Assembly: GCF_015999335.1 (NCBI RefSeq)
Contig: NZ_JAEACP010000010.1
Span: 62,001-126,000, forward strand
Source of the DNA: Tabrizicola soli
GTDB lineage: Bacteria > Pseudomonadota > Alphaproteobacteria > Rhodobacterales > Rhodobacteraceae
Direction of reading: 5' to 3'
Length of the DNA: 64,000 nucleotides
Shown here: positions 1-64,000 of the stretch, piece after piece
Numbering within the stretch: position 1 is the first letter of the stretch
How the letters are laid out: each line of letters starts with the position of its first letter
Translations under genes and position numbers: made by a program
The notes under the pieces: model-generated
Database searches by the model: none
Seen by the model: only the letters and a program-made list of their open reading frames with translations
What the model was told of the DNA's origin: nothing

Positions 1-2
1 CG

Positions 3-269
3 CCCGCCACCCTGGCCGAGCTTGCGGCGCTGGGGGCGGTGGGCAACGTGCTTTACAATTGTTTCGACGCCTCGGGTCAGCTGGTGGACCACCCGCTGAA
101 CGACCGGATCATGAGCGCGCCGATTGCCGACCTGGCCAGGGCGCCCGAGCGGATCGTCGCCTCGGGCGGGGTGGCGAAGGTGGCGGCGATGCGCGGCGCA
201 ATGGCGCTGATCCGGCCCACGGTGTTGATCACCGACGAGGTGACGGCGGCGGCGCTGCTGGCGCAATGA
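3..269 (+). CDS. SorC-family sugar-binding transcriptional regulator, C-terminal part (5' end outside window)
   Basis: Only the last 88 codons are present, so the DNA-binding domain is not visible. The segment has the features of the SorC sugar-binding domain end: a GNVLYNCFD strand, the VDHPLNDR loop, an IVASGGVAKV strand (SorC members usually read 'VAGG..K' here) and a closing LITDEVTAAALL helix. These proteins sense phosphosugars or polyol derivatives and control the adjacent catabolic genes. It lies 190 bases before the oxidoreductase/dehydrogenase operon in the same direction, and inverted repeats at 352-370 and 10159-10177 are good candidates for its operator. Family call fairly sure; ligand unknown. 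Confidence 0.75.
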   Translation, partial: PATLAELAALGAVGNVLYNCFDASGQLVDHPLNDRIMSAPIADLARAPERIVASGGVAKVAAMRGAMALIRPTVLITDEVTAAALLAQ

Positions 270-351
270 CCCCTTTCCCATGCGCGGAAGGCGGAGCCTC
301 GCGGCGGCGGGCGGCTGCTTTCTGGCTGTTACATCGAAGATGAACATTTAG

Positions 352-370
352 CATTTGTATTTGACAAAAG
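352..370. promoter_or_regulatory. Candidate operator CATTTGT-N5-ACAAAAG overlapping a -35 box
   Basis: The inverted repeat CATTTGT-ATTTG-ACAAAAG has arms matching in 6 of 7 positions. It contains a perfect TTGACA hexamer (361-366), so a bound regulator would block the promoter of the operon starting at 460. No strong -10 is evident. A perfect version of the same repeat occurs at 10159-10177 before the ABC transporter operon. The regulator is probably the SorC protein just upstream (inference). Confidence 0.6.
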
Positions 371-459
371 ATCAGAACTGGAGCTAGATCGCCCCATGCC
401 CTGTCGGCCCTGCGACTCATGCTCGCCCGGCCCGGCCCCGGATCCAGAGGAGGACCACC

Positions 460-1788
460 ATGCCCATCAACGTCGCCCCCACCGGCCTTGCCCGCGACCT
501 GCGCGCCCGCGCCGAGACCGGCCGTCCGGTCCGCATCGGCCTGATCGGCTCGGGCGAGATGGGGACGGATATCGTGGCCCGGGTCGCGCATATGGAGGGG
601 ATCGAGATCGGCGCGATCTCGGAGCTGAACCCGGCGGCGGCGGCCAGGGCGGTGGACATCGCCTTCCGCGAGAAGGGCCACGCCAGGGAGGCCGGCGGCA
701 CCGACAGCGTCAACGCGGCGATCGAGGCGGGGAAGGTCGCGATCACCGCGGATGCCGATGCGATCCTGAACTCGGGCCTGATCGACGTGGTGGTGGATGC
801 GACCGGGGTTCCGGCGGTGGGGGCCGAGATCGGCCTGCGCGCGATGGAACATGGCAAGCACCTGGTGATGATGAACGTCGAGGCCGACGTGACCATCGGG
901 GCCTATCTGAAATCGGAAGCCGACCGGCTGGGCGTGACCTATTCGCTGGGCGCGGGGGACGAGCCGTCCTCCTGCATGGAGCTGATCGAGTTCGTCTCGG
1001 CCATGGGTCACCGGATCGTGGCCGCGGGCAAGGGCAAGAACAACCCGCTGAACGTGGACGCGACGCCCCCGGCCTATGAGGAGGAAGCGGCGCGGCGGCA
1101 CATGAACGTGCGGATGCTGGTCGAGTTCGTGGATGGCTCGAAGACGATGGTGGAAATGGCCGCCATCGCCAATGCCACCGGCCTGGTGCCGGATGTGGCG
1201 GGGATGCACGGCCCGGCGGCGGTGCTGGACGAGCTGAACAAGGTGCTGGTGCCCAAGGCGGATGGCGGGGTGCTGGATCGGGTGGGTGTCGTCGATTACT
1301 CCATCGGCAAGGGCGTGGCCCCCGGCGTCTTCGTGGTGGCCGAGATGGACCACCCCCGGATCTGGGAGCGGATGGAGGACCTGAAGATGGGCAAGGGCCC
1401 GTACTTCACCTTCCACCGGCCCTATCACCTGACCAGCCTGGAGGTGCCGCTGACCTGCGCCCGGGTGGTGCTGTACGGCAAGCCCGACATGGTGCCGCTG
1501 GCCAGGCCCGTGGCCGAGGTCTGCGCGGTGGCGAAGAAGGACATGGCCGTGGGCGAGAAGCTGGACCAGATCGGCGAGTATTGCTACCGCGCCTGGATCA
1601 TGGAGGCTTCGGCCGCGCGGTCGGACAAGGCGATCCCCTGCGGCCTGCTGGCGGGCGGCACGGTGACGGCCCCGATCCGCAAGGGCGAGCTGATCACCTG
1701 GGCCAACGCGAAGCCCGCCGAAGGCAGCCGCATCGCCGCGCTGCGCGCCCGGCAGGACGCGCTGGTGCTGGGGCTGGAGGTGGCATGA
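460..1788 (+). CDS. NAD(P)-dependent oxidoreductase with C-terminal SAF domain (homoserine-dehydrogenase-like)
   Basis: 442 residues. An N-terminal Rossmann fold shows IGLIGSGEMGTDI near residues 27-39, followed by a homoserine-dehydrogenase-like catalytic region. The last ~90 residues resemble an SAF/antifreeze-like domain (VCAVAKKDMAVGEKLD ... IRKGELIT). Such proteins are usually annotated only as oxidoreductases or FlgA-like and their reaction is not settled. An AGAGGAGG ribosome site precedes the ATG. The stop overlaps the E1 alpha start (ATGA), so it is translationally coupled to an acyloin-dehydrogenase-like complex. It probably oxidises or reduces a branched or polyhydroxy intermediate that the complex then cleaves (inference). 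Confidence 0.7.
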   Translation: MPINVAPTGLARDLRARAETGRPVRIGLIGSGEMGTDIVARVAHMEGIEIGAISELNPAAAARAVDIAFREKGHAREAGGTDSVNAAIEAGKVAITADADAILNSGLIDVVVDATGVPAVGAEIGLRAMEHGKHLVMMNVEADVTIGAYLKSEADRLGVTYSLGAGDEPSSCMELIEFVSAMGHRIVAAGKGKNNPLNVDATPPAYEEEAARRHMNVRMLVEFVDGSKTMVEMAAIANATGLVPDVAGMHGPAAVLDELNKVLVPKADGGVLDRVGVVDYSIGKGVAPGVFVVAEMDHPRIWERMEDLKMGKGPYFTFHRPYHLTSLEVPLTCARVVLYGKPDMVPLARPVAEVCAVAKKDMAVGEKLDQIGEYCYRAWIMEASAARSDKAIPCGLLAGGTVTAPIRKGELITWANAKPAEGSRIAALRARQDALVLGLEVA

Positions 1789-2795
1789 TGCGCGACAGCC
1801 AGGAGAATATCCCCTTCGCCCTGCGCCAGTTCACCCCGGCGCAACTGCGCGAGGCGCTGCGGAAGATGCACCTGATCCGGCTTTTCGAGGAGGGGGCCGA
1901 GGAAAGCTACATGCGCGGGCTGATCCACGGCACGATGCACCTGTCCATCGGCCAGGAGGCCAGCGCGGTCGCCACCTGCATGGAGCTGACCGACGCCGAC
2001 AAGATCACCTCGACCCACCGGGGGCACGGGCATTGCATCGCCAAGGGCGCGGATGTGGGCCGGATGTTCGCCGAGTTCTTCGGCAAGGAGACCGGCTATT
2101 GCCACGGCCGCGGCGGGTCGATGCATATCGCGGACGTCAAGACCGGGAACCTGGGCGCGAACGGGATCGTGGGCGGGGGCCTGCCCATCGCGGTGGGCGC
2201 GGCGCTGACGGCCAAGCGGCTGGGCCGCGAAGAGGTGACGGTCTGTTTCTTCGGCGACGGGGCCAACAACGAGGGCGCCTTCCACGAGGCGCTGAACATG
2301 GCGGCGATCTGGAAGCTGCCGGTGATCTTCGTCTGCGAGAACAACAGGTACGGCATGTCGACCTCGGCGGCCTATGCGACGGCGGTGAAGAACATCGCCG
2401 ACCGGGCCCCGGCCTATGCCATGCCGGGGGTGACGGTGGACGGCAACGACTTCTCGGCGGTGGCCGAGGCGCTGCATGAGGCGATCGCACGGGCGCGGGC
2501 GGGGGAGGGGCCGTCGCTGGTCGAAAACCTGACCTACCGCTGGCGGGGTCATTCCAAGTCGGACCGCAACCGCTATCGCACCAAAGACGAGATCGAGGAG
2601 TGGATGGGCCGCGATCCCATCGCCCGCTTCCGCGCCGAGCTGATCGCGCATGGCGTGCTGGACGAGGCCGGGGCCGAGGCGGTCGAGGCCGAGGCCAGGG
2701 CGGCGGTGGCGGCGGGGATCGAGTTCGCCCGCCAGAGCCCGGCGCCGGGGGTCGGCGACGTCACGAAATTCGTCCATGCGGAGGCAGCGGCATGA
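1785..2795 (+). CDS. TPP-dependent dehydrogenase E1 alpha subunit (acetoin dehydrogenase AcoA type)
   Basis: 336 residues, the usual size for an E1 alpha subunit. The TPP motif GDGANNEG...CENN lies near residues 160-188, and the [11 protein letters not shown] and HGRGGSMH segments are typical of AcoA and pyruvate dehydrogenase E1 alpha. With E1 beta it decarboxylates a 2-oxo acid or cleaves an acyloin and transfers the acyl group to the E2 lipoyl arm. The start overlaps the stop of the preceding oxidoreductase by 4 bases; a second ATG follows at 1788. The AcoC-type E2 downstream makes an acetoin- or acyloin-like substrate more likely than pyruvate. Confidence 0.88.
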
Positions 2796-3808
2796 ACGCG
2801 CAAGTGCAGATCGACGCGCAGCTGCGCGAGCTGAGCTATGCCGAGGCGATCCGCGAGGCGATGGCCATCGCGCTGGAAAGCGACCCGGCGGTGGTGCTGA
2901 TGGGCGAGGATATCGGCACCTATGGCGGGGCCTTCCAGGTGACGGGCGACCTGATCGACCGTTTCGGGCCGGAACGGGTGATGGATACCCCGATCTCGGA
3001 GCTGGGGGGCGCGGGTGTCGCGGTGGGCGCGGCGCTGACGGGGCTGAAACCGATCTTCGAATTCCAGTTCAGCGACTTCGCCGCGCTGGCGATGGAGCAG
3101 ATCGTGAACCAGGCCGCCAAGTTGCGCTACATGCTGGGCGGCGAGGCCGAGGTGCCGGTGGTGTTCCGGATGCCTTCGGGCTCGGGCACCGGGGCGGCGG
3201 CGCAACATTCGCAAAGCTTCGAGGCCTGGTTCGGCCATGTGCCGGGGCTGAAGGTGGTGCAGCCTTCGACGCCCGCCGAGGCGAAGGGCCTTCTTCTGGC
3301 GGCGCTGGCGGACCCGGACCCGGTGGTCGTCTTCGAGCACAAGCTGCTTTACAAGATGAAGGGGCCGGTGCCGGCAGGGCATTACATCACGCCGATCGGC
3401 AAGGCGGCGGTTGTGCGGCCGGGTAATGCGGTGACCATCGTCGCCAGCGCCATCATGGTGCACCGCGCGCTGGAGGCGGCGGCGAAGCTGGCGGCCGAGG
3501 GGATCGAGGCCGAGGTCATCGACCTGCGCACCGTGCGCCCGCTGGACCGCGAGACGATCATCGCCTCGGTCAAGAAGACGGGCAAGCTTCTCTGCGTCTA
3601 CGAGGGGGTGCGCACGCTGGGCGTGGGTGCGGAAATCAGCGCGCTGGTCGCGGAAAGCGAGGCCTTCGACTATCTCGACGCGCCGATCCAGCGTCTGGGC
3701 GGGGCCGAGGCGCCGATCCCCTACAACCCCGACCTGGAACGCGCCGCCGTCCCGCAATCGCCGGACATCGAGCGGGTCGCGCGCCAGCTGGCGAAGGGCG
3801 AGGTCTGA
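2792..3808 (+). CDS. TPP-dependent dehydrogenase E1 beta subunit (acetoin dehydrogenase AcoB type)
   Basis: 338 residues. Typical E1 beta blocks are visible: [32 protein letters not shown], the [13 protein letters not shown] segment, and the C-terminal [11 protein letters not shown] block of transketolase C domains. It forms the alpha2-beta2 E1 with the product of 1785-2795. The ATG overlaps the E1 alpha stop by 4 bases, and the E2 gene starts one base after its stop, so the three subunits are tightly coupled. Cytosolic. Subunit assignment is sure; substrate is not. Confidence 0.88.
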
Positions 3809-3809
3809 G

Positions 3810-5117
3810 ATGCCGGTCGAAGTGATCATGCCGAAGGTCGACATGGACATGGCCAGCGGCAAGCTGGCGGTCTGGCATGTGGCCGAGGGCGAGGTGGTGA
3901 AGAAGGGGGCGGCGCTCTTCGACATCGAGACCGACAAGGCGGCGATGGAGGTGGAGGCCCCGGCGACGGGGCGGCTGCATCACGTCCTGGCCGCGCCGGG
4001 CGAGACCGTCGCGGTGGGCCGTCCGGTGGCCTTCATCTATGCCGAGGGCGAGGCGGTGGGCGCCTCGCCGGTCGCGGTGGAGGCACCGAAGACCGAAGCC
4101 CCGGCGCCGCTGGCCGGGGCGGCCCCTGTCGTCGTCGCGACAATCATTGCGCCTGACAGCGCGGACCTGCGGGCGACCCCGGTGGCGCGGCGGCTGGCGC
4201 GCGAGGCGGGGCTGGAGCTGGCGGCGATCGCCGGGACCGGGCCGCGCGGGCGCATCCAGCGCGCCGATGTCGAGGCGGCCGTGGCGCGGGCGCAACCGGC
4301 CCCGGCCGTGGCCGAAGCCCCGGTGACGGCCCCCGCCGCGCCGATCAGCTGGGAGCCGCATCCGGGCGACCTGAACGTCACCACCCGCAAGGGCGTGGGC
4401 GTGCCGCTGGTGATGATCCACGGCTTTGCGGCGGACAGCCATGGCTGGCGCCCGCTGGAAGAGGCGCTGCCGAAGGAGCAGGCGCTGATCCGCATCGACC
4501 TGCCCTCGCACGGACGTTCTCCCCTGAAACGGGTCGGCGGCTTTGCCGAGCTGGCCAGGCTGATGGTGCAGGTCTTCGACAAGGTCGCGGAGGGGCCGGT
4601 GCATCTGCTGGGCCATTCGCTGGGCGGGGGGCTGGCTCTGGCCTTGGCCGACATCCGGCCGCGTCAGGTGAGGACGCTGTCGCTGATCGCCCCGGCCGGT
4701 CTGGGGCCGGAGATCGACGGGGCGGCGCTGAACGGGATCGCGCGGGCGTCCAGCGTGGACAGTCTGGCCCCCTGGCTGAAGCGGCTGACCGCGCGGCCCG
4801 GGGGGATCAGCCACGACTTCGCCAAGGCCGCGATGCTGGCCCGTCTGGACCCCGCCCTGCGCGAGGCGCAGCAGGAGATGGCGCGGGCGCTGTTCCCGGA
4901 TGGGGTGCAGGCCTTCGACCTGACGGCGGCGCTGGAGCGGGTCGCGATGCCGGCCTTGATGATCTGGGGTCGCGATGACCATATCCTGCCCTGGAAGCAG
5001 GCGCTGGCGGCACCCGGCGAGGTGGCGCTGCACCTGCTGCGGGGCATCGGCCACGTGCCGCAGATGGAGGACCCGGCGACGGTCGGGGCGCTTGTCGGGC
5101 GGCATCTGCGGGGCTGA
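3810..5117 (+). CDS. Lipoyl-E2 with alpha/beta hydrolase domain (acetoin dehydrogenase AcoC type)
   Basis: 435 residues in three parts. Residues 1-80 form a lipoyl domain with ETDKA and lipoyl-Lys43. A peripheral-subunit-binding domain (ATPVARRLAREAG...GTGPRGRI) follows near 120-155 after an Ala/Pro linker. The rest is an alpha/beta hydrolase with MIHGF, GHSLGG (Ser270), Asp389 and His415, in place of the trimeric CoA acyltransferase domain of ordinary E2. This layout is characteristic of AcoC of acetoin dehydrogenase. No E3 gene is in the cluster, so a shared dihydrolipoamide dehydrogenase must be used. Start chosen because the lipoyl domain begins directly there. Confidence 0.87.
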   Translation: MPVEVIMPKVDMDMASGKLAVWHVAEGEVVKKGAALFDIETDKAAMEVEAPATGRLHHVLAAPGETVAVGRPVAFIYAEGEAVGASPVAVEAPKTEAPAPLAGAAPVVVATIIAPDSADLRATPVARRLAREAGLELAAIAGTGPRGRIQRADVEAAVARAQPAPAVAEAPVTAPAAPISWEPHPGDLNVTTRKGVGVPLVMIHGFAADSHGWRPLEEALPKEQALIRIDLPSHGRSPLKRVGGFAELARLMVQVFDKVAEGPVHLLGHSLGGGLALALADIRPRQVRTLSLIAPAGLGPEIDGAALNGIARASSVDSLAPWLKRLTARPGGISHDFAKAAMLARLDPALREAQQEMARALFPDGVQAFDLTAALERVAMPALMIWGRDDHILPWKQALAAPGEVALHLLRGIGHVPQMEDPATVGALVGRHLRG

Positions 5118-5164
5118 CTCCCTCTCGGGGCCGGTGCTAGACTGAAGTCAGGAGGGCCAGAGCC

Positions 5165-5836
5165 ATGCCGTCGCGCCTGCCATTGCCACCGATCGACGCC
5201 GCGCCCATCAAGGATGTGGCGCGGTCCTTGCGGTTTGCGGTCGAGCAGGGGGGCAGAAGCCTGAAGAAGGGGCTGCCGCTGGAGGCGCTGCCGGAACCGG
5301 CGGCGCGGCTGGCCGATGCGGCCCTTGCCACCGCGCGGCGGCTGGGGGACCGGGCGGGCTCGCTGGCGCATGTGCTGCTGGATGGCGACGACACCCCGCC
5401 GCCCCTGTCGCATCCCGAGGAGGCCGAGGCCGAGGCGCGCTTTGCCGCCGCCGCGCATGACGGCTTGCGCGCGGCGCTGAAGCGGCTGGGGGCGGAAAGC
5501 TGCCTGGTCGGCGAGGCGGCGGCGGCGGCGGCCTGGCGGCGGGCGACGCGGGCCTCGGGTGGCAGCGACGGCGCGACCGCGGCGGCGCTGTATCTGGCGC
5601 TTCTCGATCCGCCTGCGATCCGCGAGGTGGTCTGGCCCGAGGGGGCGACGCCCCCGGCCGAGGCGGGCCGGGTGGTGGTCTTCGCCGTGCTCCTGGCGAT
5701 GCTGGCCGATCCGGCGGGCTACCGCGACCTGATTCCCGCCGCCACCGATCTTGCGCTGGCGCTGGCCGGCGACCTCTCCGCGGCCGATGCGCCCGCGCTG
5801 CACGCCCTGTTCGACGAATTCCGCAACCATGTCTGA
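5165..5836 (+). CDS. Unknown Ala-rich protein
   Basis: 223 residues that I do not recognise. A TCAGGAGGG ribosome site sits just before the ATG. The protein is alanine-rich and largely helical in appearance, with no signal peptide, no clear membrane segment and no metal or nucleotide motif. It lies 47 bases after the E2 gene and overlaps the next gene by 8 bases, so it probably belongs to the dehydrogenase operon. Codon use (strong third-position GC) is like the neighbours, which supports a real gene. Confidence 0.6.
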   Translation: MPSRLPLPPIDAAPIKDVARSLRFAVEQGGRSLKKGLPLEALPEPAARLADAALATARRLGDRAGSLAHVLLDGDDTPPPLSHPEEAEAEARFAAAAHDGLRAALKRLGAESCLVGEAAAAAAWRRATRASGGSDGATAAALYLALLDPPAIREVVWPEGATPPAEAGRVVVFAVLLAMLADPAGYRDLIPAATDLALALAGDLSAADAPALHALFDEFRNHV

Positions 5837-6440
5837 CGCGCCCGAACTGCACCTGCCCGCGACCTCGGAGCCCCTGCGCGTGGCGATCCGCCGCCTGCGC
5901 TGGTTCCGCCAGGCCTTTGCCCGCCAGCTGGACGAGCTTGCCGCCGAGACCGGGCTGAGCTTTGCCGTCGATGACCGCCGGCTGGCGCAGGTCTTCGTCG
6001 CCTGGCTGCGCGACGTGGATGCGCAGAATCCGCATGATCCCGGCCAGCGCCGGGCCTATTTCGACTTCGTCTCGGCCCTGATGCTGCGCAACCTGCTGCG
6101 CGACATGCCGCTGGAGGCCGGGCCGCTGCCGCCCGGCGCCGACCCCTCGCGGGCCGAGTATTTCTGGCCCGAGGGCTTTGCCTGCACCGTCTTCTGCCTG
6201 AACGTGCGGGCGGCGGTGCTGGAGCAGGAGTTTGACGCCGAAACCTCGCTGACGCCGGAGTTCTTCAGCCTGCGGCAGTGGTGGTCGTTCCGCGAGAATG
6301 CCGCCAGCGATCCGAACACGGCGATGGGGTTCTTCGACGTCTTCGCCGGGAACAACCCGGAATGGAAACTGCCCGACAGCTTCCGGCAGCGGCTGAACCG
6401 GAGCCTTGCCGCCCCCGAGGCGCAGGGCAGGCTGGGCTAG
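5829..6440 (+). CDS. Unknown conserved-looking protein at the end of the dehydrogenase operon
   Basis: 203 residues, not recognised. It overlaps the preceding unknown gene by 8 bases in another frame and ends at a hairpin between convergent operons. Near residues 5-50 it has a basic helical stretch (VAIRRLRWFRQAFARQLDEL). The C-terminal half is rich in aromatic residues (FFSLRQWWSF, MGFFDVFAGNNPEW), which looks like a folded enzymatic or binding domain rather than chance coding. No signal peptide. The pair 5165-6440 may form a two-component accessory of the dehydrogenase pathway (inference). Confidence 0.6.
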   Translation: MSDAPELHLPATSEPLRVAIRRLRWFRQAFARQLDELAAETGLSFAVDDRRLAQVFVAWLRDVDAQNPHDPGQRRAYFDFVSALMLRNLLRDMPLEAGPLPPGADPSRAEYFWPEGFACTVFCLNVRAAVLEQEFDAETSLTPEFFSLRQWWSFRENAASDPNTAMGFFDVFAGNNPEWKLPDSFRQRLNRSLAAPEAQGRLG

Positions 6441-6466
6441 GAAGGGGCTGGTCGTCCCGCCCCTTC
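6441..6466. terminator. Hairpin between convergent operons
   Basis: GAAGGGGC (6441-6448) pairs with GCCCCTTC (6459-6466) across a 10-base loop. It lies between the stop of the plus-strand gene at 6440 and the stop of the minus-strand permease at 6475, so it may serve both. No long T tract. Confidence 0.5.
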
Positions 6467-6474
6467 GCCGGGGC

Positions 6475-7473
6475 TCAGTCGCGGCGGCGCAGGAGATCCA
6501 CCAGCACCGCGACCAGCACCACGCCGCCGACGATGACCCGCTGCCAGAAGCCCGAGACGTTCATCAGCACGGTCCCGTTCGCCAGCACCGCCAAGAGCAG
6601 CGCGCCAAGCACGGTGCCGACGATGGAGCCCTGTCCGCCGCGCAGGCTGGTGCCGCCGAGGATCGCGGCGGTGATCGCGCCCATCAGCCAGCCCTCGCCG
6701 ACCGAGGGCTGGCCCGCGTCCATCCGGCTGGCGTAGAGAATGCCGGCCAGCGCGGCGAGCATCCCGGCCAGGCCATAGGCCAGGAACTCGACCCGGCGCA
6801 CCCGGATCCCCGCCAGCACCGCCGCGTCGCGGTTGCCGCCGACGGCGAAGATGTTCCGTCCGAAGCGGGTCTGCGCCAGGACCCAGACCAGCACCAGCGC
6901 CACCAGGGCGAAGATCGCCACCGGCAGCGGCACGCCGAGGAGGTCGCCCTGGCCGAACCAGGTGAAGGGCGCGCCCAGCGGGCGGATCGGGTAGCCCTGG
7001 GTGATGACCAGGGTCATGCCGGCGAAGATCTCCCAGGTCGCCAGCGTGACGATGAAGGGATTGAGCCGGAGCCCCGCCACCAGCATGCCGTTCAGTGCGC
7101 CGAGGGCGAAGCCGAAGCCCATGGTGAAGGGGATGATCAGGAACGGGTTCAGCCCCCATTGCGTCAGCGCGATCGAGCCGACGATGGCCGACAACCCCGC
7201 CGCCGCCCCGACCGAGAGGTCGATGCCGCCCACCAGAAGGACCAGCGTCTGCCCCAGCGCGACCAGGCCGACGAAGGCCGCCTGCCGGGCCACGACCGAC
7301 ATGTTGTAGGCCGACAGGAAGTTGTCGGTCGCCAGCGCCAGCGCGGCGAACAGGATCGCAAGGGCGATCAGGATGCCGCTGGCTTCCCAGCGGAAGAAGC
7401 GGCGGAGAAGGGCGCGGGCGCTGCCGTTCTGGCGCACCCGTGTCGCCGTGGTGAAATCGGTGTCCTGCATCAT
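6475..7473 (-). CDS. Ribose-type ABC transporter permease (RbsC/BPD_transp_2 family)
   Basis: 332 residues with about nine hydrophobic segments. The family signature GGIDLSVGAAAGLSAIVGS is visible near residues 80-98, and the ALNGMLVAGLRLNPFIVTLAT and ILGGTSLRGGQGSIVGTVLGALL blocks mark the RbsC group. It forms the membrane channel for a sugar or polyol with the double ATPase encoded just upstream (gap 13 bases) and the binding protein at 9032-9988. Last gene of a three-gene operon read leftwards. A second ATG at 7470 is equally possible as start. Confidence 0.9.
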   Translation of the reverse strand: MMQDTDFTTATRVRQNGSARALLRRFFRWEASGILIALAILFAALALATDNFLSAYNMSVVARQAAFVGLVALGQTLVLLVGGIDLSVGAAAGLSAIVGSIALTQWGLNPFLIIPFTMGFGFALGALNGMLVAGLRLNPFIVTLATWEIFAGMTLVITQGYPIRPLGAPFTWFGQGDLLGVPLPVAIFALVALVLVWVLAQTRFGRNIFAVGGNRDAAVLAGIRVRRVEFLAYGLAGMLAALAGILYASRMDAGQPSVGEGWLMGAITAAILGGTSLRGGQGSIVGTVLGALLLAVLANGTVLMNVSGFWQRVIVGGVVLVAVLVDLLRRRD

Positions 7474-7486
7474 TGGCTCGCGCTCC

Positions 7487-8980
7487 TCAGCTCATGGCCA
7501 GTTCGAGAAGGCCTTCCTGCGTGGCCTCGCTGCGGTTCTTCACGCCCTTCACACGGCCCTCGTGCATCACCAGGATGCGGTCGGCGACGTCGAAGAGCTC
7601 CTCCATCTCGGACGAGATCAGCACGATCGAAAGGCCGCGCTCGTCGGTCAGCCGCCGCAGGACGGACTGGATCTCCTGCTTGGCGTTCACGTCGATGCCG
7701 CGGGTGGGCTCGTCCATGATCAGGACGCGCGCCTCGCGCATCAGCCAGCGGGCGATGATGAACTTCTGCTGGTTCCCGCCCGAGAGGCTGGAGATCGGAT
7801 CGCCCAGGCTGGAGAACTTGGCCTTGAGCTGGCGGGCCAGCTTGCCCACCTCGTCCAGCATCTCGCGATTGCGCATCCGCAGCGCGCCGGTGAAGCGGTC
7901 GAGCGAGGGCAGCGCGGTGTTCTCGGCGATGGAGAGGAGGGGGAAGATGCCCTCGGCCTTGCGCTCCTCGGGCAGGTAGGCGAGGCCCGAGCCGATGGCG
8001 TCGAGCGGGCTGCGGAACCGTGTTTCCTCGCCGTCCAGCAGGACCTTGCCGCTTTGGGCGCGGGTGAGGCCGAAGATGCATTTCGCAAGCTCGGTCCGGC
8101 CGGAGCCGATCAGGCCGGACAGGCCCAGGATCTCGCCCTTGCGCAGGGTGAAGGAGATGTCCTGGAACTCGTGCTCGCGGGTGAGGTTCCGGACCTCGAG
8201 CACCGGCGGCCGGGTCGAGAGGTCGCGCGGCGCGGCGATATTCGGCCGTGCCGGCCGGCCGGCCATCATGGTGACCATGCGCTCGCGGCTGGCTTCCTCT
8301 GGCCCGATGCAGCCGACCGGCGCCCCGTCGCGCAGCGCGGTGATGCGGTGCGACAGCTCGCGCACCTCGTCCAGGCGGTGCGAGATGTAGAAAGCCGAAC
8401 GTCCCTCGGCCGTCATGCGGCGGATGTAGCCCATCAGCTTGTCGGTCTCGCGGTAGGTCAGCGTGGCCGTGGGTTCGTCGAAGATGATGACGCGGGCGCG
8501 GGTGGCGGCGGCGCGGGCGATCTGCACCAGCTGCTGCTGGGCGCGGGAAAGCTGCGAGACGCGGGCCCGGGGATCGACGCCGTCGTCGACCTCGTGCAGG
8601 TGGCGCGTCGCCTCGGCCAGGGTGGCCTTCCAGTCGATATGCGCCGCCGATCCGCGATGGGCGCCGAGCAGGATGTTCTCGGCCACGGTCAGGTGCGGCA
8701 CCAGGTTGATCTCCTGGGGCGCGATGGCGATGCCATGGGCCTGCGCGTCCTGGGGCGAGTGGAAATGGACCTCGGCCCCGTTGACCAGGAGCGTGCCCTG
8801 CGTCGGGCGGATGCGGCCGCAGAGGATGCCCATCAGGGTGGATTTCCCGGCGCCGTTCTCGCCGATCACGGAATGGACCTCGCCGGGGGCCAGGGTGATC
8901 GAGACATCGGTCAGGGCATGCACCGCTCCGAAGGTCTTGGAGATGTGGCGGGCGTCGATCAGGGGGGGTGCCTCGGACAT
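7487..8980 (-). CDS. Ribose-type ABC transporter ATP-binding protein, two ATPase domains (RbsA/MglA type)
   Basis: 497 residues with duplicated ATPase domains. The first has Walker A GENGAGKST, signature LSRAQQQL and Walker B VIIFDEPTA. The second has a degenerate Walker A region (GLIGSGRTELAK), signature LSGGNQQK and VLIMDEPTRGID, as in RbsA and MglA. An in-frame ATG 36 bases upstream exists, but GCAGGAG lies right before the ATG at 8980, and the protein then begins close to the ATPase fold. It energises the permease at 6475-7473. Confidence 0.92.
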   Translation of the reverse strand: MSEAPPLIDARHISKTFGAVHALTDVSITLAPGEVHSVIGENGAGKSTLMGILCGRIRPTQGTLLVNGAEVHFHSPQDAQAHGIAIAPQEINLVPHLTVAENILLGAHRGSAAHIDWKATLAEATRHLHEVDDGVDPRARVSQLSRAQQQLVQIARAAATRARVIIFDEPTATLTYRETDKLMGYIRRMTAEGRSAFYISHRLDEVRELSHRITALRDGAPVGCIGPEEASRERMVTMMAGRPARPNIAAPRDLSTRPPVLEVRNLTREHEFQDISFTLRKGEILGLSGLIGSGRTELAKCIFGLTRAQSGKVLLDGEETRFRSPLDAIGSGLAYLPEERKAEGIFPLLSIAENTALPSLDRFTGALRMRNREMLDEVGKLARQLKAKFSSLGDPISSLSGGNQQKFIIARWLMREARVLIMDEPTRGIDVNAKQEIQSVLRRLTDERGLSIVLISSEMEELFDVADRILVMHEGRVKGVKNRSEATQEGLLELAMS

Positions 8981-9000
8981 CGGGGGCTCCTGCAGGAAGG

Positions 9001-9024
9001 GGGGCGGCGCGGTCACGCCGCCCC
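9001..9024. terminator. Hairpin between binding-protein and ATPase genes
   Basis: GGGGCGGCG (9001-9009) pairs perfectly with CGCCGCCCC (9016-9024) over a 6-base loop. It follows the minus-strand stop of the binding-protein gene (9032) by 7 bases and precedes the ATPase start. It has no T tract, so it probably attenuates transcription or protects the 3' end of the binding-protein message. Confidence 0.6.
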
Positions 9025-9031
9025 GGTTGGA

Positions 9032-9988
9032 TCACGAGGTGCAGTCGCTCTTGGTCAGGAAGCGCGAGCCGGTGTTGTGGAACATCGGGATCGTGTGGTT
9101 CTGGTTCATCGCGACCATGTACTTGACCGCCCAGTAGCCCATGTCCCACTGGCGCTGCGCCTTGAGTGCCGAGATCGTGCCGTCGCAGACGAAGTCCACC
9201 GCTTCCGGCAGGTCGTCCATGCCGACGATCACCACCTTGCCGGCCAGGCCCGCGTTCTTCACCGCCCGCGCCGCGCCGATCGGGTTCGAGGCGTTGGAAC
9301 CGAAGATGCCGGCGACGTCGGGATGGGCCTGCAGCATGTTCTCGGTCAGGGCGACGGCGTTTTCCAGGATGTCGTCGTCGGGTTGCTCGAAGACGATCTC
9401 CATCTCGGGGAAGTCGGCCAGCGCCTTCTTGAACCCGGTGATGCGCTCCACATGGTCCGAGGCGGTCAGGCTGCCGGACAGGATCGCGATCTTGCCCTTG
9501 CCGCCCAGTTGCTCGGCCAGGTACTTGCCGAGGTCATAGCCGTCCTGCTCGCTGGATTTCGGGCCGATGAAGGGGAAGGCGTCGTCGCAGAACGAGTTGA
9601 AGTTGATGACGTTGATCCCGGCGTTCACCGCCTCGTTCATCAGCTGCACGTTGGTCGCGCGGTCCAGGCAGGCGACGGCGAGGCCGTCGGGATGGCGGCC
9701 GATGTTGGCCTCGATCCGGGCGTTCTGGTCGCCCACGTCGGCCTGCGGCGGCTGGTCCCAGATCACGTTGACCTTGATGCCCTGGGTGGCCAGTTCCTCG
9801 ACCGCGAAGGCGGCGCCCTGCGCCACGACGTCGTACCAGGGGTGGATGACCTTCGGCACGAAGACGAAGGTCAGTTCCTTGTCCACCGGCTTGATCAGCG
9901 CCGCCTGATCCTGCGCCTGCGCCGCTGCGGCGCCCAGCACCGTGGCAAGCGTCGCCGCGGCGAATGCCGTCTTGAGACCGTATCCCAT
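9032..9988 (-). CDS. Ribose-type ABC transporter periplasmic binding protein
   Basis: 318 residues from the ATG at 9988, which has GGAGG a few bases upstream and begins a proper signal peptide (basic start, AFAAATLATVLGAAAAQAQ cleavage region). A longer frame upstream lacks such a signal. The mature part has the two-lobe type I binding-protein pattern: FVFVPKVIHPWYDVVAQGA, the hinge region and VVIVGMDDLPEA. It captures a sugar-like ligand in the periplasm. First gene of its operon; the operator-like repeat at 10159-10177 lies about 170 bases upstream. Confidence 0.9.
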   Translation of the reverse strand: MGYGLKTAFAAATLATVLGAAAAQAQDQAALIKPVDKELTFVFVPKVIHPWYDVVAQGAAFAVEELATQGIKVNVIWDQPPQADVGDQNARIEANIGRHPDGLAVACLDRATNVQLMNEAVNAGINVINFNSFCDDAFPFIGPKSSEQDGYDLGKYLAEQLGGKGKIAILSGSLTASDHVERITGFKKALADFPEMEIVFEQPDDDILENAVALTENMLQAHPDVAGIFGSNASNPIGAARAVKNAGLAGKVVIVGMDDLPEAVDFVCDGTISALKAQRQWDMGYWAVKYMVAMNQNHTIPMFHNTGSRFLTKSDCTS

Positions 9989-10158
9989 TCTGTTCCTCCA
10001 AGGTTTCAGTGGCCTGCCCGCCCCGAAACGGTGCCTGGAGGCAGCCGGCAACCTTCGCCGCAACTGCAGCGGCATCCCGGACTTCGGCCTTCCAAGGCGA
10101 CTCCTCTCCGGGCCTGCCCACGAGGCGAGAGTGACTCGGGCCGCGCTTTACGTCAACA

Positions 10159-10177
10159 CTTTTGTATTGCACAAAAG
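10159..10177. promoter_or_regulatory. Candidate operator CTTTTGT-N5-ACAAAAG before the ABC transporter operon
   Basis: A perfect inverted repeat, CTTTTGT-ATTGC-ACAAAAG, followed at once by a further ACAAATG half-site (10178-10184). Its arms match the repeat at 352-370, where the second arm is identical. The transporter operon is read leftwards from here, with a possible TTGACG -35 at 10157-10152 on the minus strand. Likely bound by the SorC-type regulator (inference). Confidence 0.65.
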
Positions 10178-10224
10178 ACAAATGCGCAGATTAGTTTGGG
10201 CTGCTGTGCCGCCGACCAACAGAA

Positions 10225-10251
10225 AGGGGACGAAGGTTTCCCCCGTCCCCT
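10225..10251 (-). terminator. Rho-independent-like terminator after the second ABC operon
   Basis: AGGGGACG (10225-10232) pairs with CGTCCCCT (10244-10251). Read on the minus strand, the hairpin is followed by TTTCTGTT. It lies 28 bases after the permease stop at 10280 and insulates the next minus-strand operon. Confidence 0.7.
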
Positions 10252-10279
10252 GCGGATGGCGCCGCGAGGTCTGGCGTGG

Positions 10280-11257
10280 TCAGGCCTGGCCGGGTTTCTT
10301 GCCGAAGGCCACGGCCACGATGATGATGGCCCCGGAGATCATCATCTGCTCGCTGACGTCGAGGCCCATGATGATCAGCCCGTTGTTGATCGTCCCGATC
10401 AGGAGCGAGCCCGCGAAGGTGCCCAGGATCGTGCCCTTGCCGCCGAAAAGGCTGGTCCCGCCCAGGATCACCGCGGCGATGGCCATCAGCTCGGCCCCCT
10501 CGCCGAAGTTGAAGCGGGCGGTCTGCATCATGCCGGTGTAGAGCATGCCGGCCAGCGCGGCGGCGGCGCCGGTCAGGAGGAACCCGTAGAACTTCACCCG
10601 CCGGGTCTTGACGCCCGAATATTCCGCCGCCTGCCGGTTGCCGCCGGTCGCCAGGATCTCGCGTCCGAAGCCGGTGTATTTCAGCACGACATGGCCGATC
10701 AGGGCGACGACGACGGACCAGATCAGCAAGGACGGGATGCCGAACAGCTTGCCCGAGCCAAACAGACTGTTGAACGTCTGGTTCGTGACCGAGACGGGGT
10801 TGGTATAGGTCACCCGCATGTCGACGCCGCGGATGAACTGCATCATGCCCAGCGTCACCAGGAAGGACGGGATGCCGATCACGGTGACGAAGAACCCGTT
10901 CAGGCAGCCGACCAGCAGGCCCGCGCCGATGGCGGCGGCGAAGGCCAGGGGCCAGGGATAACCGGCCTGGATCACCAGCGCGCAGACCAGCGCGGCAAGC
11001 GCGGTGGTCGAGCCGACGGAGAGGTCAAGCTCGCCGGCAGAGATGATGAAGGTCATCGCCACGGCGATCACCGTGATCATCGCGGTGGTGCGGGCGATGT
11101 TGAACAGGTTGGTGACCGACAGGAACCCCTTGTCGCCGATGGTGACGGCGAAGAAGCCCAGCACGATGACGAAGAAGATGTAGACGACGTAGTTCTGCCA
11201 CTGGATGCTAGGCAGCGACATCGTCGGACGGCCCGATATGGTGACCTTGGATTGCAT
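10280..11257 (-). CDS. Ribose-type ABC transporter permease, second system
   Basis: 325 residues with the RbsC-family signature SAGELDLSVGSTTALAALV near residues 95-113 and ILGGTSLFGGKGTILGTFAGSLL near the end. It has 8-9 hydrophobic segments. The ATG at 11257 has a strong AGAGGAGGAG site, so the gene overlaps the upstream ATPase gene by 50 bases; a later ATG at 11221 would give less overlap but has no such site. Its partners are the ATPase at 11208-12734 and the binding protein at 12794-13963. Confidence 0.9.
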   Translation of the reverse strand: MQSKVTISGRPTMSLPSIQWQNYVVYIFFVIVLGFFAVTIGDKGFLSVTNLFNIARTTAMITVIAVAMTFIISAGELDLSVGSTTALAALVCALVIQAGYPWPLAFAAAIGAGLLVGCLNGFFVTVIGIPSFLVTLGMMQFIRGVDMRVTYTNPVSVTNQTFNSLFGSGKLFGIPSLLIWSVVVALIGHVVLKYTGFGREILATGGNRQAAEYSGVKTRRVKFYGFLLTGAAAALAGMLYTGMMQTARFNFGEGAELMAIAAVILGGTSLFGGKGTILGTFAGSLLIGTINNGLIIMGLDVSEQMMISGAIIIVAVAFGKKPGQA

Positions 11258-12734
11258 GGTGGAGCTCCTCCTCTGAGGTCAGGTCGCGACGGTTCATGTC
11301 CTGGACGATGCGGCCGCCGTGCAAGACGAGGATGCGGTCGCTGATCGCCATGAGTTCTTCGAGTTCGGACGAGATCACGAGCACGGCCATGCCCTTGTCG
11401 GCCATGGCGCGGACGGTGGCGACGATCTCGGATTTGGCGCCGATGTCGACGCCGATGGTGGGTTCGTCCAGGATCAGGAGGCGCGGGTCGCGCGCCAGCC
11501 ACTTGCCCAGCACGATCTTCTGCTGGTTGCCGCCCGACAGCAGGCGCGCCAGCTTGTCCGGGCCGTCGGTCTTGATCCGCAGCTCGCGGATGGTGCGGGT
11601 GACGGTCTGCAGCGCCTCGGCGTCCTGCACCAGGAAGTTGCGGGTGAAGCGGGCGAGGTTGGGCAGGAGCACGTTGTCGCGCACCGAATGGTCCAGCACG
11701 AGGCCCATCTTGCGCCGGTCCTCGGGCACCAGCGCGATGCCGCGGTCGATGGCGTCCGCCTGGTTGCGGACGGGCCTGCCGTCGAAGATCACCTCGCCCG
11801 AGACCGGCGCGCGGCGGCCGAAGATCGTCTCGGCGATCTCGGTCCGGCCCGAGCCCATCAGGCCCGCGAGGCCCAGGATCTCGCCCGGGCGCAGGTCGAA
11901 GCTGACATCGTTGACGCGGGCGGGCAGGCGCAGGCTGCGCAGCGACAGGATCGGCGGGGCCTCGGGCCTTGGGCCGCGGTCGTGCCATTCGAAGCTGGCG
12001 GCGTTCCCCGCGCCCAGCATCGCCTCGACGATGCGGTCGACGGTCAGCCCGGCGCAGTCCTCGGTCATCACCGCCTCGCCGTCGCGCATCACGGTGACGC
12101 GGTCGCAGATCGCCAGGATCTCGGCCATCCGGTGCGAGATGTAGACGATGGAGATGCCGCTGGCCTTGAGCCGGGCGACCAGTTCGAACAGGGCCTCGGT
12201 CTCGGCCTCGGAAAGCGAGGAGGTCGGCTCGTCCATCACCAGGATGCGGGCGTTCTTCGACAGCGCCTTGGCGATCTCGACGATCTGCATGTAGCCGACC
12301 GGCAGCGCGCCCACCGGGGTTTCCGGGTCGATGTCGACGCCCAATTCATGCAGCAGCGCGCGCGACCGGCGCACCATCTCGGCATTGTCGATGAAGATTC
12401 CGGCGCGGCGCGGCTCGCGCTTCAGCCAGATGTTCTGCGCGACCGTGAGGGTGGGAACCAGCGAGAACTCCTGGAAGATCATCGCGATCCCGGCGCGCTC
12501 GGCGGCGGCGGTGCCGTGGATCTCGACCGGCTGGCCGTCGACCAGGATGGTCCCGTCATCCTTGCTGTAGACCCCGGTCAGGATCTTCATCAGCGTGGAC
12601 TTGCCCGCGCCGTTGCCGCCCATCAGGGCATGGACCTCGCCCTTGCGAAGCGTGAACGAGACCCGTTTCAGGACCGGAATGCTGGCGAAGCTTTTCCGGA
12701 TGTCAATCATCTGAAGAACGTCTGCGGCGGGCAT
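11208..12734 (-). CDS. Ribose-type ABC transporter ATP-binding protein, second system
   Basis: 508 residues with two ATPase domains of the MglA/RbsA type. Walker A GGNGAGKST lies near residue 37 and the first Walker B reads ILVMDEPTSSLSEAE. The second half has GLMGSGRTEIAE, LSGGNQQKIVLGKWL and LLILDEPTIGVDIGAK. It is only distantly similar to the ATPase at 7487-8980, so the two systems are probably not a recent duplication. It lies 59 bases after the binding-protein gene with a hairpin between them. Confidence 0.92.
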   Translation of the reverse strand: MPAADVLQMIDIRKSFASIPVLKRVSFTLRKGEVHALMGGNGAGKSTLMKILTGVYSKDDGTILVDGQPVEIHGTAAAERAGIAMIFQEFSLVPTLTVAQNIWLKREPRRAGIFIDNAEMVRRSRALLHELGVDIDPETPVGALPVGYMQIVEIAKALSKNARILVMDEPTSSLSEAETEALFELVARLKASGISIVYISHRMAEILAICDRVTVMRDGEAVMTEDCAGLTVDRIVEAMLGAGNAASFEWHDRGPRPEAPPILSLRSLRLPARVNDVSFDLRPGEILGLAGLMGSGRTEIAETIFGRRAPVSGEVIFDGRPVRNQADAIDRGIALVPEDRRKMGLVLDHSVRDNVLLPNLARFTRNFLVQDAEALQTVTRTIRELRIKTDGPDKLARLLSGGNQQKIVLGKWLARDPRLLILDEPTIGVDIGAKSEIVATVRAMADKGMAVLVISSELEELMAISDRILVLHGGRIVQDMNRRDLTSEEELHHAIQGHHIGPSDDVAA

Positions 12735-12759
12735 GGCGAACCTCGCGGGGAGAGGGGAG

Positions 12760-12785
12760 GGGGCGCGGCGGGCTGGCCGCGCCCC
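12760..12785. terminator. Hairpin between binding-protein and ATPase genes, second system
   Basis: GGGGCGCGGC (12760-12769) pairs with GCCGCGCCCC (12776-12785) over 6 bases, just after the stop of the binding-protein gene (12794, minus strand). It is in the same position as the hairpin at 9001-9024 in the first system and suits partial termination. Confidence 0.6.
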
Positions 12786-12793
12786 GGTGCCGT

Positions 12794-13963
12794 TTACTGC
12801 GACAGCGCGGTGGTCATTTCCGCGGGCAGGTCGATCCGGTAGATCGTCTTGTAGGCCTCGGGCAGGGTGTCGCGGGTCACCTTCAGCGGCGGCACGACGA
12901 CATAGGACGGGGTCTCCTCGCCGATCAGCGCCAGCGCGCCCACGGTCGCCTCGGCCACGCCCTGGTCATAGGGGCGCTGCGAGGAGATGCCGGCGATGAA
13001 GCCGTTCTGCGCCATGTTCAGCGCGACGATCTGGTCGAAGTTCTCGTTGACGATCTTGAAGTCGTCCGGCGTGCGGCCGGCGGTGATCGCGGCGGTCACG
13101 GCGCCCATGGCCGGGATCGACCACGAGGCATACATGCCGTTCAGCGTCGGATAGCGGGCAAGGACGCCCTGCGCCACTTCCTGGCCCTTGTTCGGGTCGT
13201 TGTGGCCGGCGGCGGCGACGACGTTGATCTCGGGATACCTGGCCATCACCCGGGCGATGAAGCCCTCGTAGCGCAGGTTGGTGACGTAGAAGTCGTTGGC
13301 GAAATACATCGCCGCCACGTCGCCCTTGCCGCCCAGCGATTCCGCCAGCGCGTCGGCGAGATACATCCCCAGCGCCAGGTTGTCCGAGGAGATGATCGCG
13401 GCATAGTCCTCGCCGGGCTCCATCCCCTCGACGGCCTGGTCGATGAACACCACCTTGGTCCCGGCTTCCTCGATCGCCTTGTAGGCCGAGGCGGTGGTCT
13501 GGCCGTTCAGCGGGATCGAGACCAGCAGGTCGGGCTTCAGCACCGAGATGGCTTCCAGGTCGGCGATCTGCTTGGCGTCGTCCCAGTTGGCGTTGGTTTC
13601 GGCGACGACCTCGATGCCCAGCTTCTCGAAGGTTTCCTTCAGGCCGATCAGCTGCTGGCTGGCCCAGTCGTCGCCCAGCCACCCCATCGAGATGGCGACG
13701 GTGAACTTGCCGGCCTTGACCTTGGCGATCTGCTCTTCGGTCAGCTTCAGCTCGGCGGCGGGGAAGCCCGGCTCGCCGCGCTGGCCGTCCGAGACGACGA
13801 CGCCGTCGATGCTGTCCATCGCGGCGATTTCCATCGTCTTGGCCGAGGGCTCCTTGTACCACAGCGGGTGCTGGATGTCGGCGGCGATCTCGGCCATGGC
13901 GAAGCCGGGCACGAGGGCCACGGACAGCGCCAGCGCGAAGGACTTGGAATTCAGGGTTTTCAT
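12794..13963 (-). CDS. Periplasmic sugar-type binding protein, second system
   Basis: 389 residues with a signal peptide (KTLNSKSFALALSVALVPGFAMA). The mature protein starts with an extra ~65 residues before the usual first strand (FTVAISMGWLGDDWASQQLIG), which is longer than ordinary ribose-binding proteins. The rest fits a type I two-lobe binding protein, with VFIDQAVEG and VNENFDQIVALNMAQNGFIAGISSQRPYDQG. It lies 81 bases after an alpha/beta hydrolase gene on the same strand, so the hydrolase may act on the same substrate or its precursor. Confidence 0.87.
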   Translation of the reverse strand: MKTLNSKSFALALSVALVPGFAMAEIAADIQHPLWYKEPSAKTMEIAAMDSIDGVVVSDGQRGEPGFPAAELKLTEEQIAKVKAGKFTVAISMGWLGDDWASQQLIGLKETFEKLGIEVVAETNANWDDAKQIADLEAISVLKPDLLVSIPLNGQTTASAYKAIEEAGTKVVFIDQAVEGMEPGEDYAAIISSDNLALGMYLADALAESLGGKGDVAAMYFANDFYVTNLRYEGFIARVMARYPEINVVAAAGHNDPNKGQEVAQGVLARYPTLNGMYASWSIPAMGAVTAAITAGRTPDDFKIVNENFDQIVALNMAQNGFIAGISSQRPYDQGVAEATVGALALIGEETPSYVVVPPLKVTRDTLPEAYKTIYRIDLPAEMTTALSQ

Positions 13964-14044
13964 CGGGTCTCCTCCTGGGTTTTGGGTGCAGCCGACCCTC
14001 CCCCTCCGGAGGATCGGCCGTATCTTCGGGTCTTCGGGGGTGGA

Positions 14045-14980
14045 TCAGCGCGCCGCGAAGGCGGGCTGCTTCCGGTCAAGCATGAACTCGCGCAGGGTCT
14101 GCGCCAGGCGTTCGGGGGCTTCCAGCGCCAGGCTGTGGCCACATTCCTGGAACACTTCCGACCGCTCGACGCCGGTCGCGACCTTTTCCATCTGGCCCTG
14201 GACCAGCTCGCCGAAGAATTCCGGCGCGCCGATGGTCAGGATCGGCAGGGTCAGCTTCTGCTGCTTCAGCTCCTTGTTGATCCGGGCGTTCTTCAGGCCC
14301 GCCCGGTAGGTCTCCAGGCAGCCGCGCAGGCCGCCGGGGGCCGAGAGGCGCGCGATCCATTCGTCGATCGCCTCGTTGGTGATGGCGTTGGGGTTCCAGG
14401 TCTCGGCCTTGATCCAGAATTCCCAGAACTCGCGCTCGCGGCCGGTGATCAGCATCTCGGGCAGGTGGGGGATCCAGAAGAACGGGATGTGCCAGACCCA
14501 GACGCCCTTGAGGTTGAACTGGCTGGAGATGTTCTCGGGCGTGAAGTTCGACCATTCCTCCAGCCCCTCGCCGGACAGGAGCATTTCCGAGAAGGACAGC
14601 GTCTTCACCCGGTCGCGCTGGGTGGCGGCCAGGGCATAGGCGAACTCGGCGCCGCGATCCTCGCCATGCAGGTGGAAGGTCTCGTGGCCGAGATGCGTCA
14701 TCAGCGCGGCCATGTCCCTGGCGTTGGTCAGGCTGTCATAGCCTTCCTCGGCCGGGGGCTTGTCGGTGTCGCCGAAGCCGCGCAGGTCGGGGGCGACCAC
14801 GGTGAAATGCGGGGTCAAGAGCGGGATCAGCTTGTACCAGTAGAAATGCGTCTTCGGCGTGCCGTGCAGCAGCAGAAGCGCAGGGCCCTGGCCGGCGGTG
14901 ACGTAATGCATGCGGATGCCGTTCACGCGGGCCCGGCCGTGCTTCACCGGCGCGCCGGTATGATCGAAAATCTCGGCCAT
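14045..14980 (-). CDS. Alpha/beta hydrolase with Asp nucleophile (haloacetate dehalogenase / epoxide hydrolase family)
   Basis: 311 residues. The oxyanion HGTPKTH is at 39-45, and the nucleophile elbow reads HGEDRGAEF with Asp108 as nucleophile instead of Ser. The catalytic His is His282 (ECGHSLALEAPE). Asp-nucleophile members hydrolyse C-halogen bonds or epoxides; some are annotated fluoroacetate dehalogenases. No signal peptide. It heads the second ABC operon behind a long inverted repeat (14998-15033). Family is clear; substrate is unknown, and annotation as a dehalogenase should be taken loosely. Confidence 0.82.
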   Translation of the reverse strand: MAEIFDHTGAPVKHGRARVNGIRMHYVTAGQGPALLLLHGTPKTHFYWYKLIPLLTPHFTVVAPDLRGFGDTDKPPAEEGYDSLTNARDMAALMTHLGHETFHLHGEDRGAEFAYALAATQRDRVKTLSFSEMLLSGEGLEEWSNFTPENISSQFNLKGVWVWHIPFFWIPHLPEMLITGREREFWEFWIKAETWNPNAITNEAIDEWIARLSAPGGLRGCLETYRAGLKNARINKELKQQKLTLPILTIGAPEFFGELVQGQMEKVATGVERSEVFQECGHSLALEAPERLAQTLREFMLDRKQPAFAAR

Positions 14981-14997
14981 GCAGTCCTCCTCTCAAG

Positions 14998-15033
14998 CTG
15001 CACATTTTTCAAATCTGTTTACACAATGTGCAG
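14998..15033. promoter_or_regulatory. Inverted repeat CTGCACATT-N18-AATGTGCAG upstream of the hydrolase/ABC operon
   Basis: Nine-base arms (14998-15006 and 15025-15033) match perfectly around an AT-rich 18-base spacer. The arms begin 18 bases from the hydrolase ATG at 14980. A wide operator for a dimeric or tetrameric repressor, or two half-sites flanking a promoter, are both possible. No regulator gene is adjacent. Confidence 0.5.
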
Positions 15034-15171
15034 AACATATGTCAACTGGCAACTGGATTTGTTCAACGGGGGTATGTTCATGAATTCGTTGCCTTAGTTC
15101 GGAAGCATAGTGAAACTGGTCAGGAAACCGGACCGAACCGCCCGAATCGTGCCGGGCGATCCATATGCCGG

Positions 15172-15201
15172 AACGGCCCCCGGACGGTTCCGGGGGCCGT
15201 T
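15172..15201. terminator. Strong GC-rich hairpin downstream of the OsmC gene
   Basis: AACGGCCCCCGGA (15172-15184) pairs over 13 bases with TCCGGGGGCCGTT (15189-15201) around a CGGT loop. It lies 68 bases beyond the stop of the minus-strand OsmC gene and before the hydrolase promoter region, so it likely ends OsmC transcription. Confidence 0.65.
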
Positions 15202-15268
15202 CTGTGCCGGGTTCAGACGATGTCCGGGATGCCGCCGCGGAGTTCGGCAGCGCCGGTCCTGCGGCAGG

Positions 15269-15694
15269 CTAGAGCAACTCTGCCGTGAGCGTGATCTTGA
15301 TGGCGGCAAGTGCGCGCGAGACGGGGCAGGCGTCCTTTGCCTTCTCGGCCAGCTCCTTGAAGCGCCCTTCGGCGATGCCGGGCACCTTTGCCCGGAGGGT
15401 GAGGGCGCTGCCTGTGATCCCGGTACCGGGGACCAACTCGACCTCGGCCTTCACTTCAAGGTTCTCGGCCGGCGTGCCGTTCTCGGCCAGGAAATGTGCA
15501 AGCTGCATGGCAAAGCAGCCGGAATGTGCAGCAGCGATCAGTTCTTCCGGGTTGGTCCCGGACTGGCCGGCCTCGTCCACGAAGCGCCCCTTGTGGGTAT
15601 AGGGCTGCTTGCGGAAAACCCCGCTCAGCATGTCGAGCGTACCTTGTCCGTCGACCAGCGAGCCCTGCCAAAGGGCGGTTGCCGAACGTTTCAT
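15269..15694 (-). CDS. osmC: OsmC-family peroxiredoxin
   Basis: 141 residues from the ATG at 15694, preceded by GAAGGAG; an upstream extension of the frame has no ribosome site. The OsmC pattern is clear: KRSATALWQGSLVDGQG at the start, GTNPEELIAAAHSGCFAMQL with the first redox Cys near residue 59, and ACPVSRAL with the second Cys near residue 124. OsmC proteins reduce organic hydroperoxides with two cysteines in the cytosol. It is a single gene with its own terminator and looks unrelated to the neighbouring catabolic operons. Confidence 0.9.
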   Translation of the reverse strand: MKRSATALWQGSLVDGQGTLDMLSGVFRKQPYTHKGRFVDEAGQSGTNPEELIAAAHSGCFAMQLAHFLAENGTPAENLEVKAEVELVPGTGITGSALTLRAKVPGIAEGRFKELAEKAKDACPVSRALAAIKITLTAELL

Positions 15695-16007
15695 GTGATG
15701 CTCCTTCGCAGTTGATGATGCTGTCCCGTGGAATGGTGTAGCCGGGCGCCCTGCTGTCCGGCGCGCCTGATTGACCAGAGGCATGGCGGCCGCTGATGGC
15801 GGGATCATCGCGCATCGGGGCGATGGTTTCCAGTAACATGTGGCGGGCGCGCGGACGGTCCGTTCGTCGGTCTCGGGTCGAAGTGCGTCGAGAGGGCAGC
15901 CTCGGGCCGTTCACATCCGTCCGGCAAGCCAAGATCAGCCTTGACATCCGGGGGCACCAGTGTGCGATATAGAATGTATGATATATCAAACTAACGGGGA
16001 CGGGGCG
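15695..16007. other. Intergenic region between divergent OsmC and PxpA genes
   Basis: 313 bases with no convincing gene. The left part must hold the OsmC promoter on the minus strand, but I see no clear boxes. The right end holds a TTGACA hexamer (15941-15946) and the TGATATATCA palindrome (15979-15988). The middle is GC-rich and featureless to my eye. Confidence 0.6.
15979..15988. promoter_or_regulatory. TGATATATCA palindrome, candidate GntR operator of the pxpA arm
   Basis: A perfect 10-base palindrome, 20 bases before the PxpA ATG, downstream of TTGACA at 15941-15946. The same palindrome followed by AA occurs at 23130-23139 in the divergent regulator/pxpB promoter region. Such AT-rich palindromes stand out in this GC-rich DNA and fit FadR/FCD-type GntR binding (inference). 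Confidence 0.65.
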
Positions 16008-16742
16008 ATGGTCACCATCAACTGCGACATGGGTGAGGCCTTTGGCATCTACCGCTTCGGCGATGACACGGCCTGCATGCCCTTTGTCACCCATGCGAAT
16101 GTCGCCTGCGGGTTCCATGCCTCGGATCCGAACGTGATGTGGAGCACGGTCCGCGCGGCGAAGGCGGCGGGGATCAGGGTCGGCTCGCACCCCGGCTTGC
16201 CGGATCGCGAGGGCTTTGGCCGGCGGCTGATGCGGATGACGCGGGCGGAAGTGGCCGCCCTGACCATCTACCAGACGGGCGCGCTGGCCGGTTTTCTGAG
16301 GGCCGAGGGGATGGAGCTGTCCCATATCAAGCCGCATGGCGCGCTGTTCGGCATGGCCCAGAACGACCCGGAGGTGGCCGAAGGAATCGCGGATGCGGCC
16401 GAGATCTTCGGCGTTCCGGTCATCGCCTTTTCGGATTGCTGCATGTCCGAGGTCTTTGCCCGGCGCGGGATTCCGTTCAGCTGCGAGTTCTATGTCGATC
16501 TGGATTACGGCGACGATGGCCGCCAGGTCATCTCGCGCGAGCATCCGCCGATCGCCGCCGAGGCGGTGGCGGAGAAGGTCCGACGCGCGGTCGAGGACGG
16601 CGTGACCCGCGCGATGAGCGGCAAGGATGTCCGCGTGGTGGCCGAGTCGATCTGCGTCCATTCCGACACGCCCAACGCCATCGTCGTCGCCCGCGCCGTG
16701 CATGAAGAACTGGGCCGGCGCGGCCTTCTGCCCTCGGGCTGA
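16008..16742 (+). CDS. pxpA: LamB/YcsF family protein (5-oxoprolinase subunit A, PxpA)
   Basis: 244 residues from the ATG at 16008, where the conserved INCDMGEAFG begins; an upstream ATG adds non-family residues. The signature blocks VACGFHASDP, GSHPGLPDREGFGRR and HIKPHGALF are all present. In PxpABC this subunit takes part in ATP-dependent opening of 5-oxoproline, a lactam. Here pxpB and pxpC lie 7 kb away in a second arm with biotin carboxylase genes, so the substrate may be another amide or lactam. The next gene starts 2 bases after the stop. Confidence 0.88.
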   Translation: MVTINCDMGEAFGIYRFGDDTACMPFVTHANVACGFHASDPNVMWSTVRAAKAAGIRVGSHPGLPDREGFGRRLMRMTRAEVAALTIYQTGALAGFLRAEGMELSHIKPHGALFGMAQNDPEVAEGIADAAEIFGVPVIAFSDCCMSEVFARRGIPFSCEFYVDLDYGDDGRQVISREHPPIAAEAVAEKVRRAVEDGVTRAMSGKDVRVVAESICVHSDTPNAIVVARAVHEELGRRGLLPSG

Positions 16743-16744
16743 CG

Positions 16745-18190
16745 ATGTTCCGCGCGATCGGGGGCCATGCATTGCAGGAGGATCTGGCTGGGGCGCTTGT
16801 CCCGGCCTTTCGCGCGATCGGCGCCTCGATCGGGCCGGACGGCCGGCATGTGATCTATTCGACCGGCAACCGGGTGGCGACCGCCGTCTCGGGCAGCGAG
16901 ATCGCGCGGCGGGTCTGCTCGGACCATTTCGCGGCGCGGCTGCTGAAGGAAACGCTGGTCGACGCCGAGCGCGACCTGGGCGACGGGACGGCGCGGCTGG
17001 CAGTGATGGCCGGCGCGGCGCTGGCGGCGGCGCGGCGGGGGATCGCGGCAGGCGCGGTGCCGGAACAGGTGATCGCGGCGCTGGTGGCGCTGCGGCCGGT
17101 GCTGGACGAGGCCTTTGCCGCCGAGCGTGCCGAGGCGGTCGATCTGGTCGCGGTCGCGCTGGCCGCCGGGGCAGAGGCAGAACTGGCGCAGCGGCTGGCC
17201 GAGGCCTGCGCCGCGGTGGGAACGGCGGGTCTGGTCGAGGTGGCGGAAGGCCACGAGCCGGGGCTGAGACTGGACATCCGGCAGGGCTTCGGTTTCGAGG
17301 CAAGGCCGGTGGGAAGCGCCGGGCTGGAGGCGATGGGGCCGGTCCATCTGATCGTCGCCAACGAGGTGATCCGGGATTTCCGTACGCTTGCCCCGGTGAT
17401 CGAAGGCTTTGCCCGCAGCGACAAGTCGCTGGTGATCGCCGCGCGCGGGCTGGAGGATCAGGCGCTGCATCTGATCGAGCGCAACCGGCAGGCCGGGGTG
17501 CTGAAGGTCGCGGCGCTGCTGCCGCGCGATGCGGGGCCGCGCGCGGCCGAGATCCTGGAGGACCTGGCCATCGCGACCGGCGCGGTGCTGGTCTCGGAGC
17601 ACGCGGGGGTCTCGCTTGACGCGCTGAAACCCGCGATGCTGGGCCGGGCGGAAACCTATCGGCGCGAGGGATCGCTGGTCGTCCTGACCGGGGTCGCCGG
17701 GGACCCGGCGCGGATCGCCCCCCGGCTGCGCGGGATCGAGGCCGAGATTGCCGCCAAACGCTATCTGCCGCTGGACCGGGAACATGCCCGGCAGCGCCAT
17801 GCCCGGCTGTCCGGGCACTGGGCGGAACTGCGGATCGGCGCGCGCGGCGGGGCGGGCGATGCCGTGGCGCAGGCCCGGCGGGCGCTGGCCTCGATCCGCT
17901 CGGCCCGCGATGGCGGCGTGATCGACGGCGGCGGGCGCGGGCTGGACCGGATCGCGGCCCGGCTGGAGGCCCGCCCCGCCGGGACGGGATCGGACGCCAC
18001 GGCGCAGGCGATGCTTCTGGCCGCCCTGCGCGCGCCGGGGATCTGCCTGCGGCGGAATTCCGGTGAGGCCGGACCCTTCAGGGCCGCCCCGGTCACCGAT
18101 CCGGCCGGGCTGTCCCGCAGCCTTCTGGATGTCGCGCTTTCGCTGGCCGGCCGTCTTGCCGGTCTTGAAGGCGCGGTCATCCGCCACTGA
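16745..18190 (+). CDS. Degenerate GroEL-like (Cpn60/TCP-1) protein, predicted non-ATPase
   Basis: 481 residues (GroEL has about 548). By hand alignment it follows GroEL from end to end: IGPDGRHV (29-36) for GPKGRNV, GDGTA (79-83) for GDGTT, VGTAGLVEVAEG (158-169) for VGKEGVITVEDG, VLKVAAL for IVKVAAV, GGVIDGGG (390-397) for EGVVAGGG, and NSGEAG for NCGEEP. The Asp87 equivalent (Asp80) remains. The two catalytic aspartates are lost: Asp52 is Ser49 and Asp398 is Arg379. Apical residues Tyr199, Tyr203 and Phe204 appear as Pro, Ala and Gly, and there is no GGM tail. No GroES gene is nearby. It lies between pxpA and the transporter genes, so a scaffold or dedicated folding role for the operon's enzymes is possible (inference). 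Confidence 0.82.
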   Translation: MFRAIGGHALQEDLAGALVPAFRAIGASIGPDGRHVIYSTGNRVATAVSGSEIARRVCSDHFAARLLKETLVDAERDLGDGTARLAVMAGAALAAARRGIAAGAVPEQVIAALVALRPVLDEAFAAERAEAVDLVAVALAAGAEAELAQRLAEACAAVGTAGLVEVAEGHEPGLRLDIRQGFGFEARPVGSAGLEAMGPVHLIVANEVIRDFRTLAPVIEGFARSDKSLVIAARGLEDQALHLIERNRQAGVLKVAALLPRDAGPRAAEILEDLAIATGAVLVSEHAGVSLDALKPAMLGRAETYRREGSLVVLTGVAGDPARIAPRLRGIEAEIAAKRYLPLDREHARQRHARLSGHWAELRIGARGGAGDAVAQARRALASIRSARDGGVIDGGGRGLDRIAARLEARPAGTGSDATAQAMLLAALRAPGICLRRNSGEAGPFRAAPVTDPAGLSRSLLDVALSLAGRLAGLEGAVIRH

Positions 18191-18218
18191 GACACCGACA
18201 GAAAGAAGCGAAAGCCCG

Positions 18219-19301
18219 ATGACAGACAGCAGCAGGGAGCCGATGCTCGAGGTGGAGGACGTCGTGCACCGTTACGGCATGGTGACGGCCCTTTCGCATG
18301 TCTCGCTTTCGGCGGGACGCGGCGAGTTCCTGACCATCCTCGGCTCCAGCGGCTCGGGCAAGACGACGATGCTGCGGGTGATCTCGGGGCTGGAGATGCC
18401 GACCTCGGTCAAGGTGCTGCGCATCGGCGGGGCCGATGTGGCGAACCTTCCGGCGGCCAAGCGCAACTGCACGACCGTGTTCCAGAACTATGCGCTGTTT
18501 CCGCATATGAGCGTGGTGGAAAACGTGGCCTACGGGCTGCGCATCCGCAAGATGAACGCGGCGGACGCCCTGCGCGAGGCGCGGCGCGCGCTGGCAATGG
18601 TGCAGCTCGAGGCGAAGGCCGACCGCCGGATCAGCCAGCTTTCGGGCGGCGAGAAGCAGCGCGTGGCGCTGGCCCGCGCGGTCGTGACCCAGCCGGCGAT
18701 CCTGCTCCTGGACGAACCCCTTGGCGCGCTGGACGAAAAGCTGCGGCAGGACATGCAGATCGAGCTGATGGAGCTGCAACGCTCGCTGGGGATGACCTTC
18801 GTCTACATCACCCACAGCCAGGAAGAGGCGCTGACGATGAGCGACCGCGTGGTGCTGATGAGCCATGGCCGCATCGTGCAGAGCGGCGGGCCGCTGGATC
18901 TGTTCGACCGCCCGGAAAGCCGTTTCGCGGCCGAGTTCATGGGGTACGAGAACATCCTGCCCGCCCGCCTGATCGGCCGCGAGGGGACCGCGGGCATTGT
19001 GGAGTTCCCCGGCGGCGCGCGCACCAGGGGCGTGGTCACGGTGGAGGGGCTGAAGGCGGGCGACGCCGTCTGCGTGGCCCTGCGCGCCGAGCGGATCGCA
19101 CCGGCGACGGAAGGCGCGACCGATGCGCTGAAGGCCGAGGTCACGAACCGGGTCTACCGGGGCAAGTACATCGACATCGCGCTGGCGACCGATGCGGGGC
19201 CGCTGCGTCTGCGCAGCTGGCACGGCTCGCATGTCGAAAGCGAGGATATCCGGCGGATTGGCTGGAACACGAACGACGCGGTGATCTTCGCCGCCGAGTA
19301 G
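18219..19301 (+). CDS. Polyamine-type ABC transporter ATP-binding protein (PotA family)
   Basis: 360 residues from the ATG at 18219. Walker A GSSGSGKTT is near residues 44-52, followed by Q-loop [10 protein letters not shown], signature [14 protein letters not shown] and Walker B ILLLDEPLGALD. A C-terminal TOBE-type domain (residues ~280-355) is typical of PotA and other CUT1/polyamine ATPases. It starts 28 bases after the GroEL-like gene and powers the two permeases at 20599-22370. Substrate probably a cationic or amide-bearing small molecule handled by the cluster (inference). Confidence 0.9.
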   Translation: MTDSSREPMLEVEDVVHRYGMVTALSHVSLSAGRGEFLTILGSSGSGKTTMLRVISGLEMPTSVKVLRIGGADVANLPAAKRNCTTVFQNYALFPHMSVVENVAYGLRIRKMNAADALREARRALAMVQLEAKADRRISQLSGGEKQRVALARAVVTQPAILLLDEPLGALDEKLRQDMQIELMELQRSLGMTFVYITHSQEEALTMSDRVVLMSHGRIVQSGGPLDLFDRPESRFAAEFMGYENILPARLIGREGTAGIVEFPGGARTRGVVTVEGLKAGDAVCVALRAERIAPATEGATDALKAEVTNRVYRGKYIDIALATDAGPLRLRSWHGSHVESEDIRRIGWNTNDAVIFAAE

Positions 19302-19339
19302 GAACCGGGACGCAACACGGAACCAACAGGAGAGAAGCA

Positions 19340-20536
19340 ATGAAGGACAAATTCTCGACCTACAGCCAGGCGCAGCTGACCCGGCGCAGCCTGATGCAGG
19401 GAATGAGCGCCATCGCGGGCCTTGCCGCCTTTGGCGCGGCGGGACGGGCGGCGGCGCAGGACATGCCGCTGGTCAAGGCCTATGGCGTGCCGACGGCGGC
19501 GCTGAAGGACTGGGCGCCCATGGAGAAATCCATCGGCGTCCGCTGCGAGCTGAGCGGCGCCAGCAACGACGTCGGCGTCTTCATGCGCGACGTCATGGGC
19601 GCGAACATGGGCGACAGCGTCGACCTGTTCATCTTCGAATCCGGCACCGAGGACATCCTGGGGCCGCAGGGCCTCTATGCCCCGCTGGACGAGAAGCACC
19701 CCGAGCTGACCCTGTGGGAGCGGACCTCGGACGACTGGAAACGCTCGGCCGTGGTGCAGGACACCGAGGGCAACCAGTGGGGCGTTCCGGTCATCGGCAA
19801 CGCCGACAGCTTCGGCTACTTCCCCGAGAAGCTGGGCCTTGCGCCCGACAGCGAGGAAGAGCTGTCCTGGTCGCTGATGTTCGAGGACGAGAACACCCGC
19901 GGCCGCGTGGCCTATGGCAATGCCTATACCTATTCGATGGGCCCGGCGGCGCTGTATCTGCAGGCCAAGGGCGCGGCGCAGATCGGCAATGTCGCCGACA
20001 TGACCCCCGAAGAGGCAAAGGTCGTCGCCGACTTCCTGATCGAGCGCAAGAAGGCGGGCCAGTTCCGCACCCTCTACGGCGCCTTCGAGGAGCAGATCCA
20101 GCTGCTGACCAACAAGGAAGTGGACGTGATCAACTGCTGGGAACCGGCCGTGCGCGAGGCGAACCTCGTGCTGGGCCCGGACGCGACCCGCTATGCCTAT
20201 ACCAAGGAAGGCTATTTCAAGTGGGGCCACGGCGCCTATATCGCCGCGCAGGCGGTCGATCGCGGCAATCTGGACGCGATCTACAAGGTGCTGAACTACT
20301 TCCTCAGCGGCGAATACCGCGCGCTTCAGGCCCGCGACCGCGGCTATGCCGGCCCGAACATGGACCTGGGCGTGGAATATGCCGAAGCGAACGGCTGGAC
20401 CGCCGAGGAGGTCGCCGCGCTGAAGGCGACCGAGGCCAAGGTCAACAAGAAGTTCGCCAAGCCCTATGTCTCGACCACCACGCCGAACAACGCGAGCGCG
20501 ATGGAAGAGGAATGGCAGCGTTTCCTCAACGCCTGA
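19340..20536 (+). CDS. Polyamine-type periplasmic binding protein with Tat-like signal (PotD family)
   Basis: 398 residues. The N-terminus has a twin-arginine motif (LTRRSLMQG) before a hydrophobic stretch and an AxA-type site (GRAAAQD), so export is probably by Tat in folded form. The mature part has PotD-like features: DLFIFESGTEDILGPQGLY, a GVPVIGNADSFGYFPEKLG segment and NCWEPAVREANLVLGPDATRYAYTK in separate blocks. AACAGGAGAG precedes the ATG. A strong hairpin follows the stop. It determines the specificity of the transporter in this arm; ligand unknown. Confidence 0.85.
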   Translation: MKDKFSTYSQAQLTRRSLMQGMSAIAGLAAFGAAGRAAAQDMPLVKAYGVPTAALKDWAPMEKSIGVRCELSGASNDVGVFMRDVMGANMGDSVDLFIFESGTEDILGPQGLYAPLDEKHPELTLWERTSDDWKRSAVVQDTEGNQWGVPVIGNADSFGYFPEKLGLAPDSEEELSWSLMFEDENTRGRVAYGNAYTYSMGPAALYLQAKGAAQIGNVADMTPEEAKVVADFLIERKKAGQFRTLYGAFEEQIQLLTNKEVDVINCWEPAVREANLVLGPDATRYAYTKEGYFKWGHGAYIAAQAVDRGNLDAIYKVLNYFLSGEYRALQARDRGYAGPNMDLGVEYAEANGWTAEEVAALKATEAKVNKKFAKPYVSTTTPNNASAMEEEWQRFLNA

Positions 20537-20549
20537 GGCAATGACAGTT

Positions 20550-20574
20550 CCGGGCGCGCGCCTGGCGCGCCCGG
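20550..20574 (+). terminator. Hairpin between binding-protein and permease genes
   Basis: CCGGGCGCGC (20550-20559) pairs with GCGCGCCCGG (20565-20574) over a 5-base loop, followed by CTTTCC. It begins 13 bases after the binding-protein stop and 24 bases before the permease ATG, and fits partial termination that favours binding-protein synthesis. Confidence 0.6.
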
Positions 20575-20598
20575 CTTTCCGCGGAACGGATCACGAAT

Positions 20599-21522
20599 AT
20601 GCAGCAAAGCACTGGCACCGCCGGCCGGGCGGGAGTCCTTTCGGGCGTCATCCGAAGGCTTGCGACGATGAAGGTCGCGGTCTGGCTGATCGTGCTGGCC
20701 TGGTTCGTCCTGGTGATCGTGCCGATCATCGTGCTCTTCGCCTTCAGCTTCTTCACGACCGAGCAGTTCCGCACCGTCTATACGCCCACGACGACGACCT
20801 GGGTGGAGCTGTTCTCCTCGGGCCGGTGGGAGGTGACGCTGCGCACCCTGCGCATCGCGATGACCGTGACGCTGATCGAACTTGCCGTGGGCTTTCCCTT
20901 CGCGCTGTGGCTGGCCAAGGGCCGGGTCGGCAAGGTCGGGCGCGCGGTCTGCCTGGCGATGCTGACGATCCCGTTCTTCCTTGACGTCTCGTCGCGGACC
21001 ATCGTCTGGCGGGCGATCCTGGGGCAGTCGGGGCTGGTCAACACCGTGCTGATGGGGCTTGGCCTGACCGACGCGCCGCTGGACTGGCTGCTCTATTCCG
21101 AAGTCGCGGTGCTGTTCGGGATGGTGGTGACGCTGTTCCCGCCCATGGTGATGCCGATCTACCTGGCGATCAGCCTGATCGACGACACGCTGCTCGAGGC
21201 CAGCAACGACCTTGGCGCCTCGCCCTGGCAGACGCTGTCCCGTGTCATCATCCCGCTGTCGCTGCCCGGCGTGATGGCCGGCATCGTCTTCAGCCTGGGG
21301 CCGGCGCTGGCCGCCTGGGTCGAGCCGGGGATGCTGGGCGGCGGCTTCGTCAACCTGATCTCGAACTCCATCGAAAGCGCCTATTCGGCCCTGCGCTATC
21401 CGGTCGTCGCGGCGCTGTCGGCTTTCGTGATCCTGCTTCTGCTTCTCATGCTGGGGGCCATGTACCTGATCGCGCGCCGGTTCGGCGATCCGGCCTCCTC
21501 GTTCCGCGTCCTGAGGGGGTGA
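20599..21522 (+). CDS. Polyamine-type ABC permease (PotB family)
   Basis: 307 residues with six predicted membrane segments; the first (VAVWLIVLAWFVLVIVPIIV) lies near residues 26-45. The cytoplasmic EAA loop reads EASNDLGASPWQTLSRVIIPLSLPG in part near residues 200-225, as in PotB-like permeases. It pairs with the permease directly downstream, whose start overlaps or abuts its stop, and with the ATPase at 18219-19301. Ordinary length and composition. Confidence 0.88.
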   Translation: MQQSTGTAGRAGVLSGVIRRLATMKVAVWLIVLAWFVLVIVPIIVLFAFSFFTTEQFRTVYTPTTTTWVELFSSGRWEVTLRTLRIAMTVTLIELAVGFPFALWLAKGRVGKVGRAVCLAMLTIPFFLDVSSRTIVWRAILGQSGLVNTVLMGLGLTDAPLDWLLYSEVAVLFGMVVTLFPPMVMPIYLAISLIDDTLLEASNDLGASPWQTLSRVIIPLSLPGVMAGIVFSLGPALAAWVEPGMLGGGFVNLISNSIESAYSALRYPVVAALSAFVILLLLLMLGAMYLIARRFGDPASSFRVLRG

Positions 21523-21524
21523 CC

Positions 21525-22370
21525 ATGGAAAACCGCATCGCCTTCGCCAGGGTCGCCCCGATCTCGCCGAAGCTCGAGATCAGCCATGCGCCGGTCTGGA
21601 AGCGGCTGGGCAAGTGGGGCGGCTTCGCGATGCTGGGGCTGATCTATTTCCCGCTCCTGTGGCTGATCCTTCTGTCGATCAGCCGCAATCCGCTGGGCGG
21701 GATTCCCGGCGACTTCTCGCTGGAGCATTATCGCGCGCTGTTCGCCAATTCCGAATGGCACATGCCGATGCTGGCCAGCCTGGTGATCGGCGTGATCGTG
21801 GGGCTGATCTGCGCGGTGGCCGCGACGATCATCGGCCGGGCGCTGCCCGCGCTGAACAGCCCCGGCAAGGTGCTGTTCCTGTTCGTGATTCCGTTGTTCG
21901 TGCCGGGCATGTCGATGGGGGCGGCGCTGTTGATCTTCACCCGGGCGGTGCTGGGGCTGAAGCTGGGGTTCTGGTCGGTGGCGCTGGGACATTTCGTCTG
22001 GGCCTTCCCCTTCGCGCTGCTGATCATCCTGGTCGTGACCACCCGCTTCGACCACCGCCTGGTCGAGGCCGGCCGCGATCTTGGCGCCAGCAACTGGCGG
22101 GTGTTCTGGGACATAGAGTTCCCGATCCTGATGCCGGGCATCGTCAGTTCGGCGCTGTTCGGGTTCCTGATGTCCTTCAACGAGGTGATGCGCTCGATCT
22201 TCCTGCGTGGCACGACCGAGACCATGCCGGTCTGGAGCTGGGTCCAGGCGGCGGCCCAGCAAAGCCAGGTGCCGATCATCTTCTCGCTGGCGTCGATCGT
22301 GCTGCTGATCACCCTGCCGCTTCTCTGCGCGGCCTTCTGGCTGTTGTTCGTCAAGCTCGACAAATCGTGA
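21525..22370 (+). CDS. Polyamine-type ABC permease (PotC family)
   Basis: 281 residues with six membrane segments (FAMLGLIYFPLLWLILLSI is the first) and an EAA loop EAGRDLGASNWRVFWDIEFP near residues 186-205. I take the ATG at 21525 because GAGGGGG lies 5-6 bases before it; a GTG at 21519 overlapping the preceding stop would add two residues. Last gene of the pxpA arm. The convergent GntR gene ends 17 bases further on. Confidence 0.87.
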   Translation: MENRIAFARVAPISPKLEISHAPVWKRLGKWGGFAMLGLIYFPLLWLILLSISRNPLGGIPGDFSLEHYRALFANSEWHMPMLASLVIGVIVGLICAVAATIIGRALPALNSPGKVLFLFVIPLFVPGMSMGAALLIFTRAVLGLKLGFWSVALGHFVWAFPFALLIILVVTTRFDHRLVEAGRDLGASNWRVFWDIEFPILMPGIVSSALFGFLMSFNEVMRSIFLRGTTETMPVWSWVQAAAQQSQVPIIFSLASIVLLITLPLLCAAFWLLFVKLDKS

Positions 22371-22387
22371 GCCCGGAGATGTATCCC

Positions 22388-23047
22388 TCAGGGTGCTGCC
22401 GAGGCCAGGCGCGGCATCAGCGACCTGGCCGCGAGGGTCAGGTCGCGCTCCATGCAGGCGCGCGCGGCCGCCGCGTCGCCGCGCTCCAGCGCAGCGACGA
22501 TATGGACATGCTCGTCGTTGGCGTGCTGGCGGAAATGGTCGCTGTCGAAAAGCCCGGTGAAGACCGGCCCGACCTTCAGCCACAGGCCCTGGATCACGTG
22601 CAGAAGTTCCTCGTTCCCGGACTTCTCGTAGATGCGGAAGTGGAATTCCCGGTTCAGCTGCAGATAGGCCCGCGCGTCGAAGGTCTTGGCCGTGGCGGCG
22701 ATCCGGTCGAGGATCCCGCGCAGCTGGGCGATGTCATCGGGCACAAGGCGCGGCACGGCCAGTTCGGTCGCCATCCCCTCCAGCGCCACGCGCACCGGCA
22801 GAAGCTGTGCGAATTTCTCGCGCGTCATCTGCGGCACCACGATCGAGCGGTTCGGCAGCACGACCAGCAGGCGTTCGGCCACCAGCCGTTGCAGCGCCTC
22901 GCGGATCGGCGTCGCCGAGATGCCGTAGTTTTCCGCAAGTGTACGGATCACCAGCGGCTGCATCGGTGCGAAGATGCCGTTGGTCAGGCCCGTCAGGATC
23001 TCCTGGTAGGCGCGGTCGTTCAGCGGCTGATATTCGATCTTGGTCAT
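22388..23047 (-). CDS. GntR-family transcriptional regulator with FCD domain
   Basis: 219 residues. An N-terminal winged helix (LVIRTLAENYGISATPIREALQ in two parts, residues ~32-55) is followed by an all-helical FCD ligand-binding domain with REFHFRIYEKSGN and a VHIVAALERGD segment, which hold the usual metal-binding His residues. The ATG at 23047 is preferred over 23053 because AGGAAG lies 6 bases before it. It sits between the two arms and is divergent from pxpB across a region with TGATATATCA. Probably a repressor of both arms, released by the pathway substrate (inference). Confidence 0.9.
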   Translation of the reverse strand: MTKIEYQPLNDRAYQEILTGLTNGIFAPMQPLVIRTLAENYGISATPIREALQRLVAERLLVVLPNRSIVVPQMTREKFAQLLPVRVALEGMATELAVPRLVPDDIAQLRGILDRIAATAKTFDARAYLQLNREFHFRIYEKSGNEELLHVIQGLWLKVGPVFTGLFDSDHFRQHANDEHVHIVAALERGDAAAARACMERDLTLAARSLMPRLASAAP

Positions 23048-23129
23048 GCCCATCTTCCTGCATTCACGACGCTTTTAAGACCATGCGCCAGATTTTGCAC
23101 TTCTTATCACGTTGACGCTGTATTGTATA

Positions 23130-23139
23130 TGATATATCA
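23130..23139. promoter_or_regulatory. TGATATATCA palindrome, candidate operator in the regulator/pxpB promoter region
   Basis: Identical to the palindrome at 15979-15988 and also followed by AA. For the plus-strand arm, TTGACG (23112-23117) and TATCAA (23135-23140) form a -35/-10 pair with a 17-base spacer, so the palindrome overlaps the -10 box. Binding there should repress pxpB transcription and could autoregulate the divergent GntR gene. Confidence 0.68.
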
Positions 23140-23175
23140 AATAGCAGGCGCAGGACGGCTCGGGGGGAGGGCGAC

Positions 23176-24039
23176 ATGCTGCACGATGAGCTGAGGTTCT
23201 ATCCCGGCGGGGACCGTGCCATCGAGGTCGAGCTGGGCGACGGCATGGACTTCACGCTGAACTTCACGGTTCACCGGCTGGTCGCGGCCGTGCGCGAAGC
23301 CCGGATCGCCGCGATCGAGGATCTGATCCCGGAGCTGGCCTCGTTCCAGGTGAACTATGACCCGGATCGGATCTCGTATGAGGATCTGACGGCCGAGATC
23401 GCGCGGATCTACGCCCGCATCGGCGCCGGCGCCTCGGGGTCGCTGCCCAGCCGGCTGATCACCATGCCGGTCTGGTACTCCGACGACCAGACCGCCGCCT
23501 GCATCGAGGACTACCGCAAGACCTATCCCGACAAGCGCACCGACCCGGACCTGGTCTGCGAGATGAACGGCCTTGCGGACCGTGCGGCGCTGGCGCGGCT
23601 GCATTCGGGGACGGAATACTGGGTGGCGGCGCTGGGGTTCTGGCCGGGGCTCTGCTCGCTGTTGCCGCTGCGGCCCAGGGCGCGGATCTTCGCGCCGAAA
23701 TACAACCCGCCGCGCACCTGGACGCCGAAGGGCGCCATCGGGATCGGCGGGGCGCTGACCTGCATCTACCCGGACCGCACGCCCGGCGGATACCAGCTGA
23801 TCGGCCGCAGCCCGGCGCCGATCTATGACGGAGCACAGCGCCTGCCCGCCTTCCGCGACAGTCTGGCCCTGTTCCGTGCCGGGGACCGCGTCCGGTTCCG
23901 CCCGGTCACGCAAGAGGAATGTGCGCAGATCGAGGCCGAGGTCGCCGCCGGCCGCTACGAACATGACATCGTCGAATATCAGGTCTTCTCGGTCGACCGC
24001 TATCTCGACTGGGCCAAGGGACAGGGGGGCCGGGGATGA
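23176..24039 (+). CDS. pxpB: KipI-family carboxyltransferase-like protein (5-oxoprolinase subunit B, PxpB)
   Basis: 287 residues, longer than most KipI/PxpB proteins (about 220-240). A GGGGGGAGGG ribosome site precedes the ATG. Family features are FYPGGDRAIEVELG near the start, FQVNYDPDRI, a GFWPGLCSLLPL segment and GIGGALTCIYPDRTPGG with its continuation near residues 195-220. In urea carboxylase the same fold (AHS1) is one half of the carboxyltransferase domain. Here it overlaps pxpC by 4 bases and shares an operon with a biotin carrier and biotin carboxylase, which suggests carboxyl transfer to an amide nitrogen (inference). Confidence 0.87.
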   Translation: MLHDELRFYPGGDRAIEVELGDGMDFTLNFTVHRLVAAVREARIAAIEDLIPELASFQVNYDPDRISYEDLTAEIARIYARIGAGASGSLPSRLITMPVWYSDDQTAACIEDYRKTYPDKRTDPDLVCEMNGLADRAALARLHSGTEYWVAALGFWPGLCSLLPLRPRARIFAPKYNPPRTWTPKGAIGIGGALTCIYPDRTPGGYQLIGRSPAPIYDGAQRLPAFRDSLALFRAGDRVRFRPVTQEECAQIEAEVAAGRYEHDIVEYQVFSVDRYLDWAKGQGGRG

Positions 24040-25025
24040 GCCAGCGCAGCATCAGCGTCGTCAAGCCGGGGCTCGAGACCACGGTCCAGGAACTGCCCGG
24101 CCGCATCGGCTTTCTCGAACAGGGGTTCCCGGTCTCGGGCCCGTTCGACGCCTGGTCCTTCCGGCAGGCCAACCTTCTGGTCGGCAACGACCGCGACACC
24201 GCCGCGCTGGAGTGCCAATTCCTGGGACCGACGCTGCGGTTCGACTGCAATGCCGTCGTGGCGGTGACGGGCGCGGACATGCGGCCGAGCCTCGACGGCG
24301 TGCCGGTGGCGATGTGGTCCAGCCATGTGGTGCGCGCCGGGCAGGTCCTGGCGCTGGGGCCGGCCTACAGCGGGGCGCGCGCCTATGTCGCGATCTCGGG
24401 CGGGGTGGATACCCCGGTCGTCCTGGGCTCGCGCGCGGTGTTCCACATGGCCGGGGTGGGCGGCCGGGCGCTGGTGGCGGAGCAGGTGCTGCCGCTGGGT
24501 GTTGCCGGCCCGACAACGCTGGATGCGCCCGCACTGACGATCCCCGAGGCCCTGCGCCCCAGGTTCGCCACCGACCGCCGCTGGGACATCGAGGCCCTCG
24601 CCGGGCCGAACGACGACTGGCTCTCTCCCGAGGCGGTTGAGATGTTCTTCTCCTCCGACTGGGCGGTGCAGGCCAAGAGCAACCGCACCGGAATCCGCCT
24701 GACCGGCCCGGAGTTCGGCTTTGCCCATCGCGCGATCCACAAGAACAGCGACCACGGGCAAGAGCCGTCGAACATCATCGACCATGGCTATCCGCTTGGC
24801 GCGGTGAACCTGGCGGGACAGACGCCGATCATCCTTGTCAACGACGCCCCCAGCACGGGCGGTTTCATCAACCCCTTCACGGTGGCCAGCGCCGCATTCT
24901 GGAAGCTGGCCCAGGCCAAGCCCGGCGACATCCTGCGCTTCCGCCGCATCGACCGGGCCGAGGCCGGACGCCTGCGCGCCGAACTGGGCCGTGTCACCAG
25001 CCCCGGAGTGACCGCACTTGCCTGA
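24036..25025 (+). CDS. pxpC: KipA-family carboxyltransferase-like protein (5-oxoprolinase subunit C, PxpC)
   Basis: 329 residues, normal for KipA/PxpC. Recognisable blocks are VVKPGLETTVQ near residue 5, GFLEQGFPVSGPFDAWSF, ANLLVGNDRDTAALEC, GSRAVF and the PIILVNDAPSTGGF segment near residue 265. It is the AHS2 half of the carboxyltransferase fold and pairs with PxpB, whose stop it overlaps (ATGA). Its own end is overlapped by the TTG start of the kinase gene. Cytosolic. Confidence 0.88.
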   Translation: MSQRSISVVKPGLETTVQELPGRIGFLEQGFPVSGPFDAWSFRQANLLVGNDRDTAALECQFLGPTLRFDCNAVVAVTGADMRPSLDGVPVAMWSSHVVRAGQVLALGPAYSGARAYVAISGGVDTPVVLGSRAVFHMAGVGGRALVAEQVLPLGVAGPTTLDAPALTIPEALRPRFATDRRWDIEALAGPNDDWLSPEAVEMFFSSDWAVQAKSNRTGIRLTGPEFGFAHRAIHKNSDHGQEPSNIIDHGYPLGAVNLAGQTPIILVNDAPSTGGFINPFTVASAAFWKLAQAKPGDILRFRRIDRAEAGRLRAELGRVTSPGVTALA

Positions 25026-26088
25026 ATCCATTGCCGAAGCCGCCAGCGCCACCCTGGGAGAGACGCTGGAAAGCCCGCCGCCGCTGATCGACGAGACCGC
25101 CGCCGCGGAACTGGTGCGCCGTCACTACGGCCTTGCGACCGAAGCCCGGACGATCGCCTGCGAGCGCGACGCGAATTTCCAGATGACCGCCGAGGATGGA
25201 CGGAACTTCACCCTGAAGGTGTCCAATCCGGGCGAGCCGGCGGTCAACACGAACTTCCAGACCGAGGCGATCCTGTGGCTGGAGCGGGTCGATCCCGGCC
25301 TGCCGGTGCCCAAGGTGGTGCGGGCGCTGGACGAGCAGAGCGAGTTTCCCCTGCGGATGGCCGACGGGCGGACCAGCATCGTGCGGATGCTGACCTGGCT
25401 GGATGGCGTCCCGGTGGTCAGGGTCGGCGTCTCGGCCGCGCTGCGCCGCGACATGGGGCGGACCCTGGCGCGGCTGGGGGCGGCGCTGCGCGACTTCGAC
25501 CATCCCGGCGCGTCGCATGACATCCAGTGGGACATCAAGCACGCCGGACGGCTGCGCCCGCTGCTCGTCTCGCTGCCCGACAACGCGCTGCGTCGGCAGT
25601 TGCTGGCCGAGCTGGACCATTTCGATGCCGTGGTCCAGCCCGTGCTGGCGGGATTGCGGCAGCAGGTGGTGCACAACGACCTGAACCACCACAACGTCCT
25701 GCTGGACCCGCACAATCCCGACCGGGTGTCGGGCGTGCTGGACTTCGGGGACATGGTGAAGACGCCGCTGGTCGCGGATCTGGGCGTCGCCGCCTCGTAC
25801 ATGACGCATCAGGAGGACGGCGCGCTGCGCTGCGTGTCCGAGATGGTGGCGGCCTATCATGCGGTCGTGCCGCTGACCCATCAGGAGATCGGGCTTCTGC
25901 GCGACCTCACGGTGGCCCGGCTGGTGACCTCGATCGCCATCACCGAATGGCGCGCGGCCCGCTATCCGCAGAACGCCGACTACATCCTGCGCAACAACGG
26001 ACCGGCGCGGATCGGGATGGAGCGTTTTGCGACCCTTCCGCGCGAGGACGTCACTGCCGCGCTCTTGCGCGCCTGCAACATGGAGTGA
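25018..26088 (+). CDS. APH-fold small-molecule kinase (aminoglycoside phosphotransferase / hydroxylysine-kinase-like)
   Basis: 356 residues. Catalytic loop VVHNDLNHHNVLLD carries Asp221, and LDFGDM carries the metal-binding Asp242. The N-lobe shows a glycine-poor nucleotide loop and the FTLKVSN strand with the ATP-binding Lys. No ATG fits: a TTG at 25018 with GGAG 9 bases upstream is the best start, overlapping pxpC by 8 bases. In animals and many bacteria an APH-fold kinase of this type partners an AGXT2L phospho-lyase, which is the next gene here. It probably phosphorylates a hydroxyl group of an amino alcohol or hydroxy amino acid rather than an antibiotic. Confidence 0.83.
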   Translation: MPESIAEAASATLGETLESPPPLIDETAAAELVRRHYGLATEARTIACERDANFQMTAEDGRNFTLKVSNPGEPAVNTNFQTEAILWLERVDPGLPVPKVVRALDEQSEFPLRMADGRTSIVRMLTWLDGVPVVRVGVSAALRRDMGRTLARLGAALRDFDHPGASHDIQWDIKHAGRLRPLLVSLPDNALRRQLLAELDHFDAVVQPVLAGLRQQVVHNDLNHHNVLLDPHNPDRVSGVLDFGDMVKTPLVADLGVAASYMTHQEDGALRCVSEMVAAYHAVVPLTHQEIGLLRDLTVARLVTSIAITEWRAARYPQNADYILRNNGPARIGMERFATLPREDVTAALLRACNME

Positions 26089-26093
26089 AAGCG

Positions 26094-27422
26094 ATGGTAA
26101 CCGACACCGGCATGGTCAACGCCTTTGTGGAAGGCGCGGCCGAACTGGACGCGGCGACGGCGGCGATGATCGCGGACCGCAAGAAGCTGTTGGGGCCGGC
26201 CTATCGGCTGTTCTACCAGCGGCCCGTGCATTTCGTGCGGGGCGAGGGCGCCTGGCTTTACGACCCCGAGGGGAACGCCTATCTGGACGCCTACAACAAC
26301 GTCACCTCGATCGGCCATTGCCATCCGAAGGTGGTCGAGGCCGTCAGCCGCCAGATGGCGACGCTGACCACCAACACGCGCTACCTGCACGACTCGGTCC
26401 TGCGCTATGCCGACCGGCTGCTGGCGACGATGCCGGAGGGGATCGGGCATTTCATGTTCACCTGCACCGGCTCGGACGCGAACGACCTCGCGGTGCGGAT
26501 CGCCCAGTCCTATACCGGCGGGCAGGGTATCATCGTGACCGAGACCGCCTATCACGGCATCACGCAGACGGTGGCGGCCTTCTCGCCCTCGCTGGGCGAG
26601 AACGTGCCGCTGGGGGCGCATGTGCGGACGGTGCCGGCGCCGGATTCCTATCGCAGCGCGACCGGCGATGTCGGGGCCGAGTTCGCGGCCGGCGTCCAGG
26701 CGGCGATCCGCGACCTGCAGCGCCACGGGATCAAGCCCGCGCTCTTCATCTGCGACGGCATCTTCTCCAGCGACGGGGTGTTCGACGGCCCGGCCGGGTT
26801 CCTGAAAGGCGCGGTCGAGGCGATCCGCGTGGCGGGCGGCATCTATATCGCGGACGAGGTGCAGTCGGGATTTGGCCGTACCGGCGATGCGATGTGGGGC
26901 TTCCAGCGCCACGGCGTGGTGCCGGACCTGGTGACCATGGGCAAGCCGATGGGCAACGGCTATCCGGTGGCCGGTGTCGCCGGGCGGCCCGAGGTCCTGG
27001 CGGAGTTCGGCCGGAAGGCGCGGTATTTCAACACCTTCGGCGGCAATGCCGTGGCGGCCGAGGCGGCCATGGCGGTGCTTGAGGCGATCCAGTCCGAGGG
27101 GCTGGTCGAGAACGCCCGCGAGACCGGCCGCTATCTGAAGGACGGGATCCAGGCGCTGGCCTCGCTGCATCCCTGCATCGGCGACGTGCGCGGCGCGGGG
27201 CTGTTCCTGGGGGTGGAGATCGTCTCGGACCGCGTCGCGAAGACGCCCGACGCGGCCATGACCACCCGCATCGTCAACGGCCTGCGCGACGAGCGGGTGC
27301 TGATCTCGGCCTGCGCCAAGGCGGCGAACGTGCTGAAGATCCGGCCGCCGCTGATCTTCACCCGCGACCAGGCCGACATTCTGGTCGAACGGCTTGACCG
27401 CGTGCTGTCGCGCTGCGCCTGA
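26094..27422 (+). CDS. Class III PLP enzyme of the AGXT2L phospho-lyase group
   Basis: 442 residues. PLP-binding Lys284 sits in VTMGKPMGNGYPVA, with the cofactor Asp in IADEVQSGFGRTG. The segments LDAYNNVTSIGHCHP, TRYLHDSVLRYA, FNTFGGNAVA and NVLKIRPPLIF match the ethanolamine-phosphate and 5-phosphohydroxylysine phospho-lyases (AGXT2L1/2) better than ordinary omega-transaminases. These eliminate phosphate and ammonia from a phosphorylated amino alcohol to give an aldehyde. It starts 5 bases after the kinase stop, which strongly suggests a kinase/phospho-lyase pair. A plain transaminase role cannot be excluded. Confidence 0.85.
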   Translation: MVTDTGMVNAFVEGAAELDAATAAMIADRKKLLGPAYRLFYQRPVHFVRGEGAWLYDPEGNAYLDAYNNVTSIGHCHPKVVEAVSRQMATLTTNTRYLHDSVLRYADRLLATMPEGIGHFMFTCTGSDANDLAVRIAQSYTGGQGIIVTETAYHGITQTVAAFSPSLGENVPLGAHVRTVPAPDSYRSATGDVGAEFAAGVQAAIRDLQRHGIKPALFICDGIFSSDGVFDGPAGFLKGAVEAIRVAGGIYIADEVQSGFGRTGDAMWGFQRHGVVPDLVTMGKPMGNGYPVAGVAGRPEVLAEFGRKARYFNTFGGNAVAAEAAMAVLEAIQSEGLVENARETGRYLKDGIQALASLHPCIGDVRGAGLFLGVEIVSDRVAKTPDAAMTTRIVNGLRDERVLISACAKAANVLKIRPPLIFTRDQADILVERLDRVLSRCA

Positions 27423-27458
27423 GCCATGCCAACCCGTCACATGATCCGAGGATAACCA

Positions 27459-27701
27459 ATGGCCACCAAACGCATCGAGTCGCCGCTGCCCGGCGTGATC
27501 TACCTCTCGCCCGCCCCGGGGGAGCCCGTGTTCAAGGCCCCGGGCGACAGCGTCGCGGTGGGCGACACCCTGGCGTTGGTCGAGGTGATGAAGTCCTACA
27601 TGCCGGTCGAGGCCGACCAGGCGGGCATCTTCAGGGGCTATCTTGTCGAAACCGAAACGGTGCTGGAGCCCGGCGAGCCGCTTTGCGAGCTTGAGGTCTG
27701 A
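27459..27701 (+). CDS. Small biotin carboxyl carrier protein
   Basis: 80 residues, just a biotinyl domain. The biotinylation motif is EVMKSYM with Lys45; the usual EAMKM has Ser in place of the Met after Lys. Gly-rich beta turns (PGDSVAVGDTLALVEV) fit the flattened-barrel fold. It lacks the N-terminal Ala/Pro part of the AccB used in fatty-acid synthesis. It sits 37 bases after the PLP-enzyme gene and its stop is followed 2 bases later by the biotin carboxylase, so the pair makes the carboxybiotin for PxpB/PxpC (inference). Confidence 0.85.
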   Translation: MATKRIESPLPGVIYLSPAPGEPVFKAPGDSVAVGDTLALVEVMKSYMPVEADQAGIFRGYLVETETVLEPGEPLCELEV

Positions 27702-27703
27702 GC

Positions 27704-29089
27704 ATGGCCCCGATCCGGAAGCTGCTGATCGCCAACCGGGGCGAGATCGCCGTGCGCATCCAGCGCGCGGCGCGCGACCTCGGGATCCGCACCGTGCAGG
27801 TGGTCAGCGAGGCCGACCGCGACATGCTGGCGGCCCGCATGGCCGACGAGGTCATCGTGCTTGGCCCGCCCGCCGCGTCGAAGTCCTATCTCGCGGTCGA
27901 CCGCCTGCTGGATGCCCTGCGCGACAGCGGGGCGGACGCGGTGCATCCCGGCTATGGCTTCCTGTCCGAGAACGCGGATTTCGCCCGCGCCGTCACCGCG
28001 ATGGGCCGGATCTTCGTCGGCCCCGACGCGGACACGATCGAGCGCATGGGCGACAAGGTGAATGCCCGGCAGGCCGCGATCGCGGCGGGCGTGCCCGTCG
28101 TGCCCGGCAGCGAAGGGCGGATCAAGGGTCTGGAGCAGGCCCTCTCCCTGGCGGGGGAGATCGGCTATCCGGTCATGGTGAAAGCCGCCGCCGGCGGGGG
28201 CGGGCGCGGCATCCGCGTCTCGCACACGGCCGAGGAACTGGCCGCCGCCATTCCCACCGCCATGGCCGAGGCGAAGGCGGGTTTCGGCGATCCCGGCCTG
28301 TATCTGGAGGCCTATATCGAGAAGGCCCGCCACATCGAGGTGCAGGTCCTGGGCGACGGCGAGGACGTGATCCACCTGCACGAGCGCGAATGTTCCCTGC
28401 AACGCCGCCGCCAGAAGGTCTGGGAGGAAGCCCCGGCCGCGATGCTGGACCCCGGCCTGCGGGCGGAGCTCTGCGCCTCGGCCGTGCGGCTGTCCAGGGC
28501 GGTCCGCTATCGCGGCGCGGGCACGATGGAATACCTTTACGACCCCGGCCGGCAGGCGTTCTACTTCATCGAGATGAACACCCGCATCCAGGTCGAGCAT
28601 CCCGTGACCGAGATGATCACCGGGATCGATCTGGTGCGCGAGATGCTGCTGATCGCCGGGGGCGGCAGGCTGCGGATGTCGCAAGAGGATGTCCGGTGCA
28701 CCGGACATGCCATCGAGGTCAGGATCAACGCCGAGGACCCGGCCCGCAACTTCATGCCGAATCCGGGCCATGTCGAGACCTTGCGCCTTCCCGAAGGCCC
28801 CGGAATCCGCTTCGACGAGGGCATCTATGCCGGTTACCGGGTTCCGCCTTTCTACGACTCGCTTTTGGGCAAGCTGATCGTGGCGGGCGCGTCGCGGGAG
28901 GAGGCGCTGGACCGGATGGCCGCGGCGCTGGACGGGCTGGAGATCGGCCCGATCGCGACGACAACCGCCCTGCACCGCGCCCTGGTGCAGGACCCTGCCC
29001 TGCGCGCCGGCGAGGTTTCGACCCGATGGCTGGAGACCTGGCTGGAAGGACCGGGAGTTGCGGCCATCAAGACCGCGAGCGGAACCTGA
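27704..29089 (+). CDS. Biotin carboxylase subunit (AccC family, split urea-carboxylase-like system)
   Basis: 461 residues, standard for AccC. The N-domain begins KLLIANRGEIAVRI and contains VHPGYGFLSEN. The ATP-grasp glycine loop is AAAGGGGRGIR near residues 162-172, and FIEMNTRIQVEHPVTE holds the catalytic Glu/Arg residues. It carboxylates biotin on the 80-residue carrier at the cost of ATP. The operon has no acetyl-CoA or propionyl-CoA carboxyltransferase; the only carboxyltransferase-type folds are PxpB and PxpC, as in urea carboxylase. Last gene of the arm. Confidence 0.9.
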   Translation: MAPIRKLLIANRGEIAVRIQRAARDLGIRTVQVVSEADRDMLAARMADEVIVLGPPAASKSYLAVDRLLDALRDSGADAVHPGYGFLSENADFARAVTAMGRIFVGPDADTIERMGDKVNARQAAIAAGVPVVPGSEGRIKGLEQALSLAGEIGYPVMVKAAAGGGGRGIRVSHTAEELAAAIPTAMAEAKAGFGDPGLYLEAYIEKARHIEVQVLGDGEDVIHLHERECSLQRRRQKVWEEAPAAMLDPGLRAELCASAVRLSRAVRYRGAGTMEYLYDPGRQAFYFIEMNTRIQVEHPVTEMITGIDLVREMLLIAGGGRLRMSQEDVRCTGHAIEVRINAEDPARNFMPNPGHVETLRLPEGPGIRFDEGIYAGYRVPPFYDSLLGKLIVAGASREEALDRMAAALDGLEIGPIATTTALHRALVQDPALRAGEVSTRWLETWLEGPGVAAIKTASGT

Positions 29090-29099
29090 CCGGGGCGCG

Positions 29100-29981
29100 T
29101 CAGCTCAGGTAATGGTTCACCGGCTGCAGGGGTTCGGGCGGTTCCTCGCCCAGATGCGGGGCCAGGCTGATCTCGGCGGCGCGGCAGATGGCATCCAGGG
29201 CGATGCCGTTCAGGCTGGTGGCGAAGGGATGGCTCAGCTCCTCGGTCACTTCTGCCAGGCCAAGGAACATGTAGGCCACGACCGCCACGAAGACGGGGGT
29301 CATCCAGCCCGTGGTGCCGATCAGCGCCAGCGGCAGGAGCAGGCAGTAGAGATAGGTCGTGCGGTAGATCAGCAGGGAATAGACGAAGGGCAGCGGGCTG
29401 TTGGCGATGCGTTCGCAGCCCGCCTGTTGCAGCGCCATGCCGGCCAGACGGGCGGACAGCGCCCGTGCGCCGAAGCCGTCCAGCCGCCCGTCCCGATGCG
29501 CCGCCGCAAGGGTGGCGTTCACCAGGTCGAGGGCCGCATCCGGCGGGTGGGCGGCCGTTGCCACCTCCTCCTGCCCCGGCGCGCGGGGCGACAGGCGGCG
29601 CAGGTTCAGGCGGTGGGCATGGAGGAAGACCAGCGCCTCGCGCAGGACCTGTTCGCGCGTGGGCCTGTCCGCCAGGAAGACCTCGACCTCGCGCGCCAGG
29701 CTGCGCATGTCGGCCAAGAGCCCGCCCCAGAGCCGCCGCGCCTCCCACCAGCGGTCATAGGCGGCGTTGTTGCGAAAACCCAGGAAGAGCGACAGGCCGA
29801 TACCGAAGACGGCGAAGCTGGACCCGTCCAGATGCGGGGCAAGCCCGGTCATCCGGTCCAGGAGCACGACCAGCGCCGCGACGATGCCGAGGATGAGGAC
29901 CGGCCCGACGACGCGCGGCACGATGGAGCCGCGCAGGGCGGTCAAGAGGTCCCAGAGGCCCGGTTTTTCCCTGACGATCAT
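29100..29981 (-). CDS. Bestrophin-like / UPF0187 membrane protein
   Basis: 293 residues from the ATG at 29981 (AAGAGG upstream). The family marker FLGFRNNAAYDRWWEARRLWG lies near residues 65-85, and the VTEELSHPFATSLNGIALDAICR region near residues 250-272 matches the anion-channel gate end of bacterial bestrophins. Four membrane segments are visible in two pairs (VVGPVLILGIVAALVVLL; SLLIYRTTYLYCLLLPLAL; MTPVFVAVVAYMFLGL). Probably an ion channel in the inner membrane. It is convergent with the biotin carboxylase gene (10 bases between stops) and has no evident functional link. Confidence 0.85.
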   Translation of the reverse strand: MIVREKPGLWDLLTALRGSIVPRVVGPVLILGIVAALVVLLDRMTGLAPHLDGSSFAVFGIGLSLFLGFRNNAAYDRWWEARRLWGGLLADMRSLAREVEVFLADRPTREQVLREALVFLHAHRLNLRRLSPRAPGQEEVATAAHPPDAALDLVNATLAAAHRDGRLDGFGARALSARLAGMALQQAGCERIANSPLPFVYSLLIYRTTYLYCLLLPLALIGTTGWMTPVFVAVVAYMFLGLAEVTEELSHPFATSLNGIALDAICRAAEISLAPHLGEEPPEPLQPVNHYLS

Positions 29982-30015
29982 GCGTGCCTCTTGCCTGCCC
30001 TTGCGCCCATGGTGT

Positions 30016-30049
30016 CCTGCCCGGCCCGAACAGTCAAATGCCGGGCAGG
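30016..30049 (-). terminator. Hairpin after the flavoprotein operon
   Basis: CCTGCCCGGC (30016-30025) pairs with GCCGGGCAGG (30040-30049) over a 14-base loop, immediately beyond the minus-strand stop at 30050. No T tract; probable terminator of the operon running from 36774. Confidence 0.55.
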
Positions 30050-32140
30050 TCAGGGAAGTCGCGATGGCCCTGGCTCCAGCCCTGCCACTTCCCGGCGGAA
30101 CCGCGGACTGTCGCCGCGGTCGTCGGGTGTATCCAGCTCCTCGGCGAAGCGGCGGCCGGCGTAGGTGGCCCAGGCGATGGGGCCGGGCGCGGCGGCGTCC
30201 CCGATCAGCCTGACCGAGCGGAGGCCGGCGGCCTCCCATTCGCCCCGCCGCGCGGCGAGGTCGTGGTAGAGGGTGTCGTGCGGTATGCGCGAGGTCACCA
30301 TGACCACGGCATCGGCGGGCAGGGTGAAGGGGGCGCCGGTCCAGCAGCAGGCAAGGCCGACCTCGGCCGCGCCAATCGCCTCGGGCGCTTTCGACAGGTG
30401 GATGCGGACGCCGAGTTCCATCAGGCGGCGCATGATGATCGCCTGCTCCAGCGTGTTTTCCGCCCATTCGGCGACCTTGGCGGCGGGCGTCACGAAATCC
30501 ACCATGCAGCCGCGCGCGACCAGGACCTCGGCCATCAGCGAGCCCATGTAGAAATGGTCGTCGTCATAGACCGCGACGCGCCCGCCCGCGGGCCCCTGCC
30601 CCGCCATCAGGTCGTCGGGCGAGAAGACCGGCATCGCCGGATTGGTCGGGATCGGCAAGAGATGCAGCCGGGCGACCGCATCGCGCCGCCAGCTGGCCCC
30701 GGTGGCGATGGCGACATGCTCGGCCCCCATCGCCAGCACGTCGTCGGCGGTCAGGCGGCTGTCGCGGTAGATCTCGGCGTTGGTCAAGGGCGCAAGCTGG
30801 CCGATGCGGTAATCCGCCACCCGGCCCCAGGCCGAGAGGCCCGGCAGGCCGCGTTCGCGGGCGACCCGGCCGCCCAGCACGGTCGTCGCCTCGGCCAGCG
30901 TCACCTGATAGCCCCGCCGCGCCGATTGCAGCGCGGCCTCCAGCCCCGTCGGCCCGGCGCCGACCACCAGCACACTGGAGGACGGCCCCTTCGGCCGCGC
31001 CCGTTCGGGGTGCCAGCCCTTGCGCCATTCCTCCATGAAGGCGGTGTTCTGGGTGCAGCGGCTGATCCCGCCGGTCATGTCGCCCGAGACGCAGATGTTG
31101 CAGCCGATGCATTCGCGGATGTCCTCGAAGCGGCCCTCCTCGATCTTCTTCGGCAGGAACGGGTCGGCGATGGAAGGCCGCGCCGCGCCGATGAAATCCA
31201 GGATCCCCTGGCGGATCTGCCGCACCATGGCGTCGGCGCTGGTGAAGCGCCCCACCCCCACGACGGGGCGCGAGGTCAGCTCCTTGATCCCGCGCACCAG
31301 ATCCTCTTGCGCGCCCTCGGGCTTGAAGCGCGAGGTGCCGGAGCAGGCGTCCCAGGTGCCATGGGCCAGATCCCAGAGGTCGGGCAGGTCGCCATGCATC
31401 GCGATGAAATCGCGCACCTCGGTGTTGGAGAAGCCATGGGTCCCGGCCTCGTGCAGCGACATGCGGTAGGTGATCCCAAGCTCTCCCTTCGTCACCTCGC
31501 GCGCGTCCTCGATCACCTCGCGCAGGAAGCGGCCGCGGTTTTCAAGGCTGCCGCCGTATTCGTCGGTCCGGTGGTTCGTGGCGCGCGAAAGGAAGTGCTG
31601 GAAGATGCCGAAGCCATGCGCGCCGTAAAGGCAGATCAGGTCGAAGCCCGCCTGCTGGCTGCGGCGGACGGCGTTGCGGAACCAGCGGCGCAGGTCGCGG
31701 ATATCCTCGCGGTCCAGGGTGCGGGCCTGCACCGGGTCGGAGGTGAAGGTCAGGATCGGCCCGCCCGTCACCGCCAGCGGCACGTCGCGGGAATACAGGT
31801 TCGGCCCGTTGATCCCGGAATAGGCCAGCTGGATCCCCGCCAGCGCGCCGTGGCTTTTCATCGCCTCGGCCATGGCGGCGAGGGCAGGGATGTCCTTGTC
31901 CTCCCACAGGTGTTGCTCGATGAAGGGGGTGATCTCGGAGGAGGGGTGGATCTCGGTCTGTTCGGTGAAGATCACGCCCCAGCCGCCCTCGGCCTTGGTG
32001 CGGCGCATCTCGGCGGCGGCGGAGGGGTCGCGGTAGCCGCCGCCGTTGCAATGCGGGACCTGGTAGAAACGGTTCTTCGCCAGCTTCGGCCCGATCCGCA
32101 GCGGTTCGAACAGGATGTCGTAGCGGCTGTCGCGGGGCAT
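30050..32140 (-). CDS. Trimethylamine dehydrogenase-family flavoprotein, histamine-dehydrogenase-like pocket
   Basis: 696 residues from the ATG at 32140. An N-terminal old-yellow-enzyme barrel has FYQVPHC with Cys31 at the site that binds FMN covalently in TMADH. A [4Fe-4S] motif CIGCNICVSGD...CTQN starts at Cys344, then a Rossmann FAD/ADP domain (VLVVGAGPTGLEAA). Against TMADH the aromatic bowl is changed: Tyr60 is Gln61 and Trp355 is Asp354, while Trp264 is kept as Trp256. As I recall, histamine dehydrogenase has the same Gln/Trp/Asp set. It should oxidatively deaminate or demethylate an amine and pass electrons to an ETF. It starts 4 bases after the amidase gene. Confidence 0.88.
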   Translation of the reverse strand: MPRDSRYDILFEPLRIGPKLAKNRFYQVPHCNGGGYRDPSAAAEMRRTKAEGGWGVIFTEQTEIHPSSEITPFIEQHLWEDKDIPALAAMAEAMKSHGALAGIQLAYSGINGPNLYSRDVPLAVTGGPILTFTSDPVQARTLDREDIRDLRRWFRNAVRRSQQAGFDLICLYGAHGFGIFQHFLSRATNHRTDEYGGSLENRGRFLREVIEDAREVTKGELGITYRMSLHEAGTHGFSNTEVRDFIAMHGDLPDLWDLAHGTWDACSGTSRFKPEGAQEDLVRGIKELTSRPVVGVGRFTSADAMVRQIRQGILDFIGAARPSIADPFLPKKIEEGRFEDIRECIGCNICVSGDMTGGISRCTQNTAFMEEWRKGWHPERARPKGPSSSVLVVGAGPTGLEAALQSARRGYQVTLAEATTVLGGRVARERGLPGLSAWGRVADYRIGQLAPLTNAEIYRDSRLTADDVLAMGAEHVAIATGASWRRDAVARLHLLPIPTNPAMPVFSPDDLMAGQGPAGGRVAVYDDDHFYMGSLMAEVLVARGCMVDFVTPAAKVAEWAENTLEQAIIMRRLMELGVRIHLSKAPEAIGAAEVGLACCWTGAPFTLPADAVVMVTSRIPHDTLYHDLAARRGEWEAAGLRSVRLIGDAAAPGPIAWATYAGRRFAEELDTPDDRGDSPRFRREVAGLEPGPSRLP

Positions 32141-32144
32141 GACG

Positions 32145-32900
32145 TCAGACTTTCCGGAAATCGGTGATCTGGGTGGAGACGCGGGCCGGATCGACGGCGG
32201 GCACGTCGGCGACCAGCAGCGCCGGATGCTCGCCCGCCTGCGCCAGGACCTCGCCATGCGGGCCGGCGATCAGGCTGCCGCCGGCATAGGTCAGGTCGCC
32301 CTCGCTGCCGCAGTAATTGGCATAGGCGATGGCCAGCCCGTGATTGGCCGCCATGGCGGGCACGGTGTGGCGCACGACATGGGTGAAGGGCATCATGTTG
32401 GCGGTGGGGACGAGGATCGCCTCGACCCCCTGCCCGGCCAGCGCCGCGACATGGGGGGCGAATTCGATGTCGTAGCAGATCAGCAGGGCCAGCTTGCGGC
32501 CGGCGAGGTCGAAGGTGACGTAGGCATCGCCGGCAGTGAAGATCGCCTTCTCACGCGGGCCATAAGGCTGGATCTTGCGGTAATGGGCCAGGACCCCGCC
32601 ATCCGGGCCAAGGCACAGCGCCGCGTTCCAGACCTTCCCCCCGGCCGCCTCGGCATAGCCGAAGACCAGCGCGGTTCCCGCACTTCGCGCCGCCTCGGAG
32701 AGACGGGTCAGCGGCGCGGACCCCTCTCCGAGGGCGAGTTCGGCGATCCGGGGATGGTTGTAGCCCGGCAGGAAGACCTCGGGCGCGACCAGCAGATCGG
32801 CGCCGGCGGCCGAAGCCGCCTGAAGGGCGGTCGTAAGCGCGGCGCAGGCCGCGTTGATGTCGCCTGCGGGCGAGGGGGTTTGCAGGACGGAAAGGCGCAT
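32145..32900 (-). CDS. Nitrilase-superfamily carbon-nitrogen hydrolase
   Basis: 251 residues with the Glu-Lys-Cys triad: Glu41 (LLVAPEVFLPGY), Lys109 (YRKIQPYG) and Cys142 (LLICYDIEF). Conserved VPTANMMPF and ANYCGSEGD follow. These enzymes hydrolyse amides or nitriles in the cytosol; the short length and FxPGYN segment fit the amidase branches such as beta-ureidopropionase-like or omega-amidase-like proteins. It lies between a polyamine-type transporter and an amine dehydrogenase, so an N-acyl or carbamoyl amine is a plausible substrate (inference). Confidence 0.87.
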   Translation of the reverse strand: MRLSVLQTPSPAGDINAACAALTTALQAASAAGADLLVAPEVFLPGYNHPRIAELALGEGSAPLTRLSEAARSAGTALVFGYAEAAGGKVWNAALCLGPDGGVLAHYRKIQPYGPREKAIFTAGDAYVTFDLAGRKLALLICYDIEFAPHVAALAGQGVEAILVPTANMMPFTHVVRHTVPAMAANHGLAIAYANYCGSEGDLTYAGGSLIAGPHGEVLAQAGEHPALLVADVPAVDPARVSTQITDFRKV

Positions 32901-32919
32901 GGGAATACCGGGGCTTCAG

Positions 32920-32944
32920 GCCCCGCGCCAAGGCGGCGCGGGGC
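32920..32944 (-). terminator. Hairpin between binding-protein and amidase genes
   Basis: GCCCCGCGCC (32920-32929) pairs with GGCGCGGGGC (32935-32944) over AAGGC, 9 bases beyond the minus-strand stop of the binding-protein gene (32954). Same layout as the hairpins after other binding-protein genes in the window. Confidence 0.58.
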
Positions 32945-32953
32945 GGGCTGTCG

Positions 32954-33976
32954 TCATTTCTTCAGGTTGATCCAGATCGCATCGTAAAGCTTCTGGGTCG
33001 CCTCGTCGCAGACCAGGACGAAGCTGCCCGTCGGGGCCGATGCCGGGGGGTTGGTCTCGGGGCTGGACTTGATCGCCTCGTCCAGGAAGGGCTCCACCCC
33101 GATGACGCCCGAGGTATAGGCGGCATAGTTGGTCACGGCGGCGGCATTCTCGGGCTCCAGCAGGAAGTTCATGAACTTCAGCGCGTTCTCGCGGTTCGGC
33201 GCGTCCTTCAGCAGCACCATGTTGTCCATCCAGACCACCATGCCCTCCTTCGGATAGGCATATTCGACATTCGCCCCCTCGGCCCGCGCCTTGGCGGAAA
33301 AGCCGTTGTAGATCATCCCCGCCGCCGCATCGCCCGAGACCAGCACGTCCTTGGCCGTGTCCGAACCGAAGCTGGCCCAGTTCGCCTTGGCCGCCACCAG
33401 CATGTCGGACAGCGCCTTGAGCTGCGTCTTGTCGGTCGAGCATTGCGGGAGGCCCATGTAGATCGAGGCCAGCGCCAGAACCTCGCCCTGGCTGTCCAGC
33501 ACGTTGATCCTGCCCTTCAGCTCTTCCGGCGGGTCGAAGATGATGGCAAGGCTGCCGATGTCGCCCTGATAGACGTCGCGGTTCACGCTGAAGGCGGTCG
33601 TGCCCCACTGGTAGGGGATCGAGGACTGGCGGCCCGGATCGAAGGGCACGTCGATCCATTTCGGGTCGATGTTGGCGAAATTCGGCAGTTCCTCGCGGGC
33701 GAAGCTGTCCAGAAGTCCCTCGGCTGCCATGATCTGCACCATGTAGTCGCCGGGAACGGCCACGTCATACTGGCCCAGCTTGCCGGCCTTGAGCGAGGCG
33801 AGCATCGCCTCGTTGCTGTCGTAGGTGTCGATGGTGACGGCGATGCCGGTCTCGGCGGTGAACTTGTCCACCAGCTCCTGCGGGATGTATTCGAACCAGT
33901 GGTAGACCTTCAATTCGCCCTCGGCGAAGGCGGGGCCGGCCAGAAGCAGGGCCAGCGTGGTCAGGCGGAAATTCAT
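32954..33976 (-). CDS. Polyamine-type periplasmic binding protein (PotD/PotF family)
   Basis: 340 residues with a short Sec signal peptide (MNFRLTTLALLLAGPAFAEG). The mature sequence is typical PotF: LKVYHWFEYIPQELVDKF, the YDSNEAMLASLKAG strand, YDVAVPGDYMVQIM and IPYQWGTTAFSVNRD. It binds a cationic amine in the periplasm for the transporter encoded upstream in the same operon (33996-36774). Together with the downstream amine dehydrogenase this points to uptake and oxidation of a biogenic amine or polyamine derivative (inference). Confidence 0.9.
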   Translation of the reverse strand: MNFRLTTLALLLAGPAFAEGELKVYHWFEYIPQELVDKFTAETGIAVTIDTYDSNEAMLASLKAGKLGQYDVAVPGDYMVQIMAAEGLLDSFAREELPNFANIDPKWIDVPFDPGRQSSIPYQWGTTAFSVNRDVYQGDIGSLAIIFDPPEELKGRINVLDSQGEVLALASIYMGLPQCSTDKTQLKALSDMLVAAKANWASFGSDTAKDVLVSGDAAAGMIYNGFSAKARAEGANVEYAYPKEGMVVWMDNMVLLKDAPNRENALKFMNFLLEPENAAAVTNYAAYTSGVIGVEPFLDEAIKSSPETNPPASAPTGSFVLVCDEATQKLYDAIWINLKK

Positions 33977-33995
33977 CGGTGCGTCTCCTTGTCGG

Positions 33996-34796
33996 TTACG
34001 GGCTTCTGCGGCCCTTGCGGTTGATCAGGTAGGACAGGGTCACGAACAGGACCGAAACCGCCAGCATCAGGGTCGAGATCGCCATGATGTTCGGCTTGAT
34101 CCCCTGCTTGACCGAGCCGAAGATGGCGGTTGGCAGCGTCTCCATTCCCGCGCCCTTGACGAAGTTGGTGATGATGAAATCGTCCAGCGAGATGATGAAG
34201 GCCAGGAGTAAACCCGACACCACCCCCGGCGCCAGAAGCGGCAGCAGGATCAGGCGGAAGGCCTGCCAGCGGCTGGCGTAAAGGTCGCGGGCGGCCTGCT
34301 CGTAATGGCCCTCGATCCCCTGCAGGCGCGCGGCGATGGGCAGGTAGGCGAAGGGGATGCAGAAGGTGACATGGGCGATCAGCACCGTCAGGTAGCCGGT
34401 GGTCAGGCCGATCATGGCGAAGAAGATCAGCGTGGCGACGGCGGTGACGATCTCGGGCACCATCAGCGGCACGTTGATCAGGGCGAAGGTCGCGCGCTTG
34501 CCCCGGAACGCCCCGCCCCGGACCATCGCCACCGCCGCCGCCGTGGCGATCATGGTGGAGAGAGAGGCCGCGATCACGGCGATGGTCAGCGAGTTCCACG
34601 CCGCCTGACCGAAGCGCGCCGACTCGGGCCCGGTGAAGACATCGGCGTACCAGCGCAGCGAAAAGCCGCCCCAGCTGGTGATCGAGGTCGAGCCGTTGAA
34701 GGAATAGGCCATGATCACCAGAAGCGGCGCATACAGCACCACAAGGCACAGGACGGTGATGGCCAGGAAGCCGGGGTAATGCCGCACGCCCCTCAT
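33996..34796 (-). CDS. Polyamine-type ABC permease (PotC family)
   Basis: 266 residues from the ATG at 34796, which overlaps the preceding permease stop by 4 bases. Six membrane segments are visible, the first [20 protein letters not shown]. The EAA loop reads [21 protein letters not shown] near residues 165-185 (in part). The [13 protein letters not shown] block after it is typical of PotC/PotI. It pairs with the permease at 34793-35716. The longer open frame upstream of this ATG runs through the other permease gene and is not coding. Confidence 0.88.
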
Positions 34797-35716
34797 GCCG
34801 CGCCCCCTTTCGCGGCCGAGCGCGCGTAGAGCAGAAGCGCGATCATCACCAGCGTCATCAGGATCATCGAGACCGCCGCGCCGAAGGGCCAGTTGCCGAG
34901 GCTGCCCTTGAACTGCTCGTCGATCAGCGAGCCGATCATGAAATTCTTCGCCCCGCCCAGCAGGTCGGGCGCGAGGAAGGCCCCCAGCGAGGGGATGAAG
35001 ACCAGCAGGCAGCCCGCGACGATGCCCGGCTTGACGATGGGCAGGACGATCTCGCGCAGGGTGACCCAGCGGCTGGCGTAAAGGTCCGCCGCAGCCTCGG
35101 ACAGGGCGAAGTTGTAGCGTTCCACGGCGGCATAGATCGGCAGCACCATGAAGGGCAGGTAGCTGTAGAACAGGCCCAACTGCACCGCGAGGTTGGTGTT
35201 GACCAGGGGCAGCGGCCCGTCGATCAGGCCGATGCCCAGCAGCGCCTCGTTCAGCGGGCCGTTGTCGCGGATCAGGAATTTCAGGCTGACGGTGCGGATC
35301 AGAAGGTTGACCCAGTAGGGAATGGTGATCAGGAACAGCCAGACCCCCCGGCTGTGCGCGGGCCGCGTGGCGATGAACCAGGCGGTCGGGAAGCCGATCG
35401 CCAGACAGAGCAGCGTCGCCACCACCGCCTGCCAGATCGAGCGCCAGAAGATCGTGATGTAGGTCCATTCCAGGACCGGCGGCTCGTCCCCGAAGAGGCC
35501 CCGGTTCAGGAAGAACTGGTCATAGGCGGCCAGCGAGAACTGCCAGTCGACGCCGCCGCGGAACTCCTTGGTCAGGAAGGAATAGACCGCCATCAGCCCG
35601 ACCGGCAGGACCAGGAAGATCCCGATCACCGCCCAGGTCGGCAGCAGCAGCGGCGCGACGATGCGGCGATAGCTGTCGTCGCCGGTGGCCGGGGTCTGGT
35701 CCGCGATCCCCGCCAT
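34793..35716 (-). CDS. Polyamine-type ABC permease (PotB family)
   Basis: 307 residues. The first membrane segment ([20 protein letters not shown]) follows a ~25-residue cytoplasmic start, and the periplasmic loop after it is long, as in PotB/PotH. The EAA loop reads [20 protein letters not shown] near residues 200-220. The ATG overlaps the stop of the ATPase gene by 1 base, and the gene ends in an ATGA overlap with the second permease, so all are co-translated. Confidence 0.88.
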
Positions 35717-36774
35717 CAGTCGGCCAGAAGGCGCGCGGCGCCCTCCTCGATCCGCAGGCCCAGCCGGTCGCCGGGCTGCGGAACCCGTGCCCGGGCCGAA
35801 TTCTGGACGCGGACCTGCATTTCGGCCCCGCCCTCCAGCCGGGTCAGCAGCTGCAGGTCGGTGCCGAGATAGACCACCCGCTCCACCGTCGCCTTCAGAT
35901 CGCCGCCCGCTTCCACCAGCGACAGCCGCTCGGGCCGGATCGACAGGGCGTGCCGGCCGAGGGTATCGCTGGCCGAGGGGCAGGTCAGCGCCTGCCCGCC
36001 CGGCAAGACCACCCGCGCCTGCCCGCCCGCGACCGAGGCGACCTCGACCTCCAGCAGGTTGGTCTCGCCGATGAAATCGGCAACGAAGCGGTTGACCGGG
36101 GCCTCGTAGATCTCGCGCGCGGTGCCGATCTGCTGGACATGGCCCGCGCTCATCACGGCGATGCGGTCGGACATGGTCAGTGCTTCTTCCTGGTCATGGG
36201 TCACGAAGATGAAGGTGATGCCGGTGTCTTCCTGCAACTGCTTCAGTTCCACCCGCATCGCCTGCCGCAGCTTCAGGTCCAGCGCCGACAGCGGCTCGTC
36301 CAGGAGCAGCACCCGCGGCTCGGGCGCCAGGGCACGGGCCAGCGCCACCCGCTGTTGCTGGCCACCGGAAAGCTGCGACGGCAGCCGGTCGGCAAAGGCC
36401 GACAGATGCACCATCTCCAGCATCCGGCCCGCTCGTGCCCGCCGCGCATCGGCCGCCACGCCCTTCATCTTCAGCCCGAAGGCCACGTTGTCCAGCACCG
36501 ACATATGCGGGAACAGGGCATAGTTCTGGAACACCGTGTTGACCGGCCGCCGGTCCGGCTCCAGCCCGGCGATGTTCTGGCCGAACAGCAGGATCTCGCC
36601 CTGGGTCACATCCTCGAACCCCGCGATCATCCGCAGAAGCGTGGTCTTGCCGCAGCCCGAGGGGCCGAGCAGGGTGAAGAACTCGTTGTCCCGGATCGCC
36701 AGCGAGACGCCGTGTAGGGCGGTGAAGGTGCCATAGCGCTTGACCACGCGGCGGATCTCGATGGCGTCGCTCAT
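35716..36774 (-). CDS. Polyamine-type ABC transporter ATP-binding protein (PotA family)
   Basis: 352 residues. Walker [10 protein letters not shown] is near residues 38-46, Q-loop [12 protein letters not shown], signature [15 protein letters not shown] and Walker [13 protein letters not shown]; a TOBE domain occupies the last ~100 residues. It is the first gene of the operon read leftwards through permeases, binding protein, amidase and amine dehydrogenase. The ATG lies 55 bases from the palindrome at 36829-36844 that it shares with the divergent LuxR gene. Confidence 0.92.
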
Positions 36775-36785
36775 CTGGCTGGATC

Positions 36786-36844
36786 ATACCCCCGGATTCT
36801 GTACATTCAGCATGGTCGCCGAAAAAGCGGGGGTATATACCCCC
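36786..36844. promoter_or_regulatory. GGGGGTATATACCCCC palindrome plus ATACCCCC half-site between divergent genes
   Basis: A perfect 16-base palindrome (36829-36844) lies 14 bases before the LuxR ATG. A second copy of one arm, ATACCCCC (36786-36793), lies 36 bases to the left, close to the start of the ABC operon on the other strand. The arrangement fits a regulator that represses itself and controls the divergent transporter/amine dehydrogenase operon. The divergent LuxR protein is the obvious candidate (inference). Confidence 0.65.
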
Positions 36845-36858
36845 AGAGAGGTATCGCC

Positions 36859-37695
36859 ATGCCGCCGCTGCCGAACCTGGCCGAGGTGCGGATCGCCACG
36901 GTGATCCGTGCCCTGCACCAGCCGGAATTCGAGGCGGCGCTGGCCCTTCTGTTCCAGACCCTCGCCGCGCCGGACAATCTGATCTGCCTGGCCTATCGCG
37001 ACGCCGGGCCGCCGCAGGTGCTGCATCGCGAGACCAGGGATCCGACCGTCTTCACCCAGTTGGAAAGCACCTACCTGCCGGGGGCCTATCGCCTGGACCC
37101 TTTCTTCGAGCTGCACCTGAACCGGGTCGCCGCAGGGGCCTACCGCCTGACCGACATCGCTCCCGACGCCTTCCACCGCAGCCGCTACTTCAGCGAATAT
37201 TACGAGCAGACCACGCTGGTGGACGAGATCACCTTCGTCGCCTATCCCGCCCCCGGCGTCACGCTGAACCTCTGCCTCGGCCGCGACATCTCCTCCGGCC
37301 GGCTGTTCTCGATCCGCGAGGTGGAGACCTGCCAGCGCCTTGCCCCGGTGATCGCCGCCCTGTCCGAGGCGCATTGGGCCGGCCTCTCCCGCGCCTCCGG
37401 CCCGGCCGAGGATACCGCCGCCCTCCTGGCCCTGGCCGCGCGGCGCCAGCACGGCATCCAGCTTTCCGCCCGCCAGGCCGAGGTGGCGCTGCTGATCCTG
37501 CGCGGCCATTCCACGGTCTCGATCGGCCTCCGCCTCGGCCTGTCGCCGCAGACGGTGAAGGTCTTCCGCAAGCAGCTTTACAGCCGCTGTGCGATCAGCT
37601 CCCAGGCCGAGCTTTTCGCGCTGATGCTTCCGCTCTTGCGGGATCACGCGCCGCCAGCCTCCGGTCAGGCCTTTCAATCCGGGCTTGTCGATTGA
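36859..37695 (+). CDS. LuxR-family transcriptional regulator
   Basis: 278 residues. The C-terminal ~60 residues form a LuxR helix-turn-helix: LSARQAEVALLILRGHSTV, then LGLSPQTVKVFRKQLYSRC with the recognition helix. The N-terminal ~190 residues are a ligand-sensing region without a phospho-acceptor Asp, so it is not a response regulator. It is divergent from the amine transporter operon across a strong palindrome. Histamine-degradation clusters in pseudomonads are, as I recall, also LuxR-controlled, which would agree with the downstream amine dehydrogenase (inference). Confidence 0.85.
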   Translation: MPPLPNLAEVRIATVIRALHQPEFEAALALLFQTLAAPDNLICLAYRDAGPPQVLHRETRDPTVFTQLESTYLPGAYRLDPFFELHLNRVAAGAYRLTDIAPDAFHRSRYFSEYYEQTTLVDEITFVAYPAPGVTLNLCLGRDISSGRLFSIREVETCQRLAPVIAALSEAHWAGLSRASGPAEDTAALLALAARRQHGIQLSARQAEVALLILRGHSTVSIGLRLGLSPQTVKVFRKQLYSRCAISSQAELFALMLPLLRDHAPPASGQAFQSGLVD

Positions 37696-37707
37696 CAGGC
37701 TTTCTTG
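37684..37707 (+). promoter_or_regulatory. CTTGT-N13-TTCTTG element, copy 1 (before the aldehyde dehydrogenase gene)
   Basis: CTTGT (37684-37688) and TTCTTG (37702-37707) lie 57 bases before the ATG at 37764. The same two words with exactly the same 13-base gap occur at 40610-40633 and 50297-50320, each just before a transcription unit. In copies 1 and 2 the spacer also begins CGATTG. Probably an activator site; the LysR protein at 49338 is a candidate. Confidence 0.6.
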
Positions 37708-37763
37708 CCTGACCTTCCATCGGAAACCAGCTTAGATAAGGCGTTTTGGGAAAGGACGAGGCG

Positions 37764-39197
37764 ATGACCGACATCAAGCGCAACTTCATCGGCGGCGAAT
37801 GGCAGGCGGCGACAGAAGCCAGCGAGAACCGCAATCCCGCCAACCCGGAGGATCTGATCGGCCTTTATGCCCGCGGAACCGCGGCGGATGTCGCGGCGGC
37901 GGTGGCTGCGGCCGGCGCGGCGCAGCCCGGCTGGGGCCGCGGGTCGCCGCAGCTGCGGGCCGATGTGCTGCGGCGGGCGGGCGACCTGCTTCTGGCCCGG
38001 AATGACGAGCTTGGCCGGCTTCTGGCGCGCGAGGAGGGCAAGACCCTGGCCGAGGCGAAGGGCGAGGCGATGCGGGCGGCGCAGTTGTTCCATTTCTACG
38101 CGGGCGAGGCGGTCCGGCATCCGGGCGAGAAGCTGGACTCGATCCGCGAGGGCGTCGAGGTCGACGTGATGCGCGAGCCCTTGGGCGTGGTCGGCCTGAT
38201 CACGCCCTGGAATTTCCCGATCGCCATTCCGGCCTGGAAGTCCGCCCCGGCGCTGGCCGCCGGAAACGCCGTGGTGCTGAAGCCCGCCGACCTGACCCCG
38301 GCCTGCGCGCATCTGCTGGCCGAGGTGCTGCAGGAGGCGGGCTGCCCGGCGGGGGTGTTCAACCTGGTCATGGGGCGCGGCTCGGAGATCGGGGCGGCGC
38401 TGGTGCAGAACCCGGATGTGGCGGCGATCTCCTTCACCGGGTCCGAGCGCGTGGGCCGTGGCATCGCGGCCGGCTGCGCGGCGGGGATGAAGAAGGTCCA
38501 GCTGGAGATGGGCGGCAAGAACCCGATGGTGGTCATGGCCGACGCCGACCTGGACCTGGCGGTCAATGCCTGCCTGAACGGGGCCTTCTTCTCGACCGGG
38601 CAACGCTGCACCGCCTCCTCCCGGCTGATCGTCGAGGACGCGATCCATGACGCCTTCGTCGAACGCCTGTCCGCCGCTATGGGCGCGCTGCGGGTGGGCG
38701 ATCCGCTGGAGGCCGGTACGCAGATGGGTCCGGTGGTGTCGGAAAGCCAGCTGGCGGGCAACCTCGACTATGTGCGGCTGGCGGGCGAGGAAGGCTGCGA
38801 GGTTCTGGGCGGCCAGCGGCTGAACCGGCCGGGCAGCTTCCAGGCCCCTGCCCTGTTCCTGGGCGCCCGCAACGACATGCGCACCAGCCGCGAGGAGATC
38901 TTCGGCCCCTGCGCCAGCGTGATCCGCGTGGCCGATTTCGACGAGGCGCTGGCGGTGGCGAACGACACGCCCTTCGGCCTGTCCTCGGGCATCTGCACCG
39001 GCGCGCTGAAACACGCCACCGCCTTCCGGCGCGGGTCGAAGGCGGGGATGGTGATGGTCAACCTGCCGACGGCGGGGGTGGATTACCATGTGCCCTTCGG
39101 CGGGCGCGGCGGCTCCAGCCTTGGCGGGAGGGAGCAGGGACGGATGGCGATGGAGTTCTACACCAGCGTCAAGACCGCCTATAGCTTCGCGGGGTGA
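37764..39197 (+). CDS. NAD(P)-dependent aldehyde dehydrogenase (2-oxoglutarate semialdehyde dehydrogenase type)
   Basis: 477 residues. Catalytic Cys is in FSTGQRCTASSR (about residue 280) and the general-base Glu in LEMGGKNP (about residue 249); TPWNFPIAIP and FTGSERVGR mark the cofactor site. The ending SLGGREQGRMAMEFYTSVKT is characteristic of 2-oxoglutarate semialdehyde (2,5-dioxopentanoate) dehydrogenases. That reaction ends uronate and hydroxyproline degradation, and a uronate-dehydrogenase-like gene lies at 47275. AAGGACGAGG precedes the ATG. The next gene starts within a few bases. Confidence 0.87.
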   Translation: MTDIKRNFIGGEWQAATEASENRNPANPEDLIGLYARGTAADVAAAVAAAGAAQPGWGRGSPQLRADVLRRAGDLLLARNDELGRLLAREEGKTLAEAKGEAMRAAQLFHFYAGEAVRHPGEKLDSIREGVEVDVMREPLGVVGLITPWNFPIAIPAWKSAPALAAGNAVVLKPADLTPACAHLLAEVLQEAGCPAGVFNLVMGRGSEIGAALVQNPDVAAISFTGSERVGRGIAAGCAAGMKKVQLEMGGKNPMVVMADADLDLAVNACLNGAFFSTGQRCTASSRLIVEDAIHDAFVERLSAAMGALRVGDPLEAGTQMGPVVSESQLAGNLDYVRLAGEEGCEVLGGQRLNRPGSFQAPALFLGARNDMRTSREEIFGPCASVIRVADFDEALAVANDTPFGLSSGICTGALKHATAFRRGSKAGMVMVNLPTAGVDYHVPFGGRGGSSLGGREQGRMAMEFYTSVKTAYSFAG

Positions 39198-39199
39198 GC

Positions 39200-40609
39200 A
39201 TGGACCTCGCGGCAGGGCTTGCGTCGATCCTGGGGCCGAAGGGCTGGGTGCCTGGGGCCGACGCCCGGCCCTGGTCGCGCGACTGGCTGGACCGGCATGG
39301 CGAGGCCCCGTTGGGCGTCGCCCGGCCCGGGACGACCGACGAGGTCTCGCGCGTGATGGCGGCCTGCCATGCGGCGGGGGTCGGTGTGGTGCCACAGGGC
39401 GGCAACACCGGGCTTTGCAGCGCGGCGGTGGCGGGCAGGCCGGGGGCGGTGATCCTGTCGCTGTCCCGGATGGCGGGGATCGCCGCCCCGGACCTTGCCA
39501 GCGGCAGCGTGACGGTCGAGGCGGGGGTGATCCTCGCCAACCTCCATGCCGCGCTGGAAGGGACGGAGATGGTCTTCCCCCTCCACCTTGGCGCCGAGGG
39601 CAGCGCGCAGATCGGCGGGCTGATCGGGACCAATGCGGGGGGCAGCCATGCCTTCCGCCACGGGATGATGTCCGACCTGGTCCTGGGGCTGGAGGTCGTC
39701 CTGCCCGACGGCCGGGTCTGGAACGGGATGCGGGCGGTGCAGAAGGACAATGCGGGCTATGCGCTGCGCAAGCTCTTCTGCGGGGCGGAGGGGACGCTGG
39801 GCGTGGTGACGCGCGCGGTCCTGCGCCTGGCCCCCCGGCCCCGCGCGAAGGCGACGGCGCTGCTCGCCCTGCCCGACATGGGCGCGGCGGTGGCTTTCGG
39901 CAGCCGGCTTCGCGCCGATCTGGGCGATGTGCTGACGGGGATGGAGTTCTTCTCGGACCTCGGTCTGGACCTTGCGCTGCGGCATGTGCCGGGGCTGGCC
40001 TGGCCCCTTGGCAGCCGCGCCGGGGCCTATCTGCTGGTCGAGGTCGCCAGCACCTCGCCCCTTGTGCCGCTGGACGAGATGCTGTCCGGCACTCTGGAAT
40101 GGGGCATGGCCGAGGGGCTGGTGACCGACGGCGCCCTCGCCGCGAACGAGGCGCAACGCGCGGCCTTCTGGCGCTTGCGCGAGGAACAGCCCGAGGGGCA
40201 GCGGCTGGAAGGGGTGCAGCTCAAGCACGACATCTCGGTCCCGCCGGGCCGGATCGCCGAGTTCGTGGAGCGGGGGGCCGGGCTTTGCCAGCGTCTGCTG
40301 CCGGGGGTGCGGATCAATCCCTTCGGGCATCTGGGCGACGGCAATATCCACTACAACCTCTCGCCCCCGGCCGGGCAGGCGGATTTCGCGGGGCTCGGCC
40401 CGGAGATCGGCCTCGAACTCGCCCGGCTGGCCGATAGAATGGGCGGCAGTTTCGCGGCCGAGCATGGGTTGGGCCGGGCCAAGATCGCGCTGGCCGACGC
40501 GCTGCGCAGGCCGGTGGAGCGTGGTTTGATGGCAAGCCTGAAACGCGCGCTGGACCCGGCCGGAGGGATGAATCCGGGCGTGATCCTGCGCGAGGATCGG
40601 CAAGAATAA
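39200..40609 (+). CDS. FAD-linked oxidase / D-2-hydroxy-acid dehydrogenase (GlcD/D2HGDH type)
   Basis: 469 residues. An N-terminal PCMH FAD-binding domain shows VPQGGNTGLC (residues ~59-68) and IGGLIGTNAGGSHAFRHG. The C-terminal FAD-oxidase domain has NPFGHLGDGNIHYN and ends AEHGLGRAKI, with the metal-binding His residues of D-2-hydroxyglutarate and D-lactate dehydrogenases. It oxidises a D-2-hydroxy acid to a 2-oxo acid. The ATG at 39200 follows the aldehyde dehydrogenase stop directly; a GTG at 39194 is an alternative. The two form one transcription unit. Confidence 0.88.
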   Translation: MDLAAGLASILGPKGWVPGADARPWSRDWLDRHGEAPLGVARPGTTDEVSRVMAACHAAGVGVVPQGGNTGLCSAAVAGRPGAVILSLSRMAGIAAPDLASGSVTVEAGVILANLHAALEGTEMVFPLHLGAEGSAQIGGLIGTNAGGSHAFRHGMMSDLVLGLEVVLPDGRVWNGMRAVQKDNAGYALRKLFCGAEGTLGVVTRAVLRLAPRPRAKATALLALPDMGAAVAFGSRLRADLGDVLTGMEFFSDLGLDLALRHVPGLAWPLGSRAGAYLLVEVASTSPLVPLDEMLSGTLEWGMAEGLVTDGALAANEAQRAAFWRLREEQPEGQRLEGVQLKHDISVPPGRIAEFVERGAGLCQRLLPGVRINPFGHLGDGNIHYNLSPPAGQADFAGLGPEIGLELARLADRMGGSFAAEHGLGRAKIALADALRRPVERGLMASLKRALDPAGGMNPGVILREDRQE

Positions 40610-40633
40610 CTTGTCGATTGCCCGTCCTTCTTG
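40610..40633 (+). promoter_or_regulatory. CTTGT-N13-TTCTTG element, copy 2 (before the TPP-enzyme operon)
   Basis: CTTGT (40610-40614) and TTCTTG (40628-40633) with a 13-base gap, 58 bases before the ATG at 40691. Eleven consecutive bases (CTTGTCGATTG) are identical to copy 1. It begins right at the stop of the preceding gene, so the operon from 40691 probably has its own regulated promoter. Confidence 0.6.
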
Positions 40634-40690
40634 CTTCCGCTCCGGCGCGGAAGGGCACAGGATGAACTTCAAGGCAGATTGGGAAGACGC

Positions 40691-42358
40691 ATGATGCGAA
40701 ACGGCGGTCGGCTACTGGTGGAAAGCCTTGCGGCGCTTGGGGCGACCAAGGCCTTCGGGGTTCCGGGCGAAAGCTATCTGGCGGTGCTGGACGCGCTGCA
40801 CGACACGGGCGGGCGGCTGGACTTCGTCCTCTGCCGGAACGAGGGCGGGGCCGCCTTCATGGCCGCCGCCTGGGGCAAGCTGACGGGCAGCCCCGGCATC
40901 TGCATGGTGACGCGGGGTCCGGGGGTGACGAACGCCTCGATCGGCATCCACACCGCGATGCAGGATTCGGCGCCGATGCTGTGCTTCGTGGGCCAGGTCG
41001 GCACCGACATGAAGGGCCGCGAGGCATTCCAGGAGATCGACTATCGCGCGGTCTTCGGGACGATGGCGAAATGGGCGGTCGAGATCGACCGGGTCGAACG
41101 CATCCCGGAAATCCTTGCCCGCGCCTGGGTCACCGCGACCACCGGCCGCCCCGGCCCCGTGGTCATCGCCCTGCCCGAGGACATGCTGACCGCACTCACC
41201 GCTGCCGCCCCGCTGGCTGGCCCGGCCCGGATCGCCGAAGCCGCGCCGGCCCCCGCCGCGGTGGAGGAGGCGCTGGCGCTCTTGGCCGGGGCCTCGCGAC
41301 CCCTCATCTTGATCGGCGGCTGCAACTGGACCGGGCAGGGCCGCACGGATCTGCAAACCTTTGCCGAGGCCTCGGACATCCCCGTCATCGCCGCCTTCCG
41401 TTATCAGGACCAGTTCGACAACCACTCCCCGGTCTATGCGGGCGAGGCGGGCGTGGGGATGCCCGCGAACGTCAAGCGGCTGGTCCGCGAGGCGGATGTG
41501 ATCCTGGCGATCAACACCCGCTTCGGCGAGATGACGACGGACGGCTATACGCTGCTGTCGGTGCCGGTGCCGTCGCAGACCCTGATCCATGTGCACGGGT
41601 CCGACCGCGAGATTGGCAAGGTCTATCAACCTGCGCTTGGGGTTCCTGCCGGACCGAACGCCTTTGCCGCCGCGCTGCGCCCGGTCAGGGGCGGCTGGTC
41701 CGACTGGCGCAAGCAGGCGCGGGCCGAGTGGGAGGCGGGGTTCGAGCTTGGGCCCCAGCCCTCGCCCGTGGACATGGGGCTGGTGACGGCGCATCTGCGC
41801 GAGGTCCTGCCCGAGGACGCGATCCTGACCAACGGGGCGGGCAATTTCACCGTCTGGCCGAACAAGTTCTTCAAGTTCGGCCCGAAGGCACGGCTTCTGG
41901 CGCCGCAGTCGGGGGCCATGGGCTATGGCCTGCCCGCCGCCGTGGCCGCCAAGGTCGCCCACCCCGAGCGGACGGTCGTCTGCTTTGCGGGCGACGGCGA
42001 TTTCCAGATGAACTGCCAGGAGCTGGGCACGGCGATGCAGGCCGGGGCGCAGCCGATCGTCCTGATCCTGAACAACGGCATCTACGGCACGATCCGCGCG
42101 CATCAGGAGCGCACCTATCCCGCCCGCGTCTCCGGCACCTCCTTGGAGAACCCGGATTTCACGATGCTCGCCCGCGCCTATGGCTACCATGCCGAGCGGG
42201 TGGAGCGGACCGAGGACTTCCCCGCCGCCTTCGCCCGCGCGCTTGCCTCGCGCACGGGGGCGGTGCTGGACCTCGACATCAGCCCCGAGGCGCTGACCCC
42301 GCGCCAGACGCTTTCGCAGATGCGCGCGGCGGCGCTTGCGGCAAAGGACAGGAAATGA
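40691..42358 (+). CDS. Acetolactate-synthase-like TPP enzyme
   Basis: 555 residues with three TPP-enzyme domains. The catalytic Glu is in CRNEGGAAFMA near residue 52. The middle domain follows, and the PP domain has the TPP motif GDGDFQMNCQELGTAM...ILNN near residues 437-467. Members include acetolactate synthase, glyoxylate carboligase and several decarboxylases; I cannot say which reaction applies. Two ATGs (40691, 40694) are possible. Its stop overlaps the hydantoinase A start (ATGA). Confidence 0.85.
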   Translation: MMRNGGRLLVESLAALGATKAFGVPGESYLAVLDALHDTGGRLDFVLCRNEGGAAFMAAAWGKLTGSPGICMVTRGPGVTNASIGIHTAMQDSAPMLCFVGQVGTDMKGREAFQEIDYRAVFGTMAKWAVEIDRVERIPEILARAWVTATTGRPGPVVIALPEDMLTALTAAAPLAGPARIAEAAPAPAAVEEALALLAGASRPLILIGGCNWTGQGRTDLQTFAEASDIPVIAAFRYQDQFDNHSPVYAGEAGVGMPANVKRLVREADVILAINTRFGEMTTDGYTLLSVPVPSQTLIHVHGSDREIGKVYQPALGVPAGPNAFAAALRPVRGGWSDWRKQARAEWEAGFELGPQPSPVDMGLVTAHLREVLPEDAILTNGAGNFTVWPNKFFKFGPKARLLAPQSGAMGYGLPAAVAAKVAHPERTVVCFAGDGDFQMNCQELGTAMQAGAQPIVLILNNGIYGTIRAHQERTYPARVSGTSLENPDFTMLARAYGYHAERVERTEDFPAAFARALASRTGAVLDLDISPEALTPRQTLSQMRAAALAAKDRK

Positions 42359-44454
42359 ACCCCCAGATCCGAAGCCAGATCCGATTGGGCGCCGATATCG
42401 GCGGCACCTTCACCGACATCGCGCTGGACGTGCGGGGGCGCATGCACTCGACCAAGGTGCTGACCAATTACGCGGCGCCCGAGCAGGCGATCCTGGACGG
42501 GATCGACCTGGTGTTGGCCGAGGCGGGGCTGTCCTGCGCCGACCTCGACATCGTGATCCACGGCACGACGCTGGCCACCAATGCGCTGATCGAGCGGCGC
42601 GGCGCACGGACGGCCTTCGTGACGACCGAGGGCTTTCGCGACGTGATCGAGATGCGGACCGAAAGCCGGTTCGAGCAATACGACCTGAACCTGCGCCTCC
42701 CCGCTCCGCTGGTCCCGCGCGAGGACCGTTTTCCCGTCGCCGGACGGATCGGCGCGCAGGGGCAGGAGTTGCAGCCGCTGGACGAGGCCGCGCTTCAGGC
42801 CATCGCCGACCGGATCGCGGCGGGGGGCTATGGTGCGGTCGCCATCGGCTTTATCCATTCCTACATGAACCCCGCGCATGAGGAACGCGCCCGCGCGATC
42901 ATCGCGGCCAGGGTGGACCTGCCGATCTCGATCTCGTCCGAAGTCTCGCCGCAGATGCGCGAGTTCGAGAGGTTCAACACCGTCTGCGCCAATGCCTATG
43001 TCCGGCCGCAGATGGCCGATTACCTGGGCCGGCTTCAGGTGCGGCTGGCCGAGAAGGGCGCGGGTTGCCCGGTCTTCATGATCCATTCCGGCGGCGGGTT
43101 GATCAGCGTCGAGACGGCGGCGGAATTTCCGGTGCGGCTGGTCGAATCCGGCCCGGCGGGGGGCGCGATCTTCGCCGCCGACGTGGCCCGGCGCTTCGGG
43201 CTGGAGAAGGTGGTCAGCTACGACATGGGCGGCACCACGGCCAAGATCTGCCTGATCGAGGATTTCGCGCCCAAGACCGCCCGCACCTTCGAGGTCGCGC
43301 GCACCACCCGTTTCGCCAAGGGCTCGGGGATGCCGATTTCCATCCCGGTGATCGAGATGATCGAGATCGGCGCGGGCGGCGGCTCGATCGCCTGGGTCGA
43401 TGCGATGGGCCGGATCCAGACCGGGCCGGAGAGCGCGGCCTCGGAACCCGGTCCGGCCTGCTATCAGCGCGGCGGCGAGCGCCCGGCGATCACCGATGCC
43501 GATCTGGTGCTGGGCAAGATCGACCCCGAGAACTTCGCGGGCGGGGCGATCCGGCTGTCGGTCGAAAAGGCAAAGGCCGCGATCGCCCGTGAGGTGGGCG
43601 ACCGGCTGGGCCTGGTCCCGGAAGCCGCCGCCTTCGGCATCTGCGAGGTGGTGGACGAGAACATGGCCAATGCCGCCCGCGTCCATGCGGTCGAGAACGG
43701 CAAGAACATCTCGGACAACCTGATGATCGCCTTCGGCGGCGCCGCGCCCTTGCATGCCGCGCGGCTGTGCGAGAAACTGGGGATCGACCGCTGCCTGATC
43801 CCGCCCGGCGCGGGCGTGGGGTCGGCCATCGGCTTCCTGAGGGCACCCTTCGGCTATGAGGCGCTGGCCTCCAAGATCATCCGGCTTTCGGATTTCGATG
43901 CAACTGCCGTGAATACGCTGCTGGACGGGCTGAAATCCACCGCCGAAGGCTTTGTCCGCGCCGGCGCCGAAGGCCCGATCCGGCGCGAGATCACCGCCTT
44001 CATGCGCTATGTCGGCCAGGGCTGGGAGATCCCGGTCCCCCTGCCCGACCGCCCCTTCACCGCCGCGGACGCCCGGCTTCTGCGTGACGGGTTCCGCCAG
44101 GACTACGCCCGCTTCTTCGGCCGCGCCATCGACGGGCTGGATGGTCTGGAAATCGAGATCGTCACCTTCTCGGTCAAGGCAGAGGACATCCGTCCCGCCC
44201 CCGACCGGCACGAGCTTGCCCTGGGCCGGGAGGCGGCGGGTGACCCGCTCTCACGCCCGGTCTTCGACCCGGCCCGGGGTGAGGCCCTGACTTCTGCCAT
44301 CGTGGTCCGCGACAGCCTGCGGGCCGGGCAGCGTGTCGCCGGCCCCGCCGTGGTGGTCGAACGCGAGACCGCGACCGTGGTGACCTCGCCCTTCGATGTG
44401 GTGATGCAGTCCGACGGCTCGCTGCTGCTGCTGCGCAAGGAGGCCGCGCGATGA
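42355..44454 (+). CDS. Hydantoinase/oxoprolinase A subunit (HyuA family)
   Basis: 699 residues from the ATG at 42355; the frame stays open for long upstream but that part is antisense-free shadow of the TPP gene. The ASKHA-fold starts with GADIGGTFTDIALD, followed by VIHGTTLATNALIERRGA, the second phosphate loop YDMGGTTAKICL and GGAAPLHAARL. With HyuB it forms ATP-dependent enzymes that open hydantoins, N-methylhydantoin, 5-oxoproline or caprolactam, or carboxylate ketones. It overlaps both neighbours by 4 bases. Substrate not predictable from sequence alone. Confidence 0.9.
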   Translation: MNPQIRSQIRLGADIGGTFTDIALDVRGRMHSTKVLTNYAAPEQAILDGIDLVLAEAGLSCADLDIVIHGTTLATNALIERRGARTAFVTTEGFRDVIEMRTESRFEQYDLNLRLPAPLVPREDRFPVAGRIGAQGQELQPLDEAALQAIADRIAAGGYGAVAIGFIHSYMNPAHEERARAIIAARVDLPISISSEVSPQMREFERFNTVCANAYVRPQMADYLGRLQVRLAEKGAGCPVFMIHSGGGLISVETAAEFPVRLVESGPAGGAIFAADVARRFGLEKVVSYDMGGTTAKICLIEDFAPKTARTFEVARTTRFAKGSGMPISIPVIEMIEIGAGGGSIAWVDAMGRIQTGPESAASEPGPACYQRGGERPAITDADLVLGKIDPENFAGGAIRLSVEKAKAAIAREVGDRLGLVPEAAAFGICEVVDENMANAARVHAVENGKNISDNLMIAFGGAAPLHAARLCEKLGIDRCLIPPGAGVGSAIGFLRAPFGYEALASKIIRLSDFDATAVNTLLDGLKSTAEGFVRAGAEGPIRREITAFMRYVGQGWEIPVPLPDRPFTAADARLLRDGFRQDYARFFGRAIDGLDGLEIEIVTFSVKAEDIRPAPDRHELALGREAAGDPLSRPVFDPARGEALTSAIVVRDSLRAGQRVAGPAVVVERETATVVTSPFDVVMQSDGSLLLLRKEAAR

Positions 44455-46064
44455 GTGACGCAACCCTGGAAATCCGCATGCAGGTGATGTGGAACCGCCT
44501 GATCTCGGTGGTCGAGGAACAGGCGATGACGCTGTTGCGCACCGCCTTTTCCACCAGCGTGCGCGAGGCGGGCGACCTGTCGGCCGGCGTCTTCGATCCC
44601 GAGGGGCGGATGCTGGCCCAAGCGGTCACCGGCACGCCGGGCCATGTCAACACCATGGCCGAGGCGGTGCTGCATTTCATCGCCGGGATCGGGCGCGAGA
44701 ACATGTTCCCCGGCGACACCTATGTCACCAACGACCCCTGGAAGGGCACCGGGCACCTGCACGACATCACCATGGTCTCGCCCAGCTTCAAGGGCGAGCG
44801 GCTGGTCGGCTTCTTCGCCTGCACCGCGCATGTGGTCGACGTCGGCGGGCGCGGCTTCGGGGCGGACGGCAAGTCGGTCTATGAGGAAGGGATCCAGATC
44901 CCGATCATGAAGTTCGCCGAGCGCGGCCGGGTGAATGCCGACCTGATCCGCATCCTGCGCGCCAACGTGCGCGAGCCCAACCAGGTGGTGGGCGACTTCT
45001 ACTCGCTGGCCGCCTGCAACGACGTGGGCCATGAGCGCCTGATCGCGATGATGCAGGAAATCGGGCTGGAGAGCCTGGATGCGCTGGGGGAGTTCATCTT
45101 CACCCGGACCCGCGCGGCGATGCTGGAGCGGATCCGCGCCCTGCCCAGGGGGCGGTGGGAGAATGATCTCCTGACCGACGGCTACGACCGCCCGGTGCGG
45201 CTGGCCTGCTCGGTCGAGATCGGGGAGGATGTGGTGAACGTCGATTTCACCGGCACCGACCCGATCAGCACGCACGGCATCAACGTGCCGATCATCTATA
45301 CCAAGGCCTATGCCTCCTACGCGCTGAAATGCGTGGTGGCGCCGGACATCCCGAACAACTGGGCCTCGCTGGAGGCCTTCACCATCTCCTCGCCCGAGAA
45401 CATCCTGAACGCCCCCCGCCCCGCGCCGGTCTCGGTACGCCATGTGATCGGGCATCTGGTGCCGGACCTCGTGCTGGGGGCGCTGGCCAGGGCGCTGCCG
45501 GGACAGGTCCTGGCCGAGGGCGCGGCGGCCTTGTGGAACATCCACATGTCGGTGCGCCCGGTCGCCGGGCAGGCGGGGCGGCGGGCCGAGATCCTGATGT
45601 TCAACTCCGGCGGCATGGGCGCGCGGCCGGGCCTGGACGGGTTGTCGGCGACGGCCTTCCCCTCGGGCGTGATGACCATGCCGATCGAGGCGACCGAGCA
45701 TACCGGCCCGGTCGTGGTCTGGCGCAAGGAACTGCGGCCCGACAGCGGCGGCGACGGCCAGTATCGCGGCGGCCTCGGCCAGGTGATCGAGATCGAGGCC
45801 CTGCCGGGGCATGAGTTCGACTTCTCGGCCATGTTCGACCGGATGAACCATCCGGCACGGGGACGCGACGGGGGCGCTCCGGGCGCTCCGGGCCGGGCCG
45901 CGCTGGACGATGGCACGGTGCTGAAGCCGAAGGGCTGGCAGCATGTCCCGGCCGGTCGGCGGCTGGTGCTGCACCTGCCGGGCGGCGGCGGGTTCGGCGA
46001 TCCGGCCCGGCGCGACCCTGCCGCGCGGGCGGACGACATCTCGAAAGGCTATGTGGGCAAATGA
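44451..46064 (+). CDS. Hydantoinase/oxoprolinase B subunit (HyuB family)
   Basis: 537 residues. Typical HyuB blocks are TAFSTSVREAGDLSAGVFDP near residues 26-45, PGHVNTM, DTYVTNDPWKGTGHLHDI near 89-106 and FACTAHVVDVGGRG with the metal ligands; a closing GGGGFGDP stands near the C-terminus. It is the catalytic partner of HyuA. Its start overlaps HyuA's stop and its stop overlaps the aminotransferase start, so the order TPP enzyme-HyuA-HyuB-aminotransferase is translated as one block. Confidence 0.9.
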   Translation: MSDATLEIRMQVMWNRLISVVEEQAMTLLRTAFSTSVREAGDLSAGVFDPEGRMLAQAVTGTPGHVNTMAEAVLHFIAGIGRENMFPGDTYVTNDPWKGTGHLHDITMVSPSFKGERLVGFFACTAHVVDVGGRGFGADGKSVYEEGIQIPIMKFAERGRVNADLIRILRANVREPNQVVGDFYSLAACNDVGHERLIAMMQEIGLESLDALGEFIFTRTRAAMLERIRALPRGRWENDLLTDGYDRPVRLACSVEIGEDVVNVDFTGTDPISTHGINVPIIYTKAYASYALKCVVAPDIPNNWASLEAFTISSPENILNAPRPAPVSVRHVIGHLVPDLVLGALARALPGQVLAEGAAALWNIHMSVRPVAGQAGRRAEILMFNSGGMGARPGLDGLSATAFPSGVMTMPIEATEHTGPVVVWRKELRPDSGGDGQYRGGLGQVIEIEALPGHEFDFSAMFDRMNHPARGRDGGAPGAPGRAALDDGTVLKPKGWQHVPAGRRLVLHLPGGGGFGDPARRDPAARADDISKGYVGK

Positions 46065-47278
46065 GCTATCTCGCAACGCGCCTCGCGGCGGTGAAACCCT
46101 CGGCCTCGATGGCCGCGTCCATGGCGGCCAGGGCCCTGCGGGCCAAGGGCCTCGACGTGATCGACCTGGGCCTGGGCGAGCCCGACTTCCCGACGCCCCC
46201 GCATGTGGCCGAGGCGGCGCACAAGGCGGCGCTGGCGGGCGAGACGCTCTATACCCCCGCAGCCGGAACCCCTGCCCTGCGTACCGCCGTGGCCGGGAAG
46301 TTCCGGCGCGAGAATGGTCTGGACCATTCGGCGGACGAGATCGTGGTGGCGAACGGCGCCAAGCAGATCATCTTCAACGCCCTGATGGCGACCCTGAACG
46401 ACGGCGACGAGGCGATCCTGCCCGCGCCCTGTTTCGTCAGCTATCCCGAGATGGTGAAGCTTCTCGGCGGTGTCCCGGTCACCCCGGTCTGCGGGGCGGA
46501 CACCGGCTTTCGCCTGACGCCCGAGGCGCTGGAGGCCGCGATCACGCCCCGCACCAAGTGGCTGTTCCTGAACACCCCAGGCAATCCCTCGGGTGCGGTC
46601 TATTCCGGGGCCGACCTCAAGGCGCTCGGCGCGGTGCTGGTCCGTCATCCGCAGGTGCTGGTCCTGTCGGACGAGATCTATGAGCATATCCTCTTCGACG
46701 GCCGCGAATTCGTCTCTTTCGGCAAGGCCTGCCCGGACCTGCGCGACCGCACGCTGATCGTGAACGGCGTGGCCAAGGCCTATGCGATGACCGGCTGGCG
46801 GGTGGGCTATGCCGCCGGTCCCGCGCCGCTCTTGAAGGCGATGAACACGGTGCAAAGCCAGTCCGTCACCTCGGTCGCGGCCCCGATGCAGGCGGCGGCG
46901 CTGGCCGCGCTGACCGGGCCGCAGGACTGCATCGCGCAGTTCCGCGAGGCGTTCCAGCGCCGTCGCGATCTGGTCGTCGCCGGGATCGCGCAGATTCCCG
47001 GCCTGACGCTTTCCCCGCCCGAAGGGGCCTTCTACGCCTATATCGGCTGCGAAGGGCTGATCGGCCGCACCACGCCCGAGGGCAGGGTTCTGACCGACGA
47101 TGCCGCCGTCACCGATTACCTGCTGAACCACGCCCATGTCGGCGCGGTGCCGGGCGCGGCCTATGGCCTGTCACCCTTCTTCCGCATCTCGACCGCCACC
47201 TCGGACGCGATCCTGACCGAGGCCATCGCCCGCATCGCCCGGGCGGTGGCCGCCCTTTCCCCCGCAAAGGCCGCATGA
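46061..47278 (+). CDS. Class I/II PLP aminotransferase (aspartate-aminotransferase-like)
   Basis: 405 residues. The pattern is that of type I gamma aspartate aminotransferases: VIDLGLGEPDFPTPPHV, LYTPAAGTPALR, NTPGNPSGAVY, SDEIYEHILFDG and the PLP lysine in VNGVAKAYAMTGWRVGYAAG (Lys at about residue 241). It moves an amino group between an amino acid and a 2-oxo acid in the cytosol. Coupled by 4-base overlaps on both sides, so it very likely acts on the product or precursor of the hydantoinase step. Confidence 0.9.
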   Translation: MSYLATRLAAVKPSASMAASMAARALRAKGLDVIDLGLGEPDFPTPPHVAEAAHKAALAGETLYTPAAGTPALRTAVAGKFRRENGLDHSADEIVVANGAKQIIFNALMATLNDGDEAILPAPCFVSYPEMVKLLGGVPVTPVCGADTGFRLTPEALEAAITPRTKWLFLNTPGNPSGAVYSGADLKALGAVLVRHPQVLVLSDEIYEHILFDGREFVSFGKACPDLRDRTLIVNGVAKAYAMTGWRVGYAAGPAPLLKAMNTVQSQSVTSVAAPMQAAALAALTGPQDCIAQFREAFQRRRDLVVAGIAQIPGLTLSPPEGAFYAYIGCEGLIGRTTPEGRVLTDDAAVTDYLLNHAHVGAVPGAAYGLSPFFRISTATSDAILTEAIARIARAVAALSPAKAA

Positions 47279-48111
47279 TGAGCAATCCTCGCTTCGACCG
47301 CATCCTGCTGACCGGGGCCGCCGGCCGCCTGGGCACGGAACTCCGCCGGGGCCTCGCGCCGCTGTGCCGCCAGCTGCGCCTGGCGGACGTGGTCCGGATC
47401 ACCGACCTCGCCCCGAACGAGGAGGCCCTGCGCTTCGACCTTGCCGACATGGAGGCCACCATCGCCGCCTGCGAAGGGGTGGACGCTATCGTCCATTTCG
47501 GCGGCGTCCCGCTGGAGCGGCCCTGGGACCAGATCCTGAACGGCAATATCCGGGGCAGCTATCACATCTACGAGGGCGCGCGGAAACATGGGGTCGGCCG
47601 GGTGGTCTATGCCAGTTCGGTCCACGCGATCGGCTATCACCGGCTTGAGGACCGGATCGACGCCGACGCGCCCCACCGCCCCGACGGGCTTTACGGGTTG
47701 TCGAAATGCTTCGTCGAGGATCTTGGCCGGCTTTACTGGGACAAGTTCGGGATCGAGACCGCCGCGCTGCGCATCTTCTCCAGCTTCCCCGAGCCCGCCG
47801 ATCGCCGGATGCTCTGGTCCTGGCTGTCCTTCGACGATTGCAACCGCCTGGTCACTGCTGCCCTGACCGCCCCGCGCGTGGGTTTCACCCTGTCGTTCGG
47901 GCTGTCGGGCAATGCGGTCAAGCCGGTGGACAACCGGCTGGCCGGGCACCTCGGCTATATCCCGCAGGACAACACCGAAGCCTTCCGCGCCGTGGTCGAG
48001 GCGAAGCACCCGGTCCCCGACCCGAAAGCCCCCGCCGTGCAGCATCTGGGCGGCTGGTTCGTCGATCTCGGCCACCCCGACGACGCCGACAAGGGTGGGG
48101 CCGCGAAATGA
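47275..48111 (+). CDS. Uronate dehydrogenase-like NAD-dependent epimerase/dehydratase family protein
   Basis: 278 residues. Rossmann motif TGAAGRLG is near residues 13-20. The segments IVHFGGVPLERPWDQIL, NIRGSYHIYEGAR, SSVHAIGYH, the YGLSKCFVEDLGR catalytic Tyr/Lys region and FVD near the end resemble Agrobacterium uronate dehydrogenase closely in order and spacing. That enzyme oxidises hexuronates to aldaro-lactones with NAD. It may act here on another cyclic hydroxy compound. Two ATGs (47275, 47278) are possible. Overlaps both neighbouring genes. Confidence 0.85.
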   Translation: MMSNPRFDRILLTGAAGRLGTELRRGLAPLCRQLRLADVVRITDLAPNEEALRFDLADMEATIAACEGVDAIVHFGGVPLERPWDQILNGNIRGSYHIYEGARKHGVGRVVYASSVHAIGYHRLEDRIDADAPHRPDGLYGLSKCFVEDLGRLYWDKFGIETAALRIFSSFPEPADRRMLWSWLSFDDCNRLVTAALTAPRVGFTLSFGLSGNAVKPVDNRLAGHLGYIPQDNTEAFRAVVEAKHPVPDPKAPAVQHLGGWFVDLGHPDDADKGGAAK

Positions 48112-49316
48112 AGACCAGCTATGACGTGGTGATCGTGGGCGGCGCGGTCATCGGATCGGCCGTCGCCTATTTCCTCAAGACCAACCCGGATTTCACCGGG
48201 TCCGTGCTGGTGGTCGAACGCGACCCAACCTATCGCTTCGCCTCGACCTCGCTGTCGTCCTCCTCGATCCGGCTCCAGTTCTCGAACCCGATCAACGTGC
48301 GGATCAGCCAGTTCGGCTCGGCCTTCATCAAGGACTTCGCCCGCACGATGCAGGTCGCCGGAGAGGCCCCGCCCGAGCTGAACTTCCACCAGGGCGGCTA
48401 CCTGTTCCTGGCCGATACCGGGGACGGTGTCCGTACCCTGCGCGAGAACCACGAGGTCCAGCGCGCCTGCGGGGCGGATGTCGTGCTCTGGGGGCAAGAG
48501 GAGCTGGCCCGCGCCTTCCCGCATCTGCGGGTGAAGGACATCCTGCTGGCCAGCTACGGCCGGTCGGGCGAGGGCTGGTTCTCCAACACCGGGCTGATGA
48601 ACGGCTTCAAGGCCAAGGCGCGCGCGCTCGGGGCGGAGTATGTCGCCGACGAGGTGGTGGCGATCGGCCGCGACGGTGCGCGGGTGACCTCGGTCACGCT
48701 GCAATCCGGCGCCACGGTCCAGGCCGGAACCATTGTCAACGCCTCGGGCCCCCGTGCCGCGCTCACCGCCCGGATGGCCGGGCTGGACGTGCCGGTCGAG
48801 CCGAGGAAGCGCACGCTCTTCGTCTTCGACTGCGCGGCCACGCCGGAAGGCAGCGCCATGGTCAACCGGGGCCGCCTGCCGCTGATGATCGACCCCTCGG
48901 GCGTCTTCTGCCGCCCCGAGGGCCGCTTCTTCCTGTCCGGCGCGCCGCCGGTCGAGGATCCGGCGGTGGACTGGGACGATTTCGAACCCCGCTGGGAGGA
49001 ATTCGAGGACCTGATCTGGCCCGCCCTTGCCACCCGCTCGCCCGCCTTCGAGGCGATCAAGGTGGTGAACCAATGGGCCGGGCACTACGACTTCAACACG
49101 CTGGACCACAACCTGATCGTGGGCGCGCATCCCGAGGTGGGGAATTTCATCTACGCCAACGGCTTCTCGGGCCACGGGTTGCAGCAGGGTCCCGCGGCGG
49201 GGCGGGGAGTGTCCGAACTGATCACCTACGGCGGTTTCCGCACGCTGGACCTGTCCGAGGTGGGCTACGAGCGCATCCTGCAGAACCGCCCCTTCCTGGA
49301 AAAGGCGGTGATCTGA
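48108..49316 (+). CDS. FAD-dependent amine/amino-acid oxidase (DAO superfamily)
   Basis: 402 residues. The N-terminal FAD motif VVIVGGAVIGSAVAYFL is followed by ERDPTYRFASTSLSSSSIR. The C-terminal part has IYANGFSGHGLQQGPAAGRG, where the flavin ring is held in DadA, glycine oxidase and sarcosine oxidase relatives. It probably oxidises a secondary or primary amine or a D-amino acid. The ATG overlaps the preceding stop by 4 bases. Members with this TSLSSSSIRLQFS start are near FOXRED1-type dehydrogenases, so membrane or ETF electron transfer is possible. Confidence 0.85.
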   Translation: MKTSYDVVIVGGAVIGSAVAYFLKTNPDFTGSVLVVERDPTYRFASTSLSSSSIRLQFSNPINVRISQFGSAFIKDFARTMQVAGEAPPELNFHQGGYLFLADTGDGVRTLRENHEVQRACGADVVLWGQEELARAFPHLRVKDILLASYGRSGEGWFSNTGLMNGFKAKARALGAEYVADEVVAIGRDGARVTSVTLQSGATVQAGTIVNASGPRAALTARMAGLDVPVEPRKRTLFVFDCAATPEGSAMVNRGRLPLMIDPSGVFCRPEGRFFLSGAPPVEDPAVDWDDFEPRWEEFEDLIWPALATRSPAFEAIKVVNQWAGHYDFNTLDHNLIVGAHPEVGNFIYANGFSGHGLQQGPAAGRGVSELITYGGFRTLDLSEVGYERILQNRPFLEKAVI

Positions 49317-49337
49317 CGCCATGGCACGGGGTCCGAC

Positions 49338-50294
49338 ATGAGCAACGCCCCTGCCCGGCTGCCGCCGCTGAACGCGCTGCGCGTGTTCCATACCGTCGTG
49401 CGGCATCGGTCGTTCCGGGCGGCGGCGGACGAACTCAGCGTGACACCCCAGGCGGTGAGCCAGCAGATCAAGCTTCTGGAAGACACGCTGGGCGCCGAGT
49501 TGTTCGAGCGCCGGGGCCGCGCGATCGAGCCGAACGAGAAGGCGATCCTGCTGGCGCATTTCGTGCAGGCGGCCTTCGACGAGCTGGCCGAAGGCGTGCG
49601 CCGGGTGGCGAAGTCCGACACCCGCAACCGGATCAACGTGAACGCCAGCCCCTATTTCGCGACGCGCTACCTCCTCGACCGGATCACCCGCTTCCGCGAG
49701 ACCTCCCCGGATGCCGACCTGCGCCTGACCACGATGGTGGAACTGCCGGATTTCGTCGCCGACGACGTCGATGTGGCGATCCAGTGGGGCTATGGCAGCT
49801 GGAAGGGCTGCGAGGCGACGCTCCTGTTGCGCGACTACAAGGTGATCTGCTGCACGCCCGACCTGGCCCGCCGGATCGCCGGCCCGGAAACCCTGCGCGA
49901 CATGCCGCTGCTGCACCCGGTCCTGTCGCCCGAGCTTTGGCCGAACGTCCTGCGCCACCTTGGCGTCGCCGAGCGGGCCGGCAAGGCGGACATGCAGTTG
50001 CAGGACGCGGCCACCATGCGGCGGGCGACGCTGGCGGGGCTGGGGATCGGCCTGATCTCGACCATCGACGCGGCCGAGGACCTGAAGCTGGGCAAGCTGG
50101 TCGCGCCCTTCGGGGCCGAGGCGATGCACCGGATGCCCGAGGAGCAGATCCCCGGCTTCTATCTTGTCCTGCCCAAGGCGCACCGGCGGGTGAAGACCAT
50201 CGCCGCCTTCTGCCGCTGGACCCTCGCCGAAAGCTGGGACAGCCCGGACGAGCGCGAGATCCGCCGGCTGGCCGGGGGAATGGATGGCAAGTAA
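49338..50294 (+). CDS. LysR-family transcriptional regulator (GcvA type)
   Basis: 318 residues. The winged helix LNALRVFHTVVRHRSFRAA (in part) to LSVTPQAVSQQIKLLED spans residues 10-50, and an effector domain of periplasmic-binding fold follows. The NALRVFHTVV...VTPQAVSQQIK wording is typical of the GcvA branch. It lies 21 bases after the oxidase gene in the same direction and so is probably part of the operon. It is the best candidate to bind the three CTTGT-N13-TTCTTG elements, although LysR sites usually show a T-N11-A core (inference). Confidence 0.88.
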   Translation: MSNAPARLPPLNALRVFHTVVRHRSFRAAADELSVTPQAVSQQIKLLEDTLGAELFERRGRAIEPNEKAILLAHFVQAAFDELAEGVRRVAKSDTRNRINVNASPYFATRYLLDRITRFRETSPDADLRLTTMVELPDFVADDVDVAIQWGYGSWKGCEATLLLRDYKVICCTPDLARRIAGPETLRDMPLLHPVLSPELWPNVLRHLGVAERAGKADMQLQDAATMRRATLAGLGIGLISTIDAAEDLKLGKLVAPFGAEAMHRMPEEQIPGFYLVLPKAHRRVKTIAAFCRWTLAESWDSPDEREIRRLAGGMDGK

Positions 50295-50296
50295 TT

Positions 50297-50320
50297 CTTG
50301 TTCTTCGGACGTTTTTCTTG
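50297..50320 (+). promoter_or_regulatory. CTTGT-N13-TTCTTG element, copy 3 (before the SDR/amino-acid ABC operon)
   Basis: CTTGT (50297-50301) and TTCTTG (50315-50320) with the same 13-base gap as copies 1 and 2, two bases after the LysR stop and 52 bases before the SDR ATG at 50373. The spacer differs from the other two copies, so the two words and their distance appear to be what is conserved. Confidence 0.58.
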
Positions 50321-50372
50321 ATTTGGTCCGGCGCCGTTCTGGTGCAGCTTTCTTCAGAGGCAGGGGGATGAC

Positions 50373-51110
50373 ATGCCAAGGGCTTTGGTAACAGGGGCAA
50401 CAAGCGGGATCGGGCGGGCCATCGCCCTGGCGCTGCACGCGGCGGGCCACCGGGTCATCGCGACCGGCCGCAATCCGGCGGCGCTGGAGGAGCTTGCGGC
50501 GCAGGGCCTGACGCCCCTGGCCCTCGACCTCTCCGATCCGGACGGCCTTCCCCCCGCCCTGGCGAAGGCCCTCGCCGGGGAAGAGGTGGAGATCCTGGTG
50601 AACAATGCCGGGATGGTGACCGCCCCCGGCAACTTCTGCACCATGGCCGAGGCCGACATCCACCGCATGGTCGCCACCAACCTGACGCAGGCGCTGCTGG
50701 TGACCCATGCCGTCGCGCCGGGGATGCAGGCGCGGGGCCGGGGGCACGTCTTCTTCACCGGCTCGGTCGCGGCGCATACGCCCTATCCCAACATGGCGGT
50801 CTATGCCGCGACCAAGGCTGCGCTTGGCGCCTTCGCCCAAAGCCTGCGGCTGGACCTCTCGGCCTCGGGCGTGCGCGTGACCGAGATCGTCGCGGGCCGC
50901 GTCGAAAGCCCGCTTTACAAGGACGTGCTGACGGCCGGGGCGCGGGCGGCGATGTATGCCGGCCAGACCGCCGTCCAGCCCGAGGACGTGGCCGCCATGG
51001 TGCTGGCCGTCCTGAACCTTCCCGCGCATGTGGATGTCGCGCGCTTCGACATCCTGCCCACGCGCCAGCCCGTCACCCCCCAGGTTCCCGCAGCGGAGAA
51101 ATCGAAATGA
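50373..51110 (+). CDS. Short-chain dehydrogenase/reductase (SDR)
   Basis: 245 residues. Classical SDR features: [13 protein letters not shown] cofactor loop at residues 7-19, LVNNAGMV, the catalytic Ser in [21 protein letters not shown] and the YxxxK pair inside it. The [12 protein letters not shown] segment suggests NADP(H) preference. It reduces or oxidises a carbonyl/hydroxyl group in the pathway fed by the amino-acid transporter downstream. A second SDR starts in an ATGA overlap with its stop. Confidence 0.88.
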
Positions 51111-51856
51111 AGGGCTTGTCTGTCGTGATCGTCGGCGGGGGCGCCGGTCTCGGCGCGCTTCTGGCCCGGATGGCCGTGGCCGAGGGCGCCTCGGCCCTTG
51201 GCATCATCGACCTGAACCCCGAGGCCGCCGAAGCCGCACTGGAACCCGCCCGCGTGGCGGGCATTCCCATTGCATTCGCCGCCTGCGACATCCGCACCGC
51301 GCCCGCCGCGCATGAGGCCTTCGACCGCATCGCCGCCGCGCTTGGCCGGGTGGACACGCTGGTGAACTCGGCCGCGATCTACCCAAGGAAGCCGATCCTC
51401 GAGATCACCGACGCCGACTGGGACGCCTCGAACGCGATCAACGTCAAGGGCACCTATCACATGATGGTCGCCGCGGTCCGCCACATGCAGGCGCAAGAGG
51501 TGAAGGACCGGGTCCGGGGCCGGATCGTCAACATCACTTCGGTGGATGCGTTCAAGGCCCATCCGCAGAACGCGCATTACGCCGCCACCAAGGCCGCCGT
51601 GGTCAGCCTCACGAAAAGCATGGCCCATGCGGTTGCGCCGGACGGGATCCTGGTGAACTCGGTCGCGCCCGCCGGGATGGCGACGGAAAAGGCCCGCGAA
51701 CTGGGCTTCCTCGGCGAACTGGCCAAGGCCAGCCCCCTCGGCCGCGGCGGCGAGCCCGAGGAAATGGCGGAATGGGTGCTGATGGCCGGGGGCCCGCGCA
51801 ACACCTACATGACCGGCGAGAACATCATCGTCTCGGGCGGCTACATCTACGCCTGA
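51107..51856 (+). CDS. Short-chain dehydrogenase/reductase (SDR), second copy
   Basis: 249 residues. The cofactor loop is [13 protein letters not shown] (GxxxGxG with an extra Gly). Asp37 in [10 protein letters not shown] suggests NAD(H). [13 protein letters not shown], Ser in [14 protein letters not shown], and YAATKAAV follow. Only distantly similar to the preceding SDR, so not a recent duplication. Two adjacent SDRs of different cofactor type may carry out an epimerisation by oxidation and reduction (inference). Confidence 0.87.
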
Positions 51857-51963
51857 CAGAAATACCCTGACATCCCAGGGACTTGACCCCGACCGGCAGC
51901 GCAGGCCCGGCCGGTGACGGCCGACCTTTGCCTGCGCGGACCGCCAATATGGGAGTGGCACGA

Positions 51964-52995
51964 ATGAACTGGCTCATGACGACGACGCTTGCCTTCGGGG
52001 CGCTGGCCCTGACCCCCCTCACCGCCAGCGCCGGGACGGGCGACACGCTGAAGGCCGTGCAGGCGCGCGGCACGCTGAACTGCCCGGGGGACATCGGCTC
52101 CTACCTCGGCTTCGCGGAGGTGGACGACAAGGGGGTCTGGAAGGGACTGGACATCGAGCTGTGCCGCGCGATGACCACGGCGATCTTCGGCGACCCGTCC
52201 AAGGCCAACATCATCCCGATCGACTGGGCGCAACGCTGGCCCTCGCTGCAATCGGGCGACATCGACATCGTGATCAAGGCCTCGGGCGGAACCCTTTCGC
52301 GTGACGGCGAGCTTGGCCTGCAATTCTCGAACTCCTACTACCTCGGCACCACCAAGGTCATGGCCCATGCCGAACTGGGCCTGGCCAGCCTGAAGGATGC
52401 CGCCGGAGGCTCGGTCTGCGTGCCGGCCTCGACCTCGACCGAGCGTCAGGTCAGCTCCTACCTCGCCGCGCAGGGGATCGAGATGGAGATCGTCGCGATC
52501 GAGAAGAACGAGGAAGTCGAGGCCGCCTACATGTCCGGCCGCTGCGACACCTTCGCCGCCTGGGGCCCGGTGCTGGCGATCGCCGCCTCGCAGTCCGAGA
52601 ATCCGGCGGCCCACACGCTTCTGCCCGACGTGCTGGCGATGGAGCCGGAAGTGATGATCACCCGCCAGGGCGACGACAACTGGGTGGACATCGCCAACTG
52701 GACGCTCTCGGCCCTCCTCTTCGCCGAGCAGGAGGGCATCACCTCGGCCAACATCGACGAGATCAAGGCCAACCCGCCCACCGCCGAGATCGGCAAGTTC
52801 CTGGGCGCGACGCCGGGCATGGGCAAGGGCCTCGGGCTGGCGGACGACTGGGCCTACAACGTGATCAGGCAGGTCGGCAACTACTCCGAGATCTTCGAGC
52901 GCAGCCTCGGCCAGGGCTCTGCCTACAAGATGCCGCGCGAGATGACCGCGCTGTGGAAGGACGGTGGGGTCCTGTTCCCGCTGGTCGTCGACTGA
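51964..52995 (+). CDS. General L-amino-acid-type periplasmic binding protein (AapJ/BztA family)
   Basis: 343 residues from the ATG at 51964 (GGGAG upstream), where a signal peptide begins (TTTLAFGALALTPLTASA). The mature protein opens with DTLKAVQARGTLNCPGD and has GLDIELCRAMTTAIFGDP, the FSNSYY segment and SVCVPASTSTE in the order of AapJ. It captures amino acids for the permeases downstream. The 107 bases between the second SDR and this gene hold no clear promoter, so co-transcription with the SDRs is likely. Confidence 0.9.
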   Translation: MNWLMTTTLAFGALALTPLTASAGTGDTLKAVQARGTLNCPGDIGSYLGFAEVDDKGVWKGLDIELCRAMTTAIFGDPSKANIIPIDWAQRWPSLQSGDIDIVIKASGGTLSRDGELGLQFSNSYYLGTTKVMAHAELGLASLKDAAGGSVCVPASTSTERQVSSYLAAQGIEMEIVAIEKNEEVEAAYMSGRCDTFAAWGPVLAIAASQSENPAAHTLLPDVLAMEPEVMITRQGDDNWVDIANWTLSALLFAEQEGITSANIDEIKANPPTAEIGKFLGATPGMGKGLGLADDWAYNVIRQVGNYSEIFERSLGQGSAYKMPREMTALWKDGGVLFPLVVD

Positions 52996-53050
52996 TCCCC
53001 TTCGCCGGCCGCGGCACAGGCGTCGCGGTCGGCCCCATCCTGAAAGCCCC

Positions 53051-54235
53051 ATGCCGATGCCCGCAGCCCCCCTCTGGCGCAGCAGGACCACCCGCAGCCT
53101 TCTGCTGCAGGGCGGTTTCGCGCTGGCCCTCCTCGCCGCGATCGTCGCCGCCACGCTGACCGCCCGCGCGAACCTTTCGGCGCAGGGCATGACCTCGGGC
53201 TTCGACTTCCTGTGGACAAGCACGGGCTGGGAGATGAACTTCACCCTCCTGCCCGCCGCGCCGACCGATCCCTACTGGTGGTTCCTGCTCCTGGGCCTGC
53301 TGAACACCCTGCTGATGGGGCTGATCGGCCTGGGCGGGGCCAGCGTCATCGGCCTGATCGTCGGGCTGATGCGATCCGGGCGGAATCCGGCGGCGCGTTT
53401 CCTTGCCACGCTCTACATCGAGCTCTTCCGCAACCTGCCGCTGATCCTGCAGCTTTTCTTCTGGTACGCGCTGGCCAACGCCCTGCCCAACCCGCGCGCG
53501 GCGCTCGACCTTGGCCCCGCGCTCCTCTCCTCGCGCGGGATCTACCTGCCGGGGCTGGCGGTCCCCTATGGCGCTGCCATCGTCATCGCCGCCATCCTGC
53601 TTCTGGGCCTTGCCCTCGCCATCCGGGTCCTCGCCGCCCGCCGCTTCGCCCGGATGGAGCCCGTGCCGCGCCGGGTCCTCGCCCTGAGCCTGGTCTTGCT
53701 GGCGATCCTCGCCTCCGCCGCCATCGCCCTCGCCACCCATCCGCCCGGCACCGGCTGGCTGAGCCTGCCCCAGCCCAGGGGCCTGCGCATCGACGGCGGC
53801 ATCCGGGTGCAGCCCGAGTTCGCCTGCCTCGCCATCGCCATCATGACCTATGGCGGCGCCTATGTCGGAGAGATCGTCCGCGGCGGTTTCAAGGCCGTGG
53901 GCCGCGGCCAGCTGGAGGCCGCCCGCGCCCTGGGCCTGTCGCCCTGGCAGGTCTTCAGCCGCGTGCGCCTGCCGCTGGCCTTCCGGGCCATGCTGCCGAT
54001 CCTGATCAACCAGTATGTCTGGCTGATCAAGGCGACCACGCTGGGCATCGCCGTGGGCTTTTCCGACTTCTTCATGGTCATCGCCAGCTCGATCACCCAT
54101 TCCGGCCAGACGCTGGAGCTGATCGGCATCCTGATGGGCGGCTTCCTGGTCGTCAACTTCTCGCTCGCGGCCGTCCTGAACCGGCTGAACCGGGCCATCG
54201 CGCTGAAGGGCCACAACACCGGAGGCGCCGCATGA
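53051..54235 (+). CDS. Amino-acid ABC permease (AapQ/BztB family)
   Basis: 394 residues, the long form with an extended N-terminal half as in AapQ. The GMTSGFDFLWTSTGWEM segment and the FRNLPLILQLFFWYAL motif near residues 130-145 are characteristic. The permease EAA loop EAARALGLSPWQVFSRVRLP lies near residues 293-312. A second ATG at 53057 is possible. It forms the membrane channel with the permease at 54232-55326, with which it overlaps by 4 bases. Confidence 0.9.
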   Translation: MPMPAAPLWRSRTTRSLLLQGGFALALLAAIVAATLTARANLSAQGMTSGFDFLWTSTGWEMNFTLLPAAPTDPYWWFLLLGLLNTLLMGLIGLGGASVIGLIVGLMRSGRNPAARFLATLYIELFRNLPLILQLFFWYALANALPNPRAALDLGPALLSSRGIYLPGLAVPYGAAIVIAAILLLGLALAIRVLAARRFARMEPVPRRVLALSLVLLAILASAAIALATHPPGTGWLSLPQPRGLRIDGGIRVQPEFACLAIAIMTYGGAYVGEIVRGGFKAVGRGQLEAARALGLSPWQVFSRVRLPLAFRAMLPILINQYVWLIKATTLGIAVGFSDFFMVIASSITHSGQTLELIGILMGGFLVVNFSLAAVLNRLNRAIALKGHNTGGAA

Positions 54236-55326
54236 CCGCCCTGCCCGCCGCACCCGCGCTCACGCCGCCGGCCCGCAGGTTCAGGCGGCTGCGCAGGGAT
54301 TATTTCGGCTCGCCGGCCTCGGCCCTGATGACGCTGGCCAGCCTCGGCATCCTTCTGGGCCTTGGCTGGTGGCTGATGAACTGGGCGCTCCTCGACGCCA
54401 CCTTCTCGGCCGCCGCCACGCAGGCCGAATGCGTGCAGGCGGGCGGGGCCTGCTGGTCGGTGATCGCCGCGCGCTGGCGGGTGATCCTGTTCGGCATCTA
54501 CCCCTATGACGAGCAATGGCGCCCCTCGTTCGCCTGCGCGGTCGTCGCGGGGATCATCCTCCTCTCCTGCCTGCCCCGGATGTGGAGCTTCCGCCGTCTC
54601 GCCCTGACCTGGGGCCTGGGCGCTGCGGGCTTCTACATCCTGATGCGCGGCGGCATCCTTGGCCTGTCCGTGGTCAACGAGCAGCAATGGGGCGGTCTGC
54701 CGCTGACGCTGTTCATCTTCGTGGCCACGGCGGTCGCCGGCATGCCGCTGGCGATCCTCCTCGCGCTCATGCGCCGGTCCGAGCTTCCGGTGGTCGCCCG
54801 CGTCACCGGCTGGATCATCGACACGATCCGCTCGCTGCCGCTGCTGTCCATCCTCTTCACCTTCGCCATCGTCGTGCCCTTCATGCTGCCCGGCTTCCTG
54901 ATCGGCGAGAAGCTCTACCGCGTGATCTGCGGCGCGGCGCTGTTCTTCGCCGCCTATCAGGCCGAGATCATCCGCGGCGGTTTCCAGGGCATCCCGCGCG
55001 GCCAGGACGAGGCGGCCAAGGCGCTTGGCCTGCCCTATTGGCAGCGCATGTCGCGGGTCCTCCTGCCGCAGGCCTTCCGCCTGGCCCTGCCCGCCACGAT
55101 CAACCAGTTCGTCGTCGCCTTCATGGAGACCTCGCTGGTCGTCGTGGTCGGTTTCATCGACCTGCTCGCGGCGGGCAACACCGCCTACAAGACCGGCGAA
55201 TGGAAGTTCGCCTATGTCGAGGTCTACGCCTTCGTCGCCGCCATCTACTTCCTCTTCGTCTTCGGCCTGTCGCGCTATGGCGCCTATCTCGAGGCCCGGA
55301 TGAACGCCGGACACCGCAAGGAGTGA
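54232..55326 (+). CDS. Amino-acid ABC permease (AapM/BztC family)
   Basis: 364 residues with the AapM layout: a cytoplasmic start, a hydrophobic segment ([18 protein letters not shown]), an [19 protein letters not shown] region, and the permease core after residue ~150. The EAA loop [20 protein letters not shown] lies near residues 260-280. It pairs with AapQ-like protein 53051-54235. The ATPase gene starts 2 bases after its stop. Confidence 0.9.
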
Positions 55327-55328
55327 CC

Positions 55329-56075
55329 ATGGACCTCACCGCCCCCGCCATCGCGATCCGCGACCTGAACAAGTTCTACGGCACGTTCCACGCGTTGTGC
55401 GGCCTGTCGCTGACCGTGCGGAAGGGAGAGCGCGTGGTGGTCTGCGGCCCGTCCGGCTCGGGCAAGTCGACCATGATCCGCTGCATCAACCAGCTGGAAG
55501 AGCATGACAGCGGCGAGATCCGCGTCTTCGGCACGCTTCTGGACGACAACCTCGCCTCGATCGACGCGGTCCGGCGCGAGGTGGGCATGGTCTTCCAGCA
55601 CTTCAACCTGTTTCCGCACATGACCGTGCTGGAGAACTGCACCCTTGCGCCGATCCTGGTCCGCAAGACCCCCCGCGCCGTGGCCGAGGCCCTGGCGCTG
55701 AAGTTCCTGGAGAAGGTCCGCATCCTGGACCAGGCCTCGAAGTTCCCCGGCCAGCTTTCCGGCGGCCAGCAGCAGCGCGTCGCCATCGCCCGCGCGCTTT
55801 GCATGCAACCCGAGATCCTGCTGTTCGACGAGCCGACCTCGGCCCTCGACCCCGAGATGATCGCCGAGGTGCTGGACGTGATGGTGACGCTTGCGAACGA
55901 AGGCATGACCATGATCTGCGTCACGCACGAGATGGGTTTCGCCCGCAAGGTGGCCGACCGGGTGATCTTCATGGACAAGGGCGAGATCGTCGAGGAGGCC
56001 GCCCCCGCCGCCTTCTTCGAGGCGCCGAGGAACGAGCGCACGCGGCTGTTTCTTTCCGAGGTGCTGGCGCATTAA
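55329..56075 (+). CDS. Amino-acid ABC ATP-binding protein (AapP/GlnQ family)
   Basis: 248 residues. Walker [10 protein letters not shown] is near residues 39-47, Q-loop [12 protein letters not shown], signature [15 protein letters not shown] and Walker [15 protein letters not shown]. The size and the [13 protein letters not shown] segment are typical of the GlnQ/AapP group. Completes the Aap-type system started at 51964. The transporter operon ends here; the next gene has its own upstream region. Confidence 0.93.
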
Positions 56076-56102
56076 TGGCGGCGGCCCGCAAAATGATTGC
56101 AC

Positions 56103-56133
56103 TTGTCCACTAAAATTAGTTGTAATTGTCCAC
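56103..56133. promoter_or_regulatory. AT-rich palindrome and TTGTCCAC repeats before the MarR gene
   Basis: ACTAA-AA-TTAGT (56109-56120) is a palindrome flanked by two direct copies of TTGTCCAC (56103-56110 and 56126-56133). It stands out from the GC-rich surroundings, contains a TAAAAT that could serve as -10 box, and lies 53 bases before the MarR ATG. Likely autoregulatory operator (inference). Confidence 0.55.
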
Positions 56134-56185
56134 CATCCGGACGAGCCTGAGACAAGCGAATCGAAGGCGGGATGGGGCACTGCGC

Positions 56186-56677
56186 ATGAACGGTCCTGAC
56201 GTCAGCACGGCCACGCGGGTCGATCATGTCGACCTGGACGTGCTGGAAAACGTCCTCAGCTTCTATATCCGCGTGATCGACACCAAGGTCTCGCGCGACC
56301 TGGACCAGCGCCTGGCCAACCTCGAGGTGGCCAAGGGCAAAGGCAAGATCACCGCGCTGCTGCTGATCGACAGCCATCCGGGCATCCGGCCCTCGGTGGT
56401 GGCGGATCTGGCGGCACGGGATCGTTCGGCGATGGGACGCATCCTCGATACGCTGGAGCAGCAGGGGCTGATCACCCGCCAGACCAACGCCGAGGACAGC
56501 CGGGCGCAGGAGTTGTACATCACCCCCAAGGGCGCGGCGCTGGCGGTCAAGGTGCGCGAGATCGTGGTCCAGCAGTCCGAGGACTTCTTCGACCGCATCA
56601 TCCCGCAGGATGAGCAGAAGATCCTGATCGACATCCTGAAACGTGCCTACCGGCGGTTGCAGGAGGCCGGGAAATGA
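56186..56677 (+). CDS. MarR-family transcriptional regulator
   Basis: 163 residues from the ATG at 56186; an upstream TTG in frame would add 20 residues without a ribosome site. The winged helix spans about residues 45-105, with GIRPSVVADLAARDRSAMGRI as the reading helix and the wing LITRQTNAEDSRAQELYITPKG. It is followed without a gap (ATGA overlap) by an SDR and a FAD oxidase, which it presumably represses together with itself until an aromatic or amine-type ligand binds (inference). Confidence 0.88.
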   Translation: MNGPDVSTATRVDHVDLDVLENVLSFYIRVIDTKVSRDLDQRLANLEVAKGKGKITALLLIDSHPGIRPSVVADLAARDRSAMGRILDTLEQQGLITRQTNAEDSRAQELYITPKGAALAVKVREIVVQQSEDFFDRIIPQDEQKILIDILKRAYRRLQEAGK

Positions 56678-57363
56678 CCCGGGTCGCGATGATCTCCGGC
56701 GCCAGCCGCGGGATCGGGGCGGCCCTTGGCCGGCGGCTGGTGCAGGACGGCTGGGCGGTCTCGCTGGGGATGCGGCAGCCGGTGCTGCCGGACTGGGCGA
56801 CCGATGCGGTGCATGTGCAGGCGCATGACGCCTCGGATCCTGCGTCGGATGCGGCATGGGTCAGGGCGGTGGCGGACCGTTTCGGCCGGATCGACGCGGT
56901 GGTGGCCAATGCCGGGGTGATGACCCCGAAATCGGTGATCGAGGCCAGCGATGACGACATCCGCGCGATGATGGATGTGCATGTGATGTCGCCCCGCCGT
57001 CTGGCGCAGGCGGCCTGGCCCCTGCTGCGGGCCAGCGGGCGCGGGCGGGTGGTCATCCTGGCCTCGCTTTCCGGCAAGCGGGTCAAGTCGGCCAAGGCCG
57101 GCAGCTACTCGCTGTCGAAATTCGCCGCCGTGGCCCTGGCCCATGGCCTGCGGCACGAGGGCTTTGCCGACGGCATCCGCGCCACCGCCGTCTGTCCGGG
57201 TTTCGTCGCCACCGACATGGCGCGGTCGATCACCGATTTCCCGGTCGACCGGATGACCGACCCGCAGGACCTGGCCCGGATCATCGCCCTGCTTCTCGAC
57301 CTGCCGAACGAGGCCAGCGTCGCCGAATTCGCCGTGAACTGCCAGCTGGAGGAAAGTTTCTGA
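56674..57363 (+). CDS. Short-chain dehydrogenase/reductase (SDR)
   Basis: 229 residues. The cofactor loop SGASRGIGAALG lies at residues 7-18, VVANAGVM in the middle, catalytic Ser in ILASLSGKRVK and Tyr-Lys in SYSLSKFA. The C-terminal ICPGFVAT-type region reads AVCPGFVATDMA. It overlaps the MarR stop by 4 bases and shares its last base with the following oxidase start. Substrate unknown. Confidence 0.87.
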   Translation: MTRVAMISGASRGIGAALGRRLVQDGWAVSLGMRQPVLPDWATDAVHVQAHDASDPASDAAWVRAVADRFGRIDAVVANAGVMTPKSVIEASDDDIRAMMDVHVMSPRRLAQAAWPLLRASGRGRVVILASLSGKRVKSAKAGSYSLSKFAAVALAHGLRHEGFADGIRATAVCPGFVATDMARSITDFPVDRMTDPQDLARIIALLLDLPNEASVAEFAVNCQLEESF

Positions 57364-58694
57364 TGCCCGGCCCCCATGTCGTTCCCGTCCACGGCGATCC
57401 CGACCTTCCGCGCGAGGTGGATGTGGTCGTCATCGGCGGCGGCATCATCGGCGCGTCTACTGCGCTGGAACTGGCCGAGGGCGGGCTGCGCGTGGCGCTG
57501 TGCGAAAAGGGCGGCATCGGGAAAGAGCAGTCCAGCCGCAACTGGGGCTGGGTGCGCATCTCGCGCCGCGACCCGCGCGAGGTGCCGCTGATGGCCGAGG
57601 CGCTGCGCATCTGGTCCGGCCTCGACCAGCGCATCGGCCGCGACACCGGCTATCGCCGGGCGGGCATCCTGTTCACCTGCGCCACCGATCTGCAATACGC
57701 CCAGCACGAACAGTGGAACCGCAATCTGGAAGGCTACCAGCTGGACAGCCGGATGCTTTCCCAGCGCGAGTTCAAGGACATGTTCCCCGGCGCGGACATG
57801 CCGCTGAAGGGCGCGCTCTACACCGCCGCCGACGGCAGGGCCGAGCCGCAGAAGGCCGCCCCCGCCATCGCCGAGGCCGCGCGCGACCGTGGTGCGCATG
57901 TGCTGACCGAATGCGCCGTGCGCGGGATCGAGACCTCGGGCGGGGCGGTCAGCGGCGTCGTCACCGAACGCGGCCCGATCGCCTGCAAGGCGGTGGTTCT
58001 GGCGGGCGGGGCCTGGTCCAGCCTGTTCGCGGGCAATCTGGGGATCGACTTTCCGCAATTGAAGGTGATGAACTCGGTCCTGCGCACCAAGCCGCTCGAG
58101 GGCGGGCCGGAGCAGGCGATCTGGCACGGCGACTTTGCCGTGCGGCGGCGGCAGGACGGCGGCTATACCATCGCCTCGGGGCACGAGAACATCGTCGACA
58201 TCGTGCCGAAGTCCTTCCGCTACGCCTGGAGCTTCCTGCCCGCCTTCCGCAAGGAATGGCGCTCGCTCAGCTTCCGTTTCGGCTGGCGCTACTTCGACGA
58301 GGCGCGGATCCCCAACCGCTGGGCGATGGATGAGCCGAGCCCCTTCGAATACAACCGCGTGCTGGACCCGGTGCCGAACCGCAAGCTCTCCGACCGCGCG
58401 CTGGCCGCCGCCCGCCGCGCCTTCCCGGTCTTCGCCAAGGCCGAGATCGCGCAACGCTGGGCCGGCTATATCGACGTGACCCCGGATGCGGTGCCGGTGA
58501 TCTCGGCCATCGACCAGGTGCCGGGGTTCTTCATGGCCTCGGGCTTTTCCGGCCACGGCTTCGGCATCGGCCCTGCGGCGGGGCGGCTCATGGCCGATCT
58601 CGTCACCGGGCGGACGCCGCTGGTCGATCCCGCCGCCTTCCGCTTCAACCGTTTCAGCGACGGATCGAAGATCGAACTGATCAGCGGGTTCTGA
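57363..58694 (+). CDS. FAD-dependent amine/D-amino-acid oxidoreductase (DadA-like)
   Basis: 443 residues. The N-terminal FAD motif VVVIGGGIIGASTALELAE lies at residues 21-39 and is followed by EQSSRNWGWVRIS, a DadA-like segment. The C-terminal flavin loop is MASGFSGHGFGIGPAAGRLM. It would oxidise the C-N bond of an amino acid or opine-like secondary amine. The neighbouring peptide/opine-type transporter and a second FAD oxidase at 62371 suggest a common amine substrate. ATG overlaps the SDR stop by one base. Confidence 0.86.
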   Translation: MPGPHVVPVHGDPDLPREVDVVVIGGGIIGASTALELAEGGLRVALCEKGGIGKEQSSRNWGWVRISRRDPREVPLMAEALRIWSGLDQRIGRDTGYRRAGILFTCATDLQYAQHEQWNRNLEGYQLDSRMLSQREFKDMFPGADMPLKGALYTAADGRAEPQKAAPAIAEAARDRGAHVLTECAVRGIETSGGAVSGVVTERGPIACKAVVLAGGAWSSLFAGNLGIDFPQLKVMNSVLRTKPLEGGPEQAIWHGDFAVRRRQDGGYTIASGHENIVDIVPKSFRYAWSFLPAFRKEWRSLSFRFGWRYFDEARIPNRWAMDEPSPFEYNRVLDPVPNRKLSDRALAAARRAFPVFAKAEIAQRWAGYIDVTPDAVPVISAIDQVPGFFMASGFSGHGFGIGPAAGRLMADLVTGRTPLVDPAAFRFNRFSDGSKIELISGF

Positions 58695-58707
58695 CCCGCG
58701 CTTCGCC

Positions 58708-58731
58708 CCGCCCCGGCCAAGGCCAGGGCGG
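58708..58731 (+). terminator. Hairpin after the DadA-like gene
   Basis: CCGCCC-C-GGCC (58708-58718) pairs with GGCC-A-GGGCGG (58721-58731) around AA, with one C/A mismatch. It starts 13 bases after the stop and is followed by a short TTCCCCCC run. Weak terminator or attenuator before the transporter genes. Confidence 0.5.
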
Positions 58732-58793
58732 TTCCCCCCTCGGACAGCGGCCGGAAGAGCCGCACCGGCCCACACCCAACAGGGACCAAGCAG

Positions 58794-60446
58794 ATGACCG
58801 AAGACAACCGCCTTACCACCACGCGCCGGCAAGCCTTGCTGCTGATGGGGGCCGCCGGCGTGACGACCCTGGTGCCGTCGCTTTCCGGCCTTGGCGCCGC
58901 CCATGCGCAGGAAGCGCCCAAGGGCCAGATCGTCCTGGGCTTCTCGCAGGAACCGACGGTGTTCAACCCGCACCTGCCGCATATCGAGGTGGACGAGGGC
59001 ATCCACTATGCCATCTTCGACCCGCTGTTCGACGTGGCCCCGGACGGCAGTTTCTTCCCACTGCTCGCGACCGAGGTTCCGACCGTCGAGAACGGCGGCA
59101 TCTCGGCCGATGGCCTGAACTGGAAGATCACCCTGCGCGACGACGTGAAATGGCACGACGGCACGCCCTTCACCGCCGAGGACGTCAAGTTCACGCTCGA
59201 GCTTCTGCTGGACCCCGACTTCCGCAGCTGGCGCAAGACCGGGCACGAGCATGTGCGCAACCTGACCGTGGTCTCGCCGACCGAGATCACCTGGACGATG
59301 GACAAGCCCTTCGCCCCCTATGCCGCGATCCTGGCCTCGACCTTCATCGTGCCGAAACATGCCTTCGAGGGCGTGGCGGACAAGAACGAGGCCCCGTTCA
59401 ACAACGCCCCGATCGGCACCGGCGCCTTCAAGTGGAAGGAACGGGTGGCGGGCGACCATATCGAGCTTGAGGCGAACGCCGACTACTTCGGCGACGGCCC
59501 CTATCTGGAGCGGCTGGTCGTCAAGTACATTCCCGACCTGACCGTGCTTTACACCCAGTTCAAGACCGGCGACATCGACGTGGTGGGCCTGCAATGGATC
59601 ACCCCGGATCACTACGAAGAGGCCAGGACGCTTGCCGACCGGGTGGTCGAGGTCGTCGGCACCGCGACCTTCGAATCGCTGACCTTCAACATGCAGCGGC
59701 CGCAGTTCCAGGACCTGAAGGTCCGCCAGGCGCTGTATCACGCGCTGGACAAGCAGGCGATCATCGACGCGCTCTACTACGGCGTGCCGACGCCGACCGA
59801 AACCTACATGCCGAAGGAATCCTTCTACTTCAACGCCGACCTGCCGAAGCACGAATATGACCCGGAAAAGGCCAAGGCCCTGCTGGACGAGGCAGGCTGG
59901 GTGCCGGGCGACGACGGCATCCGCGTCAAGGACGGGGTGCGGCTGGCCTTCACCAACTCCACCACCGCCGGCAACCATTTGCGCGAACAGGCGCAGCAGT
60001 TCTTCCAGCAGTCCTTCAAGGACATCGGGGTCGAGATGACGATCTCGAACCTGCCGCCCGCGGTGATGTGGGGCGACTACTGGATGCTGTCGCAGTTCGA
60101 CTCGGTCGTCGTCGGCCTGAACACGCTGACCGGGCCGGACCCGGACACCTCGGACTTCTTCCTCTCCACCTCCTCTCCGGCGACGGGCGGTTCGGGGCAG
60201 AACACCTGGGTCTACAACAACCCCGAGGTGGACGCCCTTCTGAAGCAGGGTGGCGAGCTGGTGGCCCCCGAGGAACGCAGGCCGGTCTACCTGAAGATCC
60301 AGGAGATCATGCGCGCCGACCTGCCGTTCCTGCCGATCTTCCAGTATGCCACCATCCCCGGCTGGAAGGTGGGGGTCGAGGGCAAGACGCCCAACATCAA
60401 CAACCGCATCGACACCTGGAACGTGCGCAGCTGGCGCTGGGTCTGA
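58794..60446 (+). CDS. Peptide/opine-type ABC binding protein with Tat-like signal (SBP family 5)
   Basis: 550 residues. A twin-arginine motif (TTTRRQALLLMG) precedes a hydrophobic segment and an AHAQE cleavage site, so Tat export is likely. Family 5 features follow: VFNPHLPHIEVDEG, LRDDVKWHDGTPFTAEDVKFTL, GTGAFKWKE, and VRQALYHALDKQAI. It binds a peptide, opine or similar amine in the periplasm for the permeases at 60518-62366. No ATPase gene is inside the window; it may lie beyond the right edge. Confidence 0.88.
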   Translation: MTEDNRLTTTRRQALLLMGAAGVTTLVPSLSGLGAAHAQEAPKGQIVLGFSQEPTVFNPHLPHIEVDEGIHYAIFDPLFDVAPDGSFFPLLATEVPTVENGGISADGLNWKITLRDDVKWHDGTPFTAEDVKFTLELLLDPDFRSWRKTGHEHVRNLTVVSPTEITWTMDKPFAPYAAILASTFIVPKHAFEGVADKNEAPFNNAPIGTGAFKWKERVAGDHIELEANADYFGDGPYLERLVVKYIPDLTVLYTQFKTGDIDVVGLQWITPDHYEEARTLADRVVEVVGTATFESLTFNMQRPQFQDLKVRQALYHALDKQAIIDALYYGVPTPTETYMPKESFYFNADLPKHEYDPEKAKALLDEAGWVPGDDGIRVKDGVRLAFTNSTTAGNHLREQAQQFFQQSFKDIGVEMTISNLPPAVMWGDYWMLSQFDSVVVGLNTLTGPDPDTSDFFLSTSSPATGGSGQNTWVYNNPEVDALLKQGGELVAPEERRPVYLKIQEIMRADLPFLPIFQYATIPGWKVGVEGKTPNINNRIDTWNVRSWRWV

Positions 60447-60465
60447 CGCGCCGCCGCACCATCCT

Positions 60466-60490
60466 CCGCAGCCCCCGACCGGGGCTGCGG
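60466..60490 (+). terminator. Hairpin between binding-protein and permease genes
   Basis: CCGCAGCCCC (60466-60475) pairs with GGGGCTGCGG (60481-60490) over CGACC, 19 bases after the binding-protein stop and 28 bases before the permease start. Same layout as the hairpins at 9001, 12760, 20550 and 32920. Confidence 0.6.
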
Positions 60491-60517
60491 ATCCTGCCCC
60501 TGTGACGGAGGTGCCCC

Positions 60518-61468
60518 GTGTTACGCTATCTGCTGCTGCGTTTCTGGCAGAGCATCGTGCTTCTGTTCCTTGTCTCGCTGATCGGATTCATGGTGCTGAA
60601 CCTGGCTCCGGGCGGCCCCTTGTCGCAATACGCGCTGACGCCGGGGATGACGAAAGAGGCGCTGGACCGCATCGCGGAGCAGATGGGCCTGAACCGGCCG
60701 CTGCCGATCCAGTATCTCGACTGGTTCTGGAATCTCTTGCAGGGCGACTGGGGCAAGTCCTACCGCGACGGCCGCCCGGTGCTGGAGATCATCGGCGGCC
60801 ATCTCTTCGCCACGCTGCTGCTCATGGGCTCCTCGACGCTGGTTGCCGTGCTGATCGGCACCTGGATCGGGATTCACAGCGCGGTGCGCCAGGGCTCGGT
60901 CTTCGACTATGTGACGACCGTGGGCGCCATGGTGGCGCTGTCGATCCCGACCTTCTGGTTCGGCCTGATCGCGATCTTCGTCTTCTCGCTCTGGCTGGGC
61001 TGGCTGCCCGCGGGCAACATGTACACCGTCGGCGACGGCTCGGCCGCGGACTACGCCGTCCACCTGATCATGCCCAGCCTGGTGCTGGCGCTGGTCAACG
61101 TGGCGACCTGGAGCCGCTACATGCGCTCGGCCACGCTGGACGTGATGAGCCAGGATTTCGTCCGCACCGCCCGCGCCAAGGGGCTGACGCCGCGCCGGGT
61201 GCTGATGAAGCATATCGTCGGCAACGCGCTGGTGCCGATGATCACTTTGGCCGGGCTGCAACTGCCCACCCTGCTGGGCGGCGCGCTGGTGACCGAGACG
61301 GTCTTCACCTGGCCCGGCATGGGGCGCCTGTTCCTGGATAGCCTGGGCTACAACGATTACCCGGTGGTGATGGGCCTTCTGATGTTCTCGGCCGTGCTGG
61401 TGCTGATCGGCAACCTGGCGGCCGACCTGCTGGTGGCGCTGGTCGACCCGCGCATCCGGCTGGAATGA
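60518..61468 (+). CDS. Peptide/opine-type ABC permease (DppB family)
   Basis: 316 residues from a GTG at 60518 with CGGAGG seven bases before it. The N-terminal hallmark of DppB proteins, LLLRFWQSIVLLFLVSLIGFM in part and NLAPGGPLSQY, is present. The permease loop VRTARAKGLTPRRVLMKHIVGNALVP lies in parts near residues 208-233. Six membrane segments. It pairs with the DppC-type permease starting 13 bases after its stop. Confidence 0.9.
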   Translation: MLRYLLLRFWQSIVLLFLVSLIGFMVLNLAPGGPLSQYALTPGMTKEALDRIAEQMGLNRPLPIQYLDWFWNLLQGDWGKSYRDGRPVLEIIGGHLFATLLLMGSSTLVAVLIGTWIGIHSAVRQGSVFDYVTTVGAMVALSIPTFWFGLIAIFVFSLWLGWLPAGNMYTVGDGSAADYAVHLIMPSLVLALVNVATWSRYMRSATLDVMSQDFVRTARAKGLTPRRVLMKHIVGNALVPMITLAGLQLPTLLGGALVTETVFTWPGMGRLFLDSLGYNDYPVVMGLLMFSAVLVLIGNLAADLLVALVDPRIRLE

Positions 61469-61481
61469 GGGGGGAGAGCGC

Positions 61482-62366
61482 ATGACCATGCTGACCGAGA
61501 CCCCCCTGCCCCCGCCCGACCGCTGGTGGCGCAGCCGCACGATGCGCCGCTTCCTGCGCAACCGGCTGGCCATGGTCGGCGTCGCGCTGATCGTCGGCCT
61601 GACGCTGGCCTGTTTCGTCGGGCCTTATCTTTTGCCCTTCGACGACCTCTACATCGACCTGCGCGCCCGCTTCGCGCCTCCCGGCACCGGGGCGCATATC
61701 TTCGGCACCGATCCCCTGGGCCGCGACATCGCCGCGCGGCTGTTCCAGGCCGGGCAGATCTCGCTGCTGGTCGGGTTCTTCGCGATGCTCATGTCCACCG
61801 TGGTCGGCACGGTGGTGGGGGTGGTCGCCGGTTTCCGCGGCGGCTGGATGGGCGCGGTCCTGATGCGGGTGGTCGACGCCTTCCTGTCCTTCCCGTCGAT
61901 CTTCCTGCTCCTGGCGCTGGCGGCCTTCATCGAGCCCAGCCCGATCATGATCACCATCATCATCGCGGTCACCAGCTGGATGGAGGTGGCCCGGATCGTC
62001 GAGGCCGAGGTGAAATCCCTGCGCGACCGCGATTTCGTGATGGCGGCGCGGATGCTTGGGCTACCCGCGTGGCAGATCATGTTCCGCGAGCTTCTGCCCA
62101 ATGTCATCGGCCCGATCATCGTGGCCGCGACCCTCACGGTGGCCCGCGCCATCCTGCTCGAGGCCTATGTCAGCTTCCTGGGCTATGGCATCCAGCCGCC
62201 GCTGCCCAGCTGGGGCAACATGCTGAACGGGGCGCAGCAATACCTGGACAAGGCCCCCTGGCTGGCCATCGTGCCGGGCCTCGCGATCACCGCGGCGGTG
62301 GCCGGGTTCAACTTCATCGGCGACGGCCTGCGCGACGCGCTGGATGCCCGCTCGGACCAGAGGTAG
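61482..62366 (+). CDS. Peptide/opine-type ABC permease (DppC family)
   Basis: 294 residues. An N-terminal cytoplasmic part (WWRSRTMRRFLRNRLAM) leads into the first membrane segment, followed by HIFGTDPLGRDIAARL, the DppC hallmark. The permease loop is RDRDFVMAARMLGLPAWQIM near residues 180-200, and SWGNMLNGAQQYL lies near the end. GGGGAGAG stands before the ATG. It works with the DppB-type permease; both need ATPase subunits that are not in the window. Confidence 0.9.
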   Translation: MTMLTETPLPPPDRWWRSRTMRRFLRNRLAMVGVALIVGLTLACFVGPYLLPFDDLYIDLRARFAPPGTGAHIFGTDPLGRDIAARLFQAGQISLLVGFFAMLMSTVVGTVVGVVAGFRGGWMGAVLMRVVDAFLSFPSIFLLLALAAFIEPSPIMITIIIAVTSWMEVARIVEAEVKSLRDRDFVMAARMLGLPAWQIMFRELLPNVIGPIIVAATLTVARAILLEAYVSFLGYGIQPPLPSWGNMLNGAQQYLDKAPWLAIVPGLAITAAVAGFNFIGDGLRDALDARSDQR

Positions 62367-62370
62367 CGCG

Positions 62371-63693
62371 ATGACCCGCTTCTCGCCCTTCCACGCCTCG
62401 CTCTGGTCCGCCACGGCCGCGCCGCCGCCCGTGACCCGGCCGCTGGAGGGCGAGATCCGGGCCGATGTCTGCGTCGTCGGCGGCGGCTATACCGGGCTGA
62501 CCACCGCGCTGGAGCTGGCCCGCGCCGGGGTCCGCGTGGTGCTCCTGGAGCGTGAGGAGATCGGCTTCGGCGGCTCGGGCCGCAACGCCGGGCATTGCAC
62601 GCCGACCTTCACCCATTACAGCCTGGCCGAATTGCGCCGGATGCTGGGCGAGCCCTGGGCCGAACGCCTGATCCACCGCCAGACCCGCGCCAACGACCGG
62701 GCCGCGCGGATGATCCGCGACTACCGGATCGACTGCGAATGGGTGCAGCACGGCTATGTCATGGGCGCGCTGCGCCCCGGCCAGCGGGCGGCGCTGGAGG
62801 AGAAGGCGGAAAGCTACAACGCCGCCGGCGCCCGGACCCGCCTTCTGGACCGGGACGAGGCGCAGGCCGTCACCGGCAGCCCGCGCTTCTTCGGCGGCTG
62901 GCTGCACGAGGAGGCCGCCCATCTGAACCCGCTCGGCTATGCCCGGGGCTTGGCCCGCGCGGTCCTGCAGGAGGGCGGCACGATCCACACCGGATCGGCG
63001 GTAATCGGCTGCGAGCGGCAGGGCAACGGCTGGCGGGTGAAGACCGCGGCGGGCAAGGTGATGGCCGACAAGGTCATCTTCGCCACCGGCGCCTATACCG
63101 TGGGCGGCTGGCCGCAACTGGACCGCAGCTTCCGCATCCAGCGCGTCTTCGTCGCCGCGACCGAGCCGCTGGATCCCGAGACCCGCGCCAGCGTTATGCC
63201 GCGCAACACCACGCTGCACGACGGGCGGGGCGACATCTTCGTCTGCAAGTTCGACGCGGCCGGGCGGATCGTCGCCTCGATGTTCCCGATGGGCCGGCGG
63301 GGCCGCGATCTGGATTATACGCGGCAGGTGCTGACCGACCGCCTGCGCTGGCTCTACCCGCAGATCACCCGGCCGGTCCGCTGGGAATATCTCTGGTTCG
63401 GCGAGCTGGACATGCAAAGCCGCACCGTGCCGCGGCTCTACGGTCTGGCACCGGGAGTCGTCGCATTGACCGGGCTGTCGGGCCGTGGCGTGCCCACCGG
63501 CACCATGCTGGGCGGGATCCTGTCGGACTGGGCGCTGGGGGTGGAGGAGCAGGACCTCGACCTCCGCGTCGAGCCGCTGCGCCCTGCGCCGCTCTGGATG
63601 GCCGCCGCGCCGGCGCTGAAGCTGCGCCAGATGCGGCTGGCCGACAACCTCGCCACCCGGCGCGACCGCGCGCCCCTTCCCCCTCACGCCTGA
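62371..63693 (+). CDS. FAD-dependent oxidoreductase (PuuB/OrdL-like, DAO superfamily)
   Basis: 440 residues from the ATG at 62371 (AGAGG upstream), four bases after the permease stop. SLWSATAAPPP is followed by the FAD motif VCVVGGGYTGLTTALELA and FGGSGRNAGHC, all as in gamma-glutamylputrescine oxidase PuuB and relatives. The C-terminal flavin loop is LTGLSGRGVPTGTMLGG. It oxidises a secondary or N-substituted amine. It is co-transcribed with the peptide/opine transporter, so it probably attacks the imported compound. Confidence 0.87.
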   Translation: MTRFSPFHASLWSATAAPPPVTRPLEGEIRADVCVVGGGYTGLTTALELARAGVRVVLLEREEIGFGGSGRNAGHCTPTFTHYSLAELRRMLGEPWAERLIHRQTRANDRAARMIRDYRIDCEWVQHGYVMGALRPGQRAALEEKAESYNAAGARTRLLDRDEAQAVTGSPRFFGGWLHEEAAHLNPLGYARGLARAVLQEGGTIHTGSAVIGCERQGNGWRVKTAAGKVMADKVIFATGAYTVGGWPQLDRSFRIQRVFVAATEPLDPETRASVMPRNTTLHDGRGDIFVCKFDAAGRIVASMFPMGRRGRDLDYTRQVLTDRLRWLYPQITRPVRWEYLWFGELDMQSRTVPRLYGLAPGVVALTGLSGRGVPTGTMLGGILSDWALGVEEQDLDLRVEPLRPAPLWMAAAPALKLRQMRLADNLATRRDRAPLPPHA

Positions 63694-63705
63694 TAAGGAG
63701 AGCCC

Positions 63706-64000
63706 ATGAGCCTGATCACCCACATCACCGCCGACGCCGACCTCACCCCCGGCCTTGCCGCCGAAGACGGCGCGAAATCCTTCCGCCGGATGATCTGGGA
63801 GGATGACGGCGCGCCCGAGACCGCGACCAAGGTCGCCGTCTGGATCGCCGAGCCCGGCATCTATCCCTACCCTCCCCGCGACCTGGAGGAGACCTTCGTC
63901 GTTCTGGAAGGCGAGGCGATGTGCAGCCTTGGCGGCGCGGCGCCCGAGAAGATCGGCCCCGGCTCGATCGTGCGTGTGCCCAGGGGCGTGGCGCCCTGGC
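63706..64000 (+). CDS. Cupin-domain protein (cut by the window end)
   Basis: The first 98 codons are visible; the gene runs past 64000. AAGGAG lies seven bases before the ATG. The segment LEETFVVLEGEAMCSLGG and PGSIVRVPRGVAPW correspond to the two cupin motifs of the small Cupin_3 (DUF861) group, often found beside FAD amine oxidases of the PuuB type and polyamine/ethanolamine genes. Role unknown; a small-molecule-binding or isomerase function is possible. Confidence 0.78.
   Translation, partial: MSLITHITADADLTPGLAAEDGAKSFRRMIWEDDGAPETATKVAVWIAEPGIYPYPPRDLEETFVVLEGEAMCSLGGAAPEKIGPGSIVRVPRGVAPW

Follow-up and report, generated by a model that had tools for sequence, protein, structure and literature searches.

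In GroEL, roles are assigned to catalytic residues (D52 and D398), to the Mg-binding residue D87, to apical residues and to residues that contact adenine (about 478–481). Replacement of D52 together with D398 nearly abolishes ATP hydrolysis by GroEL, and a literature search on D398A together with D52A returned no paper. The ATP need of chaperonin action is usually probed with mutants. In eukaryotes, the MKKS/BBS proteins are pseudo-chaperonins.

Operons with a GroEL-like protein of their own are already known. The available part of PMC9324122 describes MmoG as a GroEL-like protein of sMMO operons with a suggested folding role, and that of PMC7176365 lists MimG with 'maturation of MimAC'. Other roles of type I chaperonin paralogues are the subject of a review (PMC5904260), which, in the part available, places the extra GroEL copies of Chlamydia at separate locations. 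These Chlamydia paralogues, GroEL2 and GroEL3, differ in their GroES-binding and ATP regions according to the accessible portion of PMC1892554.

The protein described here, CpnL, is encoded in a stretch of 64,000 nucleotides, which was analysed whole and is called the window. Like MmoG, MimG and PrmG as the partly available sources present them, CpnL is a GroEL paralogue that belongs to a single catabolic operon. Because such proteins (MmoG, MimG) have been described, it is classed as an operon-dedicated chaperonin, a known type, and is new in being degenerate and importer-linked. CpnL shares with Chlamydia GroEL2 and GroEL3 the alteration of GroES-binding and ATP regions, but those extra copies lie apart from any operon like that of CpnL, as far as the cited sources show, and the GroEL3_Chlamy model scores 40.9 bits against CpnL with a cutoff of 600. 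Unlike GroEL/Cpn60, CpnL has PxpA and an ABC ATPase as neighbours, not groES. The genes of the locus are:

15960–16742, + strand: PxpA (LamB/YcsF) by Pfam and NCBIfam; stop 2 bases before the CpnL start, own start codon uncertain
16745–18190, + strand: degenerate chaperonin gene, here named CpnL; the 481-aa product has a type I chaperonin fold but lacks catalytic D52/D398 (ORF, profiles, residue alignment, model)
18219–19301, + strand: ABC importer ATPase, PotA-like, with likely ATG at 18219; profile searches ran from 18225 (ORF, Pfam, NCBIfam)
19340–20536, + strand: ABC importer substrate-binding protein (SBP) with twin-arginine-like signal TRRSLMQG (signal motif)
20599–21522, + strand: permease 1 of the ABC importer (Pfam)
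21519–22370, + strand: permease 2 of the ABC importer, PotC-like (NCBIfam)
22388–23053, − strand: GntR-family regulator (NCBIfam)
23176–24039, + strand: PxpB-like carboxyltransferase part; a urea carboxylase segment scores better (Pfam, NCBIfam)
24036–25025, + strand: PxpC-like carboxyltransferase part; a urea carboxylase segment scores better (Pfam, NCBIfam)
25018–26088, + strand: APH-family kinase-like protein (Pfam, NCBIfam)
26124–27422, + strand: class III PLP enzyme, with phospho-lyases as best solved matches; start codon not settled (Pfam, structure-sequence matches)
27459–27701, + strand: biotin carboxyl carrier protein (BCCP)-like, 80 aa (labelled from sequence, position and syntenic copies)
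27704–29089, + strand: biotin carboxylase (BC) (Pfam)

CpnL is a degenerate homologue of type I chaperonins. Its open reading frame has 481 codons, starts with ATG and ends in VIRH. The sequence-only reading had aligned the product with GroEL by eye, and profile, PDB and structure searches all agree. The Pfam Cpn60 family PF00118 matches at E 1.6e-14; the score of 53.9 bits exceeds the curated cutoff (34.3), and the strongest single stretch covers residues 24–114. NCBIfam GroEL models match residues 24–446 with at most 149.8 bits, each below its own cutoff, and the GroEL equivalog TIGR02348 gives 141.3 bits with a cutoff of 582.1. A phmmer search of the PDB returned 104 sequences at E ≤0.01, with all of the 60 matches listed being chaperonins and the top one (E 7.5e-36) extending homology over residues 24–444. 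Identity to the GroEL of the same genome is about 26%, or 20–32% per segment, and a scan of genome contigs with CpnL as the query found one Myxococcales GroEL, also at 26%.

An AlphaFold monomer model, computed with 48 diverse GroELs alongside the window protein as input, has a mean pLDDT of 85.1 and a pTM of 0.69. In Foldseek, GroEL 1mnf is its first match (E 1.3e-32, TMq 0.81, 521 columns), a comparison in which the input alignment itself contained GroELs, and all 50 matches listed are chaperonins. The equatorial–intermediate–apical order of domains spans the whole length of the predicted model. Its β-strands at residues 2–6, 36–40, 43–47 and 476–480 resemble those that hold neighbouring GroEL subunits together.

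Residues were compared in an alignment with two GroELs of the same genome and 48 GroELs representing clusters at 78% identity; of these, 47 come from viral contigs and the other from a Myxococcales MAG. All 48 of these diverse GroELs have Asp at positions D52, D87 and D398. Within the CpnL gene, the positions that matter for what follows are:

16889–16894, + strand: Ser49-Gly50, in the place of the GroEL catalytic pair D52-G53 (alignment)
16982–16996, + strand: D80-G-T-A-R84, in which the Mg-binding D87 of GroEL is kept and T91 has become Arg (alignment)
17477–17485, + strand: E245-R246-N247, equivalent to GroEL V263-V264-N265 of apical helix I, with charges in place of the hydrophobic groove (alignment)
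17759–17779, + strand: insertion motif R339-Y-L-P-L-D-R345, of the type [KR]YLx[YLF]DR, common to transporter-linked chaperonins (alignment)
17879–17881, + strand: Arg379, in the place of the GroEL catalytic D398 and Arg in 5/5 CpnL (alignment)
18068–18085, + strand: residues 442–447, a low-confidence loop at the site of the GroEL adenine-pocket hairpin (alignment, model)

The replacements of Asp52 by Ser49 and of Asp398 by Arg379, the retention of the Mg-binding aspartate as Asp80 and the absence of the GGM tail had been read correctly from the sequence, as had the exchange of apical Tyr199, Tyr203 and Phe204 for Pro188, Ala192 and Gly193. The alignment adds three further changes: T91 is replaced by R84, V263/V264 by E245/R246, and the hairpin is lost. 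Across the five CpnL copies described below, the change of D398 to Arg is universal (5/5, vs 0/48 diverse GroELs), as is the absence of the hairpin around GroEL residues 468–492. D52 is replaced by Ser or Thr, T91 by Arg and V263/V264 by Glu/Arg in four of the five; the remaining copy, from genome G164, retains Asp and has Ser and Ala/Leu at the respective positions. The D87 equivalent, N247 and R379 are each kept in all five, and some inter-ring positions are altered relative to GroEL.

CpnL is most likely ATPase-dead, judging by these residues, and it probably makes no use of GroES. The earlier proposal that it may bind but not hydrolyse ATP thus divides in two: a loss of hydrolysis is probable from D52 and D398, but ATP binding is doubtful, because the adenine-pocket hairpin is also gone. 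Weak nucleotide binding, a point against the explanation preferred below, may persist, since D87, G32-P33 and the outer glycines of the GGG motif (414 and 416) are kept.

The metabolic setting was first read as amide or lactam metabolism, a label that holds for PxpA, the identity of which is clear from both Pfam and NCBIfam, but sits less well with its neighbours. The PxpB-like and PxpC-like proteins score 85.3 and 149.9 bits against equivalog cutoffs of 145.55 and 500, respectively; a urea carboxylase model outscores the PxpB and PxpC models for both, yet remains far under its own cutoff. The class III PLP enzyme, although aminotransferase-like, is by best match a phospho-lyase, with 376.9 bits to 5g4i and 361.5 to the ethanolamine-phosphate phospho-lyase 6tor, the next match scoring 191. 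An APH-type protein beside a phospho-lyase-like PLP enzyme suggests a pathway step in which an amino alcohol would be phosphorylated and phosphate and ammonia then eliminated. The importer SBP had no match by Pfam or PDB sequence search. Rfam and tRNA scans of the window gave no hits, and a promoter and terminator scan of it gave nothing exceeding shuffled sequence.

Orthologues of CpnL are few. A tblastn search of plasmids gave one match with at least 80% query coverage, in Shinella sp. PSBB067 (59.9% identity over two pieces), a member of the Rhizobiaceae. In a family sample holding nearly one genome per genus, CpnL occurred at E 1e-37 or better in 4/394 genomes: that of the window, G404, G193 and G164. 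It occurred in one of 390 genomes of an order sample and in 1/385 of a class sample, the latter searched with a profile at 1e-85, a threshold too strict to show catalytically complete relatives. These family, order and class searches, and the family SBP search described below, scored at most four candidates per genome. Within genera, the counts were 1/32 for the window's own genus, 1/2 for that of G193 and 1/1 for each of those of G404 and G164. As Shinella belongs to the Rhizobiaceae and the DNA of the window resembles Paracoccus plasmids in parts, the operon is likely present in two families, and its rare and scattered occurrence resembles that of a mobile operon.

The window, Shinella, G404 and G193 share an identical gene order: PxpA, CpnL, ATPase, SBP, permease 1, permease 2, (GntR), PxpB, PxpC, APH, PLP enzyme, BCCP and BC. 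The G164 copy is diverged and its order is CpnL, a different class III aminotransferase, ATPase, SBP, permease 1, permease 2, GntR, PxpA, PxpB and PxpC, followed by a second cluster (PxpA-BCCP-BC-PxpB-PxpC); no APH match was present in the G164 stretch read. Four syntenic operons and one diverged copy thus carry the gene in related clusters. Together with the Cpn60 profile match and the predicted three-domain fold, this means that the checks set for the sequence-only reading did not overturn it.

Two further relatives came from a class-wide SBP search at 1e-60, which was positive in 5/230 genomes: the window's own and four from other families, G893, G790, G751 and G865. In G790, a chaperonin gene lies immediately 5′ of ATPase-SBP-permease 1-permease 2, in the same order as in the window. 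Its product, P0005, has 554 aa when read from TTG and retains D52, D87, T91, D398, the hairpin, Y199, F204, V263 and V264; Y203 is His, a state found in 5/48 diverse GroELs. P0005 narrowly passes TIGR02348 (584 vs the cutoff of 582.1) and has no GGM tail. In G893, contig C9 terminates inside a chaperonin gene at the corresponding place before the importer cassette, and this contig-end piece includes the hairpin. A second G893 piece, on contig C158, is 58% identical to P0005 and has D52, D87, T91 and D398; we infer that the two pieces belong to one gene. Separate housekeeping GroELs are present in both genomes, one in G790 and two in G893.

These transporter-linked chaperonins and CpnL have a sequence insertion in common. 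The motif [KR]YLx[YLF]DR is present in 5/5 CpnL, in P0005 and in the C158 piece, the C9 piece not covering this region, and is found in 0/48 diverse GroELs, 0/19 GroELs of relatives, 0/8 other housekeeping GroELs and 0/2 PrmG-type proteins. In a 36-row IQ-TREE analysis with a mixture model, the five CpnL and two transporter-linked chaperonins lie on one side of a branch with support 99/98. In a 76-row tree built without the G790 and G893 proteins, the five CpnL group together at 99/99; the bootstrap of this tree had yet to converge. Long branches (3.6–5.1 changes per column for G164) and composition, flagged for all five CpnL and the G893 piece, are the chief reason to doubt the trees. Motif and trees together support a shared ancestry of CpnL and the transporter-linked chaperonins.

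The preferred explanation, to which we assign a probability of about 0.4, is that CpnL stands at the degenerate end of a distinct type I chaperonin subfamily: a GroEL paralogue captured by an ABC importer that would now serve an operon partner passively, as holdase or assembly platform, the likeliest partner being an importer component and the SBP first. The lineage would have begun when a GroEL paralogue was captured at the locus of one ABC importer (ATPase-SBP-permease-permease), at first in the state seen in G790, with every catalytic residue present beside the importer. D398 would then have changed to Arg with D52 retained, as in G164, before D52, T91 and the hydrophobic apical groove were lost and the apical surface became charged, as in the four operon members. 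CpnL would no longer turn over ATP or use GroES but would still assemble through its equatorial β-sheet elements, and its fixed, charged apical surface would hold or assemble the partner from the same operon. Its help in folding would be passive, as a holdase or assembly platform, with no ATP-driven cage. Sequence comparison shows the homology, the predicted fold, the ancestry with transporter-linked chaperonins and the loss of catalytic and adenine-pocket elements; as to function, the best-supported role is that of a holdase or assembly platform dedicated to an operon partner, given the conserved charged apical surface and the retained ring strands.

Evidence on the partner comes from gene linkage. 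An ATPase-SBP-permease-permease importer lies beside or near the chaperonin in 7/7 loci and PxpA in 5/7, a count in which the importer linkage of G790 and G893 is partly built in, because both were found through the SBP search; the search for chaperonins elsewhere than at an importer locus covered five genomes. The chaperonin gene is directly 5′ of the importer cassette in the window, Shinella, G404, G193 and G790, is separated from it by one transaminase gene in G164 and is cut by the contig end in G893. A family SBP search at E 1e-100 recovered 4/384 genomes, exactly the four that have CpnL in the family sample, and among plasmids only the Shinella record, which is also the only full-length CpnL match, has the SBP at 1e-60. 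The importer is favoured as the partner by this linkage and PxpA by the tight coupling of pxpA and cpnL, and neither is proven.

That CpnL is devoted to folding or assembling the enzymes, PxpA first or else a PxpBC/biotin carboxylase complex, is a rather unlikely alternative. This was the service proposed from the sequence alone, and conserved membership of the operon speaks for it: all the enzymes are retained with CpnL in four genomes, the G164 cluster also has PxpA, and the pxpA stop and cpnL start are 2 bases apart in the window and 4 in Shinella, with 4-base overlaps in G404 and G193. MmoG and MimG are likewise proposed or listed, in the partly available sources, as serving an enzyme of their own operon. 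By tblastn, however, PxpA, PxpB and PxpC have no match around the chaperonins of G790 (19 kb) and G893 (11.7 kb, to the contig end), nor in the 19.5-kb stretches of G751 and G865. In G164, PxpA is 63% identical and CpnL is not beside it. Six plasmid records have PxpA at E 1e-60, one of them Shinella; in three of the other five, all incompletely annotated, no chaperonin is marked within 12 kb of the PxpA-BCCP-BC-PxpB-PxpC cluster (PxpA identity 51.5–54.9%). A further role suggested for CpnL, as a storage shell for these enzymes, found no evidence and was dropped.

Returning to the importer, the SBP is an attractive partner for a passive CpnL because its twin-arginine-type signal implies cytosolic folding before export. 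We take the N-terminal motif to be of this type; it occurs in the SBPs of 7/7 chaperonin-linked loci. As a discriminating test of an SBP–chaperonin link, the signal fails: G751 and G865, whose SBPs are 38–40% identical, have the importer cassette but no chaperonin within 19.5 kb, and both SBPs carry the motif, so that with 9/9 SBPs positive it cannot decide the partner. Redox enzyme maturation proteins of the Tat pathway, such as DmsD, have a fold unrelated to chaperonins, and CpnL would resemble them in its proposed job only, as a cytosolic partner of a Tat-exported protein. In the available parts of two papers on Tat chaperones, GroEL serves only as a marker or aggregation control, and no GroEL role for Tat-exported SBPs was found there.

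A regulatory role for CpnL, for example acting on the GntR regulator, is very unlikely. A GntR gene is present in 5/5 CpnL loci, and a regulatory role with its activator has been suggested for MmoG. GntR genes nevertheless adjoin many catabolic operons, and the window GntR has no tblastn match in the G790 and G893 stretches.

CpnL could instead be a non-hydrolysing subunit that enters mixed rings with housekeeping GroEL and tunes it, which seems quite unlikely. The model has the equatorial strands, an ordinary housekeeping GroEL was found in all four CpnL genomes searched, and chloroplast chaperonins form hetero-oligomers according to the available part of PMC5904260. However, CpnL has only the 20–32% segment identity to its own GroEL given above, some of the inter-ring positions have changed, and the intra-ring stem-loop is less conserved among the four operon members (49%) than the protein overall (54%).

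The least probable account, that CpnL is a decaying paralogue without function, draws on its rate of change and its many lost GroEL residues. Its dN is 0.343 (window–Shinella) and 0.303 (G404–G193), roughly two- to fivefold that of PxpA, SBP, ATPase and PxpC (0.065–0.155). Against decay, none of the five open reading frames has an internal stop, R379 and N247 persist in all five, synteny is kept in four genomes, and dN/dS (Nei–Gojobori) is 0.41 and 0.26 for the same two pairs, with 0.07–0.22 for the four neighbours; these ratios are rough, because dS is 0.55–1.37. CpnL therefore appears to evolve fast but under constraint. Apical helices H–I in particular are 73% identical among the four CpnL vs 54% overall, compared with 50% vs 52% in the 48 canonical GroELs.

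Taken more broadly, CpnL and its relatives would represent a bacterial type I chaperonin lineage that turned into an ATP- and GroES-independent scaffold for one ABC importer operon, with the relatives suggesting the order of loss; this proposal is tentative. If true, the lineage would parallel, in bacteria, the eukaryotic MKKS/BBS proteins. It would supply a natural graded series within one operon-tied lineage, running from a member with all catalytic residues to members without either catalytic aspartate, making it testable whether a chaperonin can persist as a passive, single-client device. With CpnL, an ABC importer might also have a partner of chaperonin type, a combination for which we know of no precedent; among the matches listed in the nearest literature searches, no title or abstract opening names a chaperonin–ABC importer link. 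Literature searches pairing YcsF or the 5-oxoprolinase cluster with chaperonin or GroEL likewise found no such gene context, the only paper returned, for YcsF, concerning GlnR sites. The earlier statement that no chaperonin is described in this context holds for the exact context within these searches, but has to be narrowed for operon-linked chaperonins, given MmoG and MimG in the partly available sources.

From the monooxygenase-linked type, CpnL differs in that no di-iron monooxygenase hydroxylase family was found among the operon proteins scanned with Pfam and NCBIfam profiles. Two proteins of the window's own genus, L032 and L033, are presumably PrmG-type, a label for which a PF02332 hydroxylase was confirmed near one and a like gene layout seen for the other. 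Unlike CpnL, both keep D52, D87, T91, D398 and the hairpin, and they fall outside the CpnL clade in the trees; L032 scores 505.5 against TIGR02348, also under the cutoff of 582.1.

An unusual conservation of the whole apical domain was also considered for CpnL. Apical minus equatorial identity among the four operon members is +11–18 points in 4/6 pairs and about 0 in 2/6, compared with a mean of −2.4 points (spread 8.4) in 1066 canonical GroEL pairs of like divergence; as these reach a maximum of 17.5 points, the case is weak.

The PxpB- and PxpC-like proteins encoded in the operon of CpnL, the degenerate 481-residue chaperonin (window 23176-25025), gave urea carboxylase scores of 178.3 and 290.6 bits, above those of the 5-oxoprolinase equivalogs. 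These scores suggest that the substrate may not be 5-oxoproline. The same operon contains a gene pair:

25018-27422: APH-family kinase-like gene, then a class III PLP enzyme gene

The best solved relatives of the PLP enzyme are phospho-lyases (376.9 and 361.5 bits, versus 191 bits for the next). Furthermore, the fusion model PRK06148 is matched in its first part by the kinase-like protein and in its last part by the PLP enzyme.

CpnL relatives adjoin the type of ABC importer encoded in the CpnL operon in genomes G790 and G893 as well. In both stretches, hydantoinase/oxoprolinase-type genes and a TPR protein gene lie near the importer (L205 3666-6900; L204, from G893, 1-2318 and 5672-7117), and therefore the cyclic-amide theme may persist there without PxpABC. 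An AAA ATPase gene is also found close to the G893 importer, on the same strand (L204 3818-5122).

Among ordinary GroELs, the Tabrizicola soli genome encodes one copy on its contig C9, with a GroES-like ORF upstream (labelled from its sequence), and a second on a 3.8-kb contig (G000:C44:311-1627; stretches L003 and L034). Two species of the genus carry a GroEL-like gene of the PrmG type, known from di-iron monooxygenase operons (L032 7279-8910; L033 7734-9365). A PF02332 hydroxylase was confirmed close to this gene in L032, and the gene layout of L033 is alike.

Elsewhere in the window, positions of about 37765-51860 hold genes of the hydantoinase/oxoprolinase, thiamine-pyrophosphate enzyme and aldehyde dehydrogenase types. 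Three Paracoccus plasmid records align in parts with this region, covering 47-55% of a 24-kb query at 79-81% identity; the window may be located on an extrachromosomal replicon. Two sugar-type ABC importers are also arranged in tandem, with labels read from translations:

7487-13963, minus strand: ORFs for two double-size ATPases, two binding proteins and one permease
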